DNA from: Hufsiella ginkgonis
GTDB taxonomy: Bacteria; Bacteroidota; Bacteroidia; Sphingobacteriales; Sphingobacteriaceae
Assembly (NCBI RefSeq): GCF_009834915.1
Contig: NZ_WVHS01000005.1
Coordinates: forward strand, 62,001-126,000
Direction of reading: 5' to 3'
DNA: 64,000 nt
This document shows positions 1 through 64,000 of this stretch, piece after piece. The position numbers were made by a program, and so were the translations under genes. Under the pieces are notes generated by a model. That model did no database searches, was not told the origin of the DNA, and was given only the letters and a program-made list of their open reading frames with translations. Numbering within the stretch: position 1 is the stretch's first letter; each line of letters starts with the position of its first letter.

Positions 1-762
1 TGTTTCGTATAAAACAAGGGTGCCAACCTGGATGATGAAGAAAGCGCCGCCAATGGTGAGGAGGCCTTTTGCGGCGGATGGCTCCACATACTTCCACTTA
101 GGCGCCATGTGCTTTAAATCTGAGGTGAACAGGTAAAAGGTGACGCCGCCAAGTACCAGCAGCGGCGCGGCGCAAACGGCAAGCACCAGCAGGATTAAGC
201 TGCCGTGGGTGGTATAAACTAGGATCCCGATGAATAACAGGGTAAGCAGTTGTCCGGAAAATGCGATCAGCGATGCCTTAAACGGTTGCTGCAAAGCGAT
301 AAGGATGTTGTTGATAGGTTGAAGCACGAACTGCATACAAAATGAACCCATCGTGATAAGCATCACCGGCCAGATGGAATAATTGATATCGCCCTGGATC
401 CGTAACAGTGCGTTCCAATCTAAAAAAGAACCGGTTAAGGCAAACAGGATAAATATCGTTCCCGAAATGGCCGCTAAAATAGCATAGGTGGTACTCACAT
501 ATTTCCTAACGTCACCCGTCTCACCGAGCGCCGCAGCATGTGCCAGCTTATTACGCAACCCATTGCTCAGCCCGATATCGAATGTATTGATCCAGGCCAC
601 CAGCGACGCAATGACCAGCCAAATGCCATATTGAACCGGGCTCACATAGTCGATAGCTATACGCACCAGCACGAAAGTGATTAATATGTTCAGCCCCTTG
701 ATCAGGAAGGTATAAATGATATTCCTTTTGATCCCTCTATCGCGATCGTTGCCGTTATCCAT
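1..762 (-). CDS. Polysaccharide flippase, Wzx/MOP family (3' part missing)
   Basis: The frame is open from an ATG at 762 to the window edge, giving 254 residues with no stop, so the C-terminal part lies outside. The N terminus is short, charged and rich in D, N and R, followed by repeated hydrophobic segments separated by small polar loops. Early residues read VSPVQYGIWLVIASLVAW and then FDIGLSNGLRNKLA, the arrangement seen at the start of O-antigen/teichoic-acid export proteins of the MOP superfamily. These flip undecaprenyl-linked repeat units across the inner membrane. About six membrane segments are visible. It reads away from the rest of the window, so it probably belongs to a neighbouring polysaccharide unit. 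A TATCTTTG motif lies upstream. Which glycan it carries cannot be told. Confidence 0.85.
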   Translation of the reverse strand, partial: MDNGNDRDRGIKRNIIYTFLIKGLNILITFVLVRIAIDYVSPVQYGIWLVIASLVAWINTFDIGLSNGLRNKLAHAAALGETGDVRKYVSTTYAILAAISGTIFILFALTGSFLDWNALLRIQGDINYSIWPVMLITMGSFCMQFVLQPINNILIALQQPFKASLIAFSGQLLTLLFIGILVYTTHGSLILLVLAVCAAPLLVLGGVTFYLFTSDLKHMAPKWKYVEPSAAKGLLTIGGAFFIIQVGTLVLYET

Positions 763-893
763 CAATTAAAACCGTTAGCACTGGGTGTGATTTAATTTAT
801 GTGTCATTTTATACTCAAATCGCTTACAATTGGGTAACGATCACACAGCGTTCATCTAATACCCCGTAACCCTTCACGCCAATGCGCGGCTTG

Positions 894-901
894 CAAAGAT
901 A
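894..901 (-). promoter_or_regulatory. Candidate Bacteroidota -7 element TATCTTTG
   Basis: The reverse strand reads TATCTTTG, matching the Bacteroidota -7 consensus TAnnTTTG exactly, 132 bases upstream of the flippase start. No convincing TTG -33 box lies 19-21 bases further upstream, so this is a weak call. Confidence 0.3.
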
Positions 902-946
902 TAATGCATTAAACGGTCGAAAGATCTCACTTGCATACAACCAGGA

Positions 947-2065
947 TCACCGCATTCTCAAATCGCTCACTATGGGGAAATGATCAGAGAGTTTTTTCCC
1001 GACTACCATATAGCTCAGCACCTCGAATTGTTTGCTGGTAAAGATATAATCAATCTGTACCGGCATAAAATCGCGATGATAAGTGATCCCGGCACCACTT
1101 CCCTTTTCGGCGAAAGCATTTGTTAAACCTTCACCGATCCGGTTTACCGAATATGACATCGGCGTATCATTAAAGTCCCCCATTACCAGGTAGGGGTAAG
1201 GGCATCGCCGCATATGCGCTTTGATAAGCTCAACCTGGTGACTGCGGCGGGAAAAGGCAGTCCTGAGTTTATCGGTAATGATCCCGATCTCTTTGACGCC
1301 TCCCCTGTTTAAGGGGCGCAGTTGCTTGAGGAATTTGTGCTGTGCGAATCCGAAACGTACCGATTGAAGGTGTATCCCATAAACACGGGTGACTTTTCCG
1401 CTGATCGACAGATCGACAAATACAGCTTCGGTTTCCGGCGCCTGCGGAGATGGCGCGACAAATCCTGACCTGATGATGGGGAACCTGCTGAACAGGGCGA
1501 TACCGGTAGAATCCCATTCATCGTTTTCATGCGGTTTAAAATAGTAGTGGTTCAATCCAAGCGACCGTTGCAAGGACCGGTAGATGGCGCCCTGGTCGGC
1601 CTTAATAGAGTTGAACTCGATAATCGCGACGATGTCCGGCCGGCTCGAATGAATGATCCCGGCCATTTCATCAGGAACTGGCGTACCGATCACTTTATCC
1701 AGCGCCCTGAAACCATGCACATTGTAAGTCATTACGCGTAAATTCTCTTTCGGGGGATTACTGCTTAACGGGCAAAAGTTTTTTAAGCCATAGTTTTGTG
1801 AAACCCAAGGCAACCCAATCACCAGGAAAACGACCGGAAATAACACCCATCGACTGCGCCGGAAAAGCCAGAAAATGACGAAAATAGCATTGGCGGGCAG
1901 CAAAAAGGGGTATCCAAGGCCCGCCATACCGACCAGCCAGAAATACCTGGGGTTTATAAAGGGAGCCAGGTAACTAAACATCAACGCCAGTCCTGCCAAA
2001 ACATTCACCGCCAAAACGACCCGATCGAAAACGGTCAGTTTTTTTTGGTTATTAAAAAAATTCAT
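947..2065 (-). CDS. Membrane-anchored endonuclease/exonuclease/phosphatase (EEP) family protein
   Basis: A 372-residue protein with about three hydrophobic segments in its first 90 residues, then a DNase-I-fold hydrolase domain. The expected active-site landmarks occur in order: MTYNVHGF (Asn115), IIEFN (Glu150), GIHLQ (His232), MGDFND (Asp297, Asn299), QIDYI (Asp339) and SDHFP (Asp361-His362). The family uses these with Mg2+ to cleave phosphodiesters or phosphomonoesters; substrates range from DNA to inositol phosphates and sphingomyelin. The anchor should place the catalytic domain on the periplasmic side, although topology is inferred. A close paralog follows upstream at 2233-3333. No polysaccharide role is established, and the target could be a lipid phosphate, nucleic acid or glycan phosphodiester. 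Confidence 0.85.
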   Translation of the reverse strand: MNFFNNQKKLTVFDRVVLAVNVLAGLALMFSYLAPFINPRYFWLVGMAGLGYPFLLPANAIFVIFWLFRRSRWVLFPVVFLVIGLPWVSQNYGLKNFCPLSSNPPKENLRVMTYNVHGFRALDKVIGTPVPDEMAGIIHSSRPDIVAIIEFNSIKADQGAIYRSLQRSLGLNHYYFKPHENDEWDSTGIALFSRFPIIRSGFVAPSPQAPETEAVFVDLSISGKVTRVYGIHLQSVRFGFAQHKFLKQLRPLNRGGVKEIGIITDKLRTAFSRRSHQVELIKAHMRRCPYPYLVMGDFNDTPMSYSVNRIGEGLTNAFAEKGSGAGITYHRDFMPVQIDYIFTSKQFEVLSYMVVGKKLSDHFPIVSDLRMR

Positions 2066-2232
2066 CGGGCAAGAAAGAAGATTAAAGTCTTGTGTGTCGG
2101 GTTATTTCAGGCGTTGCTAACCTCTTCGCAATTTCTCATAAAAGATACACATTCTTTACCATTTTAGAAGAAATTATTAAAGAAATTTATTTTTGTTGAA
2201 ATAAATGATTGATGACAGCCGGAGGGGCTATG

Positions 2233-3333
2233 TCATGGATTGGCCAGTTGAATATCACATACCACGGGTTTATGGTCCGACAGCTTTTTATCGATCACAT
2301 CGTAACTTAAAATCTCGAAATGGGGGGTAGTCATAATATAGTCGATCTGTAACTTGGGGAAATCGCTATAGTACGTAGTTACAAAACCGCTGCCTTTTTC
2401 TTTAAAGGCGTTTTTCAGTCCGTCGCCGATTTCGTTCACGGCATAAGAGATCGGCGTATCGTTGAAATCACCCATTACGACGTATGGATATTTACAATCG
2501 TCCATGTGCCGTTTGATTCTCGCTATATGATAACTTCGATTGATAAATGCCAATTTAAGGCGCGTAACAACAAATGATGATACGCCAAGGCCCACGTCCC
2601 CACTTAATATTTTGCCCTTTTTGTTCGCTGCCATCTCTACCGCGGCGAGATGGATACAATACACCCTTATGATTTTCCCGTCAATCTTAATATCGGCGAA
2701 AACCGCTTTCGTTTTAAGCATCGCCGGCGAAGGGACTATACCCGCCCCGACAATGGGGTATTTACTAAAAATCGCATTACCGGTTGAGTCAGCAGGCCTG
2801 ATATTGTATGGAAAAAAATAATGATAAGCGTAACCCGATTTCTTTAAAGAGTCTGCGACAAGCGCTTTTTCCCCGGTTATGGAAGTGAACTCCTCGATGC
2901 CGACGATGTCGGGCGACTTCCCGGCGATCAACTCTCTCACCTGCCGCTGGATAGAAGCGCCTTCATGCCTTTCGATACCCGTAAATTTGTGCACGTTATA
3001 CGCCATAACACGAATATGCCCGGGCGGTTTAGGATCGCCCGCAACGCTCTTCGCGTTAAAGCCATAATCAGACATGACCAGGTTAAATCCCGCAAGGATA
3101 CATAACAGGGAAATAAGCCAGTACATCCTTACCCGAATTATCCAATACAGGATAAATAAAACGTTAAGCGCTATTAAAAAGTGATAACCGAAACCAAGGA
3201 TCGCGATGATCCAGAAATCCCGCGGATCGGTGACCGGCGCCAGGTAACTCAACAGAAGTAATGCGGCCGAAATGCCGTTAATGACTAGTATGACCCGATC
3301 AACCGGCGTATTTTTCTTCGACTTTTTTGGCAT
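2233..3333 (-). CDS. Membrane-anchored EEP-family hydrolase, paralog of the neighbouring gene
   Basis: A 366-residue sister of the gene at 947-2065, with the same plan of three N-terminal membrane segments followed by a DNase-I-fold domain. Motifs are MAYNVHKF (Asn113), IEEF (Glu147), CIHLA (His228), MGDFND (Asp289, Asn291), QIDYI and SDHKP (His354). All catalytic positions are intact, so both copies should be active. I chose the ATG at 3333 because the longer frame would start at a TTG (3345) and add only four residues. The two genes are separated by 167 A+T-rich bases, so each may have its own promoter. The pair looks like a tandem duplication that has diverged well beyond a recent copy. 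Confidence 0.85.
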   Translation of the reverse strand: MPKKSKKNTPVDRVILVINGISAALLLLSYLAPVTDPRDFWIIAILGFGYHFLIALNVLFILYWIIRVRMYWLISLLCILAGFNLVMSDYGFNAKSVAGDPKPPGHIRVMAYNVHKFTGIERHEGASIQRQVRELIAGKSPDIVGIEEFTSITGEKALVADSLKKSGYAYHYFFPYNIRPADSTGNAIFSKYPIVGAGIVPSPAMLKTKAVFADIKIDGKIIRVYCIHLAAVEMAANKKGKILSGDVGLGVSSFVVTRLKLAFINRSYHIARIKRHMDDCKYPYVVMGDFNDTPISYAVNEIGDGLKNAFKEKGSGFVTTYYSDFPKLQIDYIMTTPHFEILSYDVIDKKLSDHKPVVCDIQLANP

Positions 3334-3618
3334 GGGCAATGACAATGATTAAGAACGGTTCCACCGGATAAAGATATTAATTATTTCAGCCGTCATAAAC
3401 CCCGGCATGCCTTTTTAAGATACCTTTAAGCCTGAACGACGCCTGATCAACCGTTTACCAGAATTTCTCCACAGGCAATGAACTTTCATTTTTAGTGCGA
3501 TTATTTTATAAAAATTAGCCTTTTCTTGCCATTTCTATTTCATTTATTCGATGTTTTTATAAATCTTCTTTATCTTTACCCAATGGATCGACCCACTAAA
3601 CCTTAATCGGTACAGGAA

Positions 3619-4281
3619 ATGAAAGCCTGGCTTAAGCGGAATTTTTATAGGTTCTATTATTTCCGAAGGAAGGTGAAGATCAGGAGAGGGGTAACACTCG
3701 ACACCCGGAATTTTTTCGAGGGCGATAACATGCTCGATGAACATGTCGAGGTTGCGGGTTGCAGGATCGGGCGCGGCACTTACGTTTCAGAACATACCAT
3801 TCTTCGTAAAACACGCGTCGGCAGGTTTTGCTCCATCGGCGGCAGGGTGTGGACAGGTTTGGGAACGCATCCCTCCCGGACGGTTGTATCTACCCACCCG
3901 GCTTTTTTTTCGACTGAAAAACAAGCCGGTTTTTCATTCGTGGATAAGCAGATATCTCCGGATCACCTTTATACAGACCCCGAAAAAAAATACGTTGTCG
4001 AAATTGGAAACGATGTTTGGGTGGGCAATAACGTATTGATCGCCGATGGCGTTACCATCGGCGACGGCGCAATCATCGCAGGCGGCGCCGTCGTTACCGC
4101 TAACGTCGCGCCTTACAGCATCGTAGCGGGCGTTCCGGCGGTATTTAAACGACTAAGATTTACACCCGACCAGGTAAGCGCGTTGCTGACTATAAAATGG
4201 TGGCAGTGGGATATGGCCACATTAAAGGCAAAAAGTGCGTTATTTGCAGATATAGACCGTTTTATAGAAGCAAACAAATAA
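3619..4281 (+). CDS. CatB-type O-acetyltransferase (hexapeptide repeat)
   Basis: A 220-residue left-handed beta-helix acyltransferase. Hexapeptide-like repeats run from about residue 45 to 165 (for example VGRFCSIG, IGNDVWVGNNV and IGDGAIIAGGAVV). Histidines in GLGTHPS (His84) and STHPAF (His93) are the catalytic candidates, and the tail carries the IKWWQWD signature of CatB-like O-acetyltransferases. It should move an acetyl group from acetyl-CoA to a sugar hydroxyl in the cytoplasm. The ATG at 3619 is preceded by AGGAA. It opens a + strand group with Wzy, GT2 and GT4 genes, so a sugar of that repeat unit is the likely acceptor. The family is certain; the acceptor is not. Confidence 0.88.
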   Translation: MKAWLKRNFYRFYYFRRKVKIRRGVTLDTRNFFEGDNMLDEHVEVAGCRIGRGTYVSEHTILRKTRVGRFCSIGGRVWTGLGTHPSRTVVSTHPAFFSTEKQAGFSFVDKQISPDHLYTDPEKKYVVEIGNDVWVGNNVLIADGVTIGDGAIIAGGAVVTANVAPYSIVAGVPAVFKRLRFTPDQVSALLTIKWWQWDMATLKAKSALFADIDRFIEANK

Positions 4282-4287
4282 ATATGT

Positions 4288-5556
4288 ATGAAATTTCTCA
4301 AAAACTTTGACCTTAACTATTTCATCACGCTATTTTTCTTGCTTTTATCCTCCAATGCCAATTTCCTGGTAGTAAGCACGCCGATCTGGTACGCCATCTT
4401 CGGCATCTTTTTGGTTATCGCCATTTACCAAAAACGATTTGAAAAGAAGGACCTGGTCCATATCGCCATATTTACCGGTGTCTATTTATTGGTGATCGCC
4501 TTCCGCGACACGCTGCTCAACGAGCTCGACACCGACTACCTCGTGGCCGACTACCTCTTCCTGGTCAGGTTCATTTACCTGAGCTTTATCTACTGTATGC
4601 TGTTAAAAGAACGCTTGCTGGCGAACATCGTAAAGGTGATGACGCATCTCACGGTCGTCTCCTTTTTCTTTTATGCGTTCCAGCTGCTATCGAGCGATAA
4701 CCTCTTCGCCATCACCTCTTCGCTGAAACTGCCCAATGGCAACGACCTTCCGGGCTATTCAAACATCGTTATTTACACCTACACGCAGGGGTTTCACGAT
4801 TTTAGTAATTCCGGATTCGTATGGGAACCGGGCGCATTCGGCTGCTTCCTCGTGATCAGCCTGATGTTCCACTTCTTTCTTAACAAATTCTCGTTCGATG
4901 CAACCGCCGTTATACTAATTATTGGAAACATCACCGCGTTCTCTACAACGAATTACCTTGCACTGATCATTCTTTTCTTCCTTGTCTATAGGTACCGCGT
5001 ACCGCGGATTAACATTTGGGTGCTGATCCTGATCCCGTCGATCATCATTGCATTTTTTACAATTCCGTTCCTCGCCGACAAGATCGTTGCTACCTATAAG
5101 GAAGACATGGACGACCTCAACAACCTGCGTGTACTCGAACGATGGTACCGCCACCACCGCATGCAGGTGCCGCTGAACCGCTTTTCCAGCGCGGTTTATA
5201 TCTGGGACAACTTCGGCGACAAAATGTTCCTGGGCGTAACGAACAGGTATAATGACATCTTAAACAAACAATATAAGGTGAACATTTCAAATGGCCTGTT
5301 CGATTTCCTGGCAAAATTTGGTATTGCCGGCCTGTTGTATTTTCTATACAGGTACCTGCGTTTTTGTGCAAAGTTCATGAAAAACGGGGAACAGGTGATC
5401 TATTGCCTGCTGATCATACTTGTAGCCAGTTTCGGCGAACCGATATTGGCGATTCCGTTTACATTGATATTCCTGTTCGTTACGCGGGACCAGGTTCGCT
5501 TTTCCAGCATAAATTTGGAACGAACCGCTAACAGGAAGAAAATACTGACCCCGTAA
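4288..5556 (+). CDS. O-antigen polymerase-like membrane protein (Wzy type)
   Basis: A 422-residue integral membrane protein with about ten or eleven hydrophobic segments and a large polar loop near residues 270-320. That layout is typical of Wzy polymerases, which join flipped repeat units in the periplasm. The motif FVWEPGAFGCFL around residue 180 matches the WEPG segment common in Bacteroidota O-antigen polymerase/ligase-like proteins. It starts six bases after the acetyltransferase stop and is followed seven bases later by a GT2 gene, so these are co-transcribed. Sequence conservation in Wzy is poor; the call rests on topology, that motif and context. Confidence 0.75.
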   Translation: MKFLKNFDLNYFITLFFLLLSSNANFLVVSTPIWYAIFGIFLVIAIYQKRFEKKDLVHIAIFTGVYLLVIAFRDTLLNELDTDYLVADYLFLVRFIYLSFIYCMLLKERLLANIVKVMTHLTVVSFFFYAFQLLSSDNLFAITSSLKLPNGNDLPGYSNIVIYTYTQGFHDFSNSGFVWEPGAFGCFLVISLMFHFFLNKFSFDATAVILIIGNITAFSTTNYLALIILFFLVYRYRVPRINIWVLILIPSIIIAFFTIPFLADKIVATYKEDMDDLNNLRVLERWYRHHRMQVPLNRFSSAVYIWDNFGDKMFLGVTNRYNDILNKQYKVNISNGLFDFLAKFGIAGLLYFLYRYLRFCAKFMKNGEQVIYCLLIILVASFGEPILAIPFTLIFLFVTRDQVRFSSINLERTANRKKILTP

Positions 5557-5563
5557 ACCGGAT

Positions 5564-6436
5564 ATGGCCCCTCACAGGATCGCCGTAATGGCAAGCTGTT
5601 ATAACAGGAAGCAGACCACGCTTCGGTTTCTTCAAAGTTTGACCGTCCAACCGGCGTTCGCAAATAACGAAACCGACGTTTACCTGCTGGATGACGGGTC
5701 GACGGACGGAACCGCGGCTGCAATAGCCGAAAAATTCCCGTTTGTTAAAGTAGTTCCGGGAAGCGGCGCTTTGTTCTGGGCGGGCGGTATGCGTACCGTA
5801 TGGCAGCATGCCCGCGCACAAAAAGATTACGATCTTTTCCTGTTGTGTAATGACGATGTGGTGCTGTTTGAAAACGCCCTGGGCGACCTGGTAGCGCAAT
5901 ACGAACGTGTAAATAAAACCGGTGTTATCCTCGTGGGGTCTACATTAAGTGAACAATCGGGGAAACTCTCCTACGGTGGTTTCATACTCCGGAAGCCCGG
6001 GCATTGCAAATACGACCCCGTGTTGCCGGATGAGCAGGAGCTGGTCCGCTGCCACCTGGGCAATGGTAATATTTTAATGGTTGATCGCGCGACAGTACAA
6101 AAGATAGGTATTTTTACGGAGGCATATACGCATTATTTTGCCGACTTCGACTATACGCTTAGGGCGTCTCAATCGGGGATAGATATTCTGGTGCCGCCTG
6201 GCTACTACGGCTATTGCGAAGACGACCACGGAAATAAATGGCTGCCGGGAAGCATCCCGTTAAAAGAAAGAATACGTTACCTCTACAGCCCAAAGGGCAT
6301 GGCTTTTTCGGAACATTTATTGTACATAAAAAAGCACTTTCCAGGGGATTATTTCAGTGAGTGGAGCAAATTATGGCTTCAAACACTTTTTCCAATCGTT
6401 TGGGATACATTTAAAAGAGGGGACGACGCATATTGA
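5564..6436 (+). CDS. GT2 glycosyltransferase, rhamnosyltransferase-like
   Basis: A 290-residue GT-A fold enzyme. The nucleotide-binding start is IAVMASCYNR, then LLDDGSTDG (residues 41-49), a loop ALFWAGGMR and the metal-binding NDD at 96-98 (LFLLCNDDVVLF). The GG(M)R loop and NDD variant are typical of the WbbL/rhamnosyltransferase-like GT2 branch, so a deoxyhexose donor is possible, but donor specificity cannot be read from sequence. The protein is soluble and probably acts at the inner face of the membrane. Its stop overlaps the TTG start of the next gene by four bases (TTGA), which suggests translational coupling. Confidence 0.85.
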   Translation: MAPHRIAVMASCYNRKQTTLRFLQSLTVQPAFANNETDVYLLDDGSTDGTAAAIAEKFPFVKVVPGSGALFWAGGMRTVWQHARAQKDYDLFLLCNDDVVLFENALGDLVAQYERVNKTGVILVGSTLSEQSGKLSYGGFILRKPGHCKYDPVLPDEQELVRCHLGNGNILMVDRATVQKIGIFTEAYTHYFADFDYTLRASQSGIDILVPPGYYGYCEDDHGNKWLPGSIPLKERIRYLYSPKGMAFSEHLLYIKKHFPGDYFSEWSKLWLQTLFPIVWDTFKRGDDAY

Positions 6437-7620
6437 GAGTAGTATTATTAAATAATGATTTCCGGGTTTACTGGAAAGGACGGCTGGGCTACTTCCATCA
6501 ATTTTTGACCTCGAAGGGGATCGATTTACACGCTATCGAACTTTTCGGGAAAGGATCGCCCTACCAATTCGATACCTATAACAACAAGGAAAGCTGGTGG
6601 ACCTGTTTATTTCCCGAAAACAGCTCCGACGAACTGTCAAAAAAGAACATCGAGAGAACGCTGTTCGGGGCGCTCGACAACGCAGATCCGGATGTGATCA
6701 TTGCGCCGTCGATCGTTTTCTTCGCGGGCGCGCTTGGTCTTCGCTGGGCTAAAAAGAACAAGAAGAAATTCATTATGTTCGATGATGCGAAACCGTCGCA
6801 CCTGAAACGTAACATGATCGTACAATGGGTAAAAGATATGATCACGTCGGCGGTAGACGGCTTATGGCTGCCCTCTAAAGATTACGACGCAGAGTATTCC
6901 AGTCTTTACAAACACGATATTTATTTTTTCCACGGTTATAACTGCGTGGATAACGATCTGTTTAAGAATCTCGGGGTAAACAGCCTCGACCATAAGCGCG
7001 TTATTTGCGTGGCGCGCATCGTCCCCATTAAAAACCTGCGAAACTTACTGCGTGCGTGGAAACAGGTGGAACAAAGTGACCAGCAATACGAGCTGAACAT
7101 CGTGGGCGATGGGCCGCAGCTGGGTTCGCTGCAGCAGTTAGCGCAGAAACTAAAACTTAAACGTGTTGTTTTTACCGGGGCGGTGGATAACCACAACCTC
7201 CCGGGATATTTCCACCGCTCGGATGCCTTTATCCTGCCAAGCCTCTCCGAAAGCTGGGGGCTGGTGGTGAACGAGGCGATGGCTGCGGGGCTGCCGGTGC
7301 TGCTGAGCAGCCGCATTAATGCAGGCAAGTACCTGCTTCACGAGGACATAAACGGTTTCGGGTTCGACCCAACCGCTACCCGGGAGATCTCGGCCGCTAT
7401 CTTAAAATATATCCGCCTCAAGGCGGATAAGAAAAGAGAGATGGCCGATAACTCCCTGAGCATCATTAATACCATGAGTTACCAGCACATGGGCAACGAA
7501 TTGGTGAAGGCCCTGCACAACATTGCGGTCAAGAGATATAAAAAACCCGGCTTCCTGTCGTCCATCCTGGTAAACCTCTGGCGCGGTCGTTATAATACCG
7601 CGTTTTGGGATAAGTTATAA
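6433..7620 (+). CDS. GT4 glycosyltransferase (copy 1 of a duplicated pair)
   Basis: A 395-residue GT-B enzyme. The donor-binding half shows VARIVPIKNL (Arg195, Lys200), VGDGPQL and SESWGLVVNEAMAAG with the EX7E pair Glu273/Glu281. The N-terminal half is unusual for GT4: it lacks a glycine-rich loop and carries a conserved block, APSIVFFAGALGLRW and FIMFDDAKPSHL, at residues 91-124. It starts at TTG, overlapping the upstream stop as TTGA. The paralog at 8853 also begins with TTG at the equivalent residue, which supports this start. The gene probably adds one residue of the repeat unit made by this + strand group. Confidence 0.87.
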   Translation: MRVVLLNNDFRVYWKGRLGYFHQFLTSKGIDLHAIELFGKGSPYQFDTYNNKESWWTCLFPENSSDELSKKNIERTLFGALDNADPDVIIAPSIVFFAGALGLRWAKKNKKKFIMFDDAKPSHLKRNMIVQWVKDMITSAVDGLWLPSKDYDAEYSSLYKHDIYFFHGYNCVDNDLFKNLGVNSLDHKRVICVARIVPIKNLRNLLRAWKQVEQSDQQYELNIVGDGPQLGSLQQLAQKLKLKRVVFTGAVDNHNLPGYFHRSDAFILPSLSESWGLVVNEAMAAGLPVLLSSRINAGKYLLHEDINGFGFDPTATREISAAILKYIRLKADKKREMADNSLSIINTMSYQHMGNELVKALHNIAVKRYKKPGFLSSILVNLWRGRYNTAFWDKL

Positions 7621-7665
7621 AAATTCCGCTTAACTTTCCGGTCAACTCAGCGTACCTCACCGCTT

Positions 7666-8676
7666 ATGAAGCAACCGGAATTCAGGACCAATAATTTCGA
7701 TCTCCTGCGTTTAATCGCAGCTATACAGGTTATCGTCGATCACTATTTCCAGCACCTGGCCATTCCCGTAAGCCCGTTTGCACAAAAGCTCATTTATCTT
7801 TTCCCGGGGGTACCTGTATTCTTCATCATAAGCGGGTACCTCGTATCGGCCTCTTACGAACGAAATCCTGCCCTGCTTACCTACTTCAGGAACCGGGCAC
7901 TGCGCATTTTCCCGGGCTTATGGTGCTGCATCCTGGTCACCATTCTGGTGATCTCCCTTACAGGTACCAGTTTTTTAAACAAGCAAACCATTACGTGGCT
8001 GCCTGCACAATTTGCCGGCTTTATTTACACGCCAGGCTTCCTTCGCGACTATGGTTTTGGGTCGTACAACGGCAGCCTCTGGACCATCCCTATCGAACTC
8101 CAGTTCTACCTGCTGCTTCCCCTGGTTTACTTCCTGGTGATAAAACGGCTGCCGCATTACTGGTTGTATGTGCTAACCGGGATCTTTATCGGTTTAAACC
8201 TGGTTTCACTGTCGGTTAGTTTTGGCGAGCGGACCGACAAGCTGCTCACCTATTCTTTTTTTCCGCATTTCTACCTGTTCCTTGCCGGTGTGGTGTTCCA
8301 GCGGATCAGGCTGTACCGGCTTCCGTTCATCTTTAACAAGGCTGCGTACTGGTTAACGGCATATATCCTGTTTAGCCTGCTGCTCCAGGAACGGATGCCA
8401 CTACCGCTGTTCCTGGTTGCAAAAAACCTGGTGCTCGCCTGCTGCGTGATCTCTATGGCCTACACGTTACCTGGCGCCGCCGTCAAGCTGCTCCGCCACA
8501 ACGACATTTCATATGGCATCTACATCTATCACGGGTTAATCCTGGCGGTGATCGTGGAGGAAAAACTCCGGTCGTCGATAAACATTTTCGTCGTCATCCT
8601 GTTAAGTTGCATACTGGCCTACATATCATGGATATTTATCGAACGACCGTTTATATTACGTAAACGAAAATTTTAA
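7666..8676 (+). CDS. Acyltransferase-3 family membrane protein (OafA-like)
   Basis: A 336-residue protein with about ten membrane segments. It starts with NNFDLLRLIAAIQVIVDHYF, the FDxLRxxAxxxVxxxH pattern of the acyltransferase-3 family, whose histidine is catalytic. Members transfer acetyl, succinyl or similar groups through the membrane to periplasmic glycans; OafA, which acetylates Salmonella abequose, is the best known. A second landmark, NGSLWTIPIELQFYL, is the usual SLWxLxxExxFY motif. It lies between two near-identical GT4 genes, 45 bases after the first, so a function on the product of that group is likely. The acyl group and target are unknown. Confidence 0.88.
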   Translation: MKQPEFRTNNFDLLRLIAAIQVIVDHYFQHLAIPVSPFAQKLIYLFPGVPVFFIISGYLVSASYERNPALLTYFRNRALRIFPGLWCCILVTILVISLTGTSFLNKQTITWLPAQFAGFIYTPGFLRDYGFGSYNGSLWTIPIELQFYLLLPLVYFLVIKRLPHYWLYVLTGIFIGLNLVSLSVSFGERTDKLLTYSFFPHFYLFLAGVVFQRIRLYRLPFIFNKAAYWLTAYILFSLLLQERMPLPLFLVAKNLVLACCVISMAYTLPGAAVKLLRHNDISYGIYIYHGLILAVIVEEKLRSSINIFVVILLSCILAYISWIFIERPFILRKRKF

Positions 8677-8852
8677 TTTTTTCACCGGCTTGCAATCCTT
8701 TTAGTAGCAGCTTCCGTACTGTTATTAAAGGTTCCGCGGTGCGGTTATTTTGCCGCAAATATTTCCGTTAAAAGATATATTTACTTAATTTGGGGGGATC
8801 AGTACCGGCGTTCCTCGGAAATTGGACTTTGTTAACTTAGGGATCGTACTCA

Positions 8853-10040
8853 TTGAAAATAGCGCTACTAAATCATGATTTCCGGGTTTTCTGGAAAGGG
8901 AGACTACGCTACCTGCACCGCTTCCTGTCATCCCAGCGAATAGATTTGCATGCGATCGAGCTATTCGGACAAGGCTCTCCTTACTCCTTCGATAAATACA
9001 CTAACACCGAAGAATGGTGGCGATGCCTGTTCCCCAACCACAGTTCAGACGATCTTTCAAAAAAAGAGATCGAAAAATGCTTGTTCGCTGCGCTTGACGA
9101 GATCGATCCCGACATTGTGATCGCGCCTTCCATCGTATTCTTCGCCGGTGCGCTCGGGCTCCGCTGGGTAAAGAAACATAAGAAGAAGTTTATCATGTTC
9201 GACGATGCCAAACCTTCGCACTTACGGCGAAACCTGGTAACGCAATGGGTGAAGAACACCATCACTTCAGAGGTAGATGGTTTATGGCTCCCCTCCCCGG
9301 ACTATGATGTGGAATACGCCAACCTTAATACCCCGGAGATCTACATGTTCTATGGTTATAACTGCGTAGATAACGACCATTACAAGCTTGCCGTACATAC
9401 TAATAAAGATACCAGGACCATTATTTGTGTCGCCCGCCTGGTGCCCATAAAAAACCTGGATAAGCTCCTGAAGGCCTGGAAGATCGTTGAGGGAAAAAAC
9501 AGCGGGTACCAGCTCAATATCGTTGGCGACGGTCCATTGTTCCAGGCGCTGGTGCAGCTGGCTAAAAAGCTAAAACTTAACCACGTTACTTTCTCGGGCT
9601 CCGTGGATAACAGGGACCTGCCGCAATACTTCCACAACGCCGACGCTTTCATACTGCCGAGCCTTTCCGAAAGCTGGGGACTGGTGGTAAACGAGGCCAT
9701 GGCGGCGGGATTGCCGGTACTGTTGAGTAAACGTGTAAACGCCGGGGGGCCTTTGCTTAAGATAGGCGTTACCGGTTTTTGTTTCGATCCGCAGATCACG
9801 CGCGAGATCGCAGAAGCGGTCCTCAGCTATATCAGGCTGGACGACGCCCAAAAGCGTGCCATGTCCGCCAACGCCCTGGCCCTGATCGATACCATGAGCT
9901 ACGAAGTGATGGGTAACGAGCTGTTAAAAGCGATCAGCCATATTATCGGCCGGAAATACCGGCAGCCTGGCATTTTACCGGCCGTCCTCGTAAATTTATG
10001 GGATGGCCGGTACAACACCTCCCGGTGGAATAAACTATAA
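8853..10040 (+). CDS. GT4 glycosyltransferase (copy 2 of a duplicated pair)
   Basis: A 395-residue paralog, equal in length to the product of the gene at 6433. Over residues 265-294, around the EX7E motif, 29 of 30 residues agree. The N-terminal block APSIVFFAGALGLRW and FIMFDDAKPSHL is also kept, and both proteins end alike (GRYNT.W.KL). The start is again TTG. A 176-base gap upstream contains TTAATTTG, close to a -7 box, so it may have its own promoter. The copies differ most in the middle (residues 160-190) and in the C-terminal third, so they may use the same donor but different acceptors, or add consecutive identical residues. Confidence 0.87.
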   Translation: MKIALLNHDFRVFWKGRLRYLHRFLSSQRIDLHAIELFGQGSPYSFDKYTNTEEWWRCLFPNHSSDDLSKKEIEKCLFAALDEIDPDIVIAPSIVFFAGALGLRWVKKHKKKFIMFDDAKPSHLRRNLVTQWVKNTITSEVDGLWLPSPDYDVEYANLNTPEIYMFYGYNCVDNDHYKLAVHTNKDTRTIICVARLVPIKNLDKLLKAWKIVEGKNSGYQLNIVGDGPLFQALVQLAKKLKLNHVTFSGSVDNRDLPQYFHNADAFILPSLSESWGLVVNEAMAAGLPVLLSKRVNAGGPLLKIGVTGFCFDPQITREIAEAVLSYIRLDDAQKRAMSANALALIDTMSYEVMGNELLKAISHIIGRKYRQPGILPAVLVNLWDGRYNTSRWNKL

Positions 10041-10083
10041 AGCCACCGCCCCGTTCCGCAAATGCGGTCCCGGACGATGGCTT
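10040..10083. terminator. Possible convergent terminator hairpin
   Basis: AAGCCA at 10040-10045 pairs with TGGCTT at 10078-10083, enclosing an inner CCGC/GCGG stem around the loop AAAT. It lies between the converging ends of the GT4 gene (+) and the TIM-barrel gene (-). On the reverse strand a fairly T-rich stretch follows. The pairing is interrupted, so this is tentative. Confidence 0.4.
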
Positions 10084-10104
10084 CTAAATGCTGAGTTTAC
10101 TATA

Positions 10105-10977
10105 TTACGCGTTCGATGGGGCGCCGTCGAAATGCCTGATAGTTTCTACCGTGTTCTGGATGTTCGCTTTTGACGAAGCGCCAAACAGGATCGATTCGAT
10201 ATTGGGAAGCTCACAAACATATTCAAGGGCTTCTTTAGGAGCGATGGCGCCGCCGCCCAGTACCTGCATGGCAATTGCACGGAGCTTGCGGTTCTTCAGC
10301 GTTTCTTCGTAGATCTCTTTTCCGCCCGACATACGGAAGCCTACCTTATTGATTGATGAGCAGATGATGGGGTTTTCGATACCCTGCGATTCCAGCGCAT
10401 CCAGCAGCTTAGGCATGTTCATGGTAATAAAACCAGCTTCTGCATTGTGCTTCCTTTTCACATAGTGATAGAAGGCCGCAAGCACTTCGTAAGCGCGAAG
10501 ACCCAGGAGCAGGTCGGTGATCACGTTCTGCAGGAAAATAACGGGAGTATTAATTCCCCTGAACATCTTCATTTCCGAATCCACCAGCAGCTCCATGATA
10601 GAAAGGTAGTCTTTTGACAAAAAAGCCATCCCGCCTTTAAACATCGACCCGATGAAGTTACCCGGTACATATTGTTTCAGCGTGCCCGCGATCCCAAGCT
10701 CGGTTACGGCGTTGGCATATTTATGTGCGTAGGGCATGCAGGGAAAAATTTTAAAGTCCCTGTATTTTTCAGGCTCCTGGCGAATGATCGCGCAGATATT
10801 GGCAATACGGTCATGCGTGGTGCACATAAACGTGTTTACGCCCAGCGACCTCGCGTCATCCAACGTTTTAACGATGGCGCTATCTTCCCGGAATTTGATC
10901 GACTGTGCGCGGGATTTCTCGTCTGATATATGGTTAACGGCAAAAAATTGGTTATCCCCAAAAAGAATTCTTTCCAT
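10105..10977 (-). CDS. Predicted TIM-barrel protein, aldo/keto-reductase-like
   Basis: A 290-residue soluble protein that I cannot assign to a named enzyme. Its end, IESILFGASSKANIQNTVETI, resembles the NADP-phosphate-binding end of aldo/keto reductases (VLVGARS..Q). Alternating hydrophobic strands and helices fit an (alpha/beta)8 barrel, but the AKR catalytic Tyr/Lys/His set is not obvious. The opening ERILFGDNQFFAVNHISDEKS and the block GVNTFMCTTHDRI look like conserved pocket segments. It starts six bases after the Gfo/Idh/MocA gene and shares its unit with a GT26 gene. Modification of a sugar or sugar nucleotide is therefore likely; that role is inferred from context only. Confidence 0.6.
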   Translation of the reverse strand: MERILFGDNQFFAVNHISDEKSRAQSIKFREDSAIVKTLDDARSLGVNTFMCTTHDRIANICAIIRQEPEKYRDFKIFPCMPYAHKYANAVTELGIAGTLKQYVPGNFIGSMFKGGMAFLSKDYLSIMELLVDSEMKMFRGINTPVIFLQNVITDLLLGLRAYEVLAAFYHYVKRKHNAEAGFITMNMPKLLDALESQGIENPIICSSINKVGFRMSGGKEIYEETLKNRKLRAIAMQVLGGGAIAPKEALEYVCELPNIESILFGASSKANIQNTVETIRHFDGAPSNA

Positions 10978-10983
10978 GCTTCC

Positions 10984-11994
10984 TTAATTAACGCTTTGTT
11001 TGATGAGTTCGATGGCCTTGTCGGTATACCAGGCGCTCTGAAATGTATTGATCGTATTGGGCACTTTCCCGGCAACGGCATCGACGAAATAATCAAGCTG
11101 CGCGGAATATTCCTCGCCGCGGAGGTAAAAGTCGACCTGCGGGGTGAGGTCGGTAATGTACTTCACCGTCCAGCCTTTGTTGTAGCCTGCGGGTGTTCCG
11201 GCATCTTTAAAGTATACCTTCAGTTCGTTGGCATCAGAAATGATCTTTCCTTTGGTGCCCTCGATGGTTACCGAGGTTGTCATTTTACGGTGTGTTTCAT
11301 CGCTCCAGTTTACCGAAAGCACGCCGCTCACGTTGTTCTGCAGCTCCACCAGCGAATAAACGGCATCCTCTACCGTGGTAGAATAGATGGATTTAAGTAA
11401 ACTTCCCTTTACGCTTTTCACCGGGGCCAGGATATCGTTAATCAGGTCGATCACGTGCGAGGCGTAATCCAGGAGGCAGCCACCGCCTTCTTTGGGGTCG
11501 GAGCGCCAGGTATCCTGTTTAGGGCGGATCACCACCGGGCCATAAGATTCGGCCACGAAATGGTATACCTGGCCCAGGGCGCCTTCTTTGATCAGTCTTT
11601 TCACTTCCCCGAAGGTGCCGATAAACTTGTTGTGGTAGCCGATCTGGTTCACTACCTTTTTTTGCGCGGCCAGCTTCACCAGCTCTTCACCCTGTGTTGC
11701 GGTAAGGCAAAACGGTTTTTCAGCAAAAATATGTACGCCGCTTTCCAGGAGGTCCTTAATCATCGAGTAGTGGAATTTTGTTGGCACAGCCACCACAACT
11801 GCGTCTGGCTTTACGTCGGCCAGCATTTTCTTGTAGTCGGTAAAACAAGTGAATTTGCCATACCGGCTTAAAAAGTCGTTGACCATTTTTGAGGTGTCGC
11901 AAACGCCAACTACCTCTACATTCGGATGAGCGCCAAGGATGGAGAGATGGGAGATCCCCATTTTTCCGGCACCGATTATACCAACTTTAACCAT
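10984..11994 (-). CDS. Gfo/Idh/MocA family NAD(P)-dependent oxidoreductase
   Basis: A 336-residue enzyme with an N-terminal Rossmann domain (VGIIGAGKMGISH, glycines 8, 10 and 13), the family signature AEKPF (Glu92-Lys93-Pro94) in which the lysine is catalytic, and the second-domain motif LLDYASHVIDL (Asp177, His180). Family members oxidise or reduce sugar hydroxyls; in surface-glycan loci they often work on UDP- or dTDP-sugars (WlbA, 3-keto formation). Its start overlaps the upstream GT26 gene by eight bases, and the TIM-barrel gene follows six bases after its stop. The three likely work on one sugar. No aminotransferase is nearby, so amino-sugar formation is not supported here. Confidence 0.88.
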   Translation of the reverse strand: MVKVGIIGAGKMGISHLSILGAHPNVEVVGVCDTSKMVNDFLSRYGKFTCFTDYKKMLADVKPDAVVVAVPTKFHYSMIKDLLESGVHIFAEKPFCLTATQGEELVKLAAQKKVVNQIGYHNKFIGTFGEVKRLIKEGALGQVYHFVAESYGPVVIRPKQDTWRSDPKEGGGCLLDYASHVIDLINDILAPVKSVKGSLLKSIYSTTVEDAVYSLVELQNNVSGVLSVNWSDETHRKMTTSVTIEGTKGKIISDANELKVYFKDAGTPAGYNKGWTVKYITDLTPQVDFYLRGEEYSAQLDYFVDAVAGKVPNTINTFQSAWYTDKAIELIKQSVN

Positions 11995-12730
11995 GTTTCT
12001 TGAGTCGTAAAAAAATTAATAGAACATCTGAAAAAAACTTCATTTGATTGCCAATATTTCTCCTGAATACCTCCGGCCGGTGAAAGATACGGATAAACCA
12101 TCCCAATCTGATCTTGAACCAGAACGGATGGATAACTTTTTGAGTGCCTGCAAACCAGTCGAATACGTTGCCGATGCAGATAGTAAGGCAGGGAGGTAAG
12201 CTTTCGCGATGCTGGATGGACCATTTCTCCTGTTTCGGGCAGGTCATCCCTACAAAAAGAATGTCTGGTTTAAACGCTTGTATGGCCTCCACCATGGCGG
12301 CGTTATCCGCCTCGCTAAATTCGGGCTTAAACGGCGGAGAATATGTTTCCACTTCGATATCCGGGTATTCACGCGCTGCGCGTTCTTTAATGAGGCTGAG
12401 GGTCTTTTCGGAGGATCCGAGAAAGAATGCTTTTCCGCCGGTGCGGTTCAGCTCATTGATAAAATGATCGAATACATCGGGCCCCTGGTTGCGCGGAATA
12501 TTTTTACCCTGCAGTAAGATCGGCGCAATAGCGAAATAAACTCCGTCAAGAACAAGATAATCGCTCGTTTGAAGCGCCTTTTTAAATTCCCTGTCTTTCG
12601 TGGCTATCCCATAAGAATTCGGACTGATAGTGTTTATAACCCGGCATCTTACTCCCTTAACGGGTATCAACGCCAGATCATCCGAATAAACCCTAAAACC
12701 AATAGAATCCAAAAATTTCGGCTCACCCAT
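11987..12730 (-). CDS. WecG/TagA/CpsF family glycosyltransferase (GT26)
   Basis: A 247-residue protein with the GT26 layout: LVLDGVYFAIA (the catalytic-Asp region), IPRNQGPDVFDHF, GKAFFLGSS, DILFVGMTCPKQEKW and an ending of GNVFDWFAGTQK..HPFW..LGWFIRI..RPEVFRR. Family members (TagA, WecG) add ManNAc, ManNAcA or a similar sugar to the first GlcNAc-PP-undecaprenol, the second step of chain assembly. The protein acts at the inner membrane face. A TATCTTTG motif lies about 70 bases upstream of the ATG, and the gene leads a three-gene unit with the oxidoreductase and the TIM-barrel protein. The family is clear; its donor may be a modified sugar made by those two partners. Confidence 0.87.
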   Translation of the reverse strand: MGEPKFLDSIGFRVYSDDLALIPVKGVRCRVINTISPNSYGIATKDREFKKALQTSDYLVLDGVYFAIAPILLQGKNIPRNQGPDVFDHFINELNRTGGKAFFLGSSEKTLSLIKERAAREYPDIEVETYSPPFKPEFSEADNAAMVEAIQAFKPDILFVGMTCPKQEKWSIQHRESLPPCLTICIGNVFDWFAGTQKVIHPFWFKIRLGWFIRIFHRPEVFRRNIGNQMKFFSDVLLIFLRLKKHG

Positions 12731-12798
12731 TGAAAAAATTCACTAGTAACTAACTAAATGATCCACTGCACCCGCAATAGGGCTTTTATATTTCGGAT

Positions 12799-12806
12799 CA
12801 AAGATA
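12799..12806 (-). promoter_or_regulatory. Candidate Bacteroidota -7 element TATCTTTG
   Basis: The reverse strand reads TATCTTTG, an exact match to TAnnTTTG, 68 bases before the GT26 start. A run giving TTTTTTTG lies 13 bases further upstream, shorter than the usual 19-21 spacing to a -33 box. The only other gene start nearby faces away, so if this is real it drives the GT26-oxidoreductase-TIM unit. Confidence 0.4.
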
Positions 12807-12873
12807 ACTCGATAAATTGCAAAAAAAGGAATCAATTGCTGATTTTATTGAGGATTTACAAATAAAGTTCGGA

Positions 12874-13764
12874 TTATTTTTCGAGCATTAAGGCCGATAT
12901 AGAAAGGGGCGATACGGAACGCATCCTGCTCTCGCAAATCCACCCGTTCTTACTAAAAGGCTGATGGATAATTTTCGTACGCTCCCAGGTAGTTAGCCTC
13001 AATAAAAAATTTGAAAGCATTCCGTTTCCGAACCAGCGATAAAGTAACGGCAGTGGCTTGCATTTCGCAGAGGCCCTTTGCACCTCTGCCATGTATTTGT
13101 TCTTTAATATCTGTGAACGGCTCGTGGTCCGCAGGCGAAAGGCAGATAACGGCAAAGCCAGTGTCCACAGATCCGCGTGACATGCAAACCGCATCCACAA
13201 CTCATAATCGGCCGCCAGCTGATAGTCCATATCTAACCCGCCCGCATTCCGCCACAATTCTTTCCGCCAAAACATCGACTCCTGCTGCAAATACCCATAC
13301 CCGCCTTGCTTATACCACCCGTTCCTGATCGCCTTAGTCGGCTTGGCGGACACATTCGTATAGATTTTTTTCAAAGATCCGTCTTCATTTAAAAAGGCAG
13401 GGATCCCGGTAAGCCACGAAACCTCCTGATGATCTTTAAAAATTTTGGCAACCGTGCGCAACGACCACGGGAATGAGACGTCGTCGGCGTTTAACCAGCA
13501 AAAAATATCCCCTGTGGCGAAATTAAAGCCCTTTTGAATGGCATCGTACTGCCCCTTATCTTTTTCTGAAATGAATTTGGCGATGTATTTATGATATCGC
13601 CCGACGATCTCGAGTGTACGATCGGTGGATCCACCATCAACTACGACTAGTTCGAGGTTAGGATAGTCCTGTTGGGTGATACTCTTGAGTGTCTCTTCTA
13701 TGTAGGATTCCATGTTAAAGCACGGAACGACTACGGAGATTTTCGGCAATGAAGGTAACGTCAT
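12874..13764 (-). CDS. GT2 glycosyltransferase at the end of the sugar-acid operon
   Basis: A 296-residue GT-A enzyme: ISVVVPCFNMESYI, VVDGGSTDRT (residues 42-50), KGQYDAIQKG, then the metal-binding NADD (92-95) and the acceptor-side stretch GYGYLQQESMFWRKELW. This KGQYDAxxKG subtype is widespread in Bacteroidota glycan loci. It is the last gene of the compact - strand run that begins at 20420, and its ATG lies one base after a possible 75-codon frame. It probably adds a sugar next to the acid built by that operon. The donor is unknown. Confidence 0.87.
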   Translation of the reverse strand: MTLPSLPKISVVVPCFNMESYIEETLKSITQQDYPNLELVVVDGGSTDRTLEIVGRYHKYIAKFISEKDKGQYDAIQKGFNFATGDIFCWLNADDVSFPWSLRTVAKIFKDHQEVSWLTGIPAFLNEDGSLKKIYTNVSAKPTKAIRNGWYKQGGYGYLQQESMFWRKELWRNAGGLDMDYQLAADYELWMRFACHADLWTLALPLSAFRLRTTSRSQILKNKYMAEVQRASAKCKPLPLLYRWFGNGMLSNFLLRLTTWERTKIIHQPFSKNGWICESRMRSVSPLSISALMLEK

Positions 13765-13765
13765 G

Positions 13766-13993
13766 CTATCCAGATAAACGTTTCAGTTGTAACATAATTA
13801 TCGCGCCCGGTATCAGTTTGGGGTAAATACGGCAAAACGCCTTCATCAACGTATATAAACCCAAACGATTCATTTTTATAATCATAAAATGCTTTCCGGG
13901 ATGGCATAACCGGGTTATTATCATACATACAACTAATTTAAATTCCCTGGCGGTTATCTCATTATTTAAATGACGGGATTTCCTCTTCTGCAA
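13766..13993 (-). CDS. Doubtful 75-codon frame between two operon genes
   Basis: A frame of 75 residues starting at TTG fills almost the entire 241-base gap between the GT42-like gene and the terminal GT2 gene, ending one base before the GT2 ATG. The product would be basic with a moderately hydrophobic second half (LGLYTLMKAF and IPGAIIMLQL), and resembles nothing I recognise. Translational coupling to the GT2 gene would explain the placement. It could equally be a degraded remnant or an untranslated spacer, because the DNA is A+T-rich and stops are rare by chance over this length. Confidence 0.25.
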   Translation of the reverse strand: MQKRKSRHLNNEITAREFKLVVCMIITRLCHPGKHFMIIKMNRLGLYTLMKAFCRIYPKLIPGAIIMLQLKRLSG

Positions 13994-14005
13994 GCCATAA
14001 AAGCA

Positions 14006-15280
14006 CTACCTGTTATAATCGTCCGTTTTAATACCTGTGAGTGCGGGAATAAAAGAAGGTGTGATGGTGTGATAATCTTTACCCCGGTCGCGGCCAAATT
14101 GTAAAAGCTCTTCTACCGTTTTACAGTGTTGATCATAGTACTCCGTGTATACCCTGTCGCGGAAAAAAGACGGATGGGTTTGAAAAGCGGTTTCCATAAG
14201 ATCACCAAACTGTGCCGACTTACTATGGTTCCAAAAGTAAGACTCGCTCTTATTCCTTCCATCCGCCCCGAATATATAAATAGACGTTGCGAATACGGAG
14301 CTAAGCGGCAACATCAAATTGGTTAACACGTTGCCATTGTCTTTGATAGATAAATTTTCGGCGGAGGGGAAGTTGAATCCCTTTTTAACGTAGTCGATCC
14401 CTATAAAAAGATGTTCCAGCCCTGCCACCTCTTTCAATATCAAAGGCAGCGCTTTGATCGGCACAAAAACATAACAATGATATTTTTTCACTATTTTCAC
14501 CATTTGCTCCCTGAAACTTGCAGCATATTTACTGGGTCCAAAGTGAAACACAGGATCGGCAAAGGCCAGGATGTCAGCCCCACCTACGTATTCCAGGAAT
14601 TCTTCGTTTTTAACCACGCTATTGCAAATGATTTTCAGATCGAATGACGAAAGATCGTATTGCTTATAAGTATCGAACGAAGGTCCTGTCACAAAGCACA
14701 CGGCAGAATTTTTTGTGCCCAGGTCTTTCGACATTTGTTTGAAATTAGCAAGCGAAAATTCCCGGTAATAGGTCACCTGGTCTGACGACATTGCATTAAA
14801 AAAAAGATTTTGCCATGTAATCGACTCTACGTAAGAAAAGAAATAGGGATCTACAATTTCGATTTTACCGATATTTTTAAGCACGTTCAGGTTGAAGATG
14901 TCGCGAAAATGAGTGAGCAGGATTATTGATGAGTTCGTTAAGAGCACCTTCACTTCAGGATCGTTCACCAACTTAACTTTCGGAGCATTCGGAGGAGGAG
15001 CCACCTCGCTCAGATAGGGTGAGGGCTTCGACAACCCGTAAACAGCATCGCAGACCATCACGGTATTCGCCAATTGATCCTCATCCGGAATAAACCAGGT
15101 TAATTTACTTAAATAGTCAGAAAACTCTTCCTGGGAAGAAGTTCTGTATAATACTATTGTCCCCGGCCCCTGGCGCTTTTTAAAAAGAGACTTTACTCCC
15201 CTAAAAATAAGATACACTATCTTTTTAAATAAGATCAGGAACAGGTTTCTTTTGCCATATGCATTATTCGCTGCACTCAT
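14006..15280 (-). CDS. GT42/DUF115-like transferase, candidate CMP-sugar-acid transferase
   Basis: A 424-residue protein with a basic N terminus of about 40 residues and a C-terminal half that follows the landmark order of the Campylobacter sialyltransferases Cst-I/Cst-II (GT42) and the related DUF115 fold. These are a GPS loop (199-201, FVTGPSFDTY), an Asn in ICNS (220), AFADPVFHF (about 239-247), IFGADG (337-341), a candidate catalytic His (369, THPSFF) and a closing ITPS (406-409). Cst enzymes use CMP-Neu5Ac. A CMP-sugar cytidylyltransferase lies in the same operon, so transfer of a CMP-activated sugar acid is a reasonable inference. Alternatively it is a DUF115 protein of another role. 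The N-terminal 190 residues match nothing I know. Confidence 0.6.
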   Translation of the reverse strand: MSAANNAYGKRNLFLILFKKIVYLIFRGVKSLFKKRQGPGTIVLYRTSSQEEFSDYLSKLTWFIPDEDQLANTVMVCDAVYGLSKPSPYLSEVAPPPNAPKVKLVNDPEVKVLLTNSSIILLTHFRDIFNLNVLKNIGKIEIVDPYFFSYVESITWQNLFFNAMSSDQVTYYREFSLANFKQMSKDLGTKNSAVCFVTGPSFDTYKQYDLSSFDLKIICNSVVKNEEFLEYVGGADILAFADPVFHFGPSKYAASFREQMVKIVKKYHCYVFVPIKALPLILKEVAGLEHLFIGIDYVKKGFNFPSAENLSIKDNGNVLTNLMLPLSSVFATSIYIFGADGRNKSESYFWNHSKSAQFGDLMETAFQTHPSFFRDRVYTEYYDQHCKTVEELLQFGRDRGKDYHTITPSFIPALTGIKTDDYNR

Positions 15281-15305
15281 AACGGATCAGTCAGGTTATA
15301 GAACT

Positions 15306-16250
15306 TTATTTACCGGCACTTATTAGGTCGAGCAAGTTGTTAACGGCGAAAGTGCCCTGCCTGATAACGCTTTCATAACTTCTTGAACTAATGTGTGGTG
15401 TAATTAATACGTTAGGCCAATCTTTCATGGGGTAATCCTTGGGCATTGGCTCGATATCGAGTACGTCGGCAAGGTAGCCGGCAATTATATTATTCTCAAG
15501 TCCGTATTTAATAGCATCAAGGTTTACCAGCTTTCCCCGTGCCGTGTTGATAATGATCGTACCGGGCTTAAGCGACTCTTTAACCAGCTTTTCCCCGATC
15601 ATCCCCTCGGTCTCAGGGGTATGTGGTACATGTAAAGTAATGATATCCGCCTGGGCCGCGAGCGCTTCGATACTTTCCGCCAGCGATATGTTATTTTCTT
15701 TTATATAAGTGTGGTCAACAAACTTTTCATAAGCGATCACTTCGAGTCCGAAGCCACGTGCGCGTTTTACCATTTCTTTGCCAATGGCGCCTAAGCCAAC
15801 GATCCCCATTTTTTTCCCGTAAATTTCGGTGCTCACATACCGTTTCCACCCGCCGGCCTTAGTGATCGGATATTCCAGGTGAATATTTTTAACGAAAGCA
15901 AGGAGTAATGCGAACGCATGCTCTGCTACCGAATTCTGGTTAACGCTTGGACAGTTAGTAACGGGAATACCTAATTCCCTGGCTTTAGCAAGATTTATGC
16001 GGTCTAATCCTACGCCATATTTAGAGAGATATTTCAATCGTCCGCCTTTTGCTATTTCGAGAATTTCTGCTGTATATTCATCATCACCACAAATAATCGC
16101 ATCATAATTTCCAACCACAGGCCTTAACTCGTCTTCCGTTAGCGGCCCGCGCATCGTATCGATATCAAAACCCTGGCTATACAGCAAATCCTGGTGAGCG
16201 CCAGGAGCGTCCATAAAAGACGTTGAGGTTAGCAAAACTTTAAATTTCAT
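15306..16250 (-). CDS. D-isomer-specific 2-hydroxyacid dehydrogenase
   Basis: A 314-residue NAD-dependent dehydrogenase of the phosphoglycerate dehydrogenase family. The Rossmann loop is VGLGAIGKEM (152-157), and the catalytic set is complete: Arg238 (NTARGKL), Glu267 (LDIEPMP) and His286 (TPHIS). There is no C-terminal ACT domain, so it is the short form. The family interconverts 2-hydroxy and 2-keto acids; here it sits between a HAD phosphatase and a GT42-like transferase in a sugar-acid operon. It could make a keto acid precursor or reduce the keto group of one. Housekeeping SerA is less likely given the context. Confidence 0.85.
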   Translation of the reverse strand: MKFKVLLTSTSFMDAPGAHQDLLYSQGFDIDTMRGPLTEDELRPVVGNYDAIICGDDEYTAEILEIAKGGRLKYLSKYGVGLDRINLAKARELGIPVTNCPSVNQNSVAEHAFALLLAFVKNIHLEYPITKAGGWKRYVSTEIYGKKMGIVGLGAIGKEMVKRARGFGLEVIAYEKFVDHTYIKENNISLAESIEALAAQADIITLHVPHTPETEGMIGEKLVKESLKPGTIIINTARGKLVNLDAIKYGLENNIIAGYLADVLDIEPMPKDYPMKDWPNVLITPHISSRSYESVIRQGTFAVNNLLDLISAGK

Positions 16251-16255
16251 AATAG

Positions 16256-16918
16256 TTATTTATCTGTTACCAATTCTATTTCCGTGAGTACCCGGGGCAG
16301 ATCAAGCATATCATTGATCTCAAATCCGTTATAATCCGCAAATAAATGAGCATTTTCTTCCGTTCGGCGCAGGATGAATACCAGGCCGGATCTTTCCGCG
16401 GCCTCCTGGTCGGCTTTGGCATCCCCGACAAATACCGTTTCCGAGCGCTTTAAATTCTCCTTGTTTATAATGTATTCCGTCCAATGGTATTTTTTTTCCG
16501 GGGAGCCATAGGCATCTTCGAAGTAGCCATTCCAATTCCTTTGTCGGAGGATCGGGCGGATCTCCCCGGTGGGCGTACCGGTAATTATCCAGCAACGGTA
16601 TTTTTTGTGATATGCACTCAGAAAATCGACGGCTCCTGCGACCTGGGGCGCATTAACTACGCCGTCCAACGCCAGGTCCGAAAACCTGCCCGCCCATTCA
16701 TTCACCTCGTCATCCGATATATCAAGTTTCAAAAATTCCTTATGATAATACCTGATTTTATCGTACCTGGATACTCCCCCGTTGGCTAAATGATATTCAA
16801 CCACTTTATCTGCTATATCGTCACCGGCGTGCCGGTATAAATTCCGGAAGGCCTCAGTTTTTACATTGACTGACTCGGCGAGCACTCCATCAAAGTCGAA
16901 AAAAATATTCTTAATCAT
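16256..16918 (-). CDS. HAD-superfamily sugar phosphatase
   Basis: A 220-residue HAD hydrolase with a helical cap (about residues 15-85). Motif I is FFDFDGVLAES (nucleophile Asp8, acid Asp10), motif II is the Thr in IITGTPT, motif III is the Lys in SPEKKYHW, and motif IV is VFVGDAKADQEAA. All catalytic residues are present. The cap type matches the phosphoglycolate phosphatase/beta-phosphoglucomutase group; it is not KdsC-like, since KdsC lacks such a cap. It lies five bases from its neighbours on each side. A role removing phosphate from a phosphorylated sugar acid, before CMP activation, would fit the operon; this is inferred. Confidence 0.85.
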   Translation of the reverse strand: MIKNIFFDFDGVLAESVNVKTEAFRNLYRHAGDDIADKVVEYHLANGGVSRYDKIRYYHKEFLKLDISDDEVNEWAGRFSDLALDGVVNAPQVAGAVDFLSAYHKKYRCWIITGTPTGEIRPILRQRNWNGYFEDAYGSPEKKYHWTEYIINKENLKRSETVFVGDAKADQEAAERSGLVFILRRTEENAHLFADYNGFEINDMLDLPRVLTEIELVTDK

Positions 16919-16922
16919 ATAC

Positions 16923-17618
16923 CTAATAATAAATCCAGGTCTTGTCGTTCTTTCCCTTCAGGGCTTCTTCAATAGGGTAACCTGTATTACCGCATACAAG
17001 CTGCATCAATAGCTTTTTTTTCTCGTCGCCATTAATAAGAACCAGTATCATACGCGCATTGCGTAATACCGGGAATGTCAGGCTCATTCTTGTCGCTGAA
17101 AGCTGAGGGACTTCATTTATAACGACCAGCTCATTAGTTTGCTGTAACGCCTTAGTTCCCGGGAACAGGGAAGCCGTATGCCCATCGTTGCCCATACCGA
17201 GTATGATCAGGTCAAATGCGGGGAGATCGTCTTCGCCTGCAAGCGAACTTATCAGTGCCGAATATTTTTTTGCCGAGAGCGCTGCACCTTCGGCGTGATG
17301 ATACATCGGATAAAAAGAAGAGGGCAATTCTCCAATGACCTGCAGGGCGCTCCAATAATTACTATCCGGATGTTTATCGGGCACGATGCGTTCGTCGACC
17401 CAGCAGAAGCATACCCGCTCCCATTGGTCATTATCCAGGTAGTTACCGGATACCAGTTCTTTAAAAACCATGCCTGGCGTATTTCCACCGGAGATTGCCA
17501 GCACGGCACGCTCCTTAACGGCTAATGTGTTCAAAAGAGCTTCCGCAATAAAGCTTGCAGAAACCAGTACCCATTCTTCCCGGTTCTCGGTCCGGATAAG
17601 CTTACCTAGCGTATTCAA
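16923..17618 (-). CDS. 6-phosphogluconolactonase-like protein (SOL/NagB fold)
   Basis: A 231-residue protein with the family motifs LAISGGNTPGMVFKEL (residues 41-56), CFCWVDERIVPDKHPDSNY, and LIILGMGNDGHTASLFPGT, the last being a strong 6-phosphogluconolactonase signature. The family hydrolyses phospho-sugar lactones. No glucose-6-phosphate dehydrogenase or gluconate dehydrogenase gene accompanies it, unlike housekeeping pgl, so this may be a copy recruited to a sugar-acid pathway. It starts at TTG, overlapping the upstream SDR stop as TTGA; there is no nearby in-frame ATG. Function on 6-phosphogluconolactone itself cannot be excluded. Confidence 0.82.
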   Translation of the reverse strand: MNTLGKLIRTENREEWVLVSASFIAEALLNTLAVKERAVLAISGGNTPGMVFKELVSGNYLDNDQWERVCFCWVDERIVPDKHPDSNYWSALQVIGELPSSFYPMYHHAEGAALSAKKYSALISSLAGEDDLPAFDLIILGMGNDGHTASLFPGTKALQQTNELVVINEVPQLSATRMSLTFPVLRNARMILVLINGDEKKKLLMQLVCGNTGYPIEEALKGKNDKTWIYY

Positions 17619-18499
17619 ATAGTTGGATTATTTCGATAAACCTCTTTTATACATTCCAATATACCTTGCCCCATGTCGATATGGGGATTGGCAATAAGCT
17701 TTTTGCTGATTGTAGGTGCGTAAGAATATGGCGTGAAACGATAATGATGATGGTATTCTCCGCTTTTAAGATTGATACTGACCTTATTACCTAAAATTTC
17801 ATTAATTATTTCGAACAACTCGATCCGCCGTAATTTCTCTGTTCCGGTAAAGATTACATGTTCATTTTTATACTCATCATTTTCGATAATATCGACAGTC
17901 AGCTTTGCCGCATCTGAAGCATGGATATATTCCCTGATCTCGTTTCCATCTCCTCCATGATCTATCCTGCCTGTTGTGACGGCTTTTTCCACCAGGTTAT
18001 AAATATAATTATTATCATAACTCATTTCCGAGTAAACAGATCCGTAGCGTAAAATGGTGAAAGAAAGATCAAATCTGACAGAATATTCCTCGACGATTTT
18101 TTCCGAAGTCAATTTACTGATCCCATAAAAAGACCCTTTATCGCTCATTGCATACGCGCTGCTGGCATACACAAACCGCTGTATACCAGTTTTTACGCAT
18201 GCTTCAAGGATATTGATATTGCCAAGCACGTTAAGCTCCATGGTACGGTACGGATACTTAGTCGACTGATCGAGGTTAGCAAACCCGGCTAAATTTATAA
18301 CGATATCAAATCCTCCCCCGCTAATTTCATCCGACACGCTGACAGCGTCCATTATATCTATATGCTTAAATCGTAGTTCCGGGAACTGTCTCCTTGGCGG
18401 ACTCAGGTCATAAACACTAACGGTATGCGCTCTTCGTCTCAATTCCTCAACGAGGTAAAGACCCAAAAAACCACTACCTCCGAAAATTGCAACATTCAT
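17615..18499 (-). CDS. Extended SDR sugar epimerase/dehydratase
   Basis: A 294-residue extended short-chain dehydrogenase/reductase. The NAD(P) loop is IFGGSGFLG (residues 5-13), Asp31 after the second strand suggests NAD(H), YASSA (111-115) holds the active-site Ser, and YGISK gives Tyr125/Lys129. The C-terminal half resembles nucleotide-sugar epimerases (REYIHASDAAKLTVDII). The substrate could be a nucleotide sugar or a free sugar acid or phosphate. It begins one base after the aldolase gene and overlaps the lactonase gene by four bases, so it is part of the operon. Which carbon it acts on cannot be told. Confidence 0.83.
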   Translation of the reverse strand: MNVAIFGGSGFLGLYLVEELRRRAHTVSVYDLSPPRRQFPELRFKHIDIMDAVSVSDEISGGGFDIVINLAGFANLDQSTKYPYRTMELNVLGNINILEACVKTGIQRFVYASSAYAMSDKGSFYGISKLTSEKIVEEYSVRFDLSFTILRYGSVYSEMSYDNNYIYNLVEKAVTTGRIDHGGDGNEIREYIHASDAAKLTVDIIENDEYKNEHVIFTGTEKLRRIELFEIINEILGNKVSINLKSGEYHHHYRFTPYSYAPTISKKLIANPHIDMGQGILECIKEVYRNNPTI

Positions 18500-18500
18500 A

Positions 18501-19292
18501 TTATTCCTGCCTTACTGCGTCCTTCAACGATTTCATTTCATCTCTTGCCTTATCGCCGAGGAAAAAGAAATCGATACTAAATGCCAGGAAGGTATATCCT
18601 GCATTAAATTTATCTACTGTTTTTTGGTGATCGGAAGAGATCACATGAAAACCGAGCGGCTTCTTTAATCGCTTCGCTATTTCTTCTACTTTGCTGAGCG
18701 CTTCGGCTACGTCGGGGTGCTCATAATTGCCGGGCATACCCATCGAAGCTGAAAGATCATATGGGCCAATGATAATTCCATCGATGCCCTCCACGGCTAA
18801 AATAGATTCCAGGTTATTAACAGAATCGATATGCTCGATCTGCGCAATTACAACGGCTTCATTTTCCAGCCAATCCTGGTATTCCTGGAAACCTGTGCCG
18901 TAATTTTGCGCCCGGTTTAAGCCAACCCCACGTTTTCCTTTTGGCGGATATTTAACAAAATCGACGGCCTGTCTGGCTTCTTCGGCATTCCGGACCGTTG
19001 GCACGATCACGCCATCTGCGCCGGCATCCAACATCCGTTTTATGATCACTTCTTCGTTCTTACTCACCCGCACAAGTGCTTTCATGCCTTTTCCCTGGAT
19101 AAGCGCGATCATATTCATCGCCTGGGAGATGTCGATCGCCGCGTGTTCAAGATCGAGTGTGAGCCATTCAAACCCTGCTGTGGCTAAAATCTCTACAACA
19201 GACTGGTGCGGTATTGTCAACCATGAACCGATAGTAAGCTCACGGCTCGCTAATTTTTTTTTGAGGGACCAGTCAGGCGAAATATTTTTCAT
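18501..19292 (-). CDS. HpcH/HpaI family aldolase (pyruvate-dependent class II)
   Basis: A 263-residue TIM-barrel aldolase. Family landmarks are GSWLTIPHQSVVEILATAGFEW, LDLEHAAID (catalytic His50), LVRVS (Arg75), GVIVPTVRNAEEA, QIEHIDSVNN (metal ligand Glu153) and IIGPYDLSASMG (metal ligand Asp179). Known members reversibly join pyruvate to aldehydes, giving 4-hydroxy-2-keto acids (HpaI, GarL, RhmA). Inside an operon with a CMP-sugar cytidylyltransferase it is a candidate for making the 2-keto-3-deoxy acid skeleton, the step NeuB or KdsA normally performs with PEP. Its ATG lies 20 bases inside the YhcH-like gene. Retro-aldol breakdown is the alternative. Confidence 0.88.
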   Translation of the reverse strand: MKNISPDWSLKKKLASRELTIGSWLTIPHQSVVEILATAGFEWLTLDLEHAAIDISQAMNMIALIQGKGMKALVRVSKNEEVIIKRMLDAGADGVIVPTVRNAEEARQAVDFVKYPPKGKRGVGLNRAQNYGTGFQEYQDWLENEAVVIAQIEHIDSVNNLESILAVEGIDGIIIGPYDLSASMGMPGNYEHPDVAEALSKVEEIAKRLKKPLGFHVISSDHQKTVDKFNAGYTFLAFSIDFFFLGDKARDEMKSLKDAVRQE

Positions 19293-19743
19293 ATATCTTA
19301 ATTACGATTTTATTCACTTCAAGCACTTCGCCGGCCGGGTTTAATGCAGCCAGGTGCGCATCTTCCGGGAAGAACACGGCGAAATAACCGGGCTTTAGCA
19401 TCACCGTTCCCAGGTGCGCGTCTTCGTGCGGATAAAAGAATTCGCAGTCGGAATGTGACGAGTAGGCGGTCCGGGTGGTAAGCTTAGGTCTGTCATAAAC
19501 TTCAATCCGTTCGGTGCCCTGCAGTAAAAACTGGATATCTACATACTGGTTATGCGCCTCAACCATGTTATTATTGTCGTGGCTGGTTTCATACCTCAAT
19601 ATCTTTGCATAGACTTCTTCACCGTTCAAAGGTTTCTCCCCGGTTTCGTGCAAATGTTGTGCAGTAGCTAAAAATGCACTGATAAGCTCAACTGCTTCTG
19701 GCTTGAGCGCCCTGTATAGCTGGTCAATTTTTCCGTAAATCAT
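19273..19743 (-). CDS. YhcH/YjgK/YiaL (DUF386) family protein
   Basis: A 156-residue single-domain beta-barrel (cupin-like) protein. The diagnostic segments are EAHNQYVDIQFLLQGTERI (about residues 61-79) and AVFFPEDAHLAAL, which carry the His, Glu and Asp residues that bind metal in the family. E. coli yhcH is the last gene of the nanATEK-yhcH sialic-acid operon, and family members are suspected sugar isomerases or anomerases acting on sugar acids. Here it sits between the cytidylyltransferase and the aldolase and overlaps the latter by 20 bases. A role in presenting the right ring form of a keto-sugar acid is plausible but unproven. Confidence 0.85.
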   Translation of the reverse strand: MIYGKIDQLYRALKPEAVELISAFLATAQHLHETGEKPLNGEEVYAKILRYETSHDNNNMVEAHNQYVDIQFLLQGTERIEVYDRPKLTTRTAYSSHSDCEFFYPHEDAHLGTVMLKPGYFAVFFPEDAHLAALNPAGEVLEVNKIVIKIYEKYFA

Positions 19744-19745
19744 TA

Positions 19746-20420
19746 TCAGGCGTTTTCCGTCAATATTTTGTACAGTCCCTCAGCAATGATAAAATCCTGC
19801 GGCTCATCAATGTCTACGGCTTCCAGCTTATCAATGGGGTACATGAGTGGTTTAATCCCTATACGTTTCCCATCCGCCTCTTTAAAGGATTGCTTCGTGA
19901 AAATGTAAAAATTCGAATTGTCTTCGAATACCGGGGGCAGGTCTTGTGTACGAAGTAATTCTTTAGGGTTGTGATTTACCGGCCGGCCGTCTTCCCAATA
20001 AAACCTGGTTTGAAACCGTGTTACGGAAAATACGGAATCACATGCTTCACTCGCCAGAAAAGTCTCTAATGCCTTATCAACTGTCGCTATTTTAAGTAAA
20101 GGGCTCGTACTATGGGTTTGTATATATACATCCCCATCCGTTTGGGACATATCATAGCCAATAATGTCGTTCATGGGAACAAAATCGCCCTGGATCTCAA
20201 CGGGCCTATCGACGATTTTTACTGAAGGAAAATTGGCGTTAACATCTTTCTTTATGTTTTCGCTATCTGTATTAATTACGATCTCGCTGATCAGTTTCGA
20301 TTTTAACAGTTCTTTAACCACCACATGATAAAGTGGCTGGCCATTAAATAAGCGTAAGTTTTTATTTTTAACTCGCTCAGAATTTCCCTTCATGGGAACA
20401 AGAGCAATAATTTTTTTCAT
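19746..20420 (-). CDS. CMP-sugar-acid cytidylyltransferase (NeuA/KdsB superfamily)
   Basis: A 224-residue nucleotidyltransferase. The N-terminal CTP loop reads ALVPMKGNSERVKNKNLRLF, which is the (R/K)xxSxRxxxKN signature of acylneuraminate cytidylyltransferases. It is followed by IVINTDSENI, a DVYIQTHSTSPLL segment (the donor-pocket strand) and VDIDEPQDF near the end, where the Asp residues bind Mg2+. The family activates 2-keto-3-deoxy acids such as Neu5Ac, legionaminate, pseudaminate and Kdo as CMP sugars. The length matches the catalytic domain alone. It is the first gene of the operon, and no NeuB homolog is present, so the acid it activates is an open question. Confidence 0.85.
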   Translation of the reverse strand: MKKIIALVPMKGNSERVKNKNLRLFNGQPLYHVVVKELLKSKLISEIVINTDSENIKKDVNANFPSVKIVDRPVEIQGDFVPMNDIIGYDMSQTDGDVYIQTHSTSPLLKIATVDKALETFLASEACDSVFSVTRFQTRFYWEDGRPVNHNPKELLRTQDLPPVFEDNSNFYIFTKQSFKEADGKRIGIKPLMYPIDKLEAVDIDEPQDFIIAEGLYKILTENA

Positions 20421-20512
20421 CTATTAACTAATATGTAATTATGTAATTTGCAATGCAGCAGCTCGTTAAATATTATAAATATAAGAAAAAAACGGCTTTT
20501 TCATTAATTAAG

Positions 20513-20520
20513 CAAATATA
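20513..20520 (-). promoter_or_regulatory. Candidate -7 element TATATTTG of the sugar-acid operon
   Basis: The reverse strand reads TATATTTG, an exact match to TAnnTTTG, 93 bases before the cytidylyltransferase ATG and in very A+T-rich DNA. No clear -33 TTG was found. A hairpin just upstream (20597-20630) supports a transcription boundary here. Confidence 0.4.
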
Positions 20521-20596
20521 AGCACAGTTTTGGTATTAGCGAAAAGAAGGAGAATTTGCGGAGGAAGATCGCTTTAAAATTTACGAAAATCGCCTG

Positions 20597-20630
20597 GGCC
20601 TCCACCGTATAGAGGCACGTTCCGGAGGTC
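20597..20630 (-). terminator. Possible terminator hairpin after the GT2 gene
   Basis: GGCCTCC (20597-20603) pairs with GGAGGTC (20624-20630), one pair being a G-T wobble, seven bases past the GT2 stop codon. On the reverse strand GATTTTCG follows the stem, a poor T-tract. It may separate the 20.6-31.6 kb genes from the sugar-acid operon. Confidence 0.35.
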
Positions 20631-20634
20631 ACAC

Positions 20635-21525
20635 CTATTTCATTTTCGAGAGGTAATAATTCAGGTGTCTTGCCATGTCACACGCGAAGAACACAAAACG
20701 CTGAACCAGGTTCTCTGAGTGGCTTCTAGCATAATAATAACGGTACTTCCAGTAAGAAGAACTGCGAAAGTCGAAGAATCTTGCTTTAAAATCTTTAAGC
20801 GTGTAATTTTTCTTTATATCTATCCCACTGGTTGTTTCCGGGTTAATGTATACAAGTGCTTTATAAGTAACCAAAAGTGGAAAGCCTGCCCGACGCGCTC
20901 TGACTGGTAACTCGGTATCGCCACGATGTTTGAAGTGTTTAAAATCATAAAGACCAACTTTACGGATCACTTCAACCGGTAAAAAAACCCCGCGGCCAAT
21001 CAGGTCAGAAGACGATGTGAGGGTGTTTATATCAACGTCCGACAGCTTCTTTGATGCATTGTACATGGTAGTCTTTGCGCTCCACGGATGCATGAATTTG
21101 CCTCCGTACAAAATGATGTCCCTCGCGTTTACATCTGCTGCAGCACAACCGATCAGCGCTCCGGGATTATCCCGGATCACATCGTAAAAATTCTCAAGCC
21201 AATCCTCGTCAACCAACACATCATCGTTTTGGAGTATCAACCCGTGAAGACGGTCTTTAAAATGCTCCATTGCAAAGCGAATCCCGGCATTTACCGACCC
21301 AGTCCACCACTGGTTTCCTTCTGTACGTACCACATGTACTTTAGGGTAGTTGGAATTTATCCACTCCGAGCTACCGTCGGTGGACGCATCATCAACTACT
21401 ACCAATTCAAACTCGGCTATGCCCCTGCCATTTACCCGGGTAACCGCCTGGTAGATGGCGGCTAAGCCTTTTTTTGTAATTTCAATCCTGTTGTAGATGG
21501 GAATAATAACTGCAATTATGTTCAT
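20635..21525 (-). CDS. GT2 glycosyltransferase, rhamnosyltransferase-like
   Basis: A 296-residue GT-A enzyme: AVIIPIYNRIEIT, LVVVDDASTDGS (41-52), a GNQWWTGSVNAGI loop and the metal-binding NDD at 100-102 (LILQNDDVLVDEDWL). The WWTG-N and NDD pattern is the same branch as the gene at 5564 (WbbL-like). Conserved ELPVRARRAG in the second half would contact the acceptor. It is the last gene of a chain of co-directional genes, ending in a possible hairpin. It likely adds one sugar, perhaps a deoxyhexose, in the repeat unit containing the 3,6-dideoxyhexose; the donor is not determined by sequence. Confidence 0.85.
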   Translation of the reverse strand: MNIIAVIIPIYNRIEITKKGLAAIYQAVTRVNGRGIAEFELVVVDDASTDGSSEWINSNYPKVHVVRTEGNQWWTGSVNAGIRFAMEHFKDRLHGLILQNDDVLVDEDWLENFYDVIRDNPGALIGCAAADVNARDIILYGGKFMHPWSAKTTMYNASKKLSDVDINTLTSSSDLIGRGVFLPVEVIRKVGLYDFKHFKHRGDTELPVRARRAGFPLLVTYKALVYINPETTSGIDIKKNYTLKDFKARFFDFRSSSYWKYRYYYARSHSENLVQRFVFFACDMARHLNYYLSKMK

Positions 21526-21529
21526 GCAT

Positions 21530-22693
21530 CTATTTACTTATCTCTGTATTCGGCCTGCAATTCACAATAGTCGTAATAAAATAGTCTTCAAACGCGCTCA
21601 TCTTCAGAATCTCCATTTTTCCTTCAGTCGTACTCCGGCCGGTATCAAAATGTTTTAACAGGTGGGTTAAATCACCCACGTCGTTATAAATAAACAGGCC
21701 GTCCAGGTTATAATAGCTTCGGGCTGACCCGGGATCTACCACGAGCGGAATGCCGGATAACATAAATTCAATTACCTTGGTAAGCACGCCCGACGAAGGT
21801 TGGTTGTAAAGTACTACTCCCTTACACCCGGCAAGTTTTTGCTGAAGGACCTCATTGCTGAGCGTCCCCAAAATATTAAAATTCGCCAGGCCGGAATACT
21901 CAGCGTTAAAGCGCTCAGTTCCATAACCGGCGAGGTCGATCACCACTTCACCTAAGCGCCCTTCGAGGTTATCAATTAACTTCTTCATCCCCAAATAGGT
22001 AGGCAGGTTAGTTGCCGTACCTATTAATAAAAAATTTCCCGTGGACCGCCTTTTTTTCCTGATCTCTTCAAAGTAATTTACCACTTCTGTTACCGGATAA
22101 TATGGCAGATAGTGTGCCTTTACACCATGTAAATTAAGAAGCCACTCTTCCTCTCTCGCGATTGCAAAGGTGTGTAAAGCGGTCGACTTTAACATCTTCA
22201 TTTCATTGGGAAGCCAGGCTGGTGCCGTCTTACTATGTAAAAAGCTCTTGCGACCGGGGACAAGTGATTCTAAATTATGCGGGATAGCAAAAACCGGCAG
22301 TTTGTGTTTCTTCAACAGGAACGCAAGCAGAAAGAACCGATCATAAGTGCTCTCCCATATAAAAGCATGGTAATTATTTTTCAGCATTGGTTTCACGCTG
22401 GTTACGAAATAGCGGTAACTAAACCCGATAAATAATATCTCCTGCGGAAATGGTTTTATAAAAATCCTTGCCTCGATGCAGAATTTCACGAAATACAAGG
22501 CGTATAACGGCGCTCTTAATAACTTATAGATCGTCGGCTTGGAGTCTGAATGTTCCCAGTTAAGGCTATCTAAAATAAATCCGCGTCGTTGGAGCAGTTC
22601 TACAACCTGGGCTGTCCGTCGTTCTCCACCATGTCCAAATGGCTTTGCCTTAAATGGAGAGTGATGAAGAATACGTAATCCTTTTTCCTGCAT
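21530..22693 (-). CDS. GT-B glycosyltransferase (GT4-like)
   Basis: A 387-residue protein starting at the ATG at 22693. A TTG at 22726 would add 11 residues and leave only one base after the Wzx stop, so the start is not certain. The N-terminal half has GHGGERRTAQVVELLQRRG, a glycine-rich acceptor loop, and the middle has IPHNLESLVPG. In the C-terminal half, FLLIGTATNLPTYLG, LAGYGTERF and SGVLTKVIEFMLSGIPLVV match the donor-site region of GT4 enzymes, with Glu in KVIEFM in place of a full EX7E. It lies between a Wzx and a GT2 gene. The donor is unknown. Confidence 0.78.
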   Translation of the reverse strand: MQEKGLRILHHSPFKAKPFGHGGERRTAQVVELLQRRGFILDSLNWEHSDSKPTIYKLLRAPLYALYFVKFCIEARIFIKPFPQEILFIGFSYRYFVTSVKPMLKNNYHAFIWESTYDRFFLLAFLLKKHKLPVFAIPHNLESLVPGRKSFLHSKTAPAWLPNEMKMLKSTALHTFAIAREEEWLLNLHGVKAHYLPYYPVTEVVNYFEEIRKKRRSTGNFLLIGTATNLPTYLGMKKLIDNLEGRLGEVVIDLAGYGTERFNAEYSGLANFNILGTLSNEVLQQKLAGCKGVVLYNQPSSGVLTKVIEFMLSGIPLVVDPGSARSYYNLDGLFIYNDVGDLTHLLKHFDTGRSTTEGKMEILKMSAFEDYFITTIVNCRPNTEISK

Positions 22694-22727
22694 TTTCTTA
22701 TAACTGTATTGAAGGGGACTTAACAAA

Positions 22728-24149
22728 TTACGGCTTTACCAAACTGTATTTACGCCATGATACATAGCCACCTACCGTTAGGATAGCGATGAACATTAAT
22801 ATCTTTATGCCCATCTGCATGCCCGTAACCGAGATGGATATGGCATAAGCAACGGCAAAGAACGCGCTTAATTTCATAAAGAACATGATTGATAATTCAT
22901 TTTTTAGATACCGGTAAACAGCGAGCACGCTGAAGAAGAACGTAAGCACCGTCGAACCCAGGAACGCAGCAGATAAATACTCAGCGCCATATTGAGATCC
23001 ATACCATAAAATGGGCACCTGTAACATTGCACATAAAATGGATAGATAGCTTAATTCACGTTGCCTGTTAATTGCCCCTAATAAGGTACCGATTAAACAT
23101 ACCAGGGCGTAAAGCGCCATGTACCAGCACTGATAACCTAGTACCAGGCCGGTGTTTACATATTTTTCTCCGTAAATAAACAATACGATCTCCTTAAGGA
23201 AAAAAGTAACCCCGAACGCGCCTACTACGCCGATTAGAGACATAATAATGAAAATATTCTTGGTACGCCTGATAAAGGACTGCCTGTCTGAAACGAATAA
23301 GGACGATAAATTGGGGAACAGGGAAACCAACGCCGTATTAAGGACCAAGCTAAGCGGTGAAAGCACCCTGTTGGCGATATTGTAATAAGCAACTTGTGCC
23401 AGGCCAGCCCTATGTTCGAGAAATAACACCGGGATTTGATTACTAAGTAAGGTTAACAAGGCCAGGTAGTAATAGGGCATCGATTCCCTGGCGATGTGGC
23501 GGGCATCGCTCCTGAGATGCTGCATGTTGCTTTCCCCGGTAAAATACTTGAACCGGTACACCGAATAGATATATATAGCCGTTTTAGCGAAGTTCAGCAT
23601 CGCAAAAACGCCAAACAGGATATTCAAAGTCATGTAATGCGCCGGCATTACCAGGATGATGATAACCCAAAAAACGTTATTGGCCAGGCTTATCACGCCT
23701 GTAAACTCCATTTTTTCGAGGCCAAATGCTACGCCTTCGATTAGCTCGTAGAGGGCCGAAATCACGATACTAAAAAAAGTTAACGCAAATAATAAGCCGC
23801 CGTAATCTTTATTGAAAAAATAATAACTGGTGTACAAAATCAGCGCAGCTATTATACCGAAGGATCGGACCGTTAGCGAGGATATGAACACCTTTTTCGA
23901 ATTTTCTTTATCCCGTGCAATCGTCCGGACTACAATATTTTTGAGTCCCAAAGATGCAACCACCACAAAAATAGTGACATGAAGCTGCAGCAAGTTATAT
24001 GATCCATAGGTGTCGGTAGACAGGTATCTCGCAATCTTGATACTGGTAAGTATGCTTAAAACCTGGGATATAATATTACTGGCCGTAAGAATGGAGAAAT
24101 TTCTAAAAAAAGTACTGTTCCTAAAGGACTTCATTGCAGAGATCTTCAT
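22728..24149 (-). CDS. Polysaccharide flippase, Wzx/MOP family
   Basis: A 473-residue membrane protein with about 12-14 hydrophobic segments. Its opening, FSILTASNIISQVLSILTSIKIARYL then TYGSYNLLQ, is the standard start of Wzx/RfbX-type proteins (the RYLS.D.YG motif). It flips the undecaprenyl-diphosphate-linked unit built by neighbouring transferases to the periplasm. The gene overlaps the upstream GT2 by four bases and is followed one base later by a GT-B frame, placing it firmly in the operon carrying the dideoxyhexose genes. It is full-length, unlike the flippase cut by the left edge. Confidence 0.9.
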   Translation of the reverse strand: MKISAMKSFRNSTFFRNFSILTASNIISQVLSILTSIKIARYLSTDTYGSYNLLQLHVTIFVVVASLGLKNIVVRTIARDKENSKKVFISSLTVRSFGIIAALILYTSYYFFNKDYGGLLFALTFFSIVISALYELIEGVAFGLEKMEFTGVISLANNVFWVIIILVMPAHYMTLNILFGVFAMLNFAKTAIYIYSVYRFKYFTGESNMQHLRSDARHIARESMPYYYLALLTLLSNQIPVLFLEHRAGLAQVAYYNIANRVLSPLSLVLNTALVSLFPNLSSLFVSDRQSFIRRTKNIFIIMSLIGVVGAFGVTFFLKEIVLFIYGEKYVNTGLVLGYQCWYMALYALVCLIGTLLGAINRQRELSYLSILCAMLQVPILWYGSQYGAEYLSAAFLGSTVLTFFFSVLAVYRYLKNELSIMFFMKLSAFFAVAYAISISVTGMQMGIKILMFIAILTVGGYVSWRKYSLVKP

Positions 24150-25171
24150 TTCCTACCCTTAAATTTGCTGAGTGTCTTACTAAGCCTGGTTTTAAACCTT
24201 GACTGGAACAGGTTAGGCGTGTCGCCGATCTTCTCGATAAGCGACAACTCATTTTCTGACCACCCTACTTTCTTAAGAAGCGGCCGTAACTCGATATCCC
24301 ATTGTTCCGGAAGCATGACACAGTAATTATACAGGAGCGTTCTGATCGGCCACTCATATTTCAGGATCGCCAGGAACTCGATCACGGCTTGATCGTTTAC
24401 AAAGATCCGGTCTTTGAGGAAGAGCATGCCTTTTAAATCAAGTATGATCCTTTTGTAGCCGCTGCCGAAGCTTGGTAACCCGATCCTGCATTTTATCGGA
24501 TATTCATCGACGTAAAGAAGCTTCTTTCCGCTTTTAAGATAGGAGAACCAGTAAAAAAGGTGTGTGTAAGCAGTCCCCGATAACGATTCATCGAACTTGG
24601 TATCCCTAACCGAATCGGTATTGTAGACTACGGAACTGATAAAGCTCATTATCCCCCCAAGAGACCTGCAAAGGGTATAATAATATTTCTCCGTTAATGG
24701 TAAAGTGAAATCCACCAAAAATGAAGGGACGTCATCCCTGACGAATTTCTCCATACCTGTTTCATTCATGTCTATATCACACCTTATCCTATTGAACGCA
24801 AAAACTCCAATCTCCGGTCGTGTAGCTATCAGCTCCAGTATTCGCCGAACTGCTCCTTCTGCTAATGCGTCGTCATCACCGAGCAGCCAGGAGTATTTCC
24901 CTCCTGCCAGCACCATAGCCCGGTGAAAATTCCAGTCAGCGCCCTTGTTAACATCACTTCTGGCGTACTTTATACTTATAGACGGGTTATCTTTTATCAG
25001 CTGCGCTACCACCGTTTCAGTATCATCTAAGGACGCGTTATCGCTGATACATATTTCTACAACCGCGGACAACTCAGGAGTAACCTGGGAGAGGATGCCC
25101 ACGATATTCTCTTTCAGGTAAGTGCACCTGTTATAGGTAGGGATGCATATCGACAATTGGATGCTGCTCAT
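24146..25171 (-). CDS. GT2 glycosyltransferase, abequosyltransferase-like
   Basis: A 341-residue GT-A enzyme: LSICIPTYNRCTYL, CISDNASLDDT (residues 41-51), KGADWNFHRAMVLAGGKYSWLLGDDD with the metal site at 98-101. The combination ISDNAS, (N)xGADxN and GxYxWLLGxDD is what I associate with the RfbV/WbaV abequosyl-/tyvelosyltransferase group. The window carries a CDP-3,6-dideoxyhexose pathway three genes away in the same orientation, so transfer of that sugar is the leading hypothesis. It lies one base from the Wzy gene and overlaps Wzx by four bases. A different deoxysugar donor remains possible. Confidence 0.8.
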   Translation of the reverse strand: MSSIQLSICIPTYNRCTYLKENIVGILSQVTPELSAVVEICISDNASLDDTETVVAQLIKDNPSISIKYARSDVNKGADWNFHRAMVLAGGKYSWLLGDDDALAEGAVRRILELIATRPEIGVFAFNRIRCDIDMNETGMEKFVRDDVPSFLVDFTLPLTEKYYYTLCRSLGGIMSFISSVVYNTDSVRDTKFDESLSGTAYTHLFYWFSYLKSGKKLLYVDEYPIKCRIGLPSFGSGYKRIILDLKGMLFLKDRIFVNDQAVIEFLAILKYEWPIRTLLYNYCVMLPEQWDIELRPLLKKVGWSENELSLIEKIGDTPNLFQSRFKTRLSKTLSKFKGRK

Positions 25172-25172
25172 A

Positions 25173-26405
25173 TCATTCTTTAACGCGTGTTAACTTTAAA
25201 GCGGTAGTGGCGCTTATTCTTAACAGGTAAAGCGCTACAACGGTGGCCGGAATATATCCCGGATCGAATAAGGAATAGCCCGTGAAGACGGTGGAAAGAA
25301 GCATGGCAAAATACGCTTTGACATAACCCGTGGTAGTGTTCGACCGGGTGCTAAAAACACGGAAAAAAATAATTACCCAAATCAGCGCCCCAAAGATTCC
25401 AAAGTGCAGAAAAATGCCGGTAAGGCCCAAGTCAGCATCGTAAAAACCAAGCTGATCGGATAATTTCGTCAATTTGAGCTGGAGACGACTTCCGCCGAAC
25501 GGAACCCCGTTCCCGATCGCATAGGTGGTAGTATTTTCCTGGAAATTTGTAAGGAAATACTCGTGCGCCTGGTACCGAACGTCATCTTTAAAGTTTTTTA
25601 CCTGTAACTGCGAATCCGCACTCAGCTTAACTATAAGATCTCGTGAAACATACAGTCCGGCCATCATAACGACAATAAACATCAACGTGGTACCGGCCCG
25701 CTGTTTCACCTGGCTAAAAAATACAAGTGTGACCGCCCCCAAGCCTAACCCCAACAAATTCATACGCGAACGGGTGAGGAAAAACAAACAAAAACAGCCG
25801 AAAAGAAACAGCCCCAGGTGGACAAGCTTACGCCGCTCGATGTATTCGCTCAAAAAATAAAAGCAACCCAGCGCGGTAAATCCCTGGCCATAAAAGAACA
25901 CGGTCAATCCCCCACGGCGTGATTCTGATCTCCATGCAAACAATACATCGGGGAAGACCGCCGCGTTAATTATAAAAACAATAAGTGTCAGGAAAAAAAA
26001 CTTGCGTAGTAAGGACTCAATATTATCGGCGGAAAAACCGCCGAAAAGGAAAATGAAATATAACAGGAACGAGTAATAAGCAATTGAACCGATAATCGAC
26101 TGCAGGAATGGCTGTCCCCAAATGTAAAACGCAGGAATGGCGCTTATTAACACACTTATGATAAAGAATAGCACCAGTTTATCCATAAGGTTGGGCTCCT
26201 TGATCACCGGCTTCGAGTTAAACCAAAGAAAAACCAGCAAACCAGCAACGGCCATTTCGGTTATCTTGTTCAGGTTACCGATAAAGGTCGGGGACAAATA
26301 CTTGAAGTTAAAAAATTGCAAAAGGAACAATACCAGCGCAAACACGATTAGTTGAAGGCTTTTTTTCGCTCCTGCAGTAAAAAATCTGCCAATTTCAATA
26401 ATCAT
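25173..26405 (-). CDS. O-antigen polymerase/ligase-like membrane protein (Wzy type)
   Basis: A 410-residue protein with about ten membrane segments and a periplasmic loop around residues 265-325 (LQVKNFKDDVRYQAHEYF, then TYAIGNGVPFGGSRLQ), placed as in Wzy_C/WaaL-type proteins. A central cluster FFLTRSRMNLLGLGLG supplies the arginines these enzymes use on the periplasmic side. It should polymerise the repeat unit flipped by the Wzx two genes downstream. It sits between the abequosyltransferase-like GT2 and the RfbJ-like gene, so it probably recognises the dideoxyhexose-containing unit. Confidence 0.78.
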   Translation of the reverse strand: MIIEIGRFFTAGAKKSLQLIVFALVLFLLQFFNFKYLSPTFIGNLNKITEMAVAGLLVFLWFNSKPVIKEPNLMDKLVLFFIISVLISAIPAFYIWGQPFLQSIIGSIAYYSFLLYFIFLFGGFSADNIESLLRKFFFLTLIVFIINAAVFPDVLFAWRSESRRGGLTVFFYGQGFTALGCFYFLSEYIERRKLVHLGLFLFGCFCLFFLTRSRMNLLGLGLGAVTLVFFSQVKQRAGTTLMFIVVMMAGLYVSRDLIVKLSADSQLQVKNFKDDVRYQAHEYFLTNFQENTTTYAIGNGVPFGGSRLQLKLTKLSDQLGFYDADLGLTGIFLHFGIFGALIWVIIFFRVFSTRSNTTTGYVKAYFAMLLSTVFTGYSLFDPGYIPATVVALYLLRISATTALKLTRVKE

Positions 26406-26464
26406 ATCTGCCTTCTCATTTTCGTGAAACTAATCCTCACCACAATTATCCGCGAGCCCGGAAT

Positions 26465-27331
26465 TTAGGAAATATTTAGCATTGCGGTTATTCCTTCTTT
26501 TAACGAGTATCGAGGCTCCCACCCAAGCGATGCTATCGGTTCGATGTTTGCGACCGCATGCATGATTTCATTTTCACGATAAGGGAGTGCGCCGAAATTA
26601 AACGTAGAGGTGGAGCCCGAACAGGCCGCTATAAGTAAAACCAATTGATTAACGGATGTCGGCGTACCGGTACCCACTTCGAATTCAGAAAACCCTTCCG
26701 CCAGTGATTCATAACTTTCCAAAACAACTTTATAGGCAGCGGCAACGTCTTCTACATAAACAAAATCCCTCACCTGTTCCCCGGGCGTTAGCTCAATAAG
26801 CTGCTTATTCATTTTAATATCGGAAAAAAGCTTCGGTAAAAACTTGTCAGGTGCGTCGCCCGCACCATACATATGGAAAAGCTTCAGATTGATCGTCTTA
26901 CAACGCTTATTAATTAATTTAAGCCAATCGGCGGCATGCCTCTTTGACAGCGTATAGTCCCCAAGATACTTATACTGATAGTTCGGATTATTAAAAAAGC
27001 TATCAGTATTGATAAACATTTTTGTCCCGTATTTATCCGCAAGCTCATACAAATCTACCGGTAACTGTATATTGGTGCTAATAAGCTTATTAACAGGCTC
27101 GCCATGACGGCGATATACCGTTGCCACGTGCAACACGGCATATATCTCATAACGCTTGAAGATATCTTCCGGGTTGTCTGTAGAGGCGAATACCTCGAAA
27201 GAGTATCCGGTCAGACGAAACAGGTTCTGCGTGCTGTACTCCAGCCCGATCACCTGGTATTTATCAGAGAGATATTTAGCGATATTGGAACCAAGAAAAC
27301 CATTGATGCCTGTTATAAGAATTGTTTGCAT
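26465..27331 (-). CDS. RfbJ-like CDP-abequose/paratose synthase (SDR)
   Basis: A 288-residue extended SDR. The NAD(P) loop is ILITGINGFLGSNIAKYL; the catalytic region has INTDSFFN (Thr109, Ser111) and YTLSK (Tyr126, Lys130). The INTDSFFNxP block and LGDYTLSKRHAADWLK resemble the Salmonella CDP-abequose synthase RfbJ, which reduces CDP-3,6-dideoxy-4-keto-hexose at C4. RfbJ gives abequose and RfbS gives paratose; the sequence alone does not settle the stereochemistry. It immediately follows RfbH in a contiguous set RfbF-RfbG-RfbH-this gene, which is strong support for the last reduction. Confidence 0.83.
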   Translation of the reverse strand: MQTILITGINGFLGSNIAKYLSDKYQVIGLEYSTQNLFRLTGYSFEVFASTDNPEDIFKRYEIYAVLHVATVYRRHGEPVNKLISTNIQLPVDLYELADKYGTKMFINTDSFFNNPNYQYKYLGDYTLSKRHAADWLKLINKRCKTINLKLFHMYGAGDAPDKFLPKLFSDIKMNKQLIELTPGEQVRDFVYVEDVAAAYKVVLESYESLAEGFSEFEVGTGTPTSVNQLVLLIAACSGSTSTFNFGALPYRENEIMHAVANIEPIASLGWEPRYSLKEGITAMLNIS

Positions 27332-27371
27332 TGGTGCCGACCGGGATTACGTAAAAAATTAATACAATTAG

Positions 27372-28673
27372 TTAAGCAAGATAGCTTTTAATTACATCCG
27401 CGATATAATCATAATGACTCTCATCCAGACCGGGCCAAACCCCCAGCCAAAAAGATTGATTCATCACGATATCAGTATTCTTAAGATCGCCTATTACGCG
27501 GTGGTTTACCCCGGCATAAGCAGGCTGGCGCAACAAATTACCAGCAAATAGCAAACGGGTCCCGATCTTTTTCTCCTCCAGGTGCTGAACGATCATGTGC
27601 CTGTCTGCAGCATCGCCTTCACGAAGTGTCATTAAGAAACCGAACCAGGACGGGTCGCTATTTGGTGTTGGCTCAGGAAGGATAAAAACCTCCTCAAACT
27701 GTTTCATCCGTGCGTAAAGGGCCTGGTAGTTCTCTTTCCTGCGCTGCACGAAATGGTCTACCTTTTTAAGCTGCGATACACCGAATGCCGCCTGCATATC
27801 AGTTACTTTCAGGTTAAAACCTACGTGCGAGTAAGTATATTTATGGTCATAGCCGTAAGGAAGCGAGCCCAGCTGCTGTGAAAAGCGACAGCCGCACGTA
27901 TTATCCTTCCCGGGCTCGCAATAACAATCGCGTCCCCAATCCCGGAAGCTTTCCGCCAGTTTTGCAAGCTCAGGATTATTGATAAGTACCGCCCCACCTT
28001 CACCCATGGTGATGTGATGAGCGGGATAGAATGAGAATGTGGAAATATCACCGAAAGTTCCGGTTTTTTTTTCCCGGTAAGTGGCGCCGAGTGAATCGCA
28101 ATCATCTTCAATCACCCACAAATTATATTTTTTCGCTACACGCATCACTTCATCCAAATCGAACGGATTGCCAAGAGAATGGGCGATCATGATCGCTTTG
28201 GTTTTGGGTGATACCGCGAGCTCGATCTGGTCTGACTGTACGTTATGCGTCGCCAGGTCCACATCAACAAACACAGGCACTGCTCCGAATTGCACCATCG
28301 GATTTACTGTTGTTGGAAAACCGGCCGCCACCGTAATCACTTCGTCTCCTGGTTTTATGGCGCGGTCGCCCAATTTAGGCGACGTGAGCGCGTAAAAAGC
28401 TACCAGGTTTGCTGACGAACCGGAATTAACCAGCAACGCCTTAACCGCACCAAAGTAGGCGGCAAACTCATGCTCGAATTTGTTAGCGAACCGTCCGGTG
28501 GTAAGCCAACCGTCAAGTGCTGCTTCAACGCCAAAAAGGATATCTTCTTCGTCCATCACTTTTCCGGTAACCGGGATATAATGCTCGCCAGGAATAATGA
28601 TTTTGGTCGTGTTTGCCTTCGCGATCTCCCTTAGGCTTTGTTCAAGTTGGGGATTATTAATGTTCTTCAGCAT
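27372..28673 (-). CDS. rfbH: CDP-6-deoxy-4-keto-glucose 3-dehydratase (E1)
   Basis: A 433-residue PLP- and iron-sulfur-dependent dehydratase. It has the aspartate aminotransferase fold but carries histidine, His220 in [13 protein letters not shown], in place of the Schiff-base lysine. That is the hallmark of E1, which binds pyridoxamine phosphate. Four cysteines at 250, 252, 260 and 262 (DCYCEP...CGCRF) form the [2Fe-2S] site of the family. With the E3 reductase it removes the C3 hydroxyl of CDP-6-deoxy-4-keto-glucose. Length and spacing agree with Yersinia/Salmonella E1. It is downstream of rfbG and upstream of the RfbJ-like SDR. High confidence. Confidence 0.95.
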
Positions 28674-28712
28674 TTGATAATAGTTATTCAGCCAGCTAAG
28701 TGGCAGGCATAT

Positions 28713-29792
28713 TTAATTTTGTATAAATTCTATGATTTGTTGCTCGGTAAACGGTATGATCGACGAAGGTTCATTTTTATACTGTTTGTACCAGGCAATA
28801 GACTGTTGAATAGCTTTCAGCGCGTTATATTTGGGCACCCATTTCAGTTCAGCTGCCGCCTTGCTGATATCCAACTTAAGCAATCCGGCTTCGTGTGGAT
28901 TTTTCTCAGATACCAGTAATTCAAAATCCCCTTTGCCCCACGATTCGATCGCCAATGCCACCATCTTACTTACGGGAAGTGCATCGGTAACTTCCGGGCC
29001 AAAATTATAAGCCTGTGAGAAATAAACCGGGTTAACTGCTAACTTGCTGCCAAGCAACAGGTAACCCAACAATGGCTCGAGCACGTGCTGCCACGGGCGT
29101 ACAGAATGCGGATTCCTGATCACAACCTTCTCGTCCTTTGCAAGCGCACGCGCTATATCGGGAATAAGCCTGTCCTTCGCCCAATCGCCGCCACCGATCA
29201 CGTTTCCCGCACGACCGACTGCGATGCTTTTCCCATGCTCGTGGTACTTTGATACATTAAAAAAAGAATTCCGATAGGAATCGATCACAAGTTCGGCGCA
29301 TGCTTTACTCGCACTGTACGGATCGTACCCGCCCAATCGATCGCCTTCCCGGTATGGGTATATCCATTCGTTATTATGGTACACCTTATCGGTCGTAATC
29401 AGTACTACACTACATGGCTTTTCCAGCACCCTGATAGCGTCAAGCAAGTTGGCGGTACCTATCGCGTTTACCTCGAACGTTTCCGATGGTATCTCGTAAG
29501 ACAATCTTACCAGCGGCTGTGCAGCCAGATGAAAAACAAAATCAGGCTGAAAGCTTTCAACAGCCTGGAGTAACTTTTCCCGGTCGCGCAAGTCTCCTAT
29601 TACCGAGTCGTTCAGCGTATCCCCGTTCAGCAGATGATAAAGATCAAAATCATTCTCAGGCGCCAATGAGTAGCCCTTAACGTCAGCGCCCAACATAGAC
29701 AGTAACTTGAGCATCCATGAACCCTTAAAGCCCGTATGCCCCGTAAGAAAAACACGCTTCCCTTTATATGTTTCTTCTAATTCTTTAAACAT
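28713..29792 (-). CDS. rfbG: CDP-glucose 4,6-dehydratase
   Basis: A 359-residue SDR. I start it at the ATG at 29792, because the frame continues 72 codons further into rfbF and that extension is unlike the family; the chosen start begins MFKELEETYKGKRVFLTGHTGFKGSW, one base past the rfbF stop. HTGFKGSW is the RfbG version of the NAD loop, followed by HLAAQPLVRLSY, TTDKVYHN and YSASK (the catalytic Tyr/Lys). It converts CDP-glucose to CDP-4-keto-6-deoxyglucose, the second step toward CDP-dideoxyhexose. Length matches Salmonella RfbG. Confidence 0.95.
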   Translation of the reverse strand: MFKELEETYKGKRVFLTGHTGFKGSWMLKLLSMLGADVKGYSLAPENDFDLYHLLNGDTLNDSVIGDLRDREKLLQAVESFQPDFVFHLAAQPLVRLSYEIPSETFEVNAIGTANLLDAIRVLEKPCSVVLITTDKVYHNNEWIYPYREGDRLGGYDPYSASKACAELVIDSYRNSFFNVSKYHEHGKSIAVGRAGNVIGGGDWAKDRLIPDIARALAKDEKVVIRNPHSVRPWQHVLEPLLGYLLLGSKLAVNPVYFSQAYNFGPEVTDALPVSKMVALAIESWGKGDFELLVSEKNPHEAGLLKLDISKAAAELKWVPKYNALKAIQQSIAWYKQYKNEPSSIIPFTEQQIIEFIQN

Positions 29793-29793
29793 A

Positions 29794-30564
29794 TTACCAG
29801 ATTTTCCATTTCGCTTTACCTGCAGACCAGTCCTCCTCAAGCTCTTGCTTGTCGCGAAGCGTATCCATAGGCTTCCAAAAACCATCATGCTTATACGCCG
29901 CCATCTGATTTTCCGCCGCAATTCTCTCCATCGGATCTCGCTCCCAAATGGTACTGTCGCCATCAATATAGTCAAATACTCCAGGTTCGCATACAAAAAA
30001 CCCGCCATTTATCCATGCACCGTCGCCTTTCGGCTTTTCCATAAAAGAGCGTACGGTATCGTTGTCGGCCAGATCAATTGATCCAAAACGGCCCGACGGC
30101 TGCACCGACGTAACAGTGCACATTTTTCCTTTAGCTTTATGGAACCTTACCAGCGCCGTAATATCAACGTTACTCACACCATCACCATACGTGAGCATAA
30201 ACGTCTCGTTACCTACGTGTTGTTTAATCCGCTTAATCCTGCCCCCCGTAAATGACTCGTTCCCCGTATCAACCAACGTGATCTTCCATGGCTCCGCCTG
30301 CGAGTCGTGCACTTCCATGGCGTTTTTGGTAAGATCAATCGTCACATCAGATTTATGCAAAAAGTAATTGGCAAAATATTCTTTAACTACATAGCCTTTG
30401 TAGCCCAGGCAAACTATAAAATCGTTAAATCCATGGGCCGAATATATCTTCATGATGTGCCAAAGGATTGGCATACCACCTATTTCCACCATCGGTTTTG
30501 GTCTCAATACCGTTTCCTCAGATAACCTGGTTCCTAAACCACCGGCAAGAAGTACTACTTTCAT
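29794..30564 (-). CDS. rfbF: Glucose-1-phosphate cytidylyltransferase
   Basis: A 256-residue nucleotidyltransferase whose opening, [28 protein letters not shown], is characteristic of RfbF: the GGxGTRL loop binds CTP and the ETxxxPKPM stretch is specific to glucose-1-phosphate cytidylyltransferase. [12 protein letters not shown] supplies the metal-binding Asp. It makes CDP-glucose from glucose-1-phosphate and CTP, the entry to all CDP-3,6-dideoxyhexoses. It is the second gene of the pathway block after the E3-type reductase, 27 bases away, and 1 base separates it from rfbG. Confidence 0.96.
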
Positions 30565-30591
30565 ATATAAATTAATTTGTGTGACAAAAGA

Positions 30592-31632
30592 CTAAACCTC
30601 AACCTCGACATTTTCGCCGAGGGGATACGAACAGCACAATAAATATTCGTTATCCTGTAAATCGGCCGGGCGTTTGTTAACGCCGATCATCTTAATTGCT
30701 CCCTGACGCAGGGTACCTTTACAAACGGTGCAATTTCCTGTCTGGCAGGAGTAAGATAGCTCGAGCAACGCGTCTAATCCCGATTCCAGGATACTTTTAC
30801 CCTTAGGTACCTCCACCGCATGTTTCTTATTATCTTTTATTAACGAGATGGTCTGGGTAGTAACTTCTTCAAAATCCTTTGGGTCTCTTACGATCTCAAA
30901 ATCCTCATAATGAATATCATCCGGCGCTACACCGACGTGTGCCAATGCTTGCCTGACGGACTCCTTCAGGCCCGTCGGTCCGCAAATGTAATGGATGGTT
31001 CCGGTAGAATTATCTGTTTGTTCCAGTAACGCAAGCACTTTCTGCTCTGTAATTCTACCCTGTATAAGATAAGGGTTGGCTGCGTCGACCGTAAGCCGCG
31101 TGTGAAAATGGACAGCCTTAAACATATCCGGGTACTCCTTTAACATTTCGCCGATCTTATTGAGAAAAATCACGCTTTCGAAGTCCCTGTTGCCATAAGC
31201 CAACGTCACCCGGTTGCCTGTATTGTGGTGTAAAATATATTTCGCTATAGAAATCAGCGGCGTGATCCCGCTGCCGGCTCCCCAAAGCATAATATGTTTG
31301 GAAGGCGGGGTACCGGCCGGGTCAAAAACAAAGTCACCCATCGGTTTAAGTACTTCAACCATGTCGCCCTCCGTTACCTTATCATTAATATGGTTAGAAA
31401 CGATACCGCCAGGGATGCGTTTTACAGTGACTTCAAGACAGGGATCTACACCAGGGGCTGATGAAAACGAATAAGGGCGGATATAACGTCGTCCATTGAT
31501 ACGAAAGATTAGCGTAAGGTACTGTCCGGGTAGATAAGATACCTTTTTCAGAGCAGGTTGTTTGAAGCAAATAGTAACCGTGTCCTTTGTTTCCTTTTTT
31601 AGCTCAACGACCTTTAGCGTATACGTTAACAT
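30592..31632 (-). CDS. E3-type CDP-6-deoxy-glucoseen reductase, FNR followed by ferredoxin domain
   Basis: A 346-residue flavo-iron-sulfur reductase. The first part is a ferredoxin-NADP+ reductase domain: RPYSFSSAP (52-60, flavin), then GAGSGITPLISI (about 118-129, NAD(P)H). The C-terminal about 80 residues are a plant-type [2Fe-2S] ferredoxin with C296-x4-C301-x2-C304 and C333/C334. In AscD/DdhD, the known E3 of this pathway, the ferredoxin domain is at the N terminus; this order resembles PaaE-like reductases. Its position directly before rfbF argues for service as electron donor to RfbH. It would pass electrons from NAD(P)H through the flavin and cluster to E1. Confidence 0.88.
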   Translation of the reverse strand: MLTYTLKVVELKKETKDTVTICFKQPALKKVSYLPGQYLTLIFRINGRRYIRPYSFSSAPGVDPCLEVTVKRIPGGIVSNHINDKVTEGDMVEVLKPMGDFVFDPAGTPPSKHIMLWGAGSGITPLISIAKYILHHNTGNRVTLAYGNRDFESVIFLNKIGEMLKEYPDMFKAVHFHTRLTVDAANPYLIQGRITEQKVLALLEQTDNSTGTIHYICGPTGLKESVRQALAHVGVAPDDIHYEDFEIVRDPKDFEEVTTQTISLIKDNKKHAVEVPKGKSILESGLDALLELSYSCQTGNCTVCKGTLRQGAIKMIGVNKRPADLQDNEYLLCCSYPLGENVEVEV

Positions 31633-31763
31633 CTGCGATAGACATTATTAAGACCACAATAATAATAAAAAATTTCAAATTAATAGCGGCATTTCTTGTT
31701 AAGAAATTAAAAATATAACTTCTTTTTTGCGAATTAAATCACGGCGAAGCCAAGTCACCAAAT

Positions 31764-31799
31764 AAAAATGACAGAAGCAACGAGTTTGTGCTTCTGTCA
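31764..31799 (-). terminator. Intrinsic terminator of the wza-wzc unit
   Basis: A perfect 11-bp stem, TGACAGAAGCA (31769-31779) with TGCTTCTGTCA (31789-31799), encloses a nine-base loop. Read on the reverse strand it is followed at once by TTTTTATTT. It lies 47 bases past the wzc stop, so it ends wza-wzc and separates it from the dideoxyhexose operon, which therefore needs its own promoter in 31633-31763. Confidence 0.88.
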
Positions 31800-31845
31800 G
31801 TATTAACCACTTTAGCGCTTAAACAGCACCTTTTATTAAAGGATA

Positions 31846-34278
31846 TCAGAACCTTCTCAAGAAACCCTTAAGGATAGTTCCGAACGTTTCTTTCTCCCGA
31901 TCGGTATAAGAGTTGTAGTAGCTGTTTTTATATCCGCCGTAACCATAGCTATAACCATAACCGTAACCATAGCCGAATTTATCTCTCCGGATACCATTAA
32001 ACACGATGGTGAATTTAGGGAATCGTTTGGCTTTGTCGATCTCATTAATAAAATCGAGCTCTTCCTTCATCGTATATCCCTGGCGGATCATGTAAACGGA
32101 AGCGTCAGCGGTACGCGCAATGATCAATGCATCCGTTACCAGGTGGATCGGCGGCGAGTCAATGATAATATCATCGTACGTCGTTTTCAACAAATTGATC
32201 AGTTCGTCGAGGCGTTCCGTTTCAAGCAGCTCTGACGGATTGGGCAGGATAGGTCCGCAGCTTAATACGTCCAGGCCGGGGATATTTGACTTCTGGATCA
32301 ACGCCCCGAGGTCAGAAGTTTTCCCGGATAGAAAATCGCCGATCCCCGGGTGATCGGGGTTAAGATCGAATATCCCGGAAACTTTCGGCTTACGAAGGTC
32401 CATCTCGAGGATGATCGTTTTACGGGAAGCATAAGCTAACGTCACTGCAAGGTTAGAGCTTACAAAGCTCTTACCCTCGCTACCGATGCTCGAGGTGAAT
32501 AGGGTGACCCTGCCCGGATCGTTATTGGCATGTAAATGCGAGAGGTTGGTTCGGAGCACCCTGAATTGCTCGCCGATGGCGAATTTTCCCCTGCCCTGCG
32601 TAACCACGATCGGGGTATCCGATTCCTGGTATGACAGTTCGCCCAATACCGGCACGCTCACCGCGTCTTCGATCTGGCGGCGGTGCGTGATCTGCTCGTT
32701 CATCATTTCGCGTGCATACAGGATGGCCGCTGCTGCGCCTAAACCGAGAATGAGCGCCGCACCATAGATCACGGCAGGCAGCGGCCATTTGGATTTACCG
32801 GCATGTGCATCATCCACTACTTCCGCATCCGAGATGGAGGAAGCATAACGCAAAGATACCTGCTCCCTTTTTTCCAGGAGGAAGGTGAATATCTTCTCCT
32901 TACTTTCCTGGTTACGTTTCATCGAATTGTAAGTCCTGTCCTGATCGGGAACCAGCTCGAGCGACTTCTGGATACCGCCGCCAAACGACTGCAAGGTCTG
33001 TCTTTTGGTGAGCAAGGCCGATTTGATACCCTTTACCTTTTCGTCGAAGGTCTCGCGAAGGCTTTTGATTTCCTCGTTGATGGGCGTAAACATAGGGTTT
33101 GCCTCCGGCACAGTGGCGAGCAGCCGTTCGCGTGCAGCTATTCTGTCGCCCAATTTGTCATAGAGCGCCTGCAGCGTCGGATCATCCAGTAGTCCGCTCG
33201 ATGCCGGAAGCTTTTCCAATATCGCGTGATTGGACGATGCCAGTGACCTTTCTATTCCGTTGATAATACTCAACTGAATATCAACTTCATTAAGGGTGCG
33301 TATGTTTAATTGTTTAATATCGCGGAAGCCCTGCGCCTGCGAAGAGATATCGGTCATCCCAACGCTGCTTTTGTAGCGTTCGATTTCTTTTTCCGATACG
33401 GCGAGCTCGCTCCGAAGCGAGTCGAGCCGGGAGTTGATGAAATTGATGGTATTCTCAGCTTCCTTATTTTTGTCGGTCATCGCGTCAGTTTTATACCGGT
33501 CCATCAGGGTGTTCAGTACATCTTTTCCGCGTGTTGGGATCTGGTCGGTAGTAGAAAGGATAACGAAGGGTGCATCTTTATTCTCCAGGTCGACTTTCAC
33601 TTTACCCATAAAATCGTCGGTAACGATATCCGGGTCGCGCACCGTAATAACCAGGGTAGCGCCCGGGTAATTGTTAAACTCGCCCGTTTTGGCCAGCTGC
33701 CAGGTACCAAATCGACTTTTAATTGGAGTGGAATAGGCATAGTCCTTGTCGCCATCTTTTTCATCGGCCAGGGTGAAGGTCTTACTATCTTTTAATATGA
33801 TCTCCAGTTTTTCACCGAGCCCGTCGAGACTTCCGTTTTCGGTAATAAGCGAAAACCTTACCGGCGTATTTTTATACAGCTCCTTTTTGGTAGCGCCCGA
33901 CGTCAGGTCATAACGCGCCCAAAGCTGGAGGTCCATAATCACCTGGTACATCAGCTTTTTAGATTGCATCACCTCGATCTCGTTCTCTACGATCACGGGG
34001 TTGCTGATGGGGTCGAGCTGCGTTTCGGTGCCGCTTTTGTTTAATACGGTACCGCCCTCACCGGCCACAGGGACCTTAAACTCAAGAGTCGCCACGATCG
34101 GATAGGTAGGCTTGGTAGCTTTGATATAAAAATAGGCGCCCACCATTGCCAGGACCACCGCTACCAGGAACAAAGGCCAATGGAATATATATTTCTTTAT
34201 TAACCTGCTAATATCCGAAGTCTCACTCTCACCCCCGGGTAAAGCGAATGCCGTAAGCTGTGCTGTTTTCTTGCTCAT
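31846..34278 (-). CDS. wzc: Polysaccharide co-polymerase and tyrosine autokinase (Wzc)
   Basis: An 810-residue inner-membrane protein. A cytoplasmic start is followed by a membrane segment (about residues 35-52), a periplasmic co-polymerase domain with long coiled-coil helices (about 250-430), a second membrane segment near 505-525, and a BY-kinase domain. The kinase has Walker A SSIGSEGKSF (about 595), the A' motif LEMDLRKPK and Walker B IIIDSPPI (about 705). The C terminus is a tyrosine cluster of alternating Gly-Tyr with ten Tyr before the last 17 residues; their cyclic phosphorylation controls chain length and export in known Wzc. It works with Wza, encoded upstream 16 bases away. Confidence 0.95.
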   Translation of the reverse strand: MSKKTAQLTAFALPGGESETSDISRLIKKYIFHWPLFLVAVVLAMVGAYFYIKATKPTYPIVATLEFKVPVAGEGGTVLNKSGTETQLDPISNPVIVENEIEVMQSKKLMYQVIMDLQLWARYDLTSGATKKELYKNTPVRFSLITENGSLDGLGEKLEIILKDSKTFTLADEKDGDKDYAYSTPIKSRFGTWQLAKTGEFNNYPGATLVITVRDPDIVTDDFMGKVKVDLENKDAPFVILSTTDQIPTRGKDVLNTLMDRYKTDAMTDKNKEAENTINFINSRLDSLRSELAVSEKEIERYKSSVGMTDISSQAQGFRDIKQLNIRTLNEVDIQLSIINGIERSLASSNHAILEKLPASSGLLDDPTLQALYDKLGDRIAARERLLATVPEANPMFTPINEEIKSLRETFDEKVKGIKSALLTKRQTLQSFGGGIQKSLELVPDQDRTYNSMKRNQESKEKIFTFLLEKREQVSLRYASSISDAEVVDDAHAGKSKWPLPAVIYGAALILGLGAAAAILYAREMMNEQITHRRQIEDAVSVPVLGELSYQESDTPIVVTQGRGKFAIGEQFRVLRTNLSHLHANNDPGRVTLFTSSIGSEGKSFVSSNLAVTLAYASRKTIILEMDLRKPKVSGIFDLNPDHPGIGDFLSGKTSDLGALIQKSNIPGLDVLSCGPILPNPSELLETERLDELINLLKTTYDDIIIDSPPIHLVTDALIIARTADASVYMIRQGYTMKEELDFINEIDKAKRFPKFTIVFNGIRRDKFGYGYGYGYSYGYGGYKNSYYNSYTDREKETFGTILKGFLRRF

Positions 34279-34294
34279 AATTTATAGGATTATA

Positions 34295-35062
34295 TTACCG
34301 GGCGATAAGTAATGCGATAATAGAAAGAACAGATATAATCAAGCTCGCCTGCTGGAACGTAGTTCCGTCGTTGGCTGCCCTTGCTTTGTTTGGCTGCACA
34401 TAGATCACGTCGTTTTTCTGCAGGTAATAGTAAGGCGACGTAAACAACTTCTTCGACCTCAGGTCTATCGGTATATACTCACGCTTGCCGTTTGTTTCCC
34501 TGATCAGCATAATTACGCGAAGGCCGGTTACGTTCAGGTCGCCCGCAAGGCTAATCACTTCCGGGATCGTCATACGCTCGTTTGGCACGTTAAAAGAACC
34601 GGGTGTCTTAACATCGCCGAACACGGACACTTTAAAGTTTTGAACCGTTACCTTCACTACCGGATTTTTAAGATAGGTACTTAACTGGGTCTCGAGGTGT
34701 TTTGACAGTGCCAGTGTCGACTGACCTGATGCTTTTACAGCGCCTATCAACGGCATGTGAATACTACCTTCACTATCCACTATATAGTTAAGCATCGGAC
34801 TGGTCAATGCGTTCACACTGTTCACTTCTGTAGCCGGGTTGAATATAGCGTCAGCTTCTTTGCTTTGGCTGATCACGTGAACACCTAGTTGATCTCCTGC
34901 CTGGATAGTAGAGGGAGTGAAATTGACAATTGGCTCGCTTGTAACAGTGTCCCTCCTTAAATCCTGGAAATATGGAACATTCTTGTAAGGCGTACAAGAT
35001 AATCCGAACAGGATAAGAAGCATAAAAACACCGGTTATAAAATGTTTCAGGTTCATATTCAT
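34295..35062 (-). CDS. wza: Polysaccharide export lipoprotein (Wza/BexD type)
   Basis: A 255-residue lipoprotein starting at the ATG at 35062; the frame extends seven codons to a TTG, but that would put a polar stretch ahead of the signal. The lipobox LFGLSC places the lipidated cysteine at 23. A poly_export domain (QAGDQLGVHVISQ, about 55-160) is followed by an SLBB-like region (KTPGSFNVPNERMTIPEVISLAG). The last 20 residues are a hydrophobic helix (ASLIISVLSIIALLIAR). E. coli Wza is longer (379); the short form is usual in Bacteroidota. It should form the outer-membrane or periplasmic exit for the polymer made here. Confidence 0.93.
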   Translation of the reverse strand: MNMNLKHFITGVFMLLILFGLSCTPYKNVPYFQDLRRDTVTSEPIVNFTPSTIQAGDQLGVHVISQSKEADAIFNPATEVNSVNALTSPMLNYIVDSEGSIHMPLIGAVKASGQSTLALSKHLETQLSTYLKNPVVKVTVQNFKVSVFGDVKTPGSFNVPNERMTIPEVISLAGDLNVTGLRVIMLIRETNGKREYIPIDLRSKKLFTSPYYYLQKNDVIYVQPNKARAANDGTTFQQASLIISVLSIIALLIAR

Positions 35063-35697
35063 TTTTGTATAGTCAAACGACAATTAGAAACGTAAAATGT
35101 TGGTTCCCGGTGGAGAGAAGCGGTCCGCTGCGATATAAAAGCTCCCGGGAAAAAAGAATGCCATGATTAAAACGAAAGGTGCGACACCGTTTGGGTTACC
35201 TGGGTGAATAGCCTTGAGCTCTTTTGCAGTACCAACCGGTTATCGGCAGGTCTGAATAAGTAGTTATTGGACATGGATAAATCTTTTAAATTCAATAATT
35301 AAATATCGGGTAAACACCGCGAAAATAGTAAAAAAACGTCACAATCAGCAGATTATTAGTTTTATTATTACACATTTTACATTAAATATAATCAAATTTT
35401 AGGAATTTGTTAATCCCCTGTCGGCTTCACACGTCGCCCATTCACAACGTATCCGTAATGATAAGTACGGAACCACGGGGCTGGAAGTTTTCTCAAAAAA
35501 AGTCTACCGGGCATTTAATAGCTCACTTCTTTAACTGATACGGTAAATAACTGGTGGTTAGTTCGCTGGATATACGGATCTGCACAAAATACAAAGGTAA
35601 AATAAAAAGTGACGTGGCAGGTACCATAATTCATATAATTGCCGCTGCGCTGCGTGGAGTATGCCCTGATTTTTGTTAATTCGCGTCAGGTTACGCC
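35063..35697 (-). other. Long intergenic region upstream of wza and of the ChbG-like gene
   Basis: This 635-base stretch holds no plausible gene. It separates the divergent wza (-) and ChbG-like (+) genes and is very A+T-rich between about 35300 and 35410. On the reverse strand TACCTTTG at 35592-35599 matches TAnnTTTG and would leave a leader of about 530 bases before wza, but no -33 TTG is visible. An 8-bp palindrome TCCCGGGA lies at 35143-35150. A long leader could hold regulatory RNA, but I see no known riboswitch or ops/JUMPstart element. Confidence 0.5.
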
Positions 35698-36429
35698 ATG
35701 AACATCCCTCCCAACTTGCTTGTCAATGCCGATGATCTCGGTCTTAACCCCTCGGTCAACAGGGCTATCGCGTATTGTTTCGAAAAAGGCTACATCAACA
35801 GCACTTCCCTGCTTACCAATACCGTGCTTTTTGAAGAAACCGTTGCGCTGATCCGCCAGCATGCATCCATAAAAAAAGTTGGGGTACACGTCAACTTCTC
35901 GGAGGGCAAACCGGTAAGCGACTTTCGCCTGCCGGAATACCTGGATGAAACCGGAAACTGGAATATCGCCCGGACCAACAAAAAGCTGCAGCTGCTCAGC
36001 GCACAGGAGAAGGCTGCCTTCTACCGGGAGCTGGAGGCCCAGGTAAACCGGGCGATCGCTCACAGGTTGCCGGTTATGCACCTCGACTCGCATTACCATC
36101 TTCACACCCTGCCAGCGTTCCTTTCATTGTTTATTACGGCGGCAAAAAAATACAACCTGAAGCTCCGGCTTGCACAAACCTTTAACGAGGGCAACTACCT
36201 GAAATTTGCTTACCGTAAATATGTTAACCGGCAATTGAAAAGAAATAACCTCCATTACACGGATTACTTTGAAACGGTGGAACATCTTTTAAAAAATAAC
36301 AGGATATTGGCGCCAGGTAAAATGATCGAGATAATGCTTCACCCCGGTTTCGATGCCAACGATCAGCTGACCGATCATTACGATGCCGGAAGTATGGTTA
36401 AGTGGCTGAACTTTTTAAATAAATCCTGA
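35698..36429 (+). CDS. ChbG/YdjC-family carbohydrate deacetylase
   Basis: A 243-residue metal-dependent deacetylase. The family's opening NLLVNADDLGLN supplies Asp12 and Asp13, VGVHVNFSEGKPV holds a ligand His, and HLDSHYHLHTLP carries the two further His (the HxxxH part). The C terminus HPGFDAND is also usual. ChbG removes the N-acetyl group of chitooligosaccharides; YdjC members act on other acetamido sugars. Here it stands alone on the + strand between wza and gmd. It could deacetylate a GlcNAc residue of the polymer or a lipid-linked precursor. No signal peptide is present, so it acts in the cytoplasm. Confidence 0.87.
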   Translation: MNIPPNLLVNADDLGLNPSVNRAIAYCFEKGYINSTSLLTNTVLFEETVALIRQHASIKKVGVHVNFSEGKPVSDFRLPEYLDETGNWNIARTNKKLQLLSAQEKAAFYRELEAQVNRAIAHRLPVMHLDSHYHLHTLPAFLSLFITAAKKYNLKLRLAQTFNEGNYLKFAYRKYVNRQLKRNNLHYTDYFETVEHLLKNNRILAPGKMIEIMLHPGFDANDQLTDHYDAGSMVKWLNFLNKS

Positions 36430-36580
36430 TCCCCGGTTATTTAGCTGTTAATTTAATATTGAAATGGCAGGTCATCGGTTGTCAGCTATTCACGATCCTG
36501 AAGCAGGATCGACATCAAGACTTAGATTATTTTTTTATAACAATGTAAGTTTTCAGTGGCTTATTTAACATATTTTATAA

Positions 36581-36588
36581 TATATTTG
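36581..36588 (+). promoter_or_regulatory. Candidate -7 element TATATTTG before gmd
   Basis: TATATTTG matches TAnnTTTG exactly and lies 35 bases before the gmd ATG in A+T-rich DNA. The -33 position lacks a clear TTG. A promoter for gmd-fcl is expected in this gap, since the gene upstream ends 193 bases earlier. Confidence 0.45.
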
Positions 36589-36622
36589 AACAATTTTTGA
36601 AAACATCCTAATTATTAGTTCT

Positions 36623-37744
36623 ATGCAAGGAAAAAAAGTTGCGTTGCTTACCGGGGTCACAGGGCAGGACGGCGCTTATCTTACCGAATTACTTTTATCG
36701 AAAGGCTATGAAGTCCATGGCATCAAACGTCGAAGCTCTTTATTCAACACTGACAGGATCGACCATTTGTACCAGGATCCTCATGATTCGAATAAGAATT
36801 TTTTCCTTCATTACGGTGACCTCACCGATTCTACCAACCTGATCCGCATCATCCAGCAGGTGCAGCCTGACGAGATCTATAACCTCGGCGCCATGTCGCA
36901 CGTCAAGGTAAGTTTCGATACGCCGGAGTATACTGCCAACGCAGACGGAATCGGGACGCTCCGTATCCTGGAAGCTGTAAGGTTACTGGGCCTGACCAAA
37001 AAGACCCGCATCTACCAGGCATCTACTTCAGAGCTTTACGGATTGGTACAAGCCGTACCACAGTCAGAAACTACTCCTTTCTATCCGCGCTCGCCCTATG
37101 CCGTAGCAAAACTGTATGGCTACTGGATCACCGTTAACTACCGCGAAGCGTACGACATGTATGCTTGCAACGGGATCCTGTTCAACCACGAAAGCCCGCT
37201 GCGCGGCGAAACGTTCGTAACCCGTAAGATCACCCGTGCGGTAGCGAAGATCGCGATGAACCTCCAGGATAAACTATTCTTAGGAAACCTTAACGCTGAA
37301 CGCGATTGGGGCCACGCTAAAGATTATGTAGAGGCGATGTACCTCATTCTTCAGCAGGATACCCCGGAAGACTTTGTGATCGCTACCGGTGTAACCACCC
37401 GCGTGCGCGAGTTTGTGCGCATGGCCTTTGCTGAAGTAGGCATCGAAGTTGAATTCAGGGGCGAAGGCGTAGACGAAAAAGGTTACGTAATAAGCTGCAG
37501 CAAACCCGAGTACCAGGTAGCCGAAGGCACCGAAGTGGTGGCTGTAGATCCGAAATATTTCAGGCCGACGGAAGTGGAACTGCTGATCGGTGATCCTACA
37601 AAATCAAAAGAGAAATTAGGATGGGTTCCTAAATACGACCTCCAGGGTCTGGTAAAAGAAATGGTTGCCGCAGATGTTGAGTTGTTCCAGCGCGAAAAAC
37701 TGCTGAAAGCGTCAGGCTATTCTATCAAGAACCAGTTCGAATAA
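36623..37744 (+). CDS. gmd: GDP-mannose 4,6-dehydratase
   Basis: A 373-residue SDR that converts GDP-D-mannose to GDP-4-keto-6-deoxymannose. [19 protein letters not shown] is the Gmd cofactor loop, IKRRSS and FNTDRID follow, and the catalytic region is QASTSELYG with [12 protein letters not shown] (Tyr/Lys). [18 protein letters not shown] is a Gmd signature. Length and motifs agree with E. coli Gmd. It is eight bases before fcl, and the two make GDP-L-fucose. The supply could feed the GT11 fucosyltransferase at the right end of the window. Confidence 0.97.
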
Positions 37745-37752
37745 AACCCCCT

Positions 37753-38679
37753 ATGGAAAAAAATGCGAAGATCTATGTAGCCGGTCACCGTGGCATGGTT
37801 GGCTCGGCTATAACTAGAAAACTCGAAAAAGAAGGCTACACGAATGTGGTGGTACGCACGTCCGGCGAGCTGGACCTGCGTAACCAGCAAGCAGTAGCCG
37901 ACTTCTTTGATTCCGAGAAGCCCGACTATGTATTCCTCGCTGCCGCGAAGGTAGGCGGTATCGTTGCCAACAATACCTACCGCGCCGACTTCCTTCTTGA
38001 AAACCTGCAGATCCAGAACAACATCATCCAGTCTTCGTATACAAACGGCGTAAAGAAGCTGTTGTTCCTTGGCTCAAGTTGCATTTATCCCAAGCTCGCC
38101 CCGCAACCGTTAAAAGAAGATTATCTCCTTACCGGTTTGCTGGAACCCACCAACGAGCCGTATGCGATTGCCAAAATTGCCGGGATCAAGCTTTGCGATG
38201 CATACCGCAGCCAGTACGGCTGTAACTACATTTCGGTAATGCCGACCAATCTTTACGGCTACAACGACAACTATCACCCGGAGAACTCGCACGTGCTGCC
38301 GGCGCTCATCCGCCGCTTCCACGAAGCGACAGTGCAGGGTCTTGACAAAGTGACGATCTGGGGCACCGGTTCACCTAAACGGGAATTCCTTTTTGCCGAC
38401 GACCTGGCTACTGCCTGCTACTACCTGATGCTGAACTATAACGAAGAAGGATTGATCAATATCGGCACCGGCGAAGACATTTCCATTAAAGACCTGGCTA
38501 TGCTGGTGAAGCAGATCACCGGGTTCAAAGGCGAAATCCATTTCGACACCTCGAAACCTGACGGTACGCCGCGGAAACTGATGGATGTGAGCAAGCTCCA
38601 CAGCAAAGGCTGGAAGCACACCATCGACCTTGAAGAAGGCATCGCGCTGGCATACCAGGATTTCCTGAGCAGGTATTAA
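37753..38679 (+). CDS. fcl: GDP-L-fucose synthase
   Basis: A 308-residue SDR (Fcl/WcaG) that epimerises and reduces GDP-4-keto-6-deoxymannose to GDP-L-fucose with NADPH. Landmarks: [14 protein letters not shown] (cofactor loop), [22 protein letters not shown] (Ser and Cys of the active site) and [10 protein letters not shown] (Tyr and Lys). The C-terminal half has [19 protein letters not shown], which binds substrate. Full length. It follows gmd closely on the same strand; the next gene converges from the other strand with an eight-base gap, so fcl is the last gene of this short unit. Confidence 0.97.
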
Positions 38680-38691
38680 AAAGCGCTCAGG
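38664..38691. terminator. Inverted repeat at the fcl/acyltransferase convergence
   Basis: CCTGAGC (38664-38670) and GCTCAGG (38685-38691) form a perfect 7-bp stem over a 14-base A-rich loop, spanning both converging stop codons. No T-tract follows on either strand, so its role as a bidirectional terminator is only possible. Confidence 0.3.
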
Positions 38692-39823
38692 CCTTGAAGA
38701 AACGGTCTTTAAGCTTCAGGAACTGCTTCTCGTAAAGATGCCAGCTTATTTGCGAAATTATAATAGATATGGCAATGCAGATCAGCGTGAATCCTATGAT
38801 CCACGGGACCTCACTGCCGTGTACCATTACCGGCTTACCCAATAATTTCGCCATCACGAAACGGATGATGGGATGGAACATGTAAAGCGCATAGCTGTAC
38901 TTCCCCAGGAACAGCAGGAACTTATTCACAAATAATCCCCGGTAAAATACCGGGTAAGACGACTGAAGCATCAGGATCAACACCCCGAACATCATCCCCG
39001 ACAACGTATAGGATAGCATGAAGGTGGGTTTCTCCGCATCGCTGTATTTCAAGCCGTGCACGGCATAAAATACAACGGCAACACCCACCAGTAAATAGAA
39101 CACGTAGTTCATCAGCCGGTAGTTTATCTTTACCTCGCTCCGCACCGCAATGGCTGCCAGGCAACCAAAAGACAGGGTGTCAAGCCTGGCCGGAGTGAAC
39201 AGGAAAATAGCATCAATACCCCAGCCGGCCACAAACTTTAAATAAAGCCTGGTTACCAGCGAGAAGATGATCAAACCGATCGATATATTACGCAAAGAAG
39301 TTTTCGTGGTAAAATAAACGAGTACTGGCCACATCATGTAAAATTGTTCTTCAATAGCCAGCGACCATAGATGCCCGACACCGGCCAGGACGAATCTCCC
39401 GGCAATAGCCTGCTTGACATTAGCGAGGTAGATCCAGAACCACCCGTTGAGGCTCTGGGCATAACGCACCTTCTCTGCTTCAAAAGGGTCGGCATGGTGG
39501 ATCAGGAACGGGAAAACGATGCCGAACATCATAAAGAGAAACAGGTAGTAGAGCGGGAAGATCCGCAGCGCGCGCCTGTAATAAAAAGAAGTGAAGAAAT
39601 ACCTGGTCTTCTTTTTATCGAGCAGGATGCCGGTGATCAGGAAGCCCGAAAGCACAAAGAAAAGATCGACGCTGATCCAGCCTAATTCCAGCACGCGGTT
39701 ATACAACTTGTCGATATATAAAGACGAAGACCGTTCAACGAACTTAAAATGATACACCATGATGATGAGCACCGCAAGTCCGCGCACACCATCGAGTTCA
39801 GGGATATGTCTGGGAGCGTTCAT
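38687..39823 (-). CDS. Acyltransferase-3 family membrane protein
   Basis: A 378-residue protein with about ten membrane segments. The start, IPELDGVRGLAVLIIMVYHF, is the LDGxRGxAxxxVxxxH family motif, and GVGHLWSLAIEEQFYMMWP matches the SLxxExxFY block, both with the expected residues. It should acylate a periplasmic or membrane-linked glycan. It differs from the protein at 7666 in length and in the LDG-type opening. It is convergent with fcl and lies ten bases downstream of WcaI, so it is probably co-transcribed with that glycosyltransferase and may decorate its product. Confidence 0.88.
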   Translation of the reverse strand: MNAPRHIPELDGVRGLAVLIIMVYHFKFVERSSSLYIDKLYNRVLELGWISVDLFFVLSGFLITGILLDKKKTRYFFTSFYYRRALRIFPLYYLFLFMMFGIVFPFLIHHADPFEAEKVRYAQSLNGWFWIYLANVKQAIAGRFVLAGVGHLWSLAIEEQFYMMWPVLVYFTTKTSLRNISIGLIIFSLVTRLYLKFVAGWGIDAIFLFTPARLDTLSFGCLAAIAVRSEVKINYRLMNYVFYLLVGVAVVFYAVHGLKYSDAEKPTFMLSYTLSGMMFGVLILMLQSSYPVFYRGLFVNKFLLFLGKYSYALYMFHPIIRFVMAKLLGKPVMVHGSEVPWIIGFTLICIAISIIISQISWHLYEKQFLKLKDRFFKA

Positions 39824-39833
39824 TTATACTGGA

Positions 39834-41081
39834 TTACGGCAAAACCTGGCCGGCAAAATCGTTCATTACTTTGTCGAGGCTCAGGTAAGTGGTGGCGTAT
39901 CGTCGCGCATTCTCTCTTTTTTTCTCCAGATCGGTATCCTGCTTTATCTCGTTGATCTTGGCGGCAAACATCTTCGGGTCGCCCGGTTCTACCAGGTAAC
40001 CGAGGTCAAAATCATTAATGAGTTTATAAAGCGAGGTACCCGCGGAAGAAGTAACCAGGCTTGCGCCCCCTACTGAAAGAATGGTAGCCAGCTTGGAGGG
40101 CATTACCAGGTCATCCGCATTTGATTTCTGCAGCACCAGGTGCAGGTCGGCCATGTTCAGGAACTCGTTAAATACTTCCTTATCCTGTACCGGCACAAAT
40201 GAAATGTTCCTGAGTCCCATTTGCGTGGCCTGCACCACCAGCCGTTCTTTGTAAGGACCCGAAGCGCAGATCACGAACCTGATATCTTTATCATGCTGCA
40301 GGATTTCGGCTGCATCTAAAACCGATTCGAGCCCCTGCTTTTCACCGATCGCTCCCGCGTATAAATAGATCAGTTCGTCGCGGTGATATCCCCACTTCTC
40401 TTTTAGCAGGTGCCGCAGCGGCAACGGGTAAAACGATGCCGTATCCACCCAGTTAGGGAAGAAAAGTACTTCGCGTTTCGCTTTCGCTTTGATCTTATTG
40501 ATCATTCCTTCCGAAATGCTGCTGATGTAATCGGCGCCCGACATAATGGTATGTTCCATCTTGAAAAGCTCCTTGAACAAGCGCCTGCTCGGCAGCATGT
40601 TTAAACGCTGGGCGGCTTCGATCTGCATATCCTGGATGTGGTAAACCAGTTTCCCGCCAGACCGGTTCCGCAGCATCAGGCCCAGGTACGCCAGGTGGAA
40701 GGGAGGCGCAACGGCAATGATCAGGTCGAACTTCTCCCTTAACAGGATCAGTTTCAGGATCATCCAGAATTTGGTAACGATAAAGGAAAGGTCCTGCATA
40801 GACCTCTTCAATCCTGACGGATTGGCCGGTATATACGAAGGACAGCGGTAGATCTTTACCGATGCGCCGCTTCCGGGATAATTCACAATTTCTTTTTTAT
40901 ACCAGTGGTTGTTATACGGCGCCTGTACTTTCCAGAACGGATAATAAGGAAAGGTGGTAACAACCGTACAATTGTGGCCCTTTTTAGCGAACCAATCAAT
41001 CATCTCTCCATTGTATTTGCCAATGCCAACCGGTTCAGGGGAAAAATTATGACTTAGTAAAAGAATTCTTCTCTTCTCCAT
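39834..41081 (-). CDS. wcaI: WcaI-type colanic acid glycosyltransferase (GT4)
   Basis: A 415-residue GT-B enzyme. The opening is typical of WcaI: ILLLSHNFSPEPVGIGKYNGEM, then VVTTFPYYPFWKV, with the YK.EI and IYRCPSYIP region that follows in this family. The donor side has YAGAIGEKQGLESVLDAA and NADDLVMPSKLATILSVGG, so the canonical EX7E is replaced. In E. coli WcaI is thought to add a fucose of colanic acid. Proximity to gmd-fcl and WcaF supports such a role. The true donor and acceptor in this species are unknown. Confidence 0.83.
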   Translation of the reverse strand: MEKRRILLLSHNFSPEPVGIGKYNGEMIDWFAKKGHNCTVVTTFPYYPFWKVQAPYNNHWYKKEIVNYPGSGASVKIYRCPSYIPANPSGLKRSMQDLSFIVTKFWMILKLILLREKFDLIIAVAPPFHLAYLGLMLRNRSGGKLVYHIQDMQIEAAQRLNMLPSRRLFKELFKMEHTIMSGADYISSISEGMINKIKAKAKREVLFFPNWVDTASFYPLPLRHLLKEKWGYHRDELIYLYAGAIGEKQGLESVLDAAEILQHDKDIRFVICASGPYKERLVVQATQMGLRNISFVPVQDKEVFNEFLNMADLHLVLQKSNADDLVMPSKLATILSVGGASLVTSSAGTSLYKLINDFDLGYLVEPGDPKMFAAKINEIKQDTDLEKKRENARRYATTYLSLDKVMNDFAGQVLP

Positions 41082-41238
41082 TCAATTCAATTTCGGCGGG
41101 GGGTCTCCGTGGTTAATTCTGGCGAATGCAGAAAAACAGCTAAATATAGCAAATTTTGGCGGATTGCGCCCCATCCCACCGCAGAGAATGCGCGGTTGAT
41201 GATAGAAATTCCGCATTTTTTCGCATCATTGCAGCAGC

Positions 41239-41787
41239 ATGGTTAACCAGGACACCTACAGAGGGCCTTCATTTTCATTACGTAACCGGCTCGGAAGGAT
41301 AGCCTGGCAAGTTACCGCGTTCTTACTGGTTCGGTTCTCACCGCGGCCGCTTCATGGCTGGCGAAGTTTCGTGCTCCGCTGCTTCGGCGCGAAGGTTGGC
41401 CGGGGCGTTCATGTGTACCCCAACGTAAAGATCTGGGCGCCATGGAACCTGCAGCTCGACGACGAATGCGGCATCGCCGATGGCGCCATATTGTACTCGC
41501 AGGCACTGATCACCGTAGGTAAAAGAGCGATCATTTCGCAGGGAAGCAACATCTGCACCGGGACACATGATTATACGCTGAAGGGCCATCCGCTTATTGC
41601 GAAACCGATTGTTATCGGCGACGAAGCATGGATCGCCTCAGAATCTTTTATACATCCCGGGATCATTATAGGCAACGGGTGTGTGATCGGGGCGCGATCA
41701 GTGGTAACCAAAAACATGCCCGAATGGATGGTATGTGCGGGGCATCCGTGCAAAGCGCTGAAACCCAGAATTATGAAAACCGAATGA
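41239..41787 (+). CDS. wcaF: WcaF-like acetyltransferase
   Basis: A 182-residue left-handed beta-helix acetyltransferase. The N-terminal stretch FLLVRFSPRPLHGWRSFVLRCFGAKVG is the marker of the WcaF branch, followed by hexapeptide repeats (about residues 50-165), with the catalytic His in GTHDYTLKGHPL and the closing AGHPCKALKPR. WcaF O-acetylates fucose in E. coli colanic acid, which agrees with the nearby gmd, fcl and WcaI. The stop overlaps the ATG of the following GT2 gene as ATGA. The acceptor residue here is inferred. Confidence 0.85.
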   Translation: MVNQDTYRGPSFSLRNRLGRIAWQVTAFLLVRFSPRPLHGWRSFVLRCFGAKVGRGVHVYPNVKIWAPWNLQLDDECGIADGAILYSQALITVGKRAIISQGSNICTGTHDYTLKGHPLIAKPIVIGDEAWIASESFIHPGIIIGNGCVIGARSVVTKNMPEWMVCAGHPCKALKPRIMKTE

Positions 41788-42623
41788 TCTCCGTATTGAT
41801 CCTCACTAAAAATGAACAGCAGGACCTGCCGGGATGCCTGGCGTCTGTTGCCTGGGCGGATGACGTGCATGTGTTCGATTCGTTCAGTGAAGACCTTACG
41901 GTAACCATCGCCGAAAAAGCAGGGGCGACCATTACCCGGCGGAAGTTCGACAATTGGTCGGCACACCAGAACTGGGGACTGGTAAATATCCCGTTTAAAT
42001 ATGAATGGGTATTGTATATCGACGCCGATGAGCGTGTTTCTGAAAGCCTGAAACAGGTATTACAAAACTTTAAAGGCGACGAAGCTACCGCCTCCGCCTT
42101 CGAGATCCGGCGAAGAGATTTTGCCTGGAACGGCCGGTGGCTTAAACACGCGCAGATCTCGCCGTATTATATCCGGCTGTTCAGGCCAGGGAAAATGAGG
42201 TATGAACGGCTGGTAAACCCGGTATCTGTTGTAACCGGCCCGGTGCAGCGGCTGGATGGCTTCCTTGATCACTATCCGTTCAGTAAAGGCTTCAGGGCGT
42301 GGGTACAAAGGCACCTCAGCTACGCCGATATGGAGGCTGCCATGCGCCTGAAAGATATGGGCGAAGGAAAGAATTTTTCCCTGAAGAAAGCCTTGTTCAG
42401 CAAGGATTTTACAGAAAAACGCTATCACCAGAAAGGCCTTTTTTACCGGCTTCCCGGCCGGCCACTGGTAAAATGGATGTACATGATGTTTGTGCGCCTC
42501 GCGTTTCTCGATGGAAGCGCCGGGGTTACTTATGCCACGCTGCAGTCGATTTACGAGTACTTTATCTCGCTAAAAACAGCGGAACTGATCAGCGCCCGCA
42601 CCGACCGGGCAAAAAAAGGCTAG
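41784..42623 (+). CDS. GT2 glycosyltransferase (WaaE/KdtX-like)
   Basis: A 279-residue GT-A enzyme. I start it at the ATG at 41784, inside the WcaF stop (ATGA), because the frame extends upstream only through WcaF-overlapping sequence. ISVLILTKNEQQDLPGCLASV, VFDSFSEDLT, and YIDADERV (DxD at 80-82) are typical of the WaaE-type GT2 group, which adds glucose to lipopolysaccharide core heptose or acts on exopolysaccharide. The second part has WLKHAQISPYYIRLFRPG and a membrane-proximal helix region. It is convergent with the next gene. Confidence 0.87.
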   Translation: MISVLILTKNEQQDLPGCLASVAWADDVHVFDSFSEDLTVTIAEKAGATITRRKFDNWSAHQNWGLVNIPFKYEWVLYIDADERVSESLKQVLQNFKGDEATASAFEIRRRDFAWNGRWLKHAQISPYYIRLFRPGKMRYERLVNPVSVVTGPVQRLDGFLDHYPFSKGFRAWVQRHLSYADMEAAMRLKDMGEGKNFSLKKALFSKDFTEKRYHQKGLFYRLPGRPLVKWMYMMFVRLAFLDGSAGVTYATLQSIYEYFISLKTAELISARTDRAKKG

Positions 42624-42629
42624 CCTGCA

Positions 42630-43829
42630 CTACTCCGAAATGGCCTGGTGCAGCGCTACCGAGAACGGGTCGATGTGGAAGTGGCTCTGGTAAACCGCCA
42701 GCGCGTTCTGTCCCATTTGCGCGCGTTCCTCGTCACCCAGGCTAAACCATTTACGTAAGAGGTCCCAGGTGCCTGTAAGCGTATCGGTAGCCACTATCCC
42801 GGCGCCGCCCGCATGGATCTCCATACAAATATTTACCTGGTTAGAAATGAGCACGGGCTTTTTGCAGGCCAGCGCCTCTACTACGGCTATCCCGAAATTC
42901 TCCTGGTGACTGGGCAATATGAACGCCTCACAGCCATACACCGCTCCCCATTTAGCATCGCCGGTTAACATGCCGGTAAAGAGCACACGTTCCTTGAGAT
43001 GCGGAAATTGATTGATCAGGTAAACCAATCGTTTACCATACGGTGTTTCGGTGCCCGGCCCCGCGATAACCAGCTTTGGCAGTGCCTTTTCGCGCGATGC
43101 GGATGCCTTGATATGAGCGGCAAAACTTTTGATCAGCAGATCCACACCCTTTTTCCCGTGGATGCGGCTAAGGAACAATAAGTAAGGCTGCCCGTCCAAT
43201 CCGGGACAGCGCGCCGAAAATGCTTCCGACATTTGAGGCGTGTAATCCGGGGGCTGTACAATACCGTATCCTACATTAAGCTCTTTCCTGGGGCGGTACC
43301 CGCTAAAGGTGCCCCTTGCAAGTAACAGCTCCGTTTCGCAGGTAAAAAGCAGGCCCGCAGAATCGTTAACTACCGCGCGCTCTACCAGTTTCCAGTAAAA
43401 CCAGTTCCTTATCGCTTTAAAGCGGCGGTCGCGTGCACGCTGAAAGTAAGGATCGAGCATACCATGCGGCATTACATATACCCTGGGAAGGTCTGCCCCG
43501 GGCGATGCGCGCTTCAGCTTTTTAAAAGCCCGGTGAGCGGCATAACTTGAATAGATCCACAACCCGTTGATAATCACCACATCAAACCGGCCTAGGTTGT
43601 TCATCAACCAGGGGTATAACTTCTCTGCGTAATGCCATGGACCGCGGGCAGGGCCGAGCGCATGGATGGGAAAATCGTCCATCCCCAAAAAGGAAGCGTC
43701 GGGAGCATCCAGGCACACGATTTCGCGCTCAACGCCCAGGTTCACCATAGCGCTGTTGCTGTTGCGGATTCCCTGGCAAGGTCCCCCGCTGCGTGGGTCC
43801 ATACTTCCGATCACGTGTAATAACTTCAT
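42630..43829 (-). CDS. GT4 glycosyltransferase
   Basis: A 399-residue GT-B enzyme, taken from the ATG at 43829; the 39 extra codons further upstream read as arginine- and glycine-rich sequence of the neighbouring gene in another frame. KLLHVIGSMDPRSGGPCQGI is the acceptor-side glycine loop, YVMPHGMLDPYF follows, and LFLSRIHGKKGVDLLIKSF and SHQENFGIAVVEALACKKPV (EX7E) form the donor side. It begins a run of mostly - strand genes to the right. It most resembles capsule or colanic-type GT4 enzymes; the donor cannot be assigned. Confidence 0.87.
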   Translation of the reverse strand: MKLLHVIGSMDPRSGGPCQGIRNSNSAMVNLGVEREIVCLDAPDASFLGMDDFPIHALGPARGPWHYAEKLYPWLMNNLGRFDVVIINGLWIYSSYAAHRAFKKLKRASPGADLPRVYVMPHGMLDPYFQRARDRRFKAIRNWFYWKLVERAVVNDSAGLLFTCETELLLARGTFSGYRPRKELNVGYGIVQPPDYTPQMSEAFSARCPGLDGQPYLLFLSRIHGKKGVDLLIKSFAAHIKASASREKALPKLVIAGPGTETPYGKRLVYLINQFPHLKERVLFTGMLTGDAKWGAVYGCEAFILPSHQENFGIAVVEALACKKPVLISNQVNICMEIHAGGAGIVATDTLTGTWDLLRKWFSLGDEERAQMGQNALAVYQSHFHIDPFSVALHQAISE

Positions 43830-43852
43830 CTTCTTCTGTTTATTTGCGGGTA

Positions 43853-44515
43853 TTAAAAAACGAACCCCTCGGCCCTGGCGAAATATTTGGCCTCGCGGGA
43901 AATATCGCCCACCGCCGCCGCGGGTACCCCGCCATACAGCTTCCACTCTTCTGTATAGGCCTTGTTAAGCAGCGACTTAGCGCCCAGCACAGATCTTGCC
44001 GGTAATACCGCTCCCCCGAGCACCACCACGTTGGTTCCCACGAAGGTATACTCGCCTATGGTGATCGGGGCACTGTCCTGCCTGTTCCCCATCACATTAA
44101 TGGAGTGTGTAAGAAACTGCGACCGGTATCCCGCCACCGTACTGAAACGGCCGATCTCTATCCGGTTAGTGCAATCAAGGTGGTGATTTTTGGTCACCGC
44201 AGCTTCTTCTCCGATGAACAAGGCCGCCTGCCGCCCGGGCTGGTGCTTAAAATGCGGCGAACTGCCGTTGGTAGGGAACCCGGTGATCCAGTTCCCCCTT
44301 CCAAGCGAGGCTTTACGCTCCATTTTTACCAGGTCGAGGTGAATCGCAACCGTAAAATGGCCGATGCGGGCGCCCTCCGCCATCTCGAGCTTCCCGGGGA
44401 ATATCCATGCCAGGCCGATCTTCGCGCCCGGGTGTATTTTATACCCGAACCATCGCTGCAACGCACGCCGGCGGAGGGGCCAGGGAAGAAAAAAGGTAAA
44501 GATCTTTAGTAACAT
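43853..44515 (-). CDS. Left-handed beta-helix acyltransferase
   Basis: A 220-residue hexapeptide-repeat protein. Repeats begin near residue 27 (IHPGAKIGLAWIF) and are interrupted around 75-105 by a loop rich in N, S and H (GFPTNGSSPHFKHQPG), then resume (IGRFSTVAG, IGEYTFVGTNVVVLG, VLGAKSLLN). His in NHHLDCTN and LTHSINV are the catalytic candidates. The ending KLYGGVPAAAVGDI is common in colanic-acid-type acetyltransferases of Bacteroidota. It lies 23 bases before the GT4 gene and after the GT9 gene, and should acylate a sugar of the same unit. Confidence 0.83.
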   Translation of the reverse strand: MLLKIFTFFLPWPLRRRALQRWFGYKIHPGAKIGLAWIFPGKLEMAEGARIGHFTVAIHLDLVKMERKASLGRGNWITGFPTNGSSPHFKHQPGRQAALFIGEEAAVTKNHHLDCTNRIEIGRFSTVAGYRSQFLTHSINVMGNRQDSAPITIGEYTFVGTNVVVLGGAVLPARSVLGAKSLLNKAYTEEWKLYGGVPAAAVGDISREAKYFARAEGFVF

Positions 44516-44533
44516 ATGTGATAATTCAGCTGA

Positions 44534-45634
44534 TCATTGTTGGCTGCCCGCTTCACGCCGGAGAAGCACCTCCATTACGGCATCTATTACCTCATCGACC
44601 GTAACCGAGAGGATACATTTCTTTTTCTCTGCAACACATACCTCCAGCACGCAACCGGCACAATCCGTTTTATGGTAAATAATCCGGTTGCCATCTCCCC
44701 TCGGGAACCACTGCCGCGGCAGGTTTCTCGCCGAATAAATGGCCACTACAGGCGTGCCGGTGGCGGCGGCCAGGTGCATGGGACCGCTGTCGTGCCCCAC
44801 AAAAACACGCGCCTGTTTAAGCACGGCGCCGGATACGCGCGGCGATGTCTTCCCGCAGAGGTTAACACCGCCGCCCCAGGTTTCGATACACTTATCGGCA
44901 CGCGCTGCCTCATCCGGGGCTCCCACCATTACCAGCTGCCACCCCGGCAAAAGCGTTTTCAACCGGCTGGTAAAAGAAAGCCAGTTCTGTTCCTCCCAGT
45001 CCTTCGATTGCATTTTAGTACCGGCGCACATCGCCACAATGGGCTGCCCGGGCGCCAATGGCTGCAGCGCCTGTTTCGCCTGGCCGAGCTCCTCCTCGCT
45101 GAAATGCAAGTCCCAGTAGCGGTCACTGGTAAGGTCCGCCGGCCCGAGCGATTCCAGCCGCCGCATCACCCGCAAGGCTTCCCATTCGTATTGCCCGGTT
45201 ACAGGATCTATGCTCAGTTCAAAATCCTGCCTGATGGCCGGGAAACCGAGGAACTGGCGAATCCCCGTGGACCATAAAAACCATTTATCACGTAATACGG
45301 TACGCTTGGTGGTGGCCAGGTCCTTTAAGATCCGGGTGGTAGCCAGATTAATGGCGATGTCTATTTTTAACGCCCTGAGCTCCTTCCATAGAGCCAGGAG
45401 CACCAGCGGGTTACGGGTGCCGCTCGGATAGTTCACCACCCGGTGGAAAAAATATCCCTGCCCGAGCACACTCTCTACTGCCGCCGCCTTCGAAACGATG
45501 GGCCGGTTGGTAAGCAAGGTGATATCCGCATCAGGGAACATCTCGCACACTTTATTAAATGCGGGCAGGGCAATAATAGTATCGCCCAAACTGCCTATGC
45601 GATATACGAGGATCCTTTTGCGGGCGGGAGGCAT
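44534..45634 (-). CDS. GT9 heptosyltransferase-family protein
   Basis: A 366-residue GT-B enzyme of the lipopolysaccharide heptosyltransferase type. The start RILVYRIGSLGDTIIALPAF is the GT9 signature; VAMCAGTKMQSKDWEEQNW and VFVGHDSGPMHLAAATGTPVVAIY form the donor site. Three cysteines (DCAGCVLEVC, about residues 320-330) and another in KKKCILS follow, which many GT9 members share. The family moves ADP-heptose, but related proteins use other sugars in capsule loci, and no heptose-nucleotide genes are here. It is seven bases from the Wzy gene upstream. Confidence 0.88.
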   Translation of the reverse strand: MPPARKRILVYRIGSLGDTIIALPAFNKVCEMFPDADITLLTNRPIVSKAAAVESVLGQGYFFHRVVNYPSGTRNPLVLLALWKELRALKIDIAINLATTRILKDLATTKRTVLRDKWFLWSTGIRQFLGFPAIRQDFELSIDPVTGQYEWEALRVMRRLESLGPADLTSDRYWDLHFSEEELGQAKQALQPLAPGQPIVAMCAGTKMQSKDWEEQNWLSFTSRLKTLLPGWQLVMVGAPDEAARADKCIETWGGGVNLCGKTSPRVSGAVLKQARVFVGHDSGPMHLAAATGTPVVAIYSARNLPRQWFPRGDGNRIIYHKTDCAGCVLEVCVAEKKKCILSVTVDEVIDAVMEVLLRREAGSQQ

Positions 45635-45641
45635 GAGCAGC

Positions 45642-47006
45642 TTATTGAGCTTGTTGGTCTTCTTCAGTTTCTTTACCTTTTAGCGAGGCGATCACCCATC
45701 CGCCGATCAACGTAGAAAAGCCCAGTGCTGTTGGCTGAGCCCATTGCCCGGTAGCCACGGTGTATATTGCAAAGCTCAGGAGTATCCAGGGCAGCATATC
45801 ATTTTCGCGCAGCCATTTGTATCCTTCCGTAAGTATCTTATAGCAGAAACGCAAACGAATAACGATCACCGAGATCCCGAGTAACGAGCCCATCTCGCCT
45901 ACCAGGCGGGCCCAGTCTTCTTCGGCGATCAGGAAGAAATCCACGTTACCCATCATCAGCTTCGCGCCTGCGTTTGTTCCCATCCCCATGCCATACCCGA
46001 AGAACGGCTGGTTTGAAGAAAACAACGCGTTTAACAACCCGCCTAAAAACCGGTTACCCAATACACCCTCCAATCCCCCCTCACCTTCGGTAGCCGAATC
46101 GTATCTTACGGTAAGCGCGGCGGTAGCGTTTTGAAAAAACTCAAACTTGTTCAAAAAAACGAGCGTAAAAAATAACCCCGCACCCACTATGGCCGTCCTG
46201 GCCCAATACTTGGGCTTACGGTAAATTGCCAGCAGTGCGAATCCACCGGTCAGGATTACCTGGAAGGTAAGCGTGCGGCTGATGGAGAACGGGATGGCTG
46301 CCAGCAATGCCACGCTTGCGCCCATGAGCACGAACCGGTTGATATTGGTTTTTTCGAGCCAGAAATAAGCTACGAACATACCGGTAACGCTAAAAAACTG
46401 TGCATTACCGGTGGTGAAGGAAAACGTGCCTGGCGGGCGATAATATCCCAATGCCCCGCTAAAGCCGGCGCCGGCCACGTCGCCCCCTACCCCCCGGTTT
46501 ATCAGGGCAGATTGCGGGCTGTAAAATTGCAGCATGATCAGCAGCAGCATCGGGATGGATACCAGCAACCATACTTTTCCCATTTGGATGAGGTCCTTAC
46601 GTTCGAGCACCCGCCCGATGAGGAACATCAGCGGCCAGTGCAGGATCAGGATCCTGGCGCCAAAAGCAGCCACCACAATATTCCTGTGACCCACGATCAG
46701 GGTGGTGAACAGCGAGATCGCCGACACGGTAATCATCGCCCTGATATACCAGTTCAGCTTAAAGATCCCGTGTTTCCATGCCACAAAAAGCATCCAGATG
46801 GCCAGTGGGTCACGCACCACCAGTAAAGGAGCAGCCAGCCTGGGAAGAAACCACTTCCGCAACGCACCCTCGAAGATCAACAGTAAGAGATAAATCCAAA
46901 CCCCTCTCTTCAGCGATTCAATCGCCTGCCCGGTTTTCTCACGTAAAAAGAACGACGTGTCTACTGCCATTCCCGGTATAGTGTTGCTCTCTGGTTGCAT
47001 GTACAT
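45642..47006 (-). CDS. O-antigen polymerase-like membrane protein (Wzy type)
   Basis: A 454-residue membrane protein with about eleven hydrophobic segments. It contains FEGALRKWFLPRLAAPLLVVRDPLAIW near the N terminus, a motif I associate with Bacteroidota exopolysaccharide polymerases, and a big loop at residues 280-350 with FGYGMGMGTNAGAKLMMG. The third Wzy-like protein of the window. It probably polymerises the unit made by the transferases in 42.6-64 kb, although no flippase for that unit lies in the window (the one at the left edge or 22.7 kb could serve). The ATG at 47006 is used; 47000 is an alternative. Confidence 0.8.
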   Translation of the reverse strand: MYMQPESNTIPGMAVDTSFFLREKTGQAIESLKRGVWIYLLLLIFEGALRKWFLPRLAAPLLVVRDPLAIWMLFVAWKHGIFKLNWYIRAMITVSAISLFTTLIVGHRNIVVAAFGARILILHWPLMFLIGRVLERKDLIQMGKVWLLVSIPMLLLIMLQFYSPQSALINRGVGGDVAGAGFSGALGYYRPPGTFSFTTGNAQFFSVTGMFVAYFWLEKTNINRFVLMGASVALLAAIPFSISRTLTFQVILTGGFALLAIYRKPKYWARTAIVGAGLFFTLVFLNKFEFFQNATAALTVRYDSATEGEGGLEGVLGNRFLGGLLNALFSSNQPFFGYGMGMGTNAGAKLMMGNVDFFLIAEEDWARLVGEMGSLLGISVIVIRLRFCYKILTEGYKWLRENDMLPWILLSFAIYTVATGQWAQPTALGFSTLIGGWVIASLKGKETEEDQQAQ

Positions 47007-47051
47007 TTAAGATAGGTACTTTTTTAAAATCATCGTTACCAGTATAAAAGT

Positions 47052-48287
47052 TCAGGTAAATGTTTGTATCGCGGCGGCCAGCTCCCGGCCGTACACCTCC
47101 CAGCTGCGTCCGCGGGCAGTATCCATGGCCGCCATTCCCGCAGCAGCAACCGAGGACCGGTCGGCAAGCAGTTTTTCTATCGCCAGCCGCAGCGCATCTG
47201 TAGAGCCGGCTTCCACCAGCCATCCGTTAACGCCATCGGTAATAAGGTCGGGTCCCGCCGTACGATCGGTGGTGATAACCGGCGTGCCCTGCGCCATCGC
47301 CTCGGTGATCACCAATCCAAAGCCTTCAAACAGCGAGGGGAACAGCAATACGTCGTGTTGCCTCATAAGCGCCAGCACCTCATTATGCGGAAGACTCGGT
47401 ATCCAGGTATGCCTGGCAAGGGCCTGGTCGAGCGCCGGGCATTCGGCGGTTACTTTACGGCCCACTACCGTAAGCGATACCGCGTCGCCAAGCTGCTCCA
47501 CCGCTGCAAATACATCGGCAACCCCTTTGCGCTGTGATAAACCGCCCACAAACAACAGCTTTAACGGACGATCATGCTGTTCATTATAAATCCGCCCGCC
47601 CTGCACCATGGGAAACGCGTACGGCACCACGGCAACGGGGCCCAATGCGCCCGGGTAATCCTTTAAAGTGCGGGCGGTAAACGAGCTGGCAACAAAAATA
47701 CCGTCGGCCAGCCGCAGCTCTTCATCTTTTCGCGCAAGCTTAGCCTCCGAATCCTTAAACCCGGTAAGCGTGACCGCCCATTCCGGCCAGCGTTCGCGTT
47801 CGCGCTCCAGCAAGGCGCGGGCAGTGCGCCAATACCCTATCGGGAGATCATACAAACATTTAATGCCATGTTTTTTTGCTTCCCGGAACGACAGCAGCGC
47901 TTCATCCTCGTAGGCATAAACGGCTTTTACGCCGCCGGCGGATGCGCGATTAAGCACCGACGCCAGCTTTTTATCGATATGGCGGTATACGGCGTCGATA
48001 CAAAAAGGACCGGTTTCGTGCGCCAGCAGGAATGCGGGACCTGTTTTGGCGGTAATCAGCCGGCCGGTTTCCACAAACGGCCACGTAGTTGTATAAGGCT
48101 CCAAACGGGGGTCGAAGCTGCGCCGGCGGATCTCCGATAAACCAGGCAACCCACTCAGCCGGTGCGGCAGGTTACCCGGGAAACAAGCGATCGAAGTATG
48201 AAAACGCGACAATAGCCCCGCATCGAGCAAACCACCGGCCGCTGCCCTCACAAACGAATTTCCTGTAGGATGTGAAAGAATGACCAT
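47052..48287 (-). CDS. GT4 glycosyltransferase
   Basis: A 411-residue GT-B enzyme. The N terminus VILSHPTGNSFVRAAAGGL is the acceptor loop. YEDEALLSFREAKKHGIKCLYDLPIGYW in the middle is a block found in a common Bacteroidota/Proteobacteria GT4 branch. The C-terminal half has LFVGGLSQRKGVADVF and FPSLFEGFGLVITEAMAQG with the full EX7E (Glu-Glu). It is separated from the Wzy gene by 45 bases and from the next acyltransferase by six. The sugar donor is unknown. Confidence 0.87.
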   Translation of the reverse strand: MVILSHPTGNSFVRAAAGGLLDAGLLSRFHTSIACFPGNLPHRLSGLPGLSEIRRRSFDPRLEPYTTTWPFVETGRLITAKTGPAFLLAHETGPFCIDAVYRHIDKKLASVLNRASAGGVKAVYAYEDEALLSFREAKKHGIKCLYDLPIGYWRTARALLERERERWPEWAVTLTGFKDSEAKLARKDEELRLADGIFVASSFTARTLKDYPGALGPVAVVPYAFPMVQGGRIYNEQHDRPLKLLFVGGLSQRKGVADVFAAVEQLGDAVSLTVVGRKVTAECPALDQALARHTWIPSLPHNEVLALMRQHDVLLFPSLFEGFGLVITEAMAQGTPVITTDRTAGPDLITDGVNGWLVEAGSTDALRLAIEKLLADRSSVAAAGMAAMDTARGRSWEVYGRELAAAIQTFT

Positions 48288-48293
48288 ATTCCG

Positions 48294-48890
48294 TTACCCT
48301 TCTACGAGCCATGCCCGGTTAGCTGCTAAATACTCGCAAGGATTATAATTCAATTGCTCGCTCCTCTTTTTCCCGGTGGGCCTGGCAGGGTTGCCCGCCA
48401 CGATCTCGCCGGGCGCTACCGAGCGGCCCACTACGGCCCTCGCACCCACCACGGCACCTCTGCCCAGGGTAACTCCCGGAAGGATCATGGCGCCTATGCC
48501 GATCCATACATAATCCTCGATAACCACCGGGCGGGAAAACTGGGTCCACCGGGGGTCGGCAACGTCGTGCGATGCCGTGAGGATCTCAACCCCATCATTG
48601 ATACAAACATATTGCCCGATGCGTACCTCATCATGAAGCGACATACTCACCCTTCCCACAAAGGAGAATTTTCCGACCGACAAATTATTTTTGCGCCCCA
48701 TGATCTTTCCCCGGCTAAACTCCGCGGTCTCGTCAATATGTGCGCCTGCCCTGGCTAGTTTCCAATGGCGGCGGTTCCTTCTAAGGAGGTTGGGAAACAG
48801 CAATATTCTCTTCGCCCAGGAGCGAAAAAAATTAACAGACCCGATAGCTGGCCTGGCCCTGTTTACCCATAGATACTTTAAACTTGCCAA
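48294..48890 (-). CDS. Hexapeptide-repeat acyltransferase (colanic acid type)
   Basis: A 198-residue left-handed beta-helix protein. It starts at TTG (48890); an in-frame TGA lies eight codons upstream and no closer ATG exists, so this is the best start. Repeats run from about residue 60 (VGKFSFVGR, IGQYVCINDGVEI) to 165, with the catalytic His in LTASHDVADP and a signature IEDYVWIGIGAMILPGVTLG. It should transfer an acetyl group to a hydroxyl of the growing glycan. The gene precedes the GT4 gene by six bases and is preceded by a 196-base gap, so a promoter may lie there. Confidence 0.82.
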   Translation of the reverse strand: MASLKYLWVNRARPAIGSVNFFRSWAKRILLFPNLLRRNRRHWKLARAGAHIDETAEFSRGKIMGRKNNLSVGKFSFVGRVSMSLHDEVRIGQYVCINDGVEILTASHDVADPRWTQFSRPVVIEDYVWIGIGAMILPGVTLGRGAVVGARAVVGRSVAPGEIVAGNPARPTGKKRSEQLNYNPCEYLAANRAWLVEG

Positions 48891-49086
48891 TCCGCTAAAA
48901 TACCTGTTTGGTCACGAAATGCGGTAATGTTTTCGATCAATGTTGCGGTCGGGGGATTTTTTAATGGTTTTGACAATAAAATCGTTCCCACATAAACCCC
49001 CGGGCTATGGGGACGTGTATATAGAACGGGCATAAGGCAAGCCGGTACATATCGCTTTGCCGGAATGACCGTAGCGGGTGATATAC

Positions 49087-50229
49087 TTACAGCAACCGGG
49101 CGTTGAACGCACGACGCATCACCATCAGGTTCTTCTCGCCGAAATAATGGTCGCGTGCCGCCAGCCAGGTACCGTGCGATGGCTCGGTTTCAAGCGCCTT
49201 TTCCAGTGCGGCAAACCCGGCGTCAGCATCGGTGCCGGTCCACATAGCGCCGGTACCGGTGGCTTCCAGGAACTGGCTCAGCGTGCTATCGGCGGGGCCG
49301 TGACCGAACACCGGCCGCGTTGCCTGCAGGTAGCTGGTAAGCTTGGTAGGAAGACTGGTTTGCGAGAAACGGTGCAATGCCTTCGAGGTAGGGTACATGG
49401 CGTACAAAATATCACAGTCAGCAAGTTGGGCGACGACCACCTCTTCCGGCAATGTTTCATGAAACTGTACATGCGGCCTTAACGCCTCAGGCATATCATC
49501 CGGGGTTAAATGGCATCCCCATAAATGCACGGTAGCCTGCCGGTTTCGCCGGCGGGCAAAATCCTTAAACAGCGTGAGGAAACTAACAAAGTCCTTTTTA
49601 TCGTAAATGGAACCGATATGGCCGGCAGTGAGGCCGTCTTTCACCCGGGGTAACGGCGACCTGATCGAACCTTCCGGAAGATACCGGTGACACACTTCGC
49701 CCGGGCGGCCGCTTAGTTGCTGGTAGTAGGCGCGCATGCCTTCGCTGATCACGTCGAAACCCGGCACTTCCCGCAGGGTAGCGCGGGTAAGCCGGTCGGC
49801 AGCACGCCCCATCAGCCGGTAGCGGAACGAGCGAGCGCAGAGGGCTGCGGCCCAATCGTCGTGTACGGATAGGTGCACTTGTTTGCCCAGCCGCGCAAGC
49901 TCAAGGGCCACCCGCAGTCCTTCATTGTGTGATACGATCCAATAACCGTCGCAATGTATGCGCAGCAGCTGCTGTATAAGCGCGTCGAGAGCGGGTACCT
50001 GTTGCTGGTTCAACAGCGACCAGGTGATCCCCAGGTCCTTCAGCAGGTTTCCGCCCATTACTCCCCGGCCGAGGTAGCCGCTTTCGTAACCCTGTGCGGG
50101 GCGCTCTTCTGTATAATGCCAGGCAACATCTATTTCAGGGAGGTGAGCGATCAGGCTCCTGAGCACGGCGCCTCCTCCGCCAAAAAGCGGCGAATGGGCG
50201 GTAAACAGACAGATCCGCGTTCTTTTCAT
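49087..50229 (-). CDS. Glycosyltransferase, GT-B (GT4-like)
   Basis: A 380-residue protein with an acceptor-side loop SPLFGGGGAVLRSL and a donor-side block SLPTKLTSYLQATRPVFGHGPADST (about residues 304-328). No EX7E is present. The latter block reappears, in modified form, in the two genes at 51931 and 53087, so these three form a subfamily in this locus. Between them lies another GT-B gene of a different type. It overlaps the upstream gene by four bases. I infer a role in the same glycan; the donor is unknown. Confidence 0.8.
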   Translation of the reverse strand: MKRTRICLFTAHSPLFGGGGAVLRSLIAHLPEIDVAWHYTEERPAQGYESGYLGRGVMGGNLLKDLGITWSLLNQQQVPALDALIQQLLRIHCDGYWIVSHNEGLRVALELARLGKQVHLSVHDDWAAALCARSFRYRLMGRAADRLTRATLREVPGFDVISEGMRAYYQQLSGRPGEVCHRYLPEGSIRSPLPRVKDGLTAGHIGSIYDKKDFVSFLTLFKDFARRRNRQATVHLWGCHLTPDDMPEALRPHVQFHETLPEEVVVAQLADCDILYAMYPTSKALHRFSQTSLPTKLTSYLQATRPVFGHGPADSTLSQFLEATGTGAMWTGTDADAGFAALEKALETEPSHGTWLAARDHYFGEKNLMVMRRAFNARLL

Positions 50230-51374
50230 GAGTAGCTAAGCAGTTCGTCGGCTGCAAAAAGTGTAGTGGCCATTACCTCTGCAACTTCGGTAACAGTATG
50301 GTAACCCGGATGTTCTTCGATAGAAAGGAGGCAGGCACTTAATTTTCCCCGCTCATAGATCACCATGCCCGCAGGCGTTTTTTGCGGGCCTGCTCCCCTG
50401 GGGGTCCACGGGTTTGAGACGCCGATCACCGGCAAGCCATGCTCGAGCATCGCCGCAAAGGAGCCGCTTTTTTGCGCAACCGCACAGGCCGTGGAAGAAA
50501 GGCCGATGGTACAACCCTGAAGTACCTCCGACACCCGTGCGGGCGACAGCTCTCCCAGGACGATAAACGGCAACCCGGCCGATTCCCACGCCTTTATCCA
50601 CCGTTCCTGTTCGCCGCCGCAGCGCCCGAGGAACACCAGCGACACCGGTACGTTGTTGGCTTTGGCATAGACCGACGCTTCTTCGGCAAACGGTACAATG
50701 GGAACATTCCGGTGGATAGATCCGAATACGACGAATATGATCTCCCGCTTTTCGCGGATGGCGAATGGCTTACCTGCCTGCAAATGCGCCGCCCCCGTTG
50801 CCGGGATGTTCGAAAATACAGGAAGGAATACCGACTTAAATTTCCATTGGGCAAGGTACTCGCGGTACAGGAACGTGTTGGTATGGATAAACTCCGGCTG
50901 CAGCTTTTCCAGCAGCGACCGGATAAAAAAGCGCTGCACCCATCCCCATGCCTGCAGCTTGAAAGGCTCTTCTTTTGCCATTCCTACCCACATCTCGTGG
51001 AGCATTATGTGCCAGCGGCGCCCGTCGCCCAGCCGCGACAGCAGCTTACCGAGACCTTTATGAAACCCCCGGATGTGGAAAGCGAAGGGAACATACTGGA
51101 GGCTTACCCAATCGGGGTTCATCTCCTCCATCCAAAAATATGCCTGGTCATACCGGTCTACGGCGCTCCAGGCATCCGGGATCCGCATTACCAGGAAGCG
51201 GTGTCCGTCGCTTTGCTGCATAACGGTAATGTGTTTCTGGCAATGCCTGTCATGCAAAGCCAGCACAGAAACCGAGATCCCGCGGTGGATCAGTTCACCG
51301 GACATGCGGCGGATGTAATCTCCTACTCCATCGCGTCCGGGCTCCATGGAACCGGTTATGAACATTACCTTCAT
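50226..51374 (-). CDS. Glycosyltransferase, GT-B (divergent)
   Basis: A 382-residue protein with VMFITGSMEPGRDGVGDYIRRM, a glycine loop as in GT4 acceptors, and a C-terminal half with IIFVVFGSIHRNVPIVPF, LVFLGRCGGEQERW and SSTACAVAQKSGSFAAMLEHGLPVIGV, in which the EX7E is replaced by a single Glu. This is weaker than in the other GT4 genes, so donor-site chemistry may differ, or the protein may be inactive or specialised. It lies six bases past an acyltransferase gene and overlaps the next by four bases. Confidence 0.75.
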   Translation of the reverse strand: MKVMFITGSMEPGRDGVGDYIRRMSGELIHRGISVSVLALHDRHCQKHITVMQQSDGHRFLVMRIPDAWSAVDRYDQAYFWMEEMNPDWVSLQYVPFAFHIRGFHKGLGKLLSRLGDGRRWHIMLHEMWVGMAKEEPFKLQAWGWVQRFFIRSLLEKLQPEFIHTNTFLYREYLAQWKFKSVFLPVFSNIPATGAAHLQAGKPFAIREKREIIFVVFGSIHRNVPIVPFAEEASVYAKANNVPVSLVFLGRCGGEQERWIKAWESAGLPFIVLGELSPARVSEVLQGCTIGLSSTACAVAQKSGSFAAMLEHGLPVIGVSNPWTPRGAGPQKTPAGMVIYERGKLSACLLSIEEHPGYHTVTEVAEVMATTLFAADELLSYS

Positions 51375-51380
51375 TGAGTC

Positions 51381-51914
51381 CTATTGAAATAATCGCCTGT
51401 AAGAAATCGTATAATCAAGTTTTTCACTGCGCTTACGGATCACCCTGGCGGGCACCCCGCCCACGATGGCGAACGGTGGCACATCCCTGGTAACTACCGC
51501 ACCGGCGGCAACCACCGCTCCTTTACCAATGGTGATGCCGGGCATAATGAGTGCCCGGGACCCGATCCAAACGTAATCGCCGATCGTTACCTGCTTATTT
51601 CGACCTGTAAAACCGGGCGAGTCGGGGTCATGATCGGCCGACAGGATCATCACTTCCTGCGAGATCGACACGTTGCTGCCGATATAGATGCCTCCCTTGT
51701 TGTCTATCCGGCATTTGCCATTGATCACGGCGTGATCGCCGAGGGAAAAATTTCCGGCGCAATCGAAGGTAGCGTCGAGGAAAATGGCAGATCCTCTTCC
51801 CACCGGGAACTTCATGACGCTGCGATAAAACCATAACCGCAAGGTATGGCTTGGCAGCCTGGAGACCCAGCGATTGCAGAGATAGATGCGTAGTTCGGGG
51901 AGGAAATGTTTCAT
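51381..51914 (-). CDS. Hexapeptide-repeat acyltransferase
   Basis: A 177-residue acyltransferase. The ATG at 51914 is used because the frame continues 30 codons upstream only through sequence that encodes the end of the neighbouring glycosyltransferase in another frame. Repeats run from about residue 50 (LGDHAVINGKCRI, IGSNVSISQEV) to 155, with the His candidate in LSADHDPDSPGF and IGDYVWIGSRALIMPGITIG. The sequence pattern is the maltose O-acetyltransferase/NodL branch. Placed between GT genes at 50226 and 51931, it should decorate a repeat unit residue; the site is unknown. Confidence 0.83.
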   Translation of the reverse strand: MKHFLPELRIYLCNRWVSRLPSHTLRLWFYRSVMKFPVGRGSAIFLDATFDCAGNFSLGDHAVINGKCRIDNKGGIYIGSNVSISQEVMILSADHDPDSPGFTGRNKQVTIGDYVWIGSRALIMPGITIGKGAVVAAGAVVTRDVPPFAIVGGVPARVIRKRSEKLDYTISYRRLFQ

Positions 51915-51930
51915 AGCCGGTTTTGGGTAG

Positions 51931-53049
51931 TCAAGATATTTCCTTCCAAAATTGTTTCCTGATCGCCTCCAGGTCGAATCGCTCGCACGCCAGCTTCCCG
52001 GCATTCGCAGAAACCGACCTGTTTTGTACCAGTGCAGAAATGGCGTTTACCATATCGTTAACATCTAAGGTGTTGCAAGATACCGCAGCATTTGCAATAT
52101 CCAACATTTTACCTGCCGCACTGCCTGCAGGCCCGTGATATAGTATTGCGCCCGAAGAACCCAGGTAGCTCACCATTTTTGTTGAAAGGCTGTACAGGTA
52201 AAACTCCGGCGGACTAAATTTAATGGGAAGATAGAGAATTGTTACCTCGTCCATCTCCGCCTTAATGGCCTCGTCGCTGATAAAAGAAGTACGATATTCT
52301 GTGATAAACGCCTTGTTTTCCAGGAAACTTAACTGCTGCGTACCGCGGAGTACCAGCTTAAGTGCCATGCCTTGTTTACAAAGCACTTCCATTGCCGCCA
52401 CCAGTACTTCGAATAAGGGGTAATATTCCAGGTGGAGCGAGCCGGAAAAATAGACGACCAGGGGTGCGTCACTTTCGCCTGGCAAACGTGGAGGCGAAAG
52501 TTCGCCCGCCAGCACACCGTCGGTAATGATCTCAAATTCTTTATCGCCAAACAGCCGCCGGTACTCCTCCCCTAATTCTACCGAAATGGCCAATCGCCTG
52601 TCGGCCTGTGTCCAAAGCCGTTTAGTATCTGCAAAGGTTCCGCCGGTAAGCGAGAAATGATCGTGGAAGGAAACCCATAACTGCTTGTCCCTTAAGATAT
52701 CGTTGGTGCAGAGTGCCGTACAAAAAGGGCCATGCTGCACCATGTGCAGTACGTCGCTTTTATCACCAGAGGCCGCCCGCCGCAGCCTGTTTACCGTTAA
52801 ATTCTTAAAAAGCTTTTCCCTTGCCCACGTAAACAGGTCCCGGGCTTTCCAGCGCATCCAGTAACGGTGTGCGGGAAATGCGGTGATAACCGTTTCCGGC
52901 AGCTCACCCTGTTGCGGTAAGATCTTTCCTGTAACAATACCGAGCGAGGTCACCTGGCTTTCCCTGCCCGCATACAGGCGCCGGAGCACGCGCGAAGCGC
53001 CGCCGTTCTGGTACAGGGAAACGGGTTGAAAAGACAGTATTTTTAACAT
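51931..53049 (-). CDS. GT-B glycosyltransferase (tandem copy A)
   Basis: A 372-residue enzyme. It is a tandem paralog of the gene at 53087: both begin MLK(I/L)LSFQP.SLY.NGG..R.LRRLY, both have VVH/MVQHG..C/SAALCT and SFHDHF/Y, and both carry LPIKF.(P/S)[15 protein letters not shown]. The conserved [11 protein letters not shown]...GAILYHGP region matches the SLPTKL.SYL block of the gene at 49087 and replaces the usual GT4 donor motif. Both copies keep it, which suggests both are active. They may add successive residues. The donor is unknown. Confidence 0.8.
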   Translation of the reverse strand: MLKILSFQPVSLYQNGGASRVLRRLYAGRESQVTSLGIVTGKILPQQGELPETVITAFPAHRYWMRWKARDLFTWAREKLFKNLTVNRLRRAASGDKSDVLHMVQHGPFCTALCTNDILRDKQLWVSFHDHFSLTGGTFADTKRLWTQADRRLAISVELGEEYRRLFGDKEFEIITDGVLAGELSPPRLPGESDAPLVVYFSGSLHLEYYPLFEVLVAAMEVLCKQGMALKLVLRGTQQLSFLENKAFITEYRTSFISDEAIKAEMDEVTILYLPIKFSPPEFYLYSLSTKMVSYLGSSGAILYHGPAGSAAGKMLDIANAAVSCNTLDVNDMVNAISALVQNRSVSANAGKLACERFDLEAIRKQFWKEIS

Positions 53050-53086
53050 GCCTTGCCGAAATAATGAATATATAAACTACAAAACA

Positions 53087-54202
53087 TCATACTTCATGAT
53101 GCCAGAATCTTTGCTGGATGTTTTCAAAACCGAATCTCTCCAGGGCCAGCGCTTTGGCATTTGCCGATACGAGTGTTCCCTGGCGCAGCAATTTGCGGAT
53201 ACTGCCTGAAAGCTCCCCGCTATCCAGCGTATGGCAGCATACCCCGCAAGGGGACGCTTCCAATAACTTGCAAGCCGCACTATCGCCTGGCCCGTGATAC
53301 AATATGGCGCCGGGCGCGGCCAGGTAACCGACCATCTTGGTAGACAGGCTGTAAAGGTAAAACTCGGGGCTGGTAAATTTTATCGGCAGGTACAGGATGG
53401 CCGAAGTGTCCAGCTCCTCTTTAAGGACCGTATTATCAAGCGTTACGGGCCGGTAGTCTACTTCGAAGGCCCGGTTGTTAATAAACGGAAGGTCCTGTGT
53501 GCCGCGCAAAACCAGCTTAAACGAATTGCCTTCCGCCGTAAGTGCGTCGAGGGCGTCGGCAAGCACGGCGAATAAAGGCAAATAAGTCATGTGCAGCAAC
53601 CCGGCGAAATAAATGGTTACCGGGTTGGTGATCACCGGCAGCGGAGGCCTGATTTCGCCGCTCATCACGCCGTCGGTAATAATTTCATAGGGCTTGTTAC
53701 CAAAGATCTGCTGGTATTTCCTACCCAAGGCTTCCGAGATCACCAGCCTCCTGTCTGCTTTGTTCCAAAGAAGCTGTGTATCTTCAAACGGGCTTCTTAT
53801 TTCGATATAATGATCATGGAAAGATACCCACAGCTGCTTCCCTTCATAAAATGCGGGGGTACAAAGCGCTGCAGAGAACAGTCCATGATTGACCACGTGC
53901 AGCACATCATACTCAATTGCAGCGGCGGCTTGCCGGATCCGGCTGATCGTATACCGCTTAAAGGCATGGTTGCGCAGCCAGGTGAGCAGGCTGCGCAGTT
54001 TCCACCTGGCCCAGGTGCGGGCAATGGGTACCGCATCAACAAGTATTTCGTTTACCGGGCCCTTTCCCGGCTTTACAAAAGAAGCATGTACGGCAAGGGA
54101 AGTAACATATTGTTCTTTCCCCTGGTACAGGCGCCTGAGGATCCGGTTGCCGCCTCCATTCGCGTAAAGCGAAAATGGCTGAAAGGAGAGCAGTTTAAGC
54201 AT
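53087..54202 (-). CDS. GT-B glycosyltransferase (tandem copy B)
   Basis: A 371-residue paralog, one residue shorter than copy A at 51931. The shared core is [27 protein letters not shown] (with LW.QADRRLAIS in copy A), EIITDGV(L/M)(A/S)GE and [12 protein letters not shown]. Divergence is even along the length, so the duplication is not recent. The eight-base overlap with the preceding CDP-paratose-epimerase-like gene shows co-transcription. Functionally this is a GT-B transferase without a recognisable EX7E, so its donor should be determined experimentally. Confidence 0.8.
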
Positions 54203-55253
54203 TACGTACTTTCAAGGATGCTACGATCTGGCGGATGGTTTCAGTTAACGAGATGCTGATATCCCAATCCGGGTAATGTGTGCGTAATTTCGAAAGATCG
54301 GAAATGTAGCAGATATGATCGCCGATGCGGTTATCGTCCACGTAGCGGTATACCTGCTGTTTTCCTGAGAATTGCCCGGCAATACCGAAAGCTTCGAGGA
54401 TAGAACAGGAGTTTGCCCGGCCGCCGCCCAGGTTATACACTTCCGCCACACGCGGCGTATTGACAAACGCACCGATAAAACGGGCCACATCATAAGAATG
54501 GATGTTATCGCGCACCTGTTTGCCTTTGTAGCCGAATATCTTGTATTCCCGCCCTTCCAGGTTGCATTGAACGAGGTAGCTGAGAAAGCCGTGCAGCTCG
54601 ACCCCTGAATGGTTAGGGCCGGTTAAACATCCTCCGCGAAGACAGCAGGTGGGCATATTAAAGTACCGCCCGTATTCCTGCACCATTATATCTGCGGCCA
54701 CTTTTGAGGCGCCAAACAGGGAATGCTTGCTCTGGTCTATCGGGAAATCCTCGGTGATGCCATTGGCGTAGTGGGGATCTGCGTAATCCCAGCGGGTTTC
54801 GAGCTCGGTAAGCCGGATGGTATTGGGCCTGTCGCCATACACCTTGTTGGTCGACATGTGCACAAAAGGCGACTCCGGGCAGGCCTGCCTCACTGCTTCG
54901 AGCAGGTTGAGGGTACCGGCGGCATTCGTATCAAAATCGTCGAAAGGGATGGCCGCGGCGCGGTCATGCGACGGTTGTGCGGCGGCATGTACCACGGCAT
55001 CGGGCCTTATTTCGCGCAAGAGCGCCAGTACGCCGCTACGGTCGCGGATATCGAGCTCATGGTGACGGAACGAGGCCCCCAGCTGCCCCGCAATGCGCTG
55101 CTGGTTCCACCGGGTATCGCCCTGCGGACCAAAGAAAACGGCGCGCTGGTTATTGTCGAGCCCATGCACCTCCCATCCGAGACTTGCGAAATAAACACAA
55201 ACTTCTGATCCTATTAGTCCTGAAGAACCTGTTACGAGTAGCTTTTTTTTCAT
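54195..55253 (-). CDS. rfbE: CDP-paratose 2-epimerase family protein
   Basis: A 352-residue extended [19 protein letters not shown] is the NAD loop, then [34 protein letters not shown] and [22 protein letters not shown] (catalytic Tyr/Lys replaced by the HSLFGASK variant typical of this family). [10 protein letters not shown] and [16 protein letters not shown] are strong RfbE signatures. Salmonella RfbE makes CDP-tyvelose from CDP-paratose. Because the CDP-dideoxyhexose pathway is in the window, that activity is possible here, although the gene lies 23 kb from rfbF and relatives use other sugar nucleotides. Confidence 0.88.
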
Positions 55254-55361
55254 GAATAACTTAACGATCTCTTTCCGGCCCCTAAAAATCCGAAGATACG
55301 GATTCGCCGAATTTGAGCCTTAATTTTAAAGTAATAACCGCTCCTATCTGCTGCGGTAGCG

Positions 55362-56573
55362 CTACCTGATGATGTTCGCCAGCTCAAGGTAAGCTTCTGC
55401 CTGGTTTAACAGCGCGTATTTGCGGCCTGCGGCGGCGGCGATGGCTTCACGGTTAAGTAATTCAGGGTTTTCTTTCAGCCGCAAGATGTGCATTTTAAGC
55501 GCAGCGAGGTCGTTTTTCGCCACGGTGAAGCCGTTCACGCCATGGATTACGGCGTCTGTGATCCCACCTGCGGCGAAGCCTATGACCGGGCAGCCGCAGC
55601 ACAATGCTTCTAACATAGTATTGGGCAGGTTATCTTCGCGCGAGGGGATCAAAAAGCAATCTGCGGCTGTGTAAGCTTGCGCCACTGCGTCCTTTTCCGC
55701 TATGAAACCCAGGTTAATTATACCCTCACGGGGCATGGCCGCTTTCCCGGCAGCGAGGAAAACGATACCAGGCTCATCTGCCAGTAACGCCTTCAACCCC
55801 AGGACGGCATCAAACCCCTTGCGATATTCTGCTAGCGAGGTTCCCACGAAAAGCACGGCAAACTGGCCCGGTAAAATGCCGAGCTTCGTGCGTGCAGCAT
55901 CGCGATCGTGCGGCTTAAAAATGTCCGTATCGATGCCATAGGGTATATTTTCATGCCTGAACCGACTGAACAACGCACTCTTCTCTGAAAGTGACTTCAA
56001 CCATCGCGAAGGTGATACGACAATTGTCCTGGCGGGTTGGAGCGTAACCAGGCTCTCCGCCTTTACGCGCAGATTGTCTTTTGCCGCGAAATCTCTCACA
56101 GGCGCCGAAAGCTGTTTACAACTTGCGCAGGTTTCCCTAAACAGCTCACAGCCAAAATTATAATGACAGCCGCCCGTAAAAGGGTTGGTATCGTGTAACG
56201 TCCATATCACGGGTTTGCCGAGCTTCCGGAAAAAGCTGGGATAATCTACCATGTTGCTGATCCAGTGAATATTCAGCACATCGGCATTTTTCACCAGCGG
56301 ATGTTTATGAATATTGCGGTAGCCGGTTCTTGCGAAGGTAAAGTAGTCATACCCGGGTGGCGGGTCCTGCTGAAGTTTAAAATTGTCGAGGATATTTTTT
56401 CGCACCAGCCACCAGTTGTACAGCCGCTTCAGCGGGTTACGCGAGGGCTGCTGAAAATCCCTTACGGTTAAAAAGCTCACCCCGATACCGGCCGCCAAAA
56501 AACCCAGGTACAGGTTCTTTGCTGCGTAACCGGCGCCTCCTTCATCTGTGGTGCTGATGATCGTTACTTTCAT
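55362..56573 (-). CDS. GT4 glycosyltransferase
   Basis: A 403-residue GT-B enzyme, with VTIISTTDEGGAGYAAKNLYLG as the acceptor loop and WTLHDTNPFTGGCHYNFGCE near residue 130. The latter belongs to a branch common in colanic-acid-like loci (WcaC/WcaL-type and Bacteroidota relatives), with three cysteines in CELFRETCASC that might bind metal. The donor site is VLFVGTSLAEYRKG and PSREDNLPNTMLEALCCG. A 108-base gap precedes the epimerase-like gene, the widest break within this part of the run. Confidence 0.87.
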   Translation of the reverse strand: MKVTIISTTDEGGAGYAAKNLYLGFLAAGIGVSFLTVRDFQQPSRNPLKRLYNWWLVRKNILDNFKLQQDPPPGYDYFTFARTGYRNIHKHPLVKNADVLNIHWISNMVDYPSFFRKLGKPVIWTLHDTNPFTGGCHYNFGCELFRETCASCKQLSAPVRDFAAKDNLRVKAESLVTLQPARTIVVSPSRWLKSLSEKSALFSRFRHENIPYGIDTDIFKPHDRDAARTKLGILPGQFAVLFVGTSLAEYRKGFDAVLGLKALLADEPGIVFLAAGKAAMPREGIINLGFIAEKDAVAQAYTAADCFLIPSREDNLPNTMLEALCCGCPVIGFAAGGITDAVIHGVNGFTVAKNDLAALKMHILRLKENPELLNREAIAAAAGRKYALLNQAEAYLELANIIR

Positions 56574-57163
56574 TTTTCCGGCGCACGCTCCTGTATGGAG
56601 GTCCCGCCCGTGGATCTTACGATCGAGTTAGCCGGAACATCCTTAAAAATCAAACAATTGGCGCCAATAATTACGTTATCACCTATTACCACGTTATTGA
56701 GGATAATTACGTTACTGCCAATCCAGCAATGCTTGCCGATGCGTACGGAGCCGATCTTAAAATCGTCGCGGGCTATATTAAGCACGCCCTGCCCGCTGTA
56801 ATCGTAGGTGTGGTTATGGTCGTAGATCTTCACTCCTTCGCCAAACAGGGTATTCTCGCCGATTTCCACCAGCCCGAGGCAATTCACAGAACAATAGTTA
56901 TTAAAAAATACATTTTCGTGAATAATCAGCACAGCGTCCGGGTACATCATGAAATTACAGGAACAACGGGCCATTACGTTCCTGGCGATACTTAATTGTT
57001 TAATCTTTCCCTTAATATTGAAGAACGTGCCCGACTGCACGTAAAAGCTCTCATGAATGTCTGTTCCCGGAAGCGTTCTGAGATGAAGGATCTCGAGCTG
57101 TTTCCGCTTGTATGCCAGGATACCCAGCAATTTAGCACACAACCTGATAAAAGTCCGTTTCAT
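56570..57163 (-). CDS. Hexapeptide-repeat acyltransferase, homolog of the fusion's C-terminal half
   Basis: A 197-residue left-handed beta-helix acyltransferase with FFNNYCSVNCLGLVEIG, FGEGVKIYDHNHTYD (catalytic His) and IGKHCWIGSNVIILNNVVIGDNVIIGANC. The same series is found, residue for residue in many places, in the last 165 residues of the fusion protein encoded at 61916-63430. It follows the GT2 gene at 57171 by seven bases and overlaps the next GT4 by four bases. Together with that GT2 it mirrors the two domains of the fusion as two genes in the same order. Confidence 0.87.
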   Translation of the reverse strand: MKRTFIRLCAKLLGILAYKRKQLEILHLRTLPGTDIHESFYVQSGTFFNIKGKIKQLSIARNVMARCSCNFMMYPDAVLIIHENVFFNNYCSVNCLGLVEIGENTLFGEGVKIYDHNHTYDYSGQGVLNIARDDFKIGSVRIGKHCWIGSNVIILNNVVIGDNVIIGANCLIFKDVPANSIVRSTGGTSIQERAPEK

Positions 57164-57170
57164 GCAACTA

Positions 57171-58130
57171 TCAATTTACTACCCTCCTTTTGCTTCCGAA
57201 GGTTCTCCCGAACTTTTTATAAATACGGTTTCCCCTGACAAATAGCGGCAGTGTAACCTTGCCGGCTAAAGATACTAATAAGCGGTACCATTTGGCATGC
57301 CCCGGGAGGATGGGGGCTATCAAATCCACCAGTTGAAATGCTTCCTCTTTCCGTCCGGTGCGGAGCAGCGTGGGAAACAAATCGTTAAGCACCGGGATAA
57401 ACGCCCGCCTGGTCTCTTTCGCGGTAAGCTTACCCGGAACATAATTTTTTGCGAGAATTTTCACCTTACAAACAGCTATCCTGACGCTATTGGCCGATGA
57501 GCCTTCCGGGTGCCGCCGGTAATAGAATAAGCGGTCCGGCATCCCGTAAAATGTCGCTCCCGCAAGGGCCGCTCTCAGCCAGTAATCCCAATCCTCGCAA
57601 TAATCGTCACACTGCGCGCCTACTCTGCCAACAATGGTGCGTTTAACAAGTACCGACAGGTTTGCGATGAAGTTTTCGCGGTATTGATGTTTGTACATTT
57701 CACCTGCGCTGAATTCACCGGTAATGGTGGTGTAAGGGTTATTGGAAGTGATATGGTCGCCGGAAAACTTCCATCCGTCGGTATAGATAAAATCGATATG
57801 CGGAAATTTCCGGGCGAGGGCGAGCTGTTTCTCCAGCTTGCCGGGATCCCAGAGGTCATCGCTGTCCAGGAACGCGATCCATTCGCCCGTGGCAATGCCA
57901 AACCCGTTTGTGCGGGCGTTACCCTGGCCCTGGTTGGGTTGATTCACCAGTTTTATGCGTTCGTCGGCTGCAGCATACGATTCGGCGACGGCGCGGGTAT
58001 CATCCGTAGAACCGTCATTGATGACAAGCAGTTCCCAATCCCGGTAGCTCTGACCCAGGACGCTTTGAATGGCATCCCGCAGGTACCTTGCGGAATTGTA
58101 TGCCGGCATAATGATAGATACTTTCGGCAT
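57171..58130 (-). CDS. GT2 glycosyltransferase
   Basis: A 319-residue GT-A enzyme. The ATG at 58130 is used; a GTG at 58142 would add four residues but overlap the upstream stop. PKVSIIMPAYNSARYL, LLVINDGSTDDT (36-46), QGQGNARTNG and the metal-binding DSDD (89-92) are in place, then CEDWDYWLRAALAGA and the LFYYRRHPEGSSAN stretch. It is a close relative of the genes at 58135 and of the N-terminal half of the fusion at 61916. Donor unknown; the three may extend the same glycan. Confidence 0.87.
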   Translation of the reverse strand: MPKVSIIMPAYNSARYLRDAIQSVLGQSYRDWELLVINDGSTDDTRAVAESYAAADERIKLVNQPNQGQGNARTNGFGIATGEWIAFLDSDDLWDPGKLEKQLALARKFPHIDFIYTDGWKFSGDHITSNNPYTTITGEFSAGEMYKHQYRENFIANLSVLVKRTIVGRVGAQCDDYCEDWDYWLRAALAGATFYGMPDRLFYYRRHPEGSSANSVRIAVCKVKILAKNYVPGKLTAKETRRAFIPVLNDLFPTLLRTGRKEEAFQLVDLIAPILPGHAKWYRLLVSLAGKVTLPLFVRGNRIYKKFGRTFGSKRRVVN

Positions 58131-58134
58131 ATGG

Positions 58135-59103
58135 TTAATCACCCTTCCTTTCCCCTGTTAAAAGTTTTTCCGCTTTAAGGTAGATCTTATGAGCGAGTTT
58201 AAAACCCCCTACCGTTTTACTGCCCGAAAATCTTAACAGGAAAAGGTACCAGGCAGCCAACGCGGGGAAAATATTCGACACAGACCGGATGGCATCCCGT
58301 GCCTCGGCCTTTCTCCCCGACGAGACGAGGACGATAAAAAGCGAATTAAGCAGCGGTACAAAAGCGCGTCGTTTTTCAGCTATCGAAAACCGGTGAGGCT
58401 CGTAGTTTTTTACAAATACCGATAGCTGCGCCATCAGCATCCGGCTTTGATCGCCTGAGGTATTGGTATCATGCCGCCGGTATAAAAAAAGCCGCTCCGG
58501 CATCCCGTAAAAACGCGCGCCCCTGGCAGCCAGGCGGATCCAGTAGTCCCAATCTTCGCAACCTCTCATGGCTGCACACTCATCCTGCAACCCTGTCCGC
58601 TCAATTATTTCGCGTGAAAGCAACACGGACAAGATCGGCACAAAATTGCCGGTATATTCCAGCTTGTACATCGCTTCGGGCTCGAAATAGCCTGCGTGAA
58701 TATCGTAAAGAACGGTCTTCTCCCGGTTCGTTCCTTCAAATTGCCAACCGGCGCAAAAGGCCACATCGACATTTTTAGCCTTTTCCAGGAAACTCCATTG
58801 GACTTCCAGCTTCTGCGGCAGCCAGAGGTCGTCTGCATCCAGGAATGCGACCCATTCGCCCGTGGCAGCACTTATCCCGGCGTTCCGGGCGCTGCCCTGC
58901 CCTTGATTGTGCTGGTTCAATACTTTTATACGGCTATCTGAGGAGGCATACGCCAGGGCGATGGTCGCGGTCTCATCCGTAGACCCGTCATTCACCACCA
59001 ACAGTTCCCAGTTTTTGAACGTCTGATCGAGCACGCTTTGAATCGCCTGTGCCAGGTACCTGGCCGCATTATAAGCGGGCATGATGATTGAAACCCTGGT
59101 CAT
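58135..59103 (-). CDS. GT2 glycosyltransferase
   Basis: A 322-residue GT-A enzyme. RVSIIMPAYNAARYL, LLVVNDGSTDET, QGQGSARNAG, DADD (89-92), a CEDWDYWIRLAARGA block and LFLYRRHDTNTSG repeat the architecture of the 57171 gene and the fusion. It differs mainly around residues 110-160 and the C terminus, where a hydrophobic stretch (AWYLFLLRFSG) sits. It starts four bases after the SGNH hydrolase stop. The three GT2 paralogs in this stretch probably arose by duplication. Confidence 0.87.
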   Translation of the reverse strand: MTRVSIIMPAYNAARYLAQAIQSVLDQTFKNWELLVVNDGSTDETATIALAYASSDSRIKVLNQHNQGQGSARNAGISAATGEWVAFLDADDLWLPQKLEVQWSFLEKAKNVDVAFCAGWQFEGTNREKTVLYDIHAGYFEPEAMYKLEYTGNFVPILSVLLSREIIERTGLQDECAAMRGCEDWDYWIRLAARGARFYGMPERLFLYRRHDTNTSGDQSRMLMAQLSVFVKNYEPHRFSIAEKRRAFVPLLNSLFIVLVSSGRKAEARDAIRSVSNIFPALAAWYLFLLRFSGSKTVGGFKLAHKIYLKAEKLLTGERKGD

Positions 59104-59107
59104 CCTG

Positions 59108-59809
59108 TTATTCGTTCACGTACTTTAAAACCGCGTTTCTCCACACCACGTAGCCATCCAGCGTGAGGTGTACGCCGTCCAGCGTCAATTTCTTTTTTAT
59201 CTGTGTACCATCTAAAAACAACGGGAAAATATCGATATAGGTTGCCTGGTACCTGGCACAGATCGTGCGGAGCTGGTCGTTATATCCCTTAATCACGGCT
59301 ACCGTTCCCGGGTTGTTATCAGGAAGAATAGAATGCACATAGATCCTGGTCCGTGGCGATAGCTTCTGAATGTGCCGGATGATCTCCTCGAAATTACGCA
59401 TGGTTTTCTCTCGGCTTACCCGCTGCCCGATGTCGTTGATACCGTCCATGATAAAGATCTTTTCAGGCCGCGGTGCGGCAATCGAATCTATTCTTGCCAG
59501 TAATTCGCCGGTATTTGTCCCGGCAATACCGCGGTTCTGAACCTTCAGCGAATTAAACATAGGGGTAACCGGGAACGACTCGACAAGGCTGTTGCCAACA
59601 AACACGATATCGGTGCTCCGGATGGGAAAGAACCGGTAGTAGGCTTCGCGCTGCGCCAGCACCTTATACTTGTTGTAAGTGAAGGTCACCATCGAGTCTT
59701 TAGACGTATCGCGCGTGCGCGCGTAGTAGTTGGCGGCTCGTTTCCAGGCGAAATGGGCTGCAAAGAGGAAGTTAGCCGCTAACGACAAAATAAGCAAGTA
59801 CTTTCTCAT
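59108..59809 (-). CDS. SGNH/GDSL-family hydrolase
   Basis: A 233-residue serine hydrolase with an N-terminal hydrophobic segment (LLILSLAANFLFAAHFAW), so it is exported or anchored with the catalytic domain in the periplasm. Block I is VGNSLVESF (nucleophile Ser), block II the Gly in NRGIAGTNTG, block III the Asn in DGINDIG and block V DGVHLT (Asp and His). All four catalytic landmarks are present. Related enzymes are carbohydrate O-acetyl esterases or transferases. With seven acyltransferases around, it may adjust acylation of the polymer. It overlaps the upstream GT2 by four bases. Confidence 0.87.
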   Translation of the reverse strand: MRKYLLILSLAANFLFAAHFAWKRAANYYARTRDTSKDSMVTFTYNKYKVLAQREAYYRFFPIRSTDIVFVGNSLVESFPVTPMFNSLKVQNRGIAGTNTGELLARIDSIAAPRPEKIFIMDGINDIGQRVSREKTMRNFEEIIRHIQKLSPRTRIYVHSILPDNNPGTVAVIKGYNDQLRTICARYQATYIDIFPLFLDGTQIKKKLTLDGVHLTLDGYVVWRNAVLKYVNE

Positions 59810-60741
59810 AAGCCCAGCCTCCTTGCCGTTTTGGCTTTTAAGAGTGCGATACGTGCGCTCATTGAAATCCGCCTGGCATCGCCGCTGCGGATACCCGCAA
59901 AAAATGTCGCTTCGATCTCCTGTTGTACCCCGGCGGGGAACCTCTTCTTCAAGCCCAGGTACTGGACGTACCGGGGTGCCAGGGACTTTTTTAACAGGTC
60001 GTAATCAATCAGGCCTGCGGATCTGAGCAGCGATAAGGCCCTGATCTCTTCCACGAAACTTTGCCCGGTAGCGTACATAGCCGTGCTCACATCCCCGTCG
60101 TGTTTCCGGAAGTAGTTAAGGGATTTCCCGGATACGAATACATTACCTTGCCGGGCGATCTCCGTCCAAAAAATCCAGTCGCCGCACATCTTAAAGGACG
60201 AATACCTGTTAGAAACGCCGTAAAAAGCCGACCTTTTGAACAGGGCCATGCTCGCGTTACAAAGCAGGCAGTAAGGAAACAGACAGGTAGCTATGAAATC
60301 CGGTCCGGCAAAGTACTCGCTTAATTTGCGGTGGCTGGTACGTTTAAGCACTTCGCCGGTACGGCCCACAAGCGTAGACTGCACGTATCCGAGCACACAA
60401 TTCTCCCCGTGCCGGAGGCCTATTACCAGGTTGTCCAGCAAGGTCGGCTCGCACCAGTCGTCGCTTTCGGCAATCCATATATATTCGCCCCTGGCAAGGC
60501 CGATGCCTTTTTCCCATTGTTTAAATGGAGAGCCGCCATTGCTGTCGTTGTACACGATATGGCTGATCTTCGGGTGGCCGCGATACCGTTCGATCACCTC
60601 CCTGCTCTGGTCGGCAGAAAAGTCGTCGAGGATAATGAGCTCGAAGAACTGGAACGTTTGGCCAAGCACCGAATCGATGCGTTCCTGCAGGAAAGCTGCG
60701 TGATTATAATTGGGGACGATTACTGATACTACCGGTTCCAT
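59806..60741 (-). CDS. GT2 glycosyltransferase
   Basis: A 311-residue GT-A enzyme: VSVIVPNYNHAAFL, LIILDDFSADQS, GSPFKQWEKGI, and the metal site ESDD (92-95, WIAESDDWCE). The NYNHxxFLxxRI and GSPFxQWxxGI pattern marks the common Bacteroidota GT2 branch whose members are often called wbbL- or capsule-type. The acceptor half (FKMCGDWIFWTEIARQG) has the conserved WxFW. It overlaps the next gene by 13 bases. Donor not assigned. Confidence 0.87.
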   Translation of the reverse strand: MEPVVSVIVPNYNHAAFLQERIDSVLGQTFQFFELIILDDFSADQSREVIERYRGHPKISHIVYNDSNGGSPFKQWEKGIGLARGEYIWIAESDDWCEPTLLDNLVIGLRHGENCVLGYVQSTLVGRTGEVLKRTSHRKLSEYFAGPDFIATCLFPYCLLCNASMALFKRSAFYGVSNRYSSFKMCGDWIFWTEIARQGNVFVSGKSLNYFRKHDGDVSTAMYATGQSFVEEIRALSLLRSAGLIDYDLLKKSLAPRYVQYLGLKKRFPAGVQQEIEATFFAGIRSGDARRISMSARIALLKAKTARRLGL

Positions 60742-61919
60742 GGATAAGCGTTAATGGTTTGCCGGATAATGCCCAGGAGCTTTTTGCCGGCGAGGCGCAC
60801 CTCGTATTTTTCTGCCAGTTTGCCTGAAGCTTCGCCCATTTGATGTCGCAGCACAGGGTTGTCGAGGATACGGATGATCTCCGCCGCCATGGCCTCCACA
60901 TCGCCGTAAGGCACCACCAATCCATTCTGCCTGTGAGAAATCGCTTCGGCCATGCCGCCCGACCTATCGAAACAGATCACCGGTTTTTTGATGGATGCCG
61001 CCTCGATGGCCACCAACGGAAACGGATCTTCGCGGGAGGTAAGCGCAAATACATCAAAGAGCTGGAAATAGTTTTGCGGCTGCTGCTTCGTCCCGGTAAA
61101 GATAAAATGCCGGTCGATGTCGAGCCGCGATGCCTCGTATTTCAACTGTCCTTCGATTTCATCGCCGATCTCGCCTACCCAAATCATTTTTATTTGCCCG
61201 GGGCGCAGCTTACCGAGCAATAATCCCAGTTGCAAAAACCAGTCGGTCCCTTTTCGCCAACCGGCGATACCGCTGCCGCCGATGATCAGTTCGCTGGTAA
61301 TCTCTAATGAGCGTTTTATATCCGCAGCGGCGATGGTAGCGGTTTTAATCCGTTCGGGATTAATAAACTCGTACACCAGGCTGATTTTTTCGTACGCGAC
61401 CGATAATTGGCCGATCAGCGCCTGCCTGGTACTTTCTGAAACGGCTATGAAATGGTCTACCGGCTGCAGGTTTCGCGGCAGGGTATGAGATCTGTAAAAG
61501 GTGTGGAGTGTATATTCATTTTCGTGAACGTGACAGATCACCGGGCAACGGAACAATTCCTTGAGACGTGGCGCCAGGTCGAGACATACTACGGTATTCA
61601 GGTAAACGAGGTCGAACGACTTCGACTTTAGCGCCTCAGGGATAACATCCGCTTCCTGGTTACCCAAAAAGCTGGCTCCCAGTTTGCGGAACCTGCGCTC
61701 CCACTTACCCGGGAAAACGGGACGATACGTTGGAGCAATCGATTCGAAGGCGGTAAGCAGGTCGCCATCCGCACGCCTTAACAGGATGGTAAGCGTTATG
61801 TCCTCCTGTTCTTTTAACCAGGCCAGGAATTCCAGCAACACGATGGGGGCGCCCGTACGCGATGCGTCATGACTTACAAAAAGCACGCTCGCTTTATTTC
61901 CCGGGGCTACAGCGGTCAT
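60729..61919 (-). CDS. GT4 glycosyltransferase
   Basis: A 396-residue GT-B enzyme. Landmarks are VLFVSHDASRTGAPIVLLEFLAW (acceptor loop), ICHVHENEYTLH, FIAVSESTRQAL and, on the donor side, GIAGWRKGTDWFL and ALTSREDPFPLVAIEAASIKKPV. The SHDASRTGAP opening with HVHE and SREDPFPLV is a widely distributed polysaccharide GT4 subtype. It overlaps the fusion gene by four bases and GT2 by 13, which shows tight packing in this operon. Donor unknown. Confidence 0.88.
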   Translation of the reverse strand: MTAVAPGNKASVLFVSHDASRTGAPIVLLEFLAWLKEQEDITLTILLRRADGDLLTAFESIAPTYRPVFPGKWERRFRKLGASFLGNQEADVIPEALKSKSFDLVYLNTVVCLDLAPRLKELFRCPVICHVHENEYTLHTFYRSHTLPRNLQPVDHFIAVSESTRQALIGQLSVAYEKISLVYEFINPERIKTATIAAADIKRSLEITSELIIGGSGIAGWRKGTDWFLQLGLLLGKLRPGQIKMIWVGEIGDEIEGQLKYEASRLDIDRHFIFTGTKQQPQNYFQLFDVFALTSREDPFPLVAIEAASIKKPVICFDRSGGMAEAISHRQNGLVVPYGDVEAMAAEIIRILDNPVLRHQMGEASGKLAEKYEVRLAGKKLLGIIRQTINAYPWNR

Positions 61920-63430
61920 AGGCGGTCGATGATAATAGTTTCGGCATGTTTAACCACGCTGTTGGACGGGACAGATCTATACACAAGACAGTTAGCGCCG
62001 ACAATCACGTTATCGCCGATTTCGACACCCTTTAAAATGGTTACGTTGCTGCCTATCCAGCAATTCTTCCCGATTTTGACGCTACCGAGCGTAAATTTAT
62101 CTTTTTCCACGAATAACCTTTCCTGCAGCAATGCGGGGTCGGGCCTGGAATATGCGTGGTTATGGTCATAGATCTTCACGCCTTCGCCGAATTGGCAGCC
62201 GCTGCCGATGGTTATCTCAGAAAGGCAGTTTATGGAACAGTAGTTGTTAAAGAACACCCGGTCGCCGATGGTAAGCGTTCCCTTGTCCTGGATATGAATG
62301 CTGCAGAACTCGCGCATCTCTACGTTATTCCCGATGACGAGCTTGAATTCATCACCGAATAATTTAACATTCCTGGATTTGCCGATATTAAACGAAGCAC
62401 CCAATGTTACGCCGGGATTGTTCTGAAAAACCATGGCATGGGGGCCTGCCGGGGTTTTACCAAATAACCTGAGGTATCTCATTTTAAAAAAGAATTTTGG
62501 CCGGCTAACCGCGGTAACCAGCGGATACCATCGCTTGCCGATCAGCGTGATTAGCCTGTAATGTATGAAATTAACTGCCGAGGGGAAAGTTTCCTGCTGC
62601 CTGGTGTAAATATACACCGCATCCTGCTTTCTGCCGGCGGCTAACAGATCGATGATCAGCGGGTGAATGAGCGGTTCGAAGATCTGCCTGCATGCTGCTC
62701 CGCTGAAGGCCGCCGGGTCGAAATTCTTTAAAAAGATGGAAGCTTGTGCCAGCCGCATATTCAGCTGGTTTCCCGACATGTTTGAATCGTGCCTGCGATA
62801 ATAGAACAAGCGATCTTCCATGCCCAGAAAGCATGCGCCGGCCCGCGCCATGCGAAGCCAGTAGTCCCAGTCCTCGCAACATTGTATCACCTCTTCCTGC
62901 AGGCCGATCCGCTGCAGCAGCTCCCGTTTAAAGATCACTGAAAGTACGGGAATATAATTCCACTGGTATTGCAGGCGATACATTTCTGCCGCACCGAACA
63001 ACCCGGCTATCGTGGGATATGGCTCGCAGTTGTTTATATCGCCGTTATAAAACGTCCAGCCGCCGGAATAAATAACATCGGCTTCGGGATGCAACCTGCC
63101 TGCCTCCAGTTGCCGTCCGAGCTTTACAGGCACCCAGAGATCGTCGGCGTCGAGAAAAGCGATCCACTGCCCTGCTGCCGCCCGCAAGCCCGTATTCCTG
63201 GCGCCACCCAGGCGCTTGTTCTCCTGGGTGATCAGTTTCACCCGCGCGTCGGCGGAGGCATATCGCGTGGCGATAGCGGCGGTTTCATCCGTAGAGCCGT
63301 CGTTTATGATCAGCAGTTCCCAGTTTGGCCAGCTCTGGCGGATAACGCTTTCGATAGCGCTTTCTATGAACGCAGCCGCATTGTAAGCCGGCATCACGAT
63401 GCTGACCAAGGGATTCAGATGCGGATCCAT
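61916..63430 (-). CDS. Fusion of GT2 glycosyltransferase and hexapeptide-repeat acyltransferase
   Basis: A 504-residue protein in one frame, taken from the ATG at 63430. Residues 1-310 are a GT2 domain: VSIVMPAYNAAAFI, LLIINDGSTDET, DADD at 94-97, and CCEDWDYWLRMARAG. A linker of about 30 residues (TAVSRPKFFFKMRYL) follows, then 340-504 form a left-handed beta-helix: IGDRVFFNNYCSIN, FGEGVKIYDHNHAYS (catalytic His) and IGKNCWIGSNVTILKG. Both active sites are intact. It may add a sugar and acylate the same residue. The same two domains occur as adjacent separate genes at 57171 and 56570. Confidence 0.88.
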   Translation of the reverse strand: MDPHLNPLVSIVMPAYNAAAFIESAIESVIRQSWPNWELLIINDGSTDETAAIATRYASADARVKLITQENKRLGGARNTGLRAAAGQWIAFLDADDLWVPVKLGRQLEAGRLHPEADVIYSGGWTFYNGDINNCEPYPTIAGLFGAAEMYRLQYQWNYIPVLSVIFKRELLQRIGLQEEVIQCCEDWDYWLRMARAGACFLGMEDRLFYYRRHDSNMSGNQLNMRLAQASIFLKNFDPAAFSGAACRQIFEPLIHPLIIDLLAAGRKQDAVYIYTRQQETFPSAVNFIHYRLITLIGKRWYPLVTAVSRPKFFFKMRYLRLFGKTPAGPHAMVFQNNPGVTLGASFNIGKSRNVKLFGDEFKLVIGNNVEMREFCSIHIQDKGTLTIGDRVFFNNYCSINCLSEITIGSGCQFGEGVKIYDHNHAYSRPDPALLQERLFVEKDKFTLGSVKIGKNCWIGSNVTILKGVEIGDNVIVGANCLVYRSVPSNSVVKHAETIIIDRL

Positions 63431-64000
63431 GTTTCGGGAATTAAATCGCTGGCGTTCACGGAAGGGTCGCGGAACCATGCTTTAGGAGCGACGACAATTT
63501 TCCGCTTATTGGCGTTCAGCCAGGCTCCCCACCAGCTAAAACTACTGTTGGCAATGATGTTGTGTTTACACAGCGACATCAGGCGAAGGTCTTCGAAGCT
63601 CTTTTTCCCATCGTTGCCTTCCACGAAGGTATGCTGGCCGGGAAAGGTGATGTTCGCTTTCACCCAGGGTATATCGTCTGAAAAGATAAAATAATGAGGA
63701 TTTACCACGTTTGCTTCTATGTATGCCATGGCCTGGCGGTAGTAATCGGGCGAACATACACCGTGAATGGAAGCCGACGGAAGCGAAACATAGTCGCCTC
63801 TCCGGAAATGTATGGCCACCGCATTTGAATGTACAATGGCGTCGATCACATGCTGCGATCCCGGTCCCGGGGGTATTTTGAAGGTAAAGTCGTTTCTTAA
63901 CACATCGCTCACCTCCGCAAAATATTTCTCCGTTTGCCAGTACCCGATCAGGTGGGCGTCGCCCTTTATCTGCAATAAGGCCGGGTCGAATGGTTTGCCG
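63415..64000 (-). CDS. GT11 alpha-1,2-fucosyltransferase-like protein (5' part missing)
   Basis: The frame runs from the stop at 63415 to the window edge with no upstream break, giving 195 residues of the C-terminal part. VAIHFRRGDYVS is the GT11 signature (the Arg-Arg-Gly-Asp binds GDP-fucose), followed by YFIFSDDIPWVK and CKHNIIANSSFSWWGAWLN (the SSFSWW motif), and HLIGYWQTEKYF in front. Members transfer fucose from GDP-L-fucose; gmd and fcl at 36.6-38.7 kb can supply it. It overlaps the fusion gene by 16 bases, so the run continues past the edge. Confidence 0.9.
   Translation of the reverse strand, partial: GKPFDPALLQIKGDAHLIGYWQTEKYFAEVSDVLRNDFTFKIPPGPGSQHVIDAIVHSNAVAIHFRRGDYVSLPSASIHGVCSPDYYRQAMAYIEANVVNPHYFIFSDDIPWVKANITFPGQHTFVEGNDGKKSFEDLRLMSLCKHNIIANSSFSWWGAWLNANKRKIVVAPKAWFRDPSVNASDLIPETWIRI

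Follow-up and report, generated by a model that had tools for sequence, protein, structure and literature searches.

The minus-strand operon at 12874–20420 of the window, the 64,000-nucleotide stretch of Hufsiella ginkgonis DNA analysed here, probably encodes a NeuB- and KdsA-free route to a sialic-acid-like sugar acid, judging by its gene content. With a probability of roughly 55%, a CMP-ulosonic acid is built in this route by an aldolase instead of a phosphoenolpyruvate (PEP)-dependent synthase and is then attached to surface polysaccharide. To our knowledge, all described CMP-activated ulosonic acid pathways begin with a PEP-dependent synthase, either NeuB or KdsA. Neither the gene set nor an aldolase-based CMP-ulosonate route was found described in the freely accessible journal literature searched.

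All nine genes of the compact operon proposed in the first-pass annotation are present at the coordinates claimed, and seven of them are tightly packed, with overlaps or gaps of ≤5 bases. The minus strand carries a NeuA/PseF-type CMP-sugar-acid cytidylyltransferase (CYT; 224 aa, 19746–20420, PF02348 E = 2.7e-25) and, after a gap of 2 bases, a YhcH/NanQ-like anomerase (156 aa, 19273–19743, PF04074 E = 7e-31) that overlaps by 20 bases with an HpcH/HpaI-family class II pyruvate aldolase (ALD; 263 aa, 18501–19292, PF03328 E = 1e-38). One base separates the aldolase from an extended short-chain dehydrogenase (SDR; 294 aa, 17615–18499, PF01370 E = 2.5e-37), which shares 4 bases with a 6-phosphogluconolactonase-type lactonase (PGL; 231 aa, TTG start, 16923–17618, TIGR01198). 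A HAD-family phosphatase (220 aa, 16256–16918, PF00702/PF13419) follows after 4 bases, and a PGDH-like D-2-hydroxyacid dehydrogenase (HDH; 314 aa, 15306–16250, PF02826 E = 1e-48) after another 5. Beyond a gap of 25 bases lies a protein of predicted GT42/MptE/Maf fold, a candidate CMP-sugar-acid transferase (424 aa, 14006–15280), and 241 bases after this gene comes a GT2 glycosyltransferase (12874–13764, PF00535 E = 1e-27), a putative member of the module. Pfam backs the family names given earlier for all genes except the GT42-like protein, whose assignment is backed by the predicted fold.

The absence of NeuB is genome-wide. Profile search with PF03102, which was positive in 9 of 14 control genomes, returned 0 matches in the H. 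ginkgonis genome (99.99% complete). The claim that neither NeuB nor KdsA is available thus holds for NeuB throughout the genome and for both enzymes within the operon, but KdsA is present on a different contig (C12), away from the operon. That contig also carries the true KdsB (231 bits). The operon CYT is a different protein, whose 23 bits fall well short of the kdsB cut-off of 155. A hidden NeuB or KdsA completing an ordinary pathway from outside the window, the case that the first-pass annotation had named as fatal to its proposal, was therefore rejected for this genome. Pfam and NCBIfam searches revealed no amino-sugar precursor genes of the NeuC, PseB/C or LegB/C type in the conserved set, which is also devoid of aminotransferases and acetyltransferases.

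The gene set recurs widely. Among the 80 CYT loci closest to the operon CYT, which formed our comparison set, 53 have an HpcH/HpaI aldolase adjoining CYT, and 26 were counted as aldolase-free. The aldolase-containing loci span about 12 NCBI phyla in three main gene orders plus variants; they include HDH in 48 of 53 cases, SDR in 47, HAD phosphatase in 44, a lactonase-type enzyme in 43 and YhcH in 13. The lactonase-type enzyme is either PGL (12 loci) or a PF04199 "cyclase" (31 loci), never both (naive p = 2.4e-6, before ancestry correction), and SDR, lactonase and HAD are contiguous in most loci. Such a spread of phyla, with more than one gene order, rules out that the genes came together locally by chance. 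Comparison of these loci indicates that the conserved unit is 15306–20420, often accompanied by a GT42/MptE-type transferase. The genes most often missing are those for the lactonase and YhcH; lactone opening and mutarotation can run uncatalysed. A plasmid of Acuticoccus (NZ_CP094833) carries ALD, CYT, HDH, HAD and SDR on a single strand, and this operon, like about 50 further loci with the same gene set, is annotated by domain names only, without an assigned pathway. Gene fusions were sought as a guide to step order; none joined pathway enzymes, and the only fusions seen were GT2-MptE and GT2-GT42.

The aldolase is distinct from the characterized catabolic members of its fold family. HpaI-family aldolases are described as working physiologically in the direction of cleavage, which counts against the synthetic role proposed below. 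The operon enzyme, the sole HpaI-family gene found in the genome, shares the PF03328 fold and the catalytic residues of the HpaI, GarL and RhmA class II pyruvate aldolases: the His, Arg, Glu and Asp of the active site, which provide the base, the conserved Arg and the ligands of the metal, are all in place. However, it falls far below their equivalog cut-offs (192 versus 369 bits for HpaI, 183 versus 407 for GarL and 146 versus 441 for RhmA), stands in an anabolic context, and belongs to a group of operon aldolases that separates from all three in the tree (support 100/99) and has its own GPYDLS and FHVI motifs.

Motifs are conserved in most of the other enzymes as well. CYT has PseF as its best NCBIfam match, below the cut-off (95 versus 206 bits), its solved relatives are CMP-Neu5Ac synthetases, and the DID motif and the N-terminal PMKg.SERv..KN motif are kept in 48 sequences. 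YhcH passes the cut-off of the broader YhcH family (TIGR00022) and scores 95 bits against a cut-off of 160 for N-acetylneuraminate anomerase (NanQ, NF040884). The SDR is a candidate sugar(-phosphate) oxidase, with YxxxK and the glycine motif kept in 46 sequences. The HAD phosphatase, for which we propose a KdsC-like role, keeps DFDGV and GDa..D in 47 sequences. HDH has R, E and H at the conserved positions and reaches 214 bits against the TIGR01327 PGDH cut-off of 454. Attempts to read the identity of the sugar from HDH or SDR were dropped, as their best matches are too broad. PGL exceeds the TIGR01198 cut-off (162 versus 124 bits), is the single copy to do so in the genome and conserves the DER, DGHTASLFP and R/K motifs. 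It was rejected as a housekeeping pentose-phosphate enzyme, since zwf (TIGR00871) is absent from this genome and from all 11 PGL carriers searched.

The GT42-like protein had no Pfam or NCBIfam match and none to solved structures by sequence search. In its structure model (pLDDT 79.5, pTM 0.80), residues ~148–424 resemble Maf (5mu5, Z 12.5), MptE (Z 11.4), CstII (2x62, Z 10.6) and GT29 enzymes (Z 9–10), and the next unrelated structures score Z 7.1. The model thus suggests a sialyltransferase/Maf-like fold and a candidate CMP-sugar-acid transferase, although the fold is no proof of transfer, since a pterin diphosphokinase has the MptE fold too. Homologues adjoin the module in nine further loci (L023, L034, L037–L039, L043, L054, L057 and L091).

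Reduced versions of the system occur on viral contigs. In several of those from IMG/VR (L100, L101 and L106–L108), CYT-ALD is joined by a gene of the GT29 sialyltransferase family and by a fusion of a GmhA-like SIS domain to HAD, and another (L112) carries CYT-ALD with HDH and HAD. The SIS call is weak (gmhA E = 1.4e-7, below cut-off). These contigs were found with a CYT alignment, whereas the window aldolase alone gave no match; their aldolases are only 28–34% identical to it, which, like the weak SIS call, counts against the aldolase-based reading. Annotated phage records yielded one distant CYT match only, in Moritella. The viral CYT, ALD and sugar-phosphate isomerase-HAD fusion parallel KdsD-KdsC-KdsB of the Kdo pathway, with the aldolase in the place of KdsA.

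In the proposed pathway, ALD would take the place of PEP-dependent NeuB or KdsA and form the carbon backbone from an aldose phosphate and pyruvate (or hydroxypyruvate). HAD would then strip the phosphate in a KdsC-like step, YhcH may accelerate anomerisation, CYT would form the CMP-acid, and the GT42/MptE-fold protein may transfer it. The product would be a non-aminated 2-ulosonic acid, coupled to CMP, for surface polysaccharide. SDR, lactonase (PGL or cyclase) and HDH could constitute an oxidative branch in which one of the building blocks is provided or modified, perhaps from sugar phosphate through phospho-aldonolactone and phospho-aldonate to a 2-keto acid. The direction of the aldolase, the order of steps and the identity of the sugar are those that we infer. 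The earlier proposal that the operon makes and transfers a CMP-ulosonic acid gains support from the NeuB-free recurrent set, the transferase fold and the minimal viral set, and the acid itself is still a conjecture. Its second part, a backbone formed from pyruvate and an aldehyde, agrees with a distinct aldolase that keeps its catalytic residues, but this plain route leaves HDH, SDR and lactonase unexplained. We put slightly short of even odds on the HpcH/HpaI-type aldolase acting anabolically, as the synthase for a CMP-activated 2-ulosonic acid, and having replaced NeuB/KdsA in the course of evolution in bacteria of about twelve phyla, with a reduced form carried by phages.

Oxidation is another conceivable origin of the backbone, because aldolase-free sister loci share CYT and HDH (21 of 26). 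In such a route, SDR would oxidise C1 of a sugar phosphate, PGL or cyclase would open the lactone, HAD would dephosphorylate, HDH would oxidise C2 and CYT would activate the 2-ketoaldonate, leaving the aldolase an accessory part, for example in recycling or stereochemical adjustment. The sister loci further contain a classical SDR (20/26) and cyclase (9/26) and no HAD (0/26); the models that their SDR approaches without reaching the threshold include those for glucose/aldose dehydrogenases. The dedicated PGL, the contiguity of SDR, lactonase and HAD and the mutual exclusion of PGL and cyclase point the same way. Nevertheless, this route is unlikely: it gives no needed role to an aldolase present in 53 of 80 loci and kept on viral contigs that have neither SDR nor lactonase, and the classical SDR matches are unspecific. 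Assigning that SDR as a specific aldose dehydrogenase was abandoned, as the matches are suggestive in one member and unspecific in five more. Less probable again is that the product of CYT is CDP-linked instead of a CMP-ulosonate, with a phosphorylated sugar or acid as substrate, on the pattern of the CDP-glucitol or CDP-glycerol pathways of Campylobacter. Unusual CDP-activated units do occur in capsule loci, where a cytidylyltransferase is paired with an oxidoreductase (PMC10918830), but CYT is of the NeuA/KdsB type with CMP-sialate synthetases as solved relatives, phosphatase and anomerase fit a free ulosonate, and the transferase partners are of GT42/MptE and GT29 types.

A conventional pathway to sialic, legionaminic or pseudaminic acid or to Kdo, with its synthase elsewhere in the genome, is very improbable. 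A full-length NeuB does occur somewhere in 27 of the 44 carriers searched, and H. ginkgonis has KdsA. Yet the other 17 carriers have none or weak, partial matches, NeuB was never found within 7 kb of the module in the loci compared, and KdsA has its own KdsB on the same contig, C12. For H. ginkgonis itself, which lacks NeuB, this explanation is nearly refuted. We give still less credence to a catabolic or salvage operon, Entner-Doudoroff-like or for uronate breakdown, placed by accident in a polysaccharide locus. SDR, PGL and a HpaI/GarL-type aldolase recall sugar-acid catabolism by family name, but three things argue against it: CYT and glycosyltransferases constantly accompany these genes across about 12 phyla, zwf is absent, and the aldolases take a separate position.

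The aldolase-based route preferred here shares a HAD phosphatase and a PF02348 cytidylyltransferase leading to CMP-ulosonate with the Kdo pathway (KdsD-KdsA-KdsC-KdsB), to which the viral version adds the SIS isomerase domain. It differs in having an HpcH/HpaI aldolase and no PEP-dependent KdsA, and in the additional SDR, lactonase and HDH. With the nonulosonic acid pathways (NeuB-NeuA, Leg and Pse), it shares a NeuA/PseF-type CYT, a NanQ-like YhcH and a GT42/Maf-fold transferase; in contrast to them, it occurs in a genome without NeuB, and its conserved set has neither an aminotransferase nor an acetyltransferase. Genome surveys take NeuB as the marker of sialic-acid-like sugars. If the route is real, such surveys would miss producers, because a NeuB-free pathway would be widespread; HpaI aldolases would gain a biosynthetic role, and an enzyme set for new acidic sugars would become available. 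For harmless marine bacteria already in culture, Polaribacter and Winogradskyella among them, the module offers a direct target in the search for a surface sugar not yet described.

The Hufsiella ginkgonis operon represents a conserved module that combines a NeuA/PseF-type cytidylyltransferase (CYT, PF02348) with an HpcH/HpaI aldolase (ALD, PF03328), a D-2-hydroxyacid dehydrogenase (HDH), an extended short-chain dehydrogenase (SDR), a HAD phosphatase and a lactonase. The nine minus-strand genes that the first-pass annotation placed at 12874-20420 were all found there. CYT, YhcH (anomerase-like), ALD, SDR, PGL (6-phosphogluconolactonase-type lactonase), HAD and HDH form a tight seven-gene block in which neighboring genes overlap or are separated by no more than 5 bases; 25 bases beyond it comes the GT42-like gene, and 241 bases further the GT2 gene. 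Pfam and NCBIfam confirmed the families of all operon genes except the GT42-like one. Within the operon, only PGL passed an equivalog-type NCBIfam cut-off, and the scores of CYT, ALD, HDH and YhcH fall far under the cut-offs of their closest curated equivalogs, which fits new substrate specificities. Downstream on the same strand, open reading frames at 10105-12730 resemble Aldo/keto-reductase, Gfo/Idh and WecG/TagA genes. A DegT/DnrJ aminotransferase-fold protein and a dTDP/CDP-glucose 4,6-dehydratase-like protein (27372-30008, minus strand), with a reductase-like frame nearby (30592-31632), probably serve CDP-3,6-dideoxyhexose synthesis within the same polysaccharide locus.

One-per-species genomes were scanned with CYT alignment A1, the best 80 of 534 relatives were retained, and gene presence was scored with profiles built from those loci. 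ALD lies within 7 kb of CYT on the same strand in 53 of the 80, which are the loci closest to the window CYT, so that gene frequencies are not a census. Among these 53, HDH (48), SDR (47) and HAD (44) predominate over the PF04199 cyclase (31), YhcH (13) and PGL (12); carriers are frequently incomplete bins, and several absences are contig ends. PGL and the cyclase never co-occur in the 53 loci (p ~2e-6 under independence, a value that overstates significance because related species are non-independent). The order CYT-ALD-SDR-lactonase-HAD-HDH occurs in 19 loci, mostly Bacteroidota, CYT-ALD-HDH-SDR-lactonase-HAD in 10, mostly Campylobacterota and Desulfobacterota, and ALD-SDR-lactonase-HAD-HDH-CYT in 4 Bdellovibrionota; further orders exist. 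An Acuticoccus plasmid carries ALD-CYT-HDH-HAD-SDR. Carriers in the aldolase tree span about 12 NCBI phyla, although some assignments may be wrong because many carriers are metagenome bins. More distant Bacteroidota aldolases (L155-L165) share their loci with HDH, HAD and SDR as well as a diverged cytidylyltransferase-like gene, and this wider family may hold further variants.

The described pathways depend on the PEP-dependent synthases NeuB and KdsA. PF03102 (NeuB) had no match in the 99.99% complete H. ginkgonis genome (5.2 Mb, 25 contigs), whose KdsA and KdsB both lie on another contig (C12); the operon CYT is not this KdsB. NeuB lies within 7 kb of CYT in none of the 53 loci; 27 of 44 carriers encode a full-length NeuB elsewhere in the genome. 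Eleven carriers had no match and six only weak, partial ones (E 1e-12 or worse), as related synthases give; the module is therefore not dependent on NeuB.

ALD is the sole HpcH/HpaI-family protein found in the genome. In a 96-row tree, a branch with 100/99 support separates operon aldolases, viral ones included, from E. coli GarL and RhmA and Agrobacterium HpaI, with ungrouped relatives in between. Metal ligands and the catalytic His and Arg are conserved in bacterial and viral operon aldolases, which share motifs such as GPYDLS and FHVI in place of the GP(S/A)DLA and ILAP-like residues of the catabolic enzymes; the substrate-contacting residues are presumed by analogy with HpaI structures. 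Five IMG/VR contigs (L100, L101, L106-L108) encode, in this order, a GT29-like protein, CYT-ALD and a protein with GmhA-like SIS and HAD parts, a set paralleling KdsD, KdsC and KdsB of the Kdo pathway in which ALD takes the KdsA position. In two others (L112, L113), a GT42-like gene lies next to CYT, a methyltransferase, ALD and HDH, with HAD additionally in L112. Because viral ALD is 28-34% identical to the window ALD and the SIS match is weak, these sets support the reading without proving it. In L100, L101 and L106-L110, a GT29 (sialyltransferase family) gene lies directly before or near CYT and the aldolase, with many glycosyltransferases around.

The backbone may also involve oxidation. 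PGL conserves the lactonase motifs and is the single true PGL of its genome; zwf was absent from this genome and from all 11 PGL carriers searched, so glucose-6-phosphate dehydrogenase is not the source of the PGL substrate. The natural candidate for that role is the operon SDR, which neighbors the lactonase gene in almost all loci. Twenty-six further loci carry the same type of CYT without aldolase (HDH in 21, classical SDR in 20, cyclase in 9, HAD in none), which is suggestive of a sister pathway that acts on non-phosphorylated sugars and forms the keto acid by oxidation. Mainly because of these loci, we place no greater weight on the aldolase as sole backbone maker. The aldolase-free set (PF04199 hydrolase, CYT, 2-hydroxyacid dehydrogenase, classical SDR and often a characteristic GT2), found in cyanobacteria, Chloroflexi and Planctomycetes (L069, L071, L074, L076, L083, L084, L094, L095 and others), appears to represent a distinct CMP-acid pathway not yet described.

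An AlphaFold model of the GT42-like protein (pLDDT 79.5, pTM 0.80) matched, over residues ~148-424, Maf flagellin glycosyltransferase best (Z 12.5), then MptE (11.4), CstII with CMP (10.6) and human GT29 sialyltransferases (9-10), with unrelated entries from 7.1; Foldseek by itself ranked Maf first (E 9e-4). GT2-MptE fusions in related loci fit a glycosyltransferase role. On the best reading, aldol closure of the backbone would be followed by dephosphorylation, anomerization, CMP activation and transfer. The data show the gene content, its conservation, the lack of NeuB, the retained catalytic residues and the transferase fold; the aldolase direction, the step order, the sugar and what SDR, lactonase and HDH act on are inferred. 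Alternatively, HDH acting on glycerate or phosphoglycerate could supply hydroxypyruvate as the aldolase donor, which would yield a non-deoxy acid. A literature search outside subscription journals and preprints returned no paper describing this gene set; the closest published idea, a cytidylyltransferase paired with an oxidoreductase for CDP-glucitol (PMC10918830), concerns a product of a different kind from the proposed CMP-acid.

The operon sits inside a broader polysaccharide locus whose GC content is lower (0.42-0.47 at 12000-32000 versus mostly 0.50-0.56 at 42000-64000), consistent with horizontal acquisition. Protein-level relatives of the window are Chitinophagaceae and other Bacteroidota. 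Among 150 relatives of the window, 9 had any CYT match at 1e-15, a patchy distribution such as a mobile set of polysaccharide genes would be expected to show.
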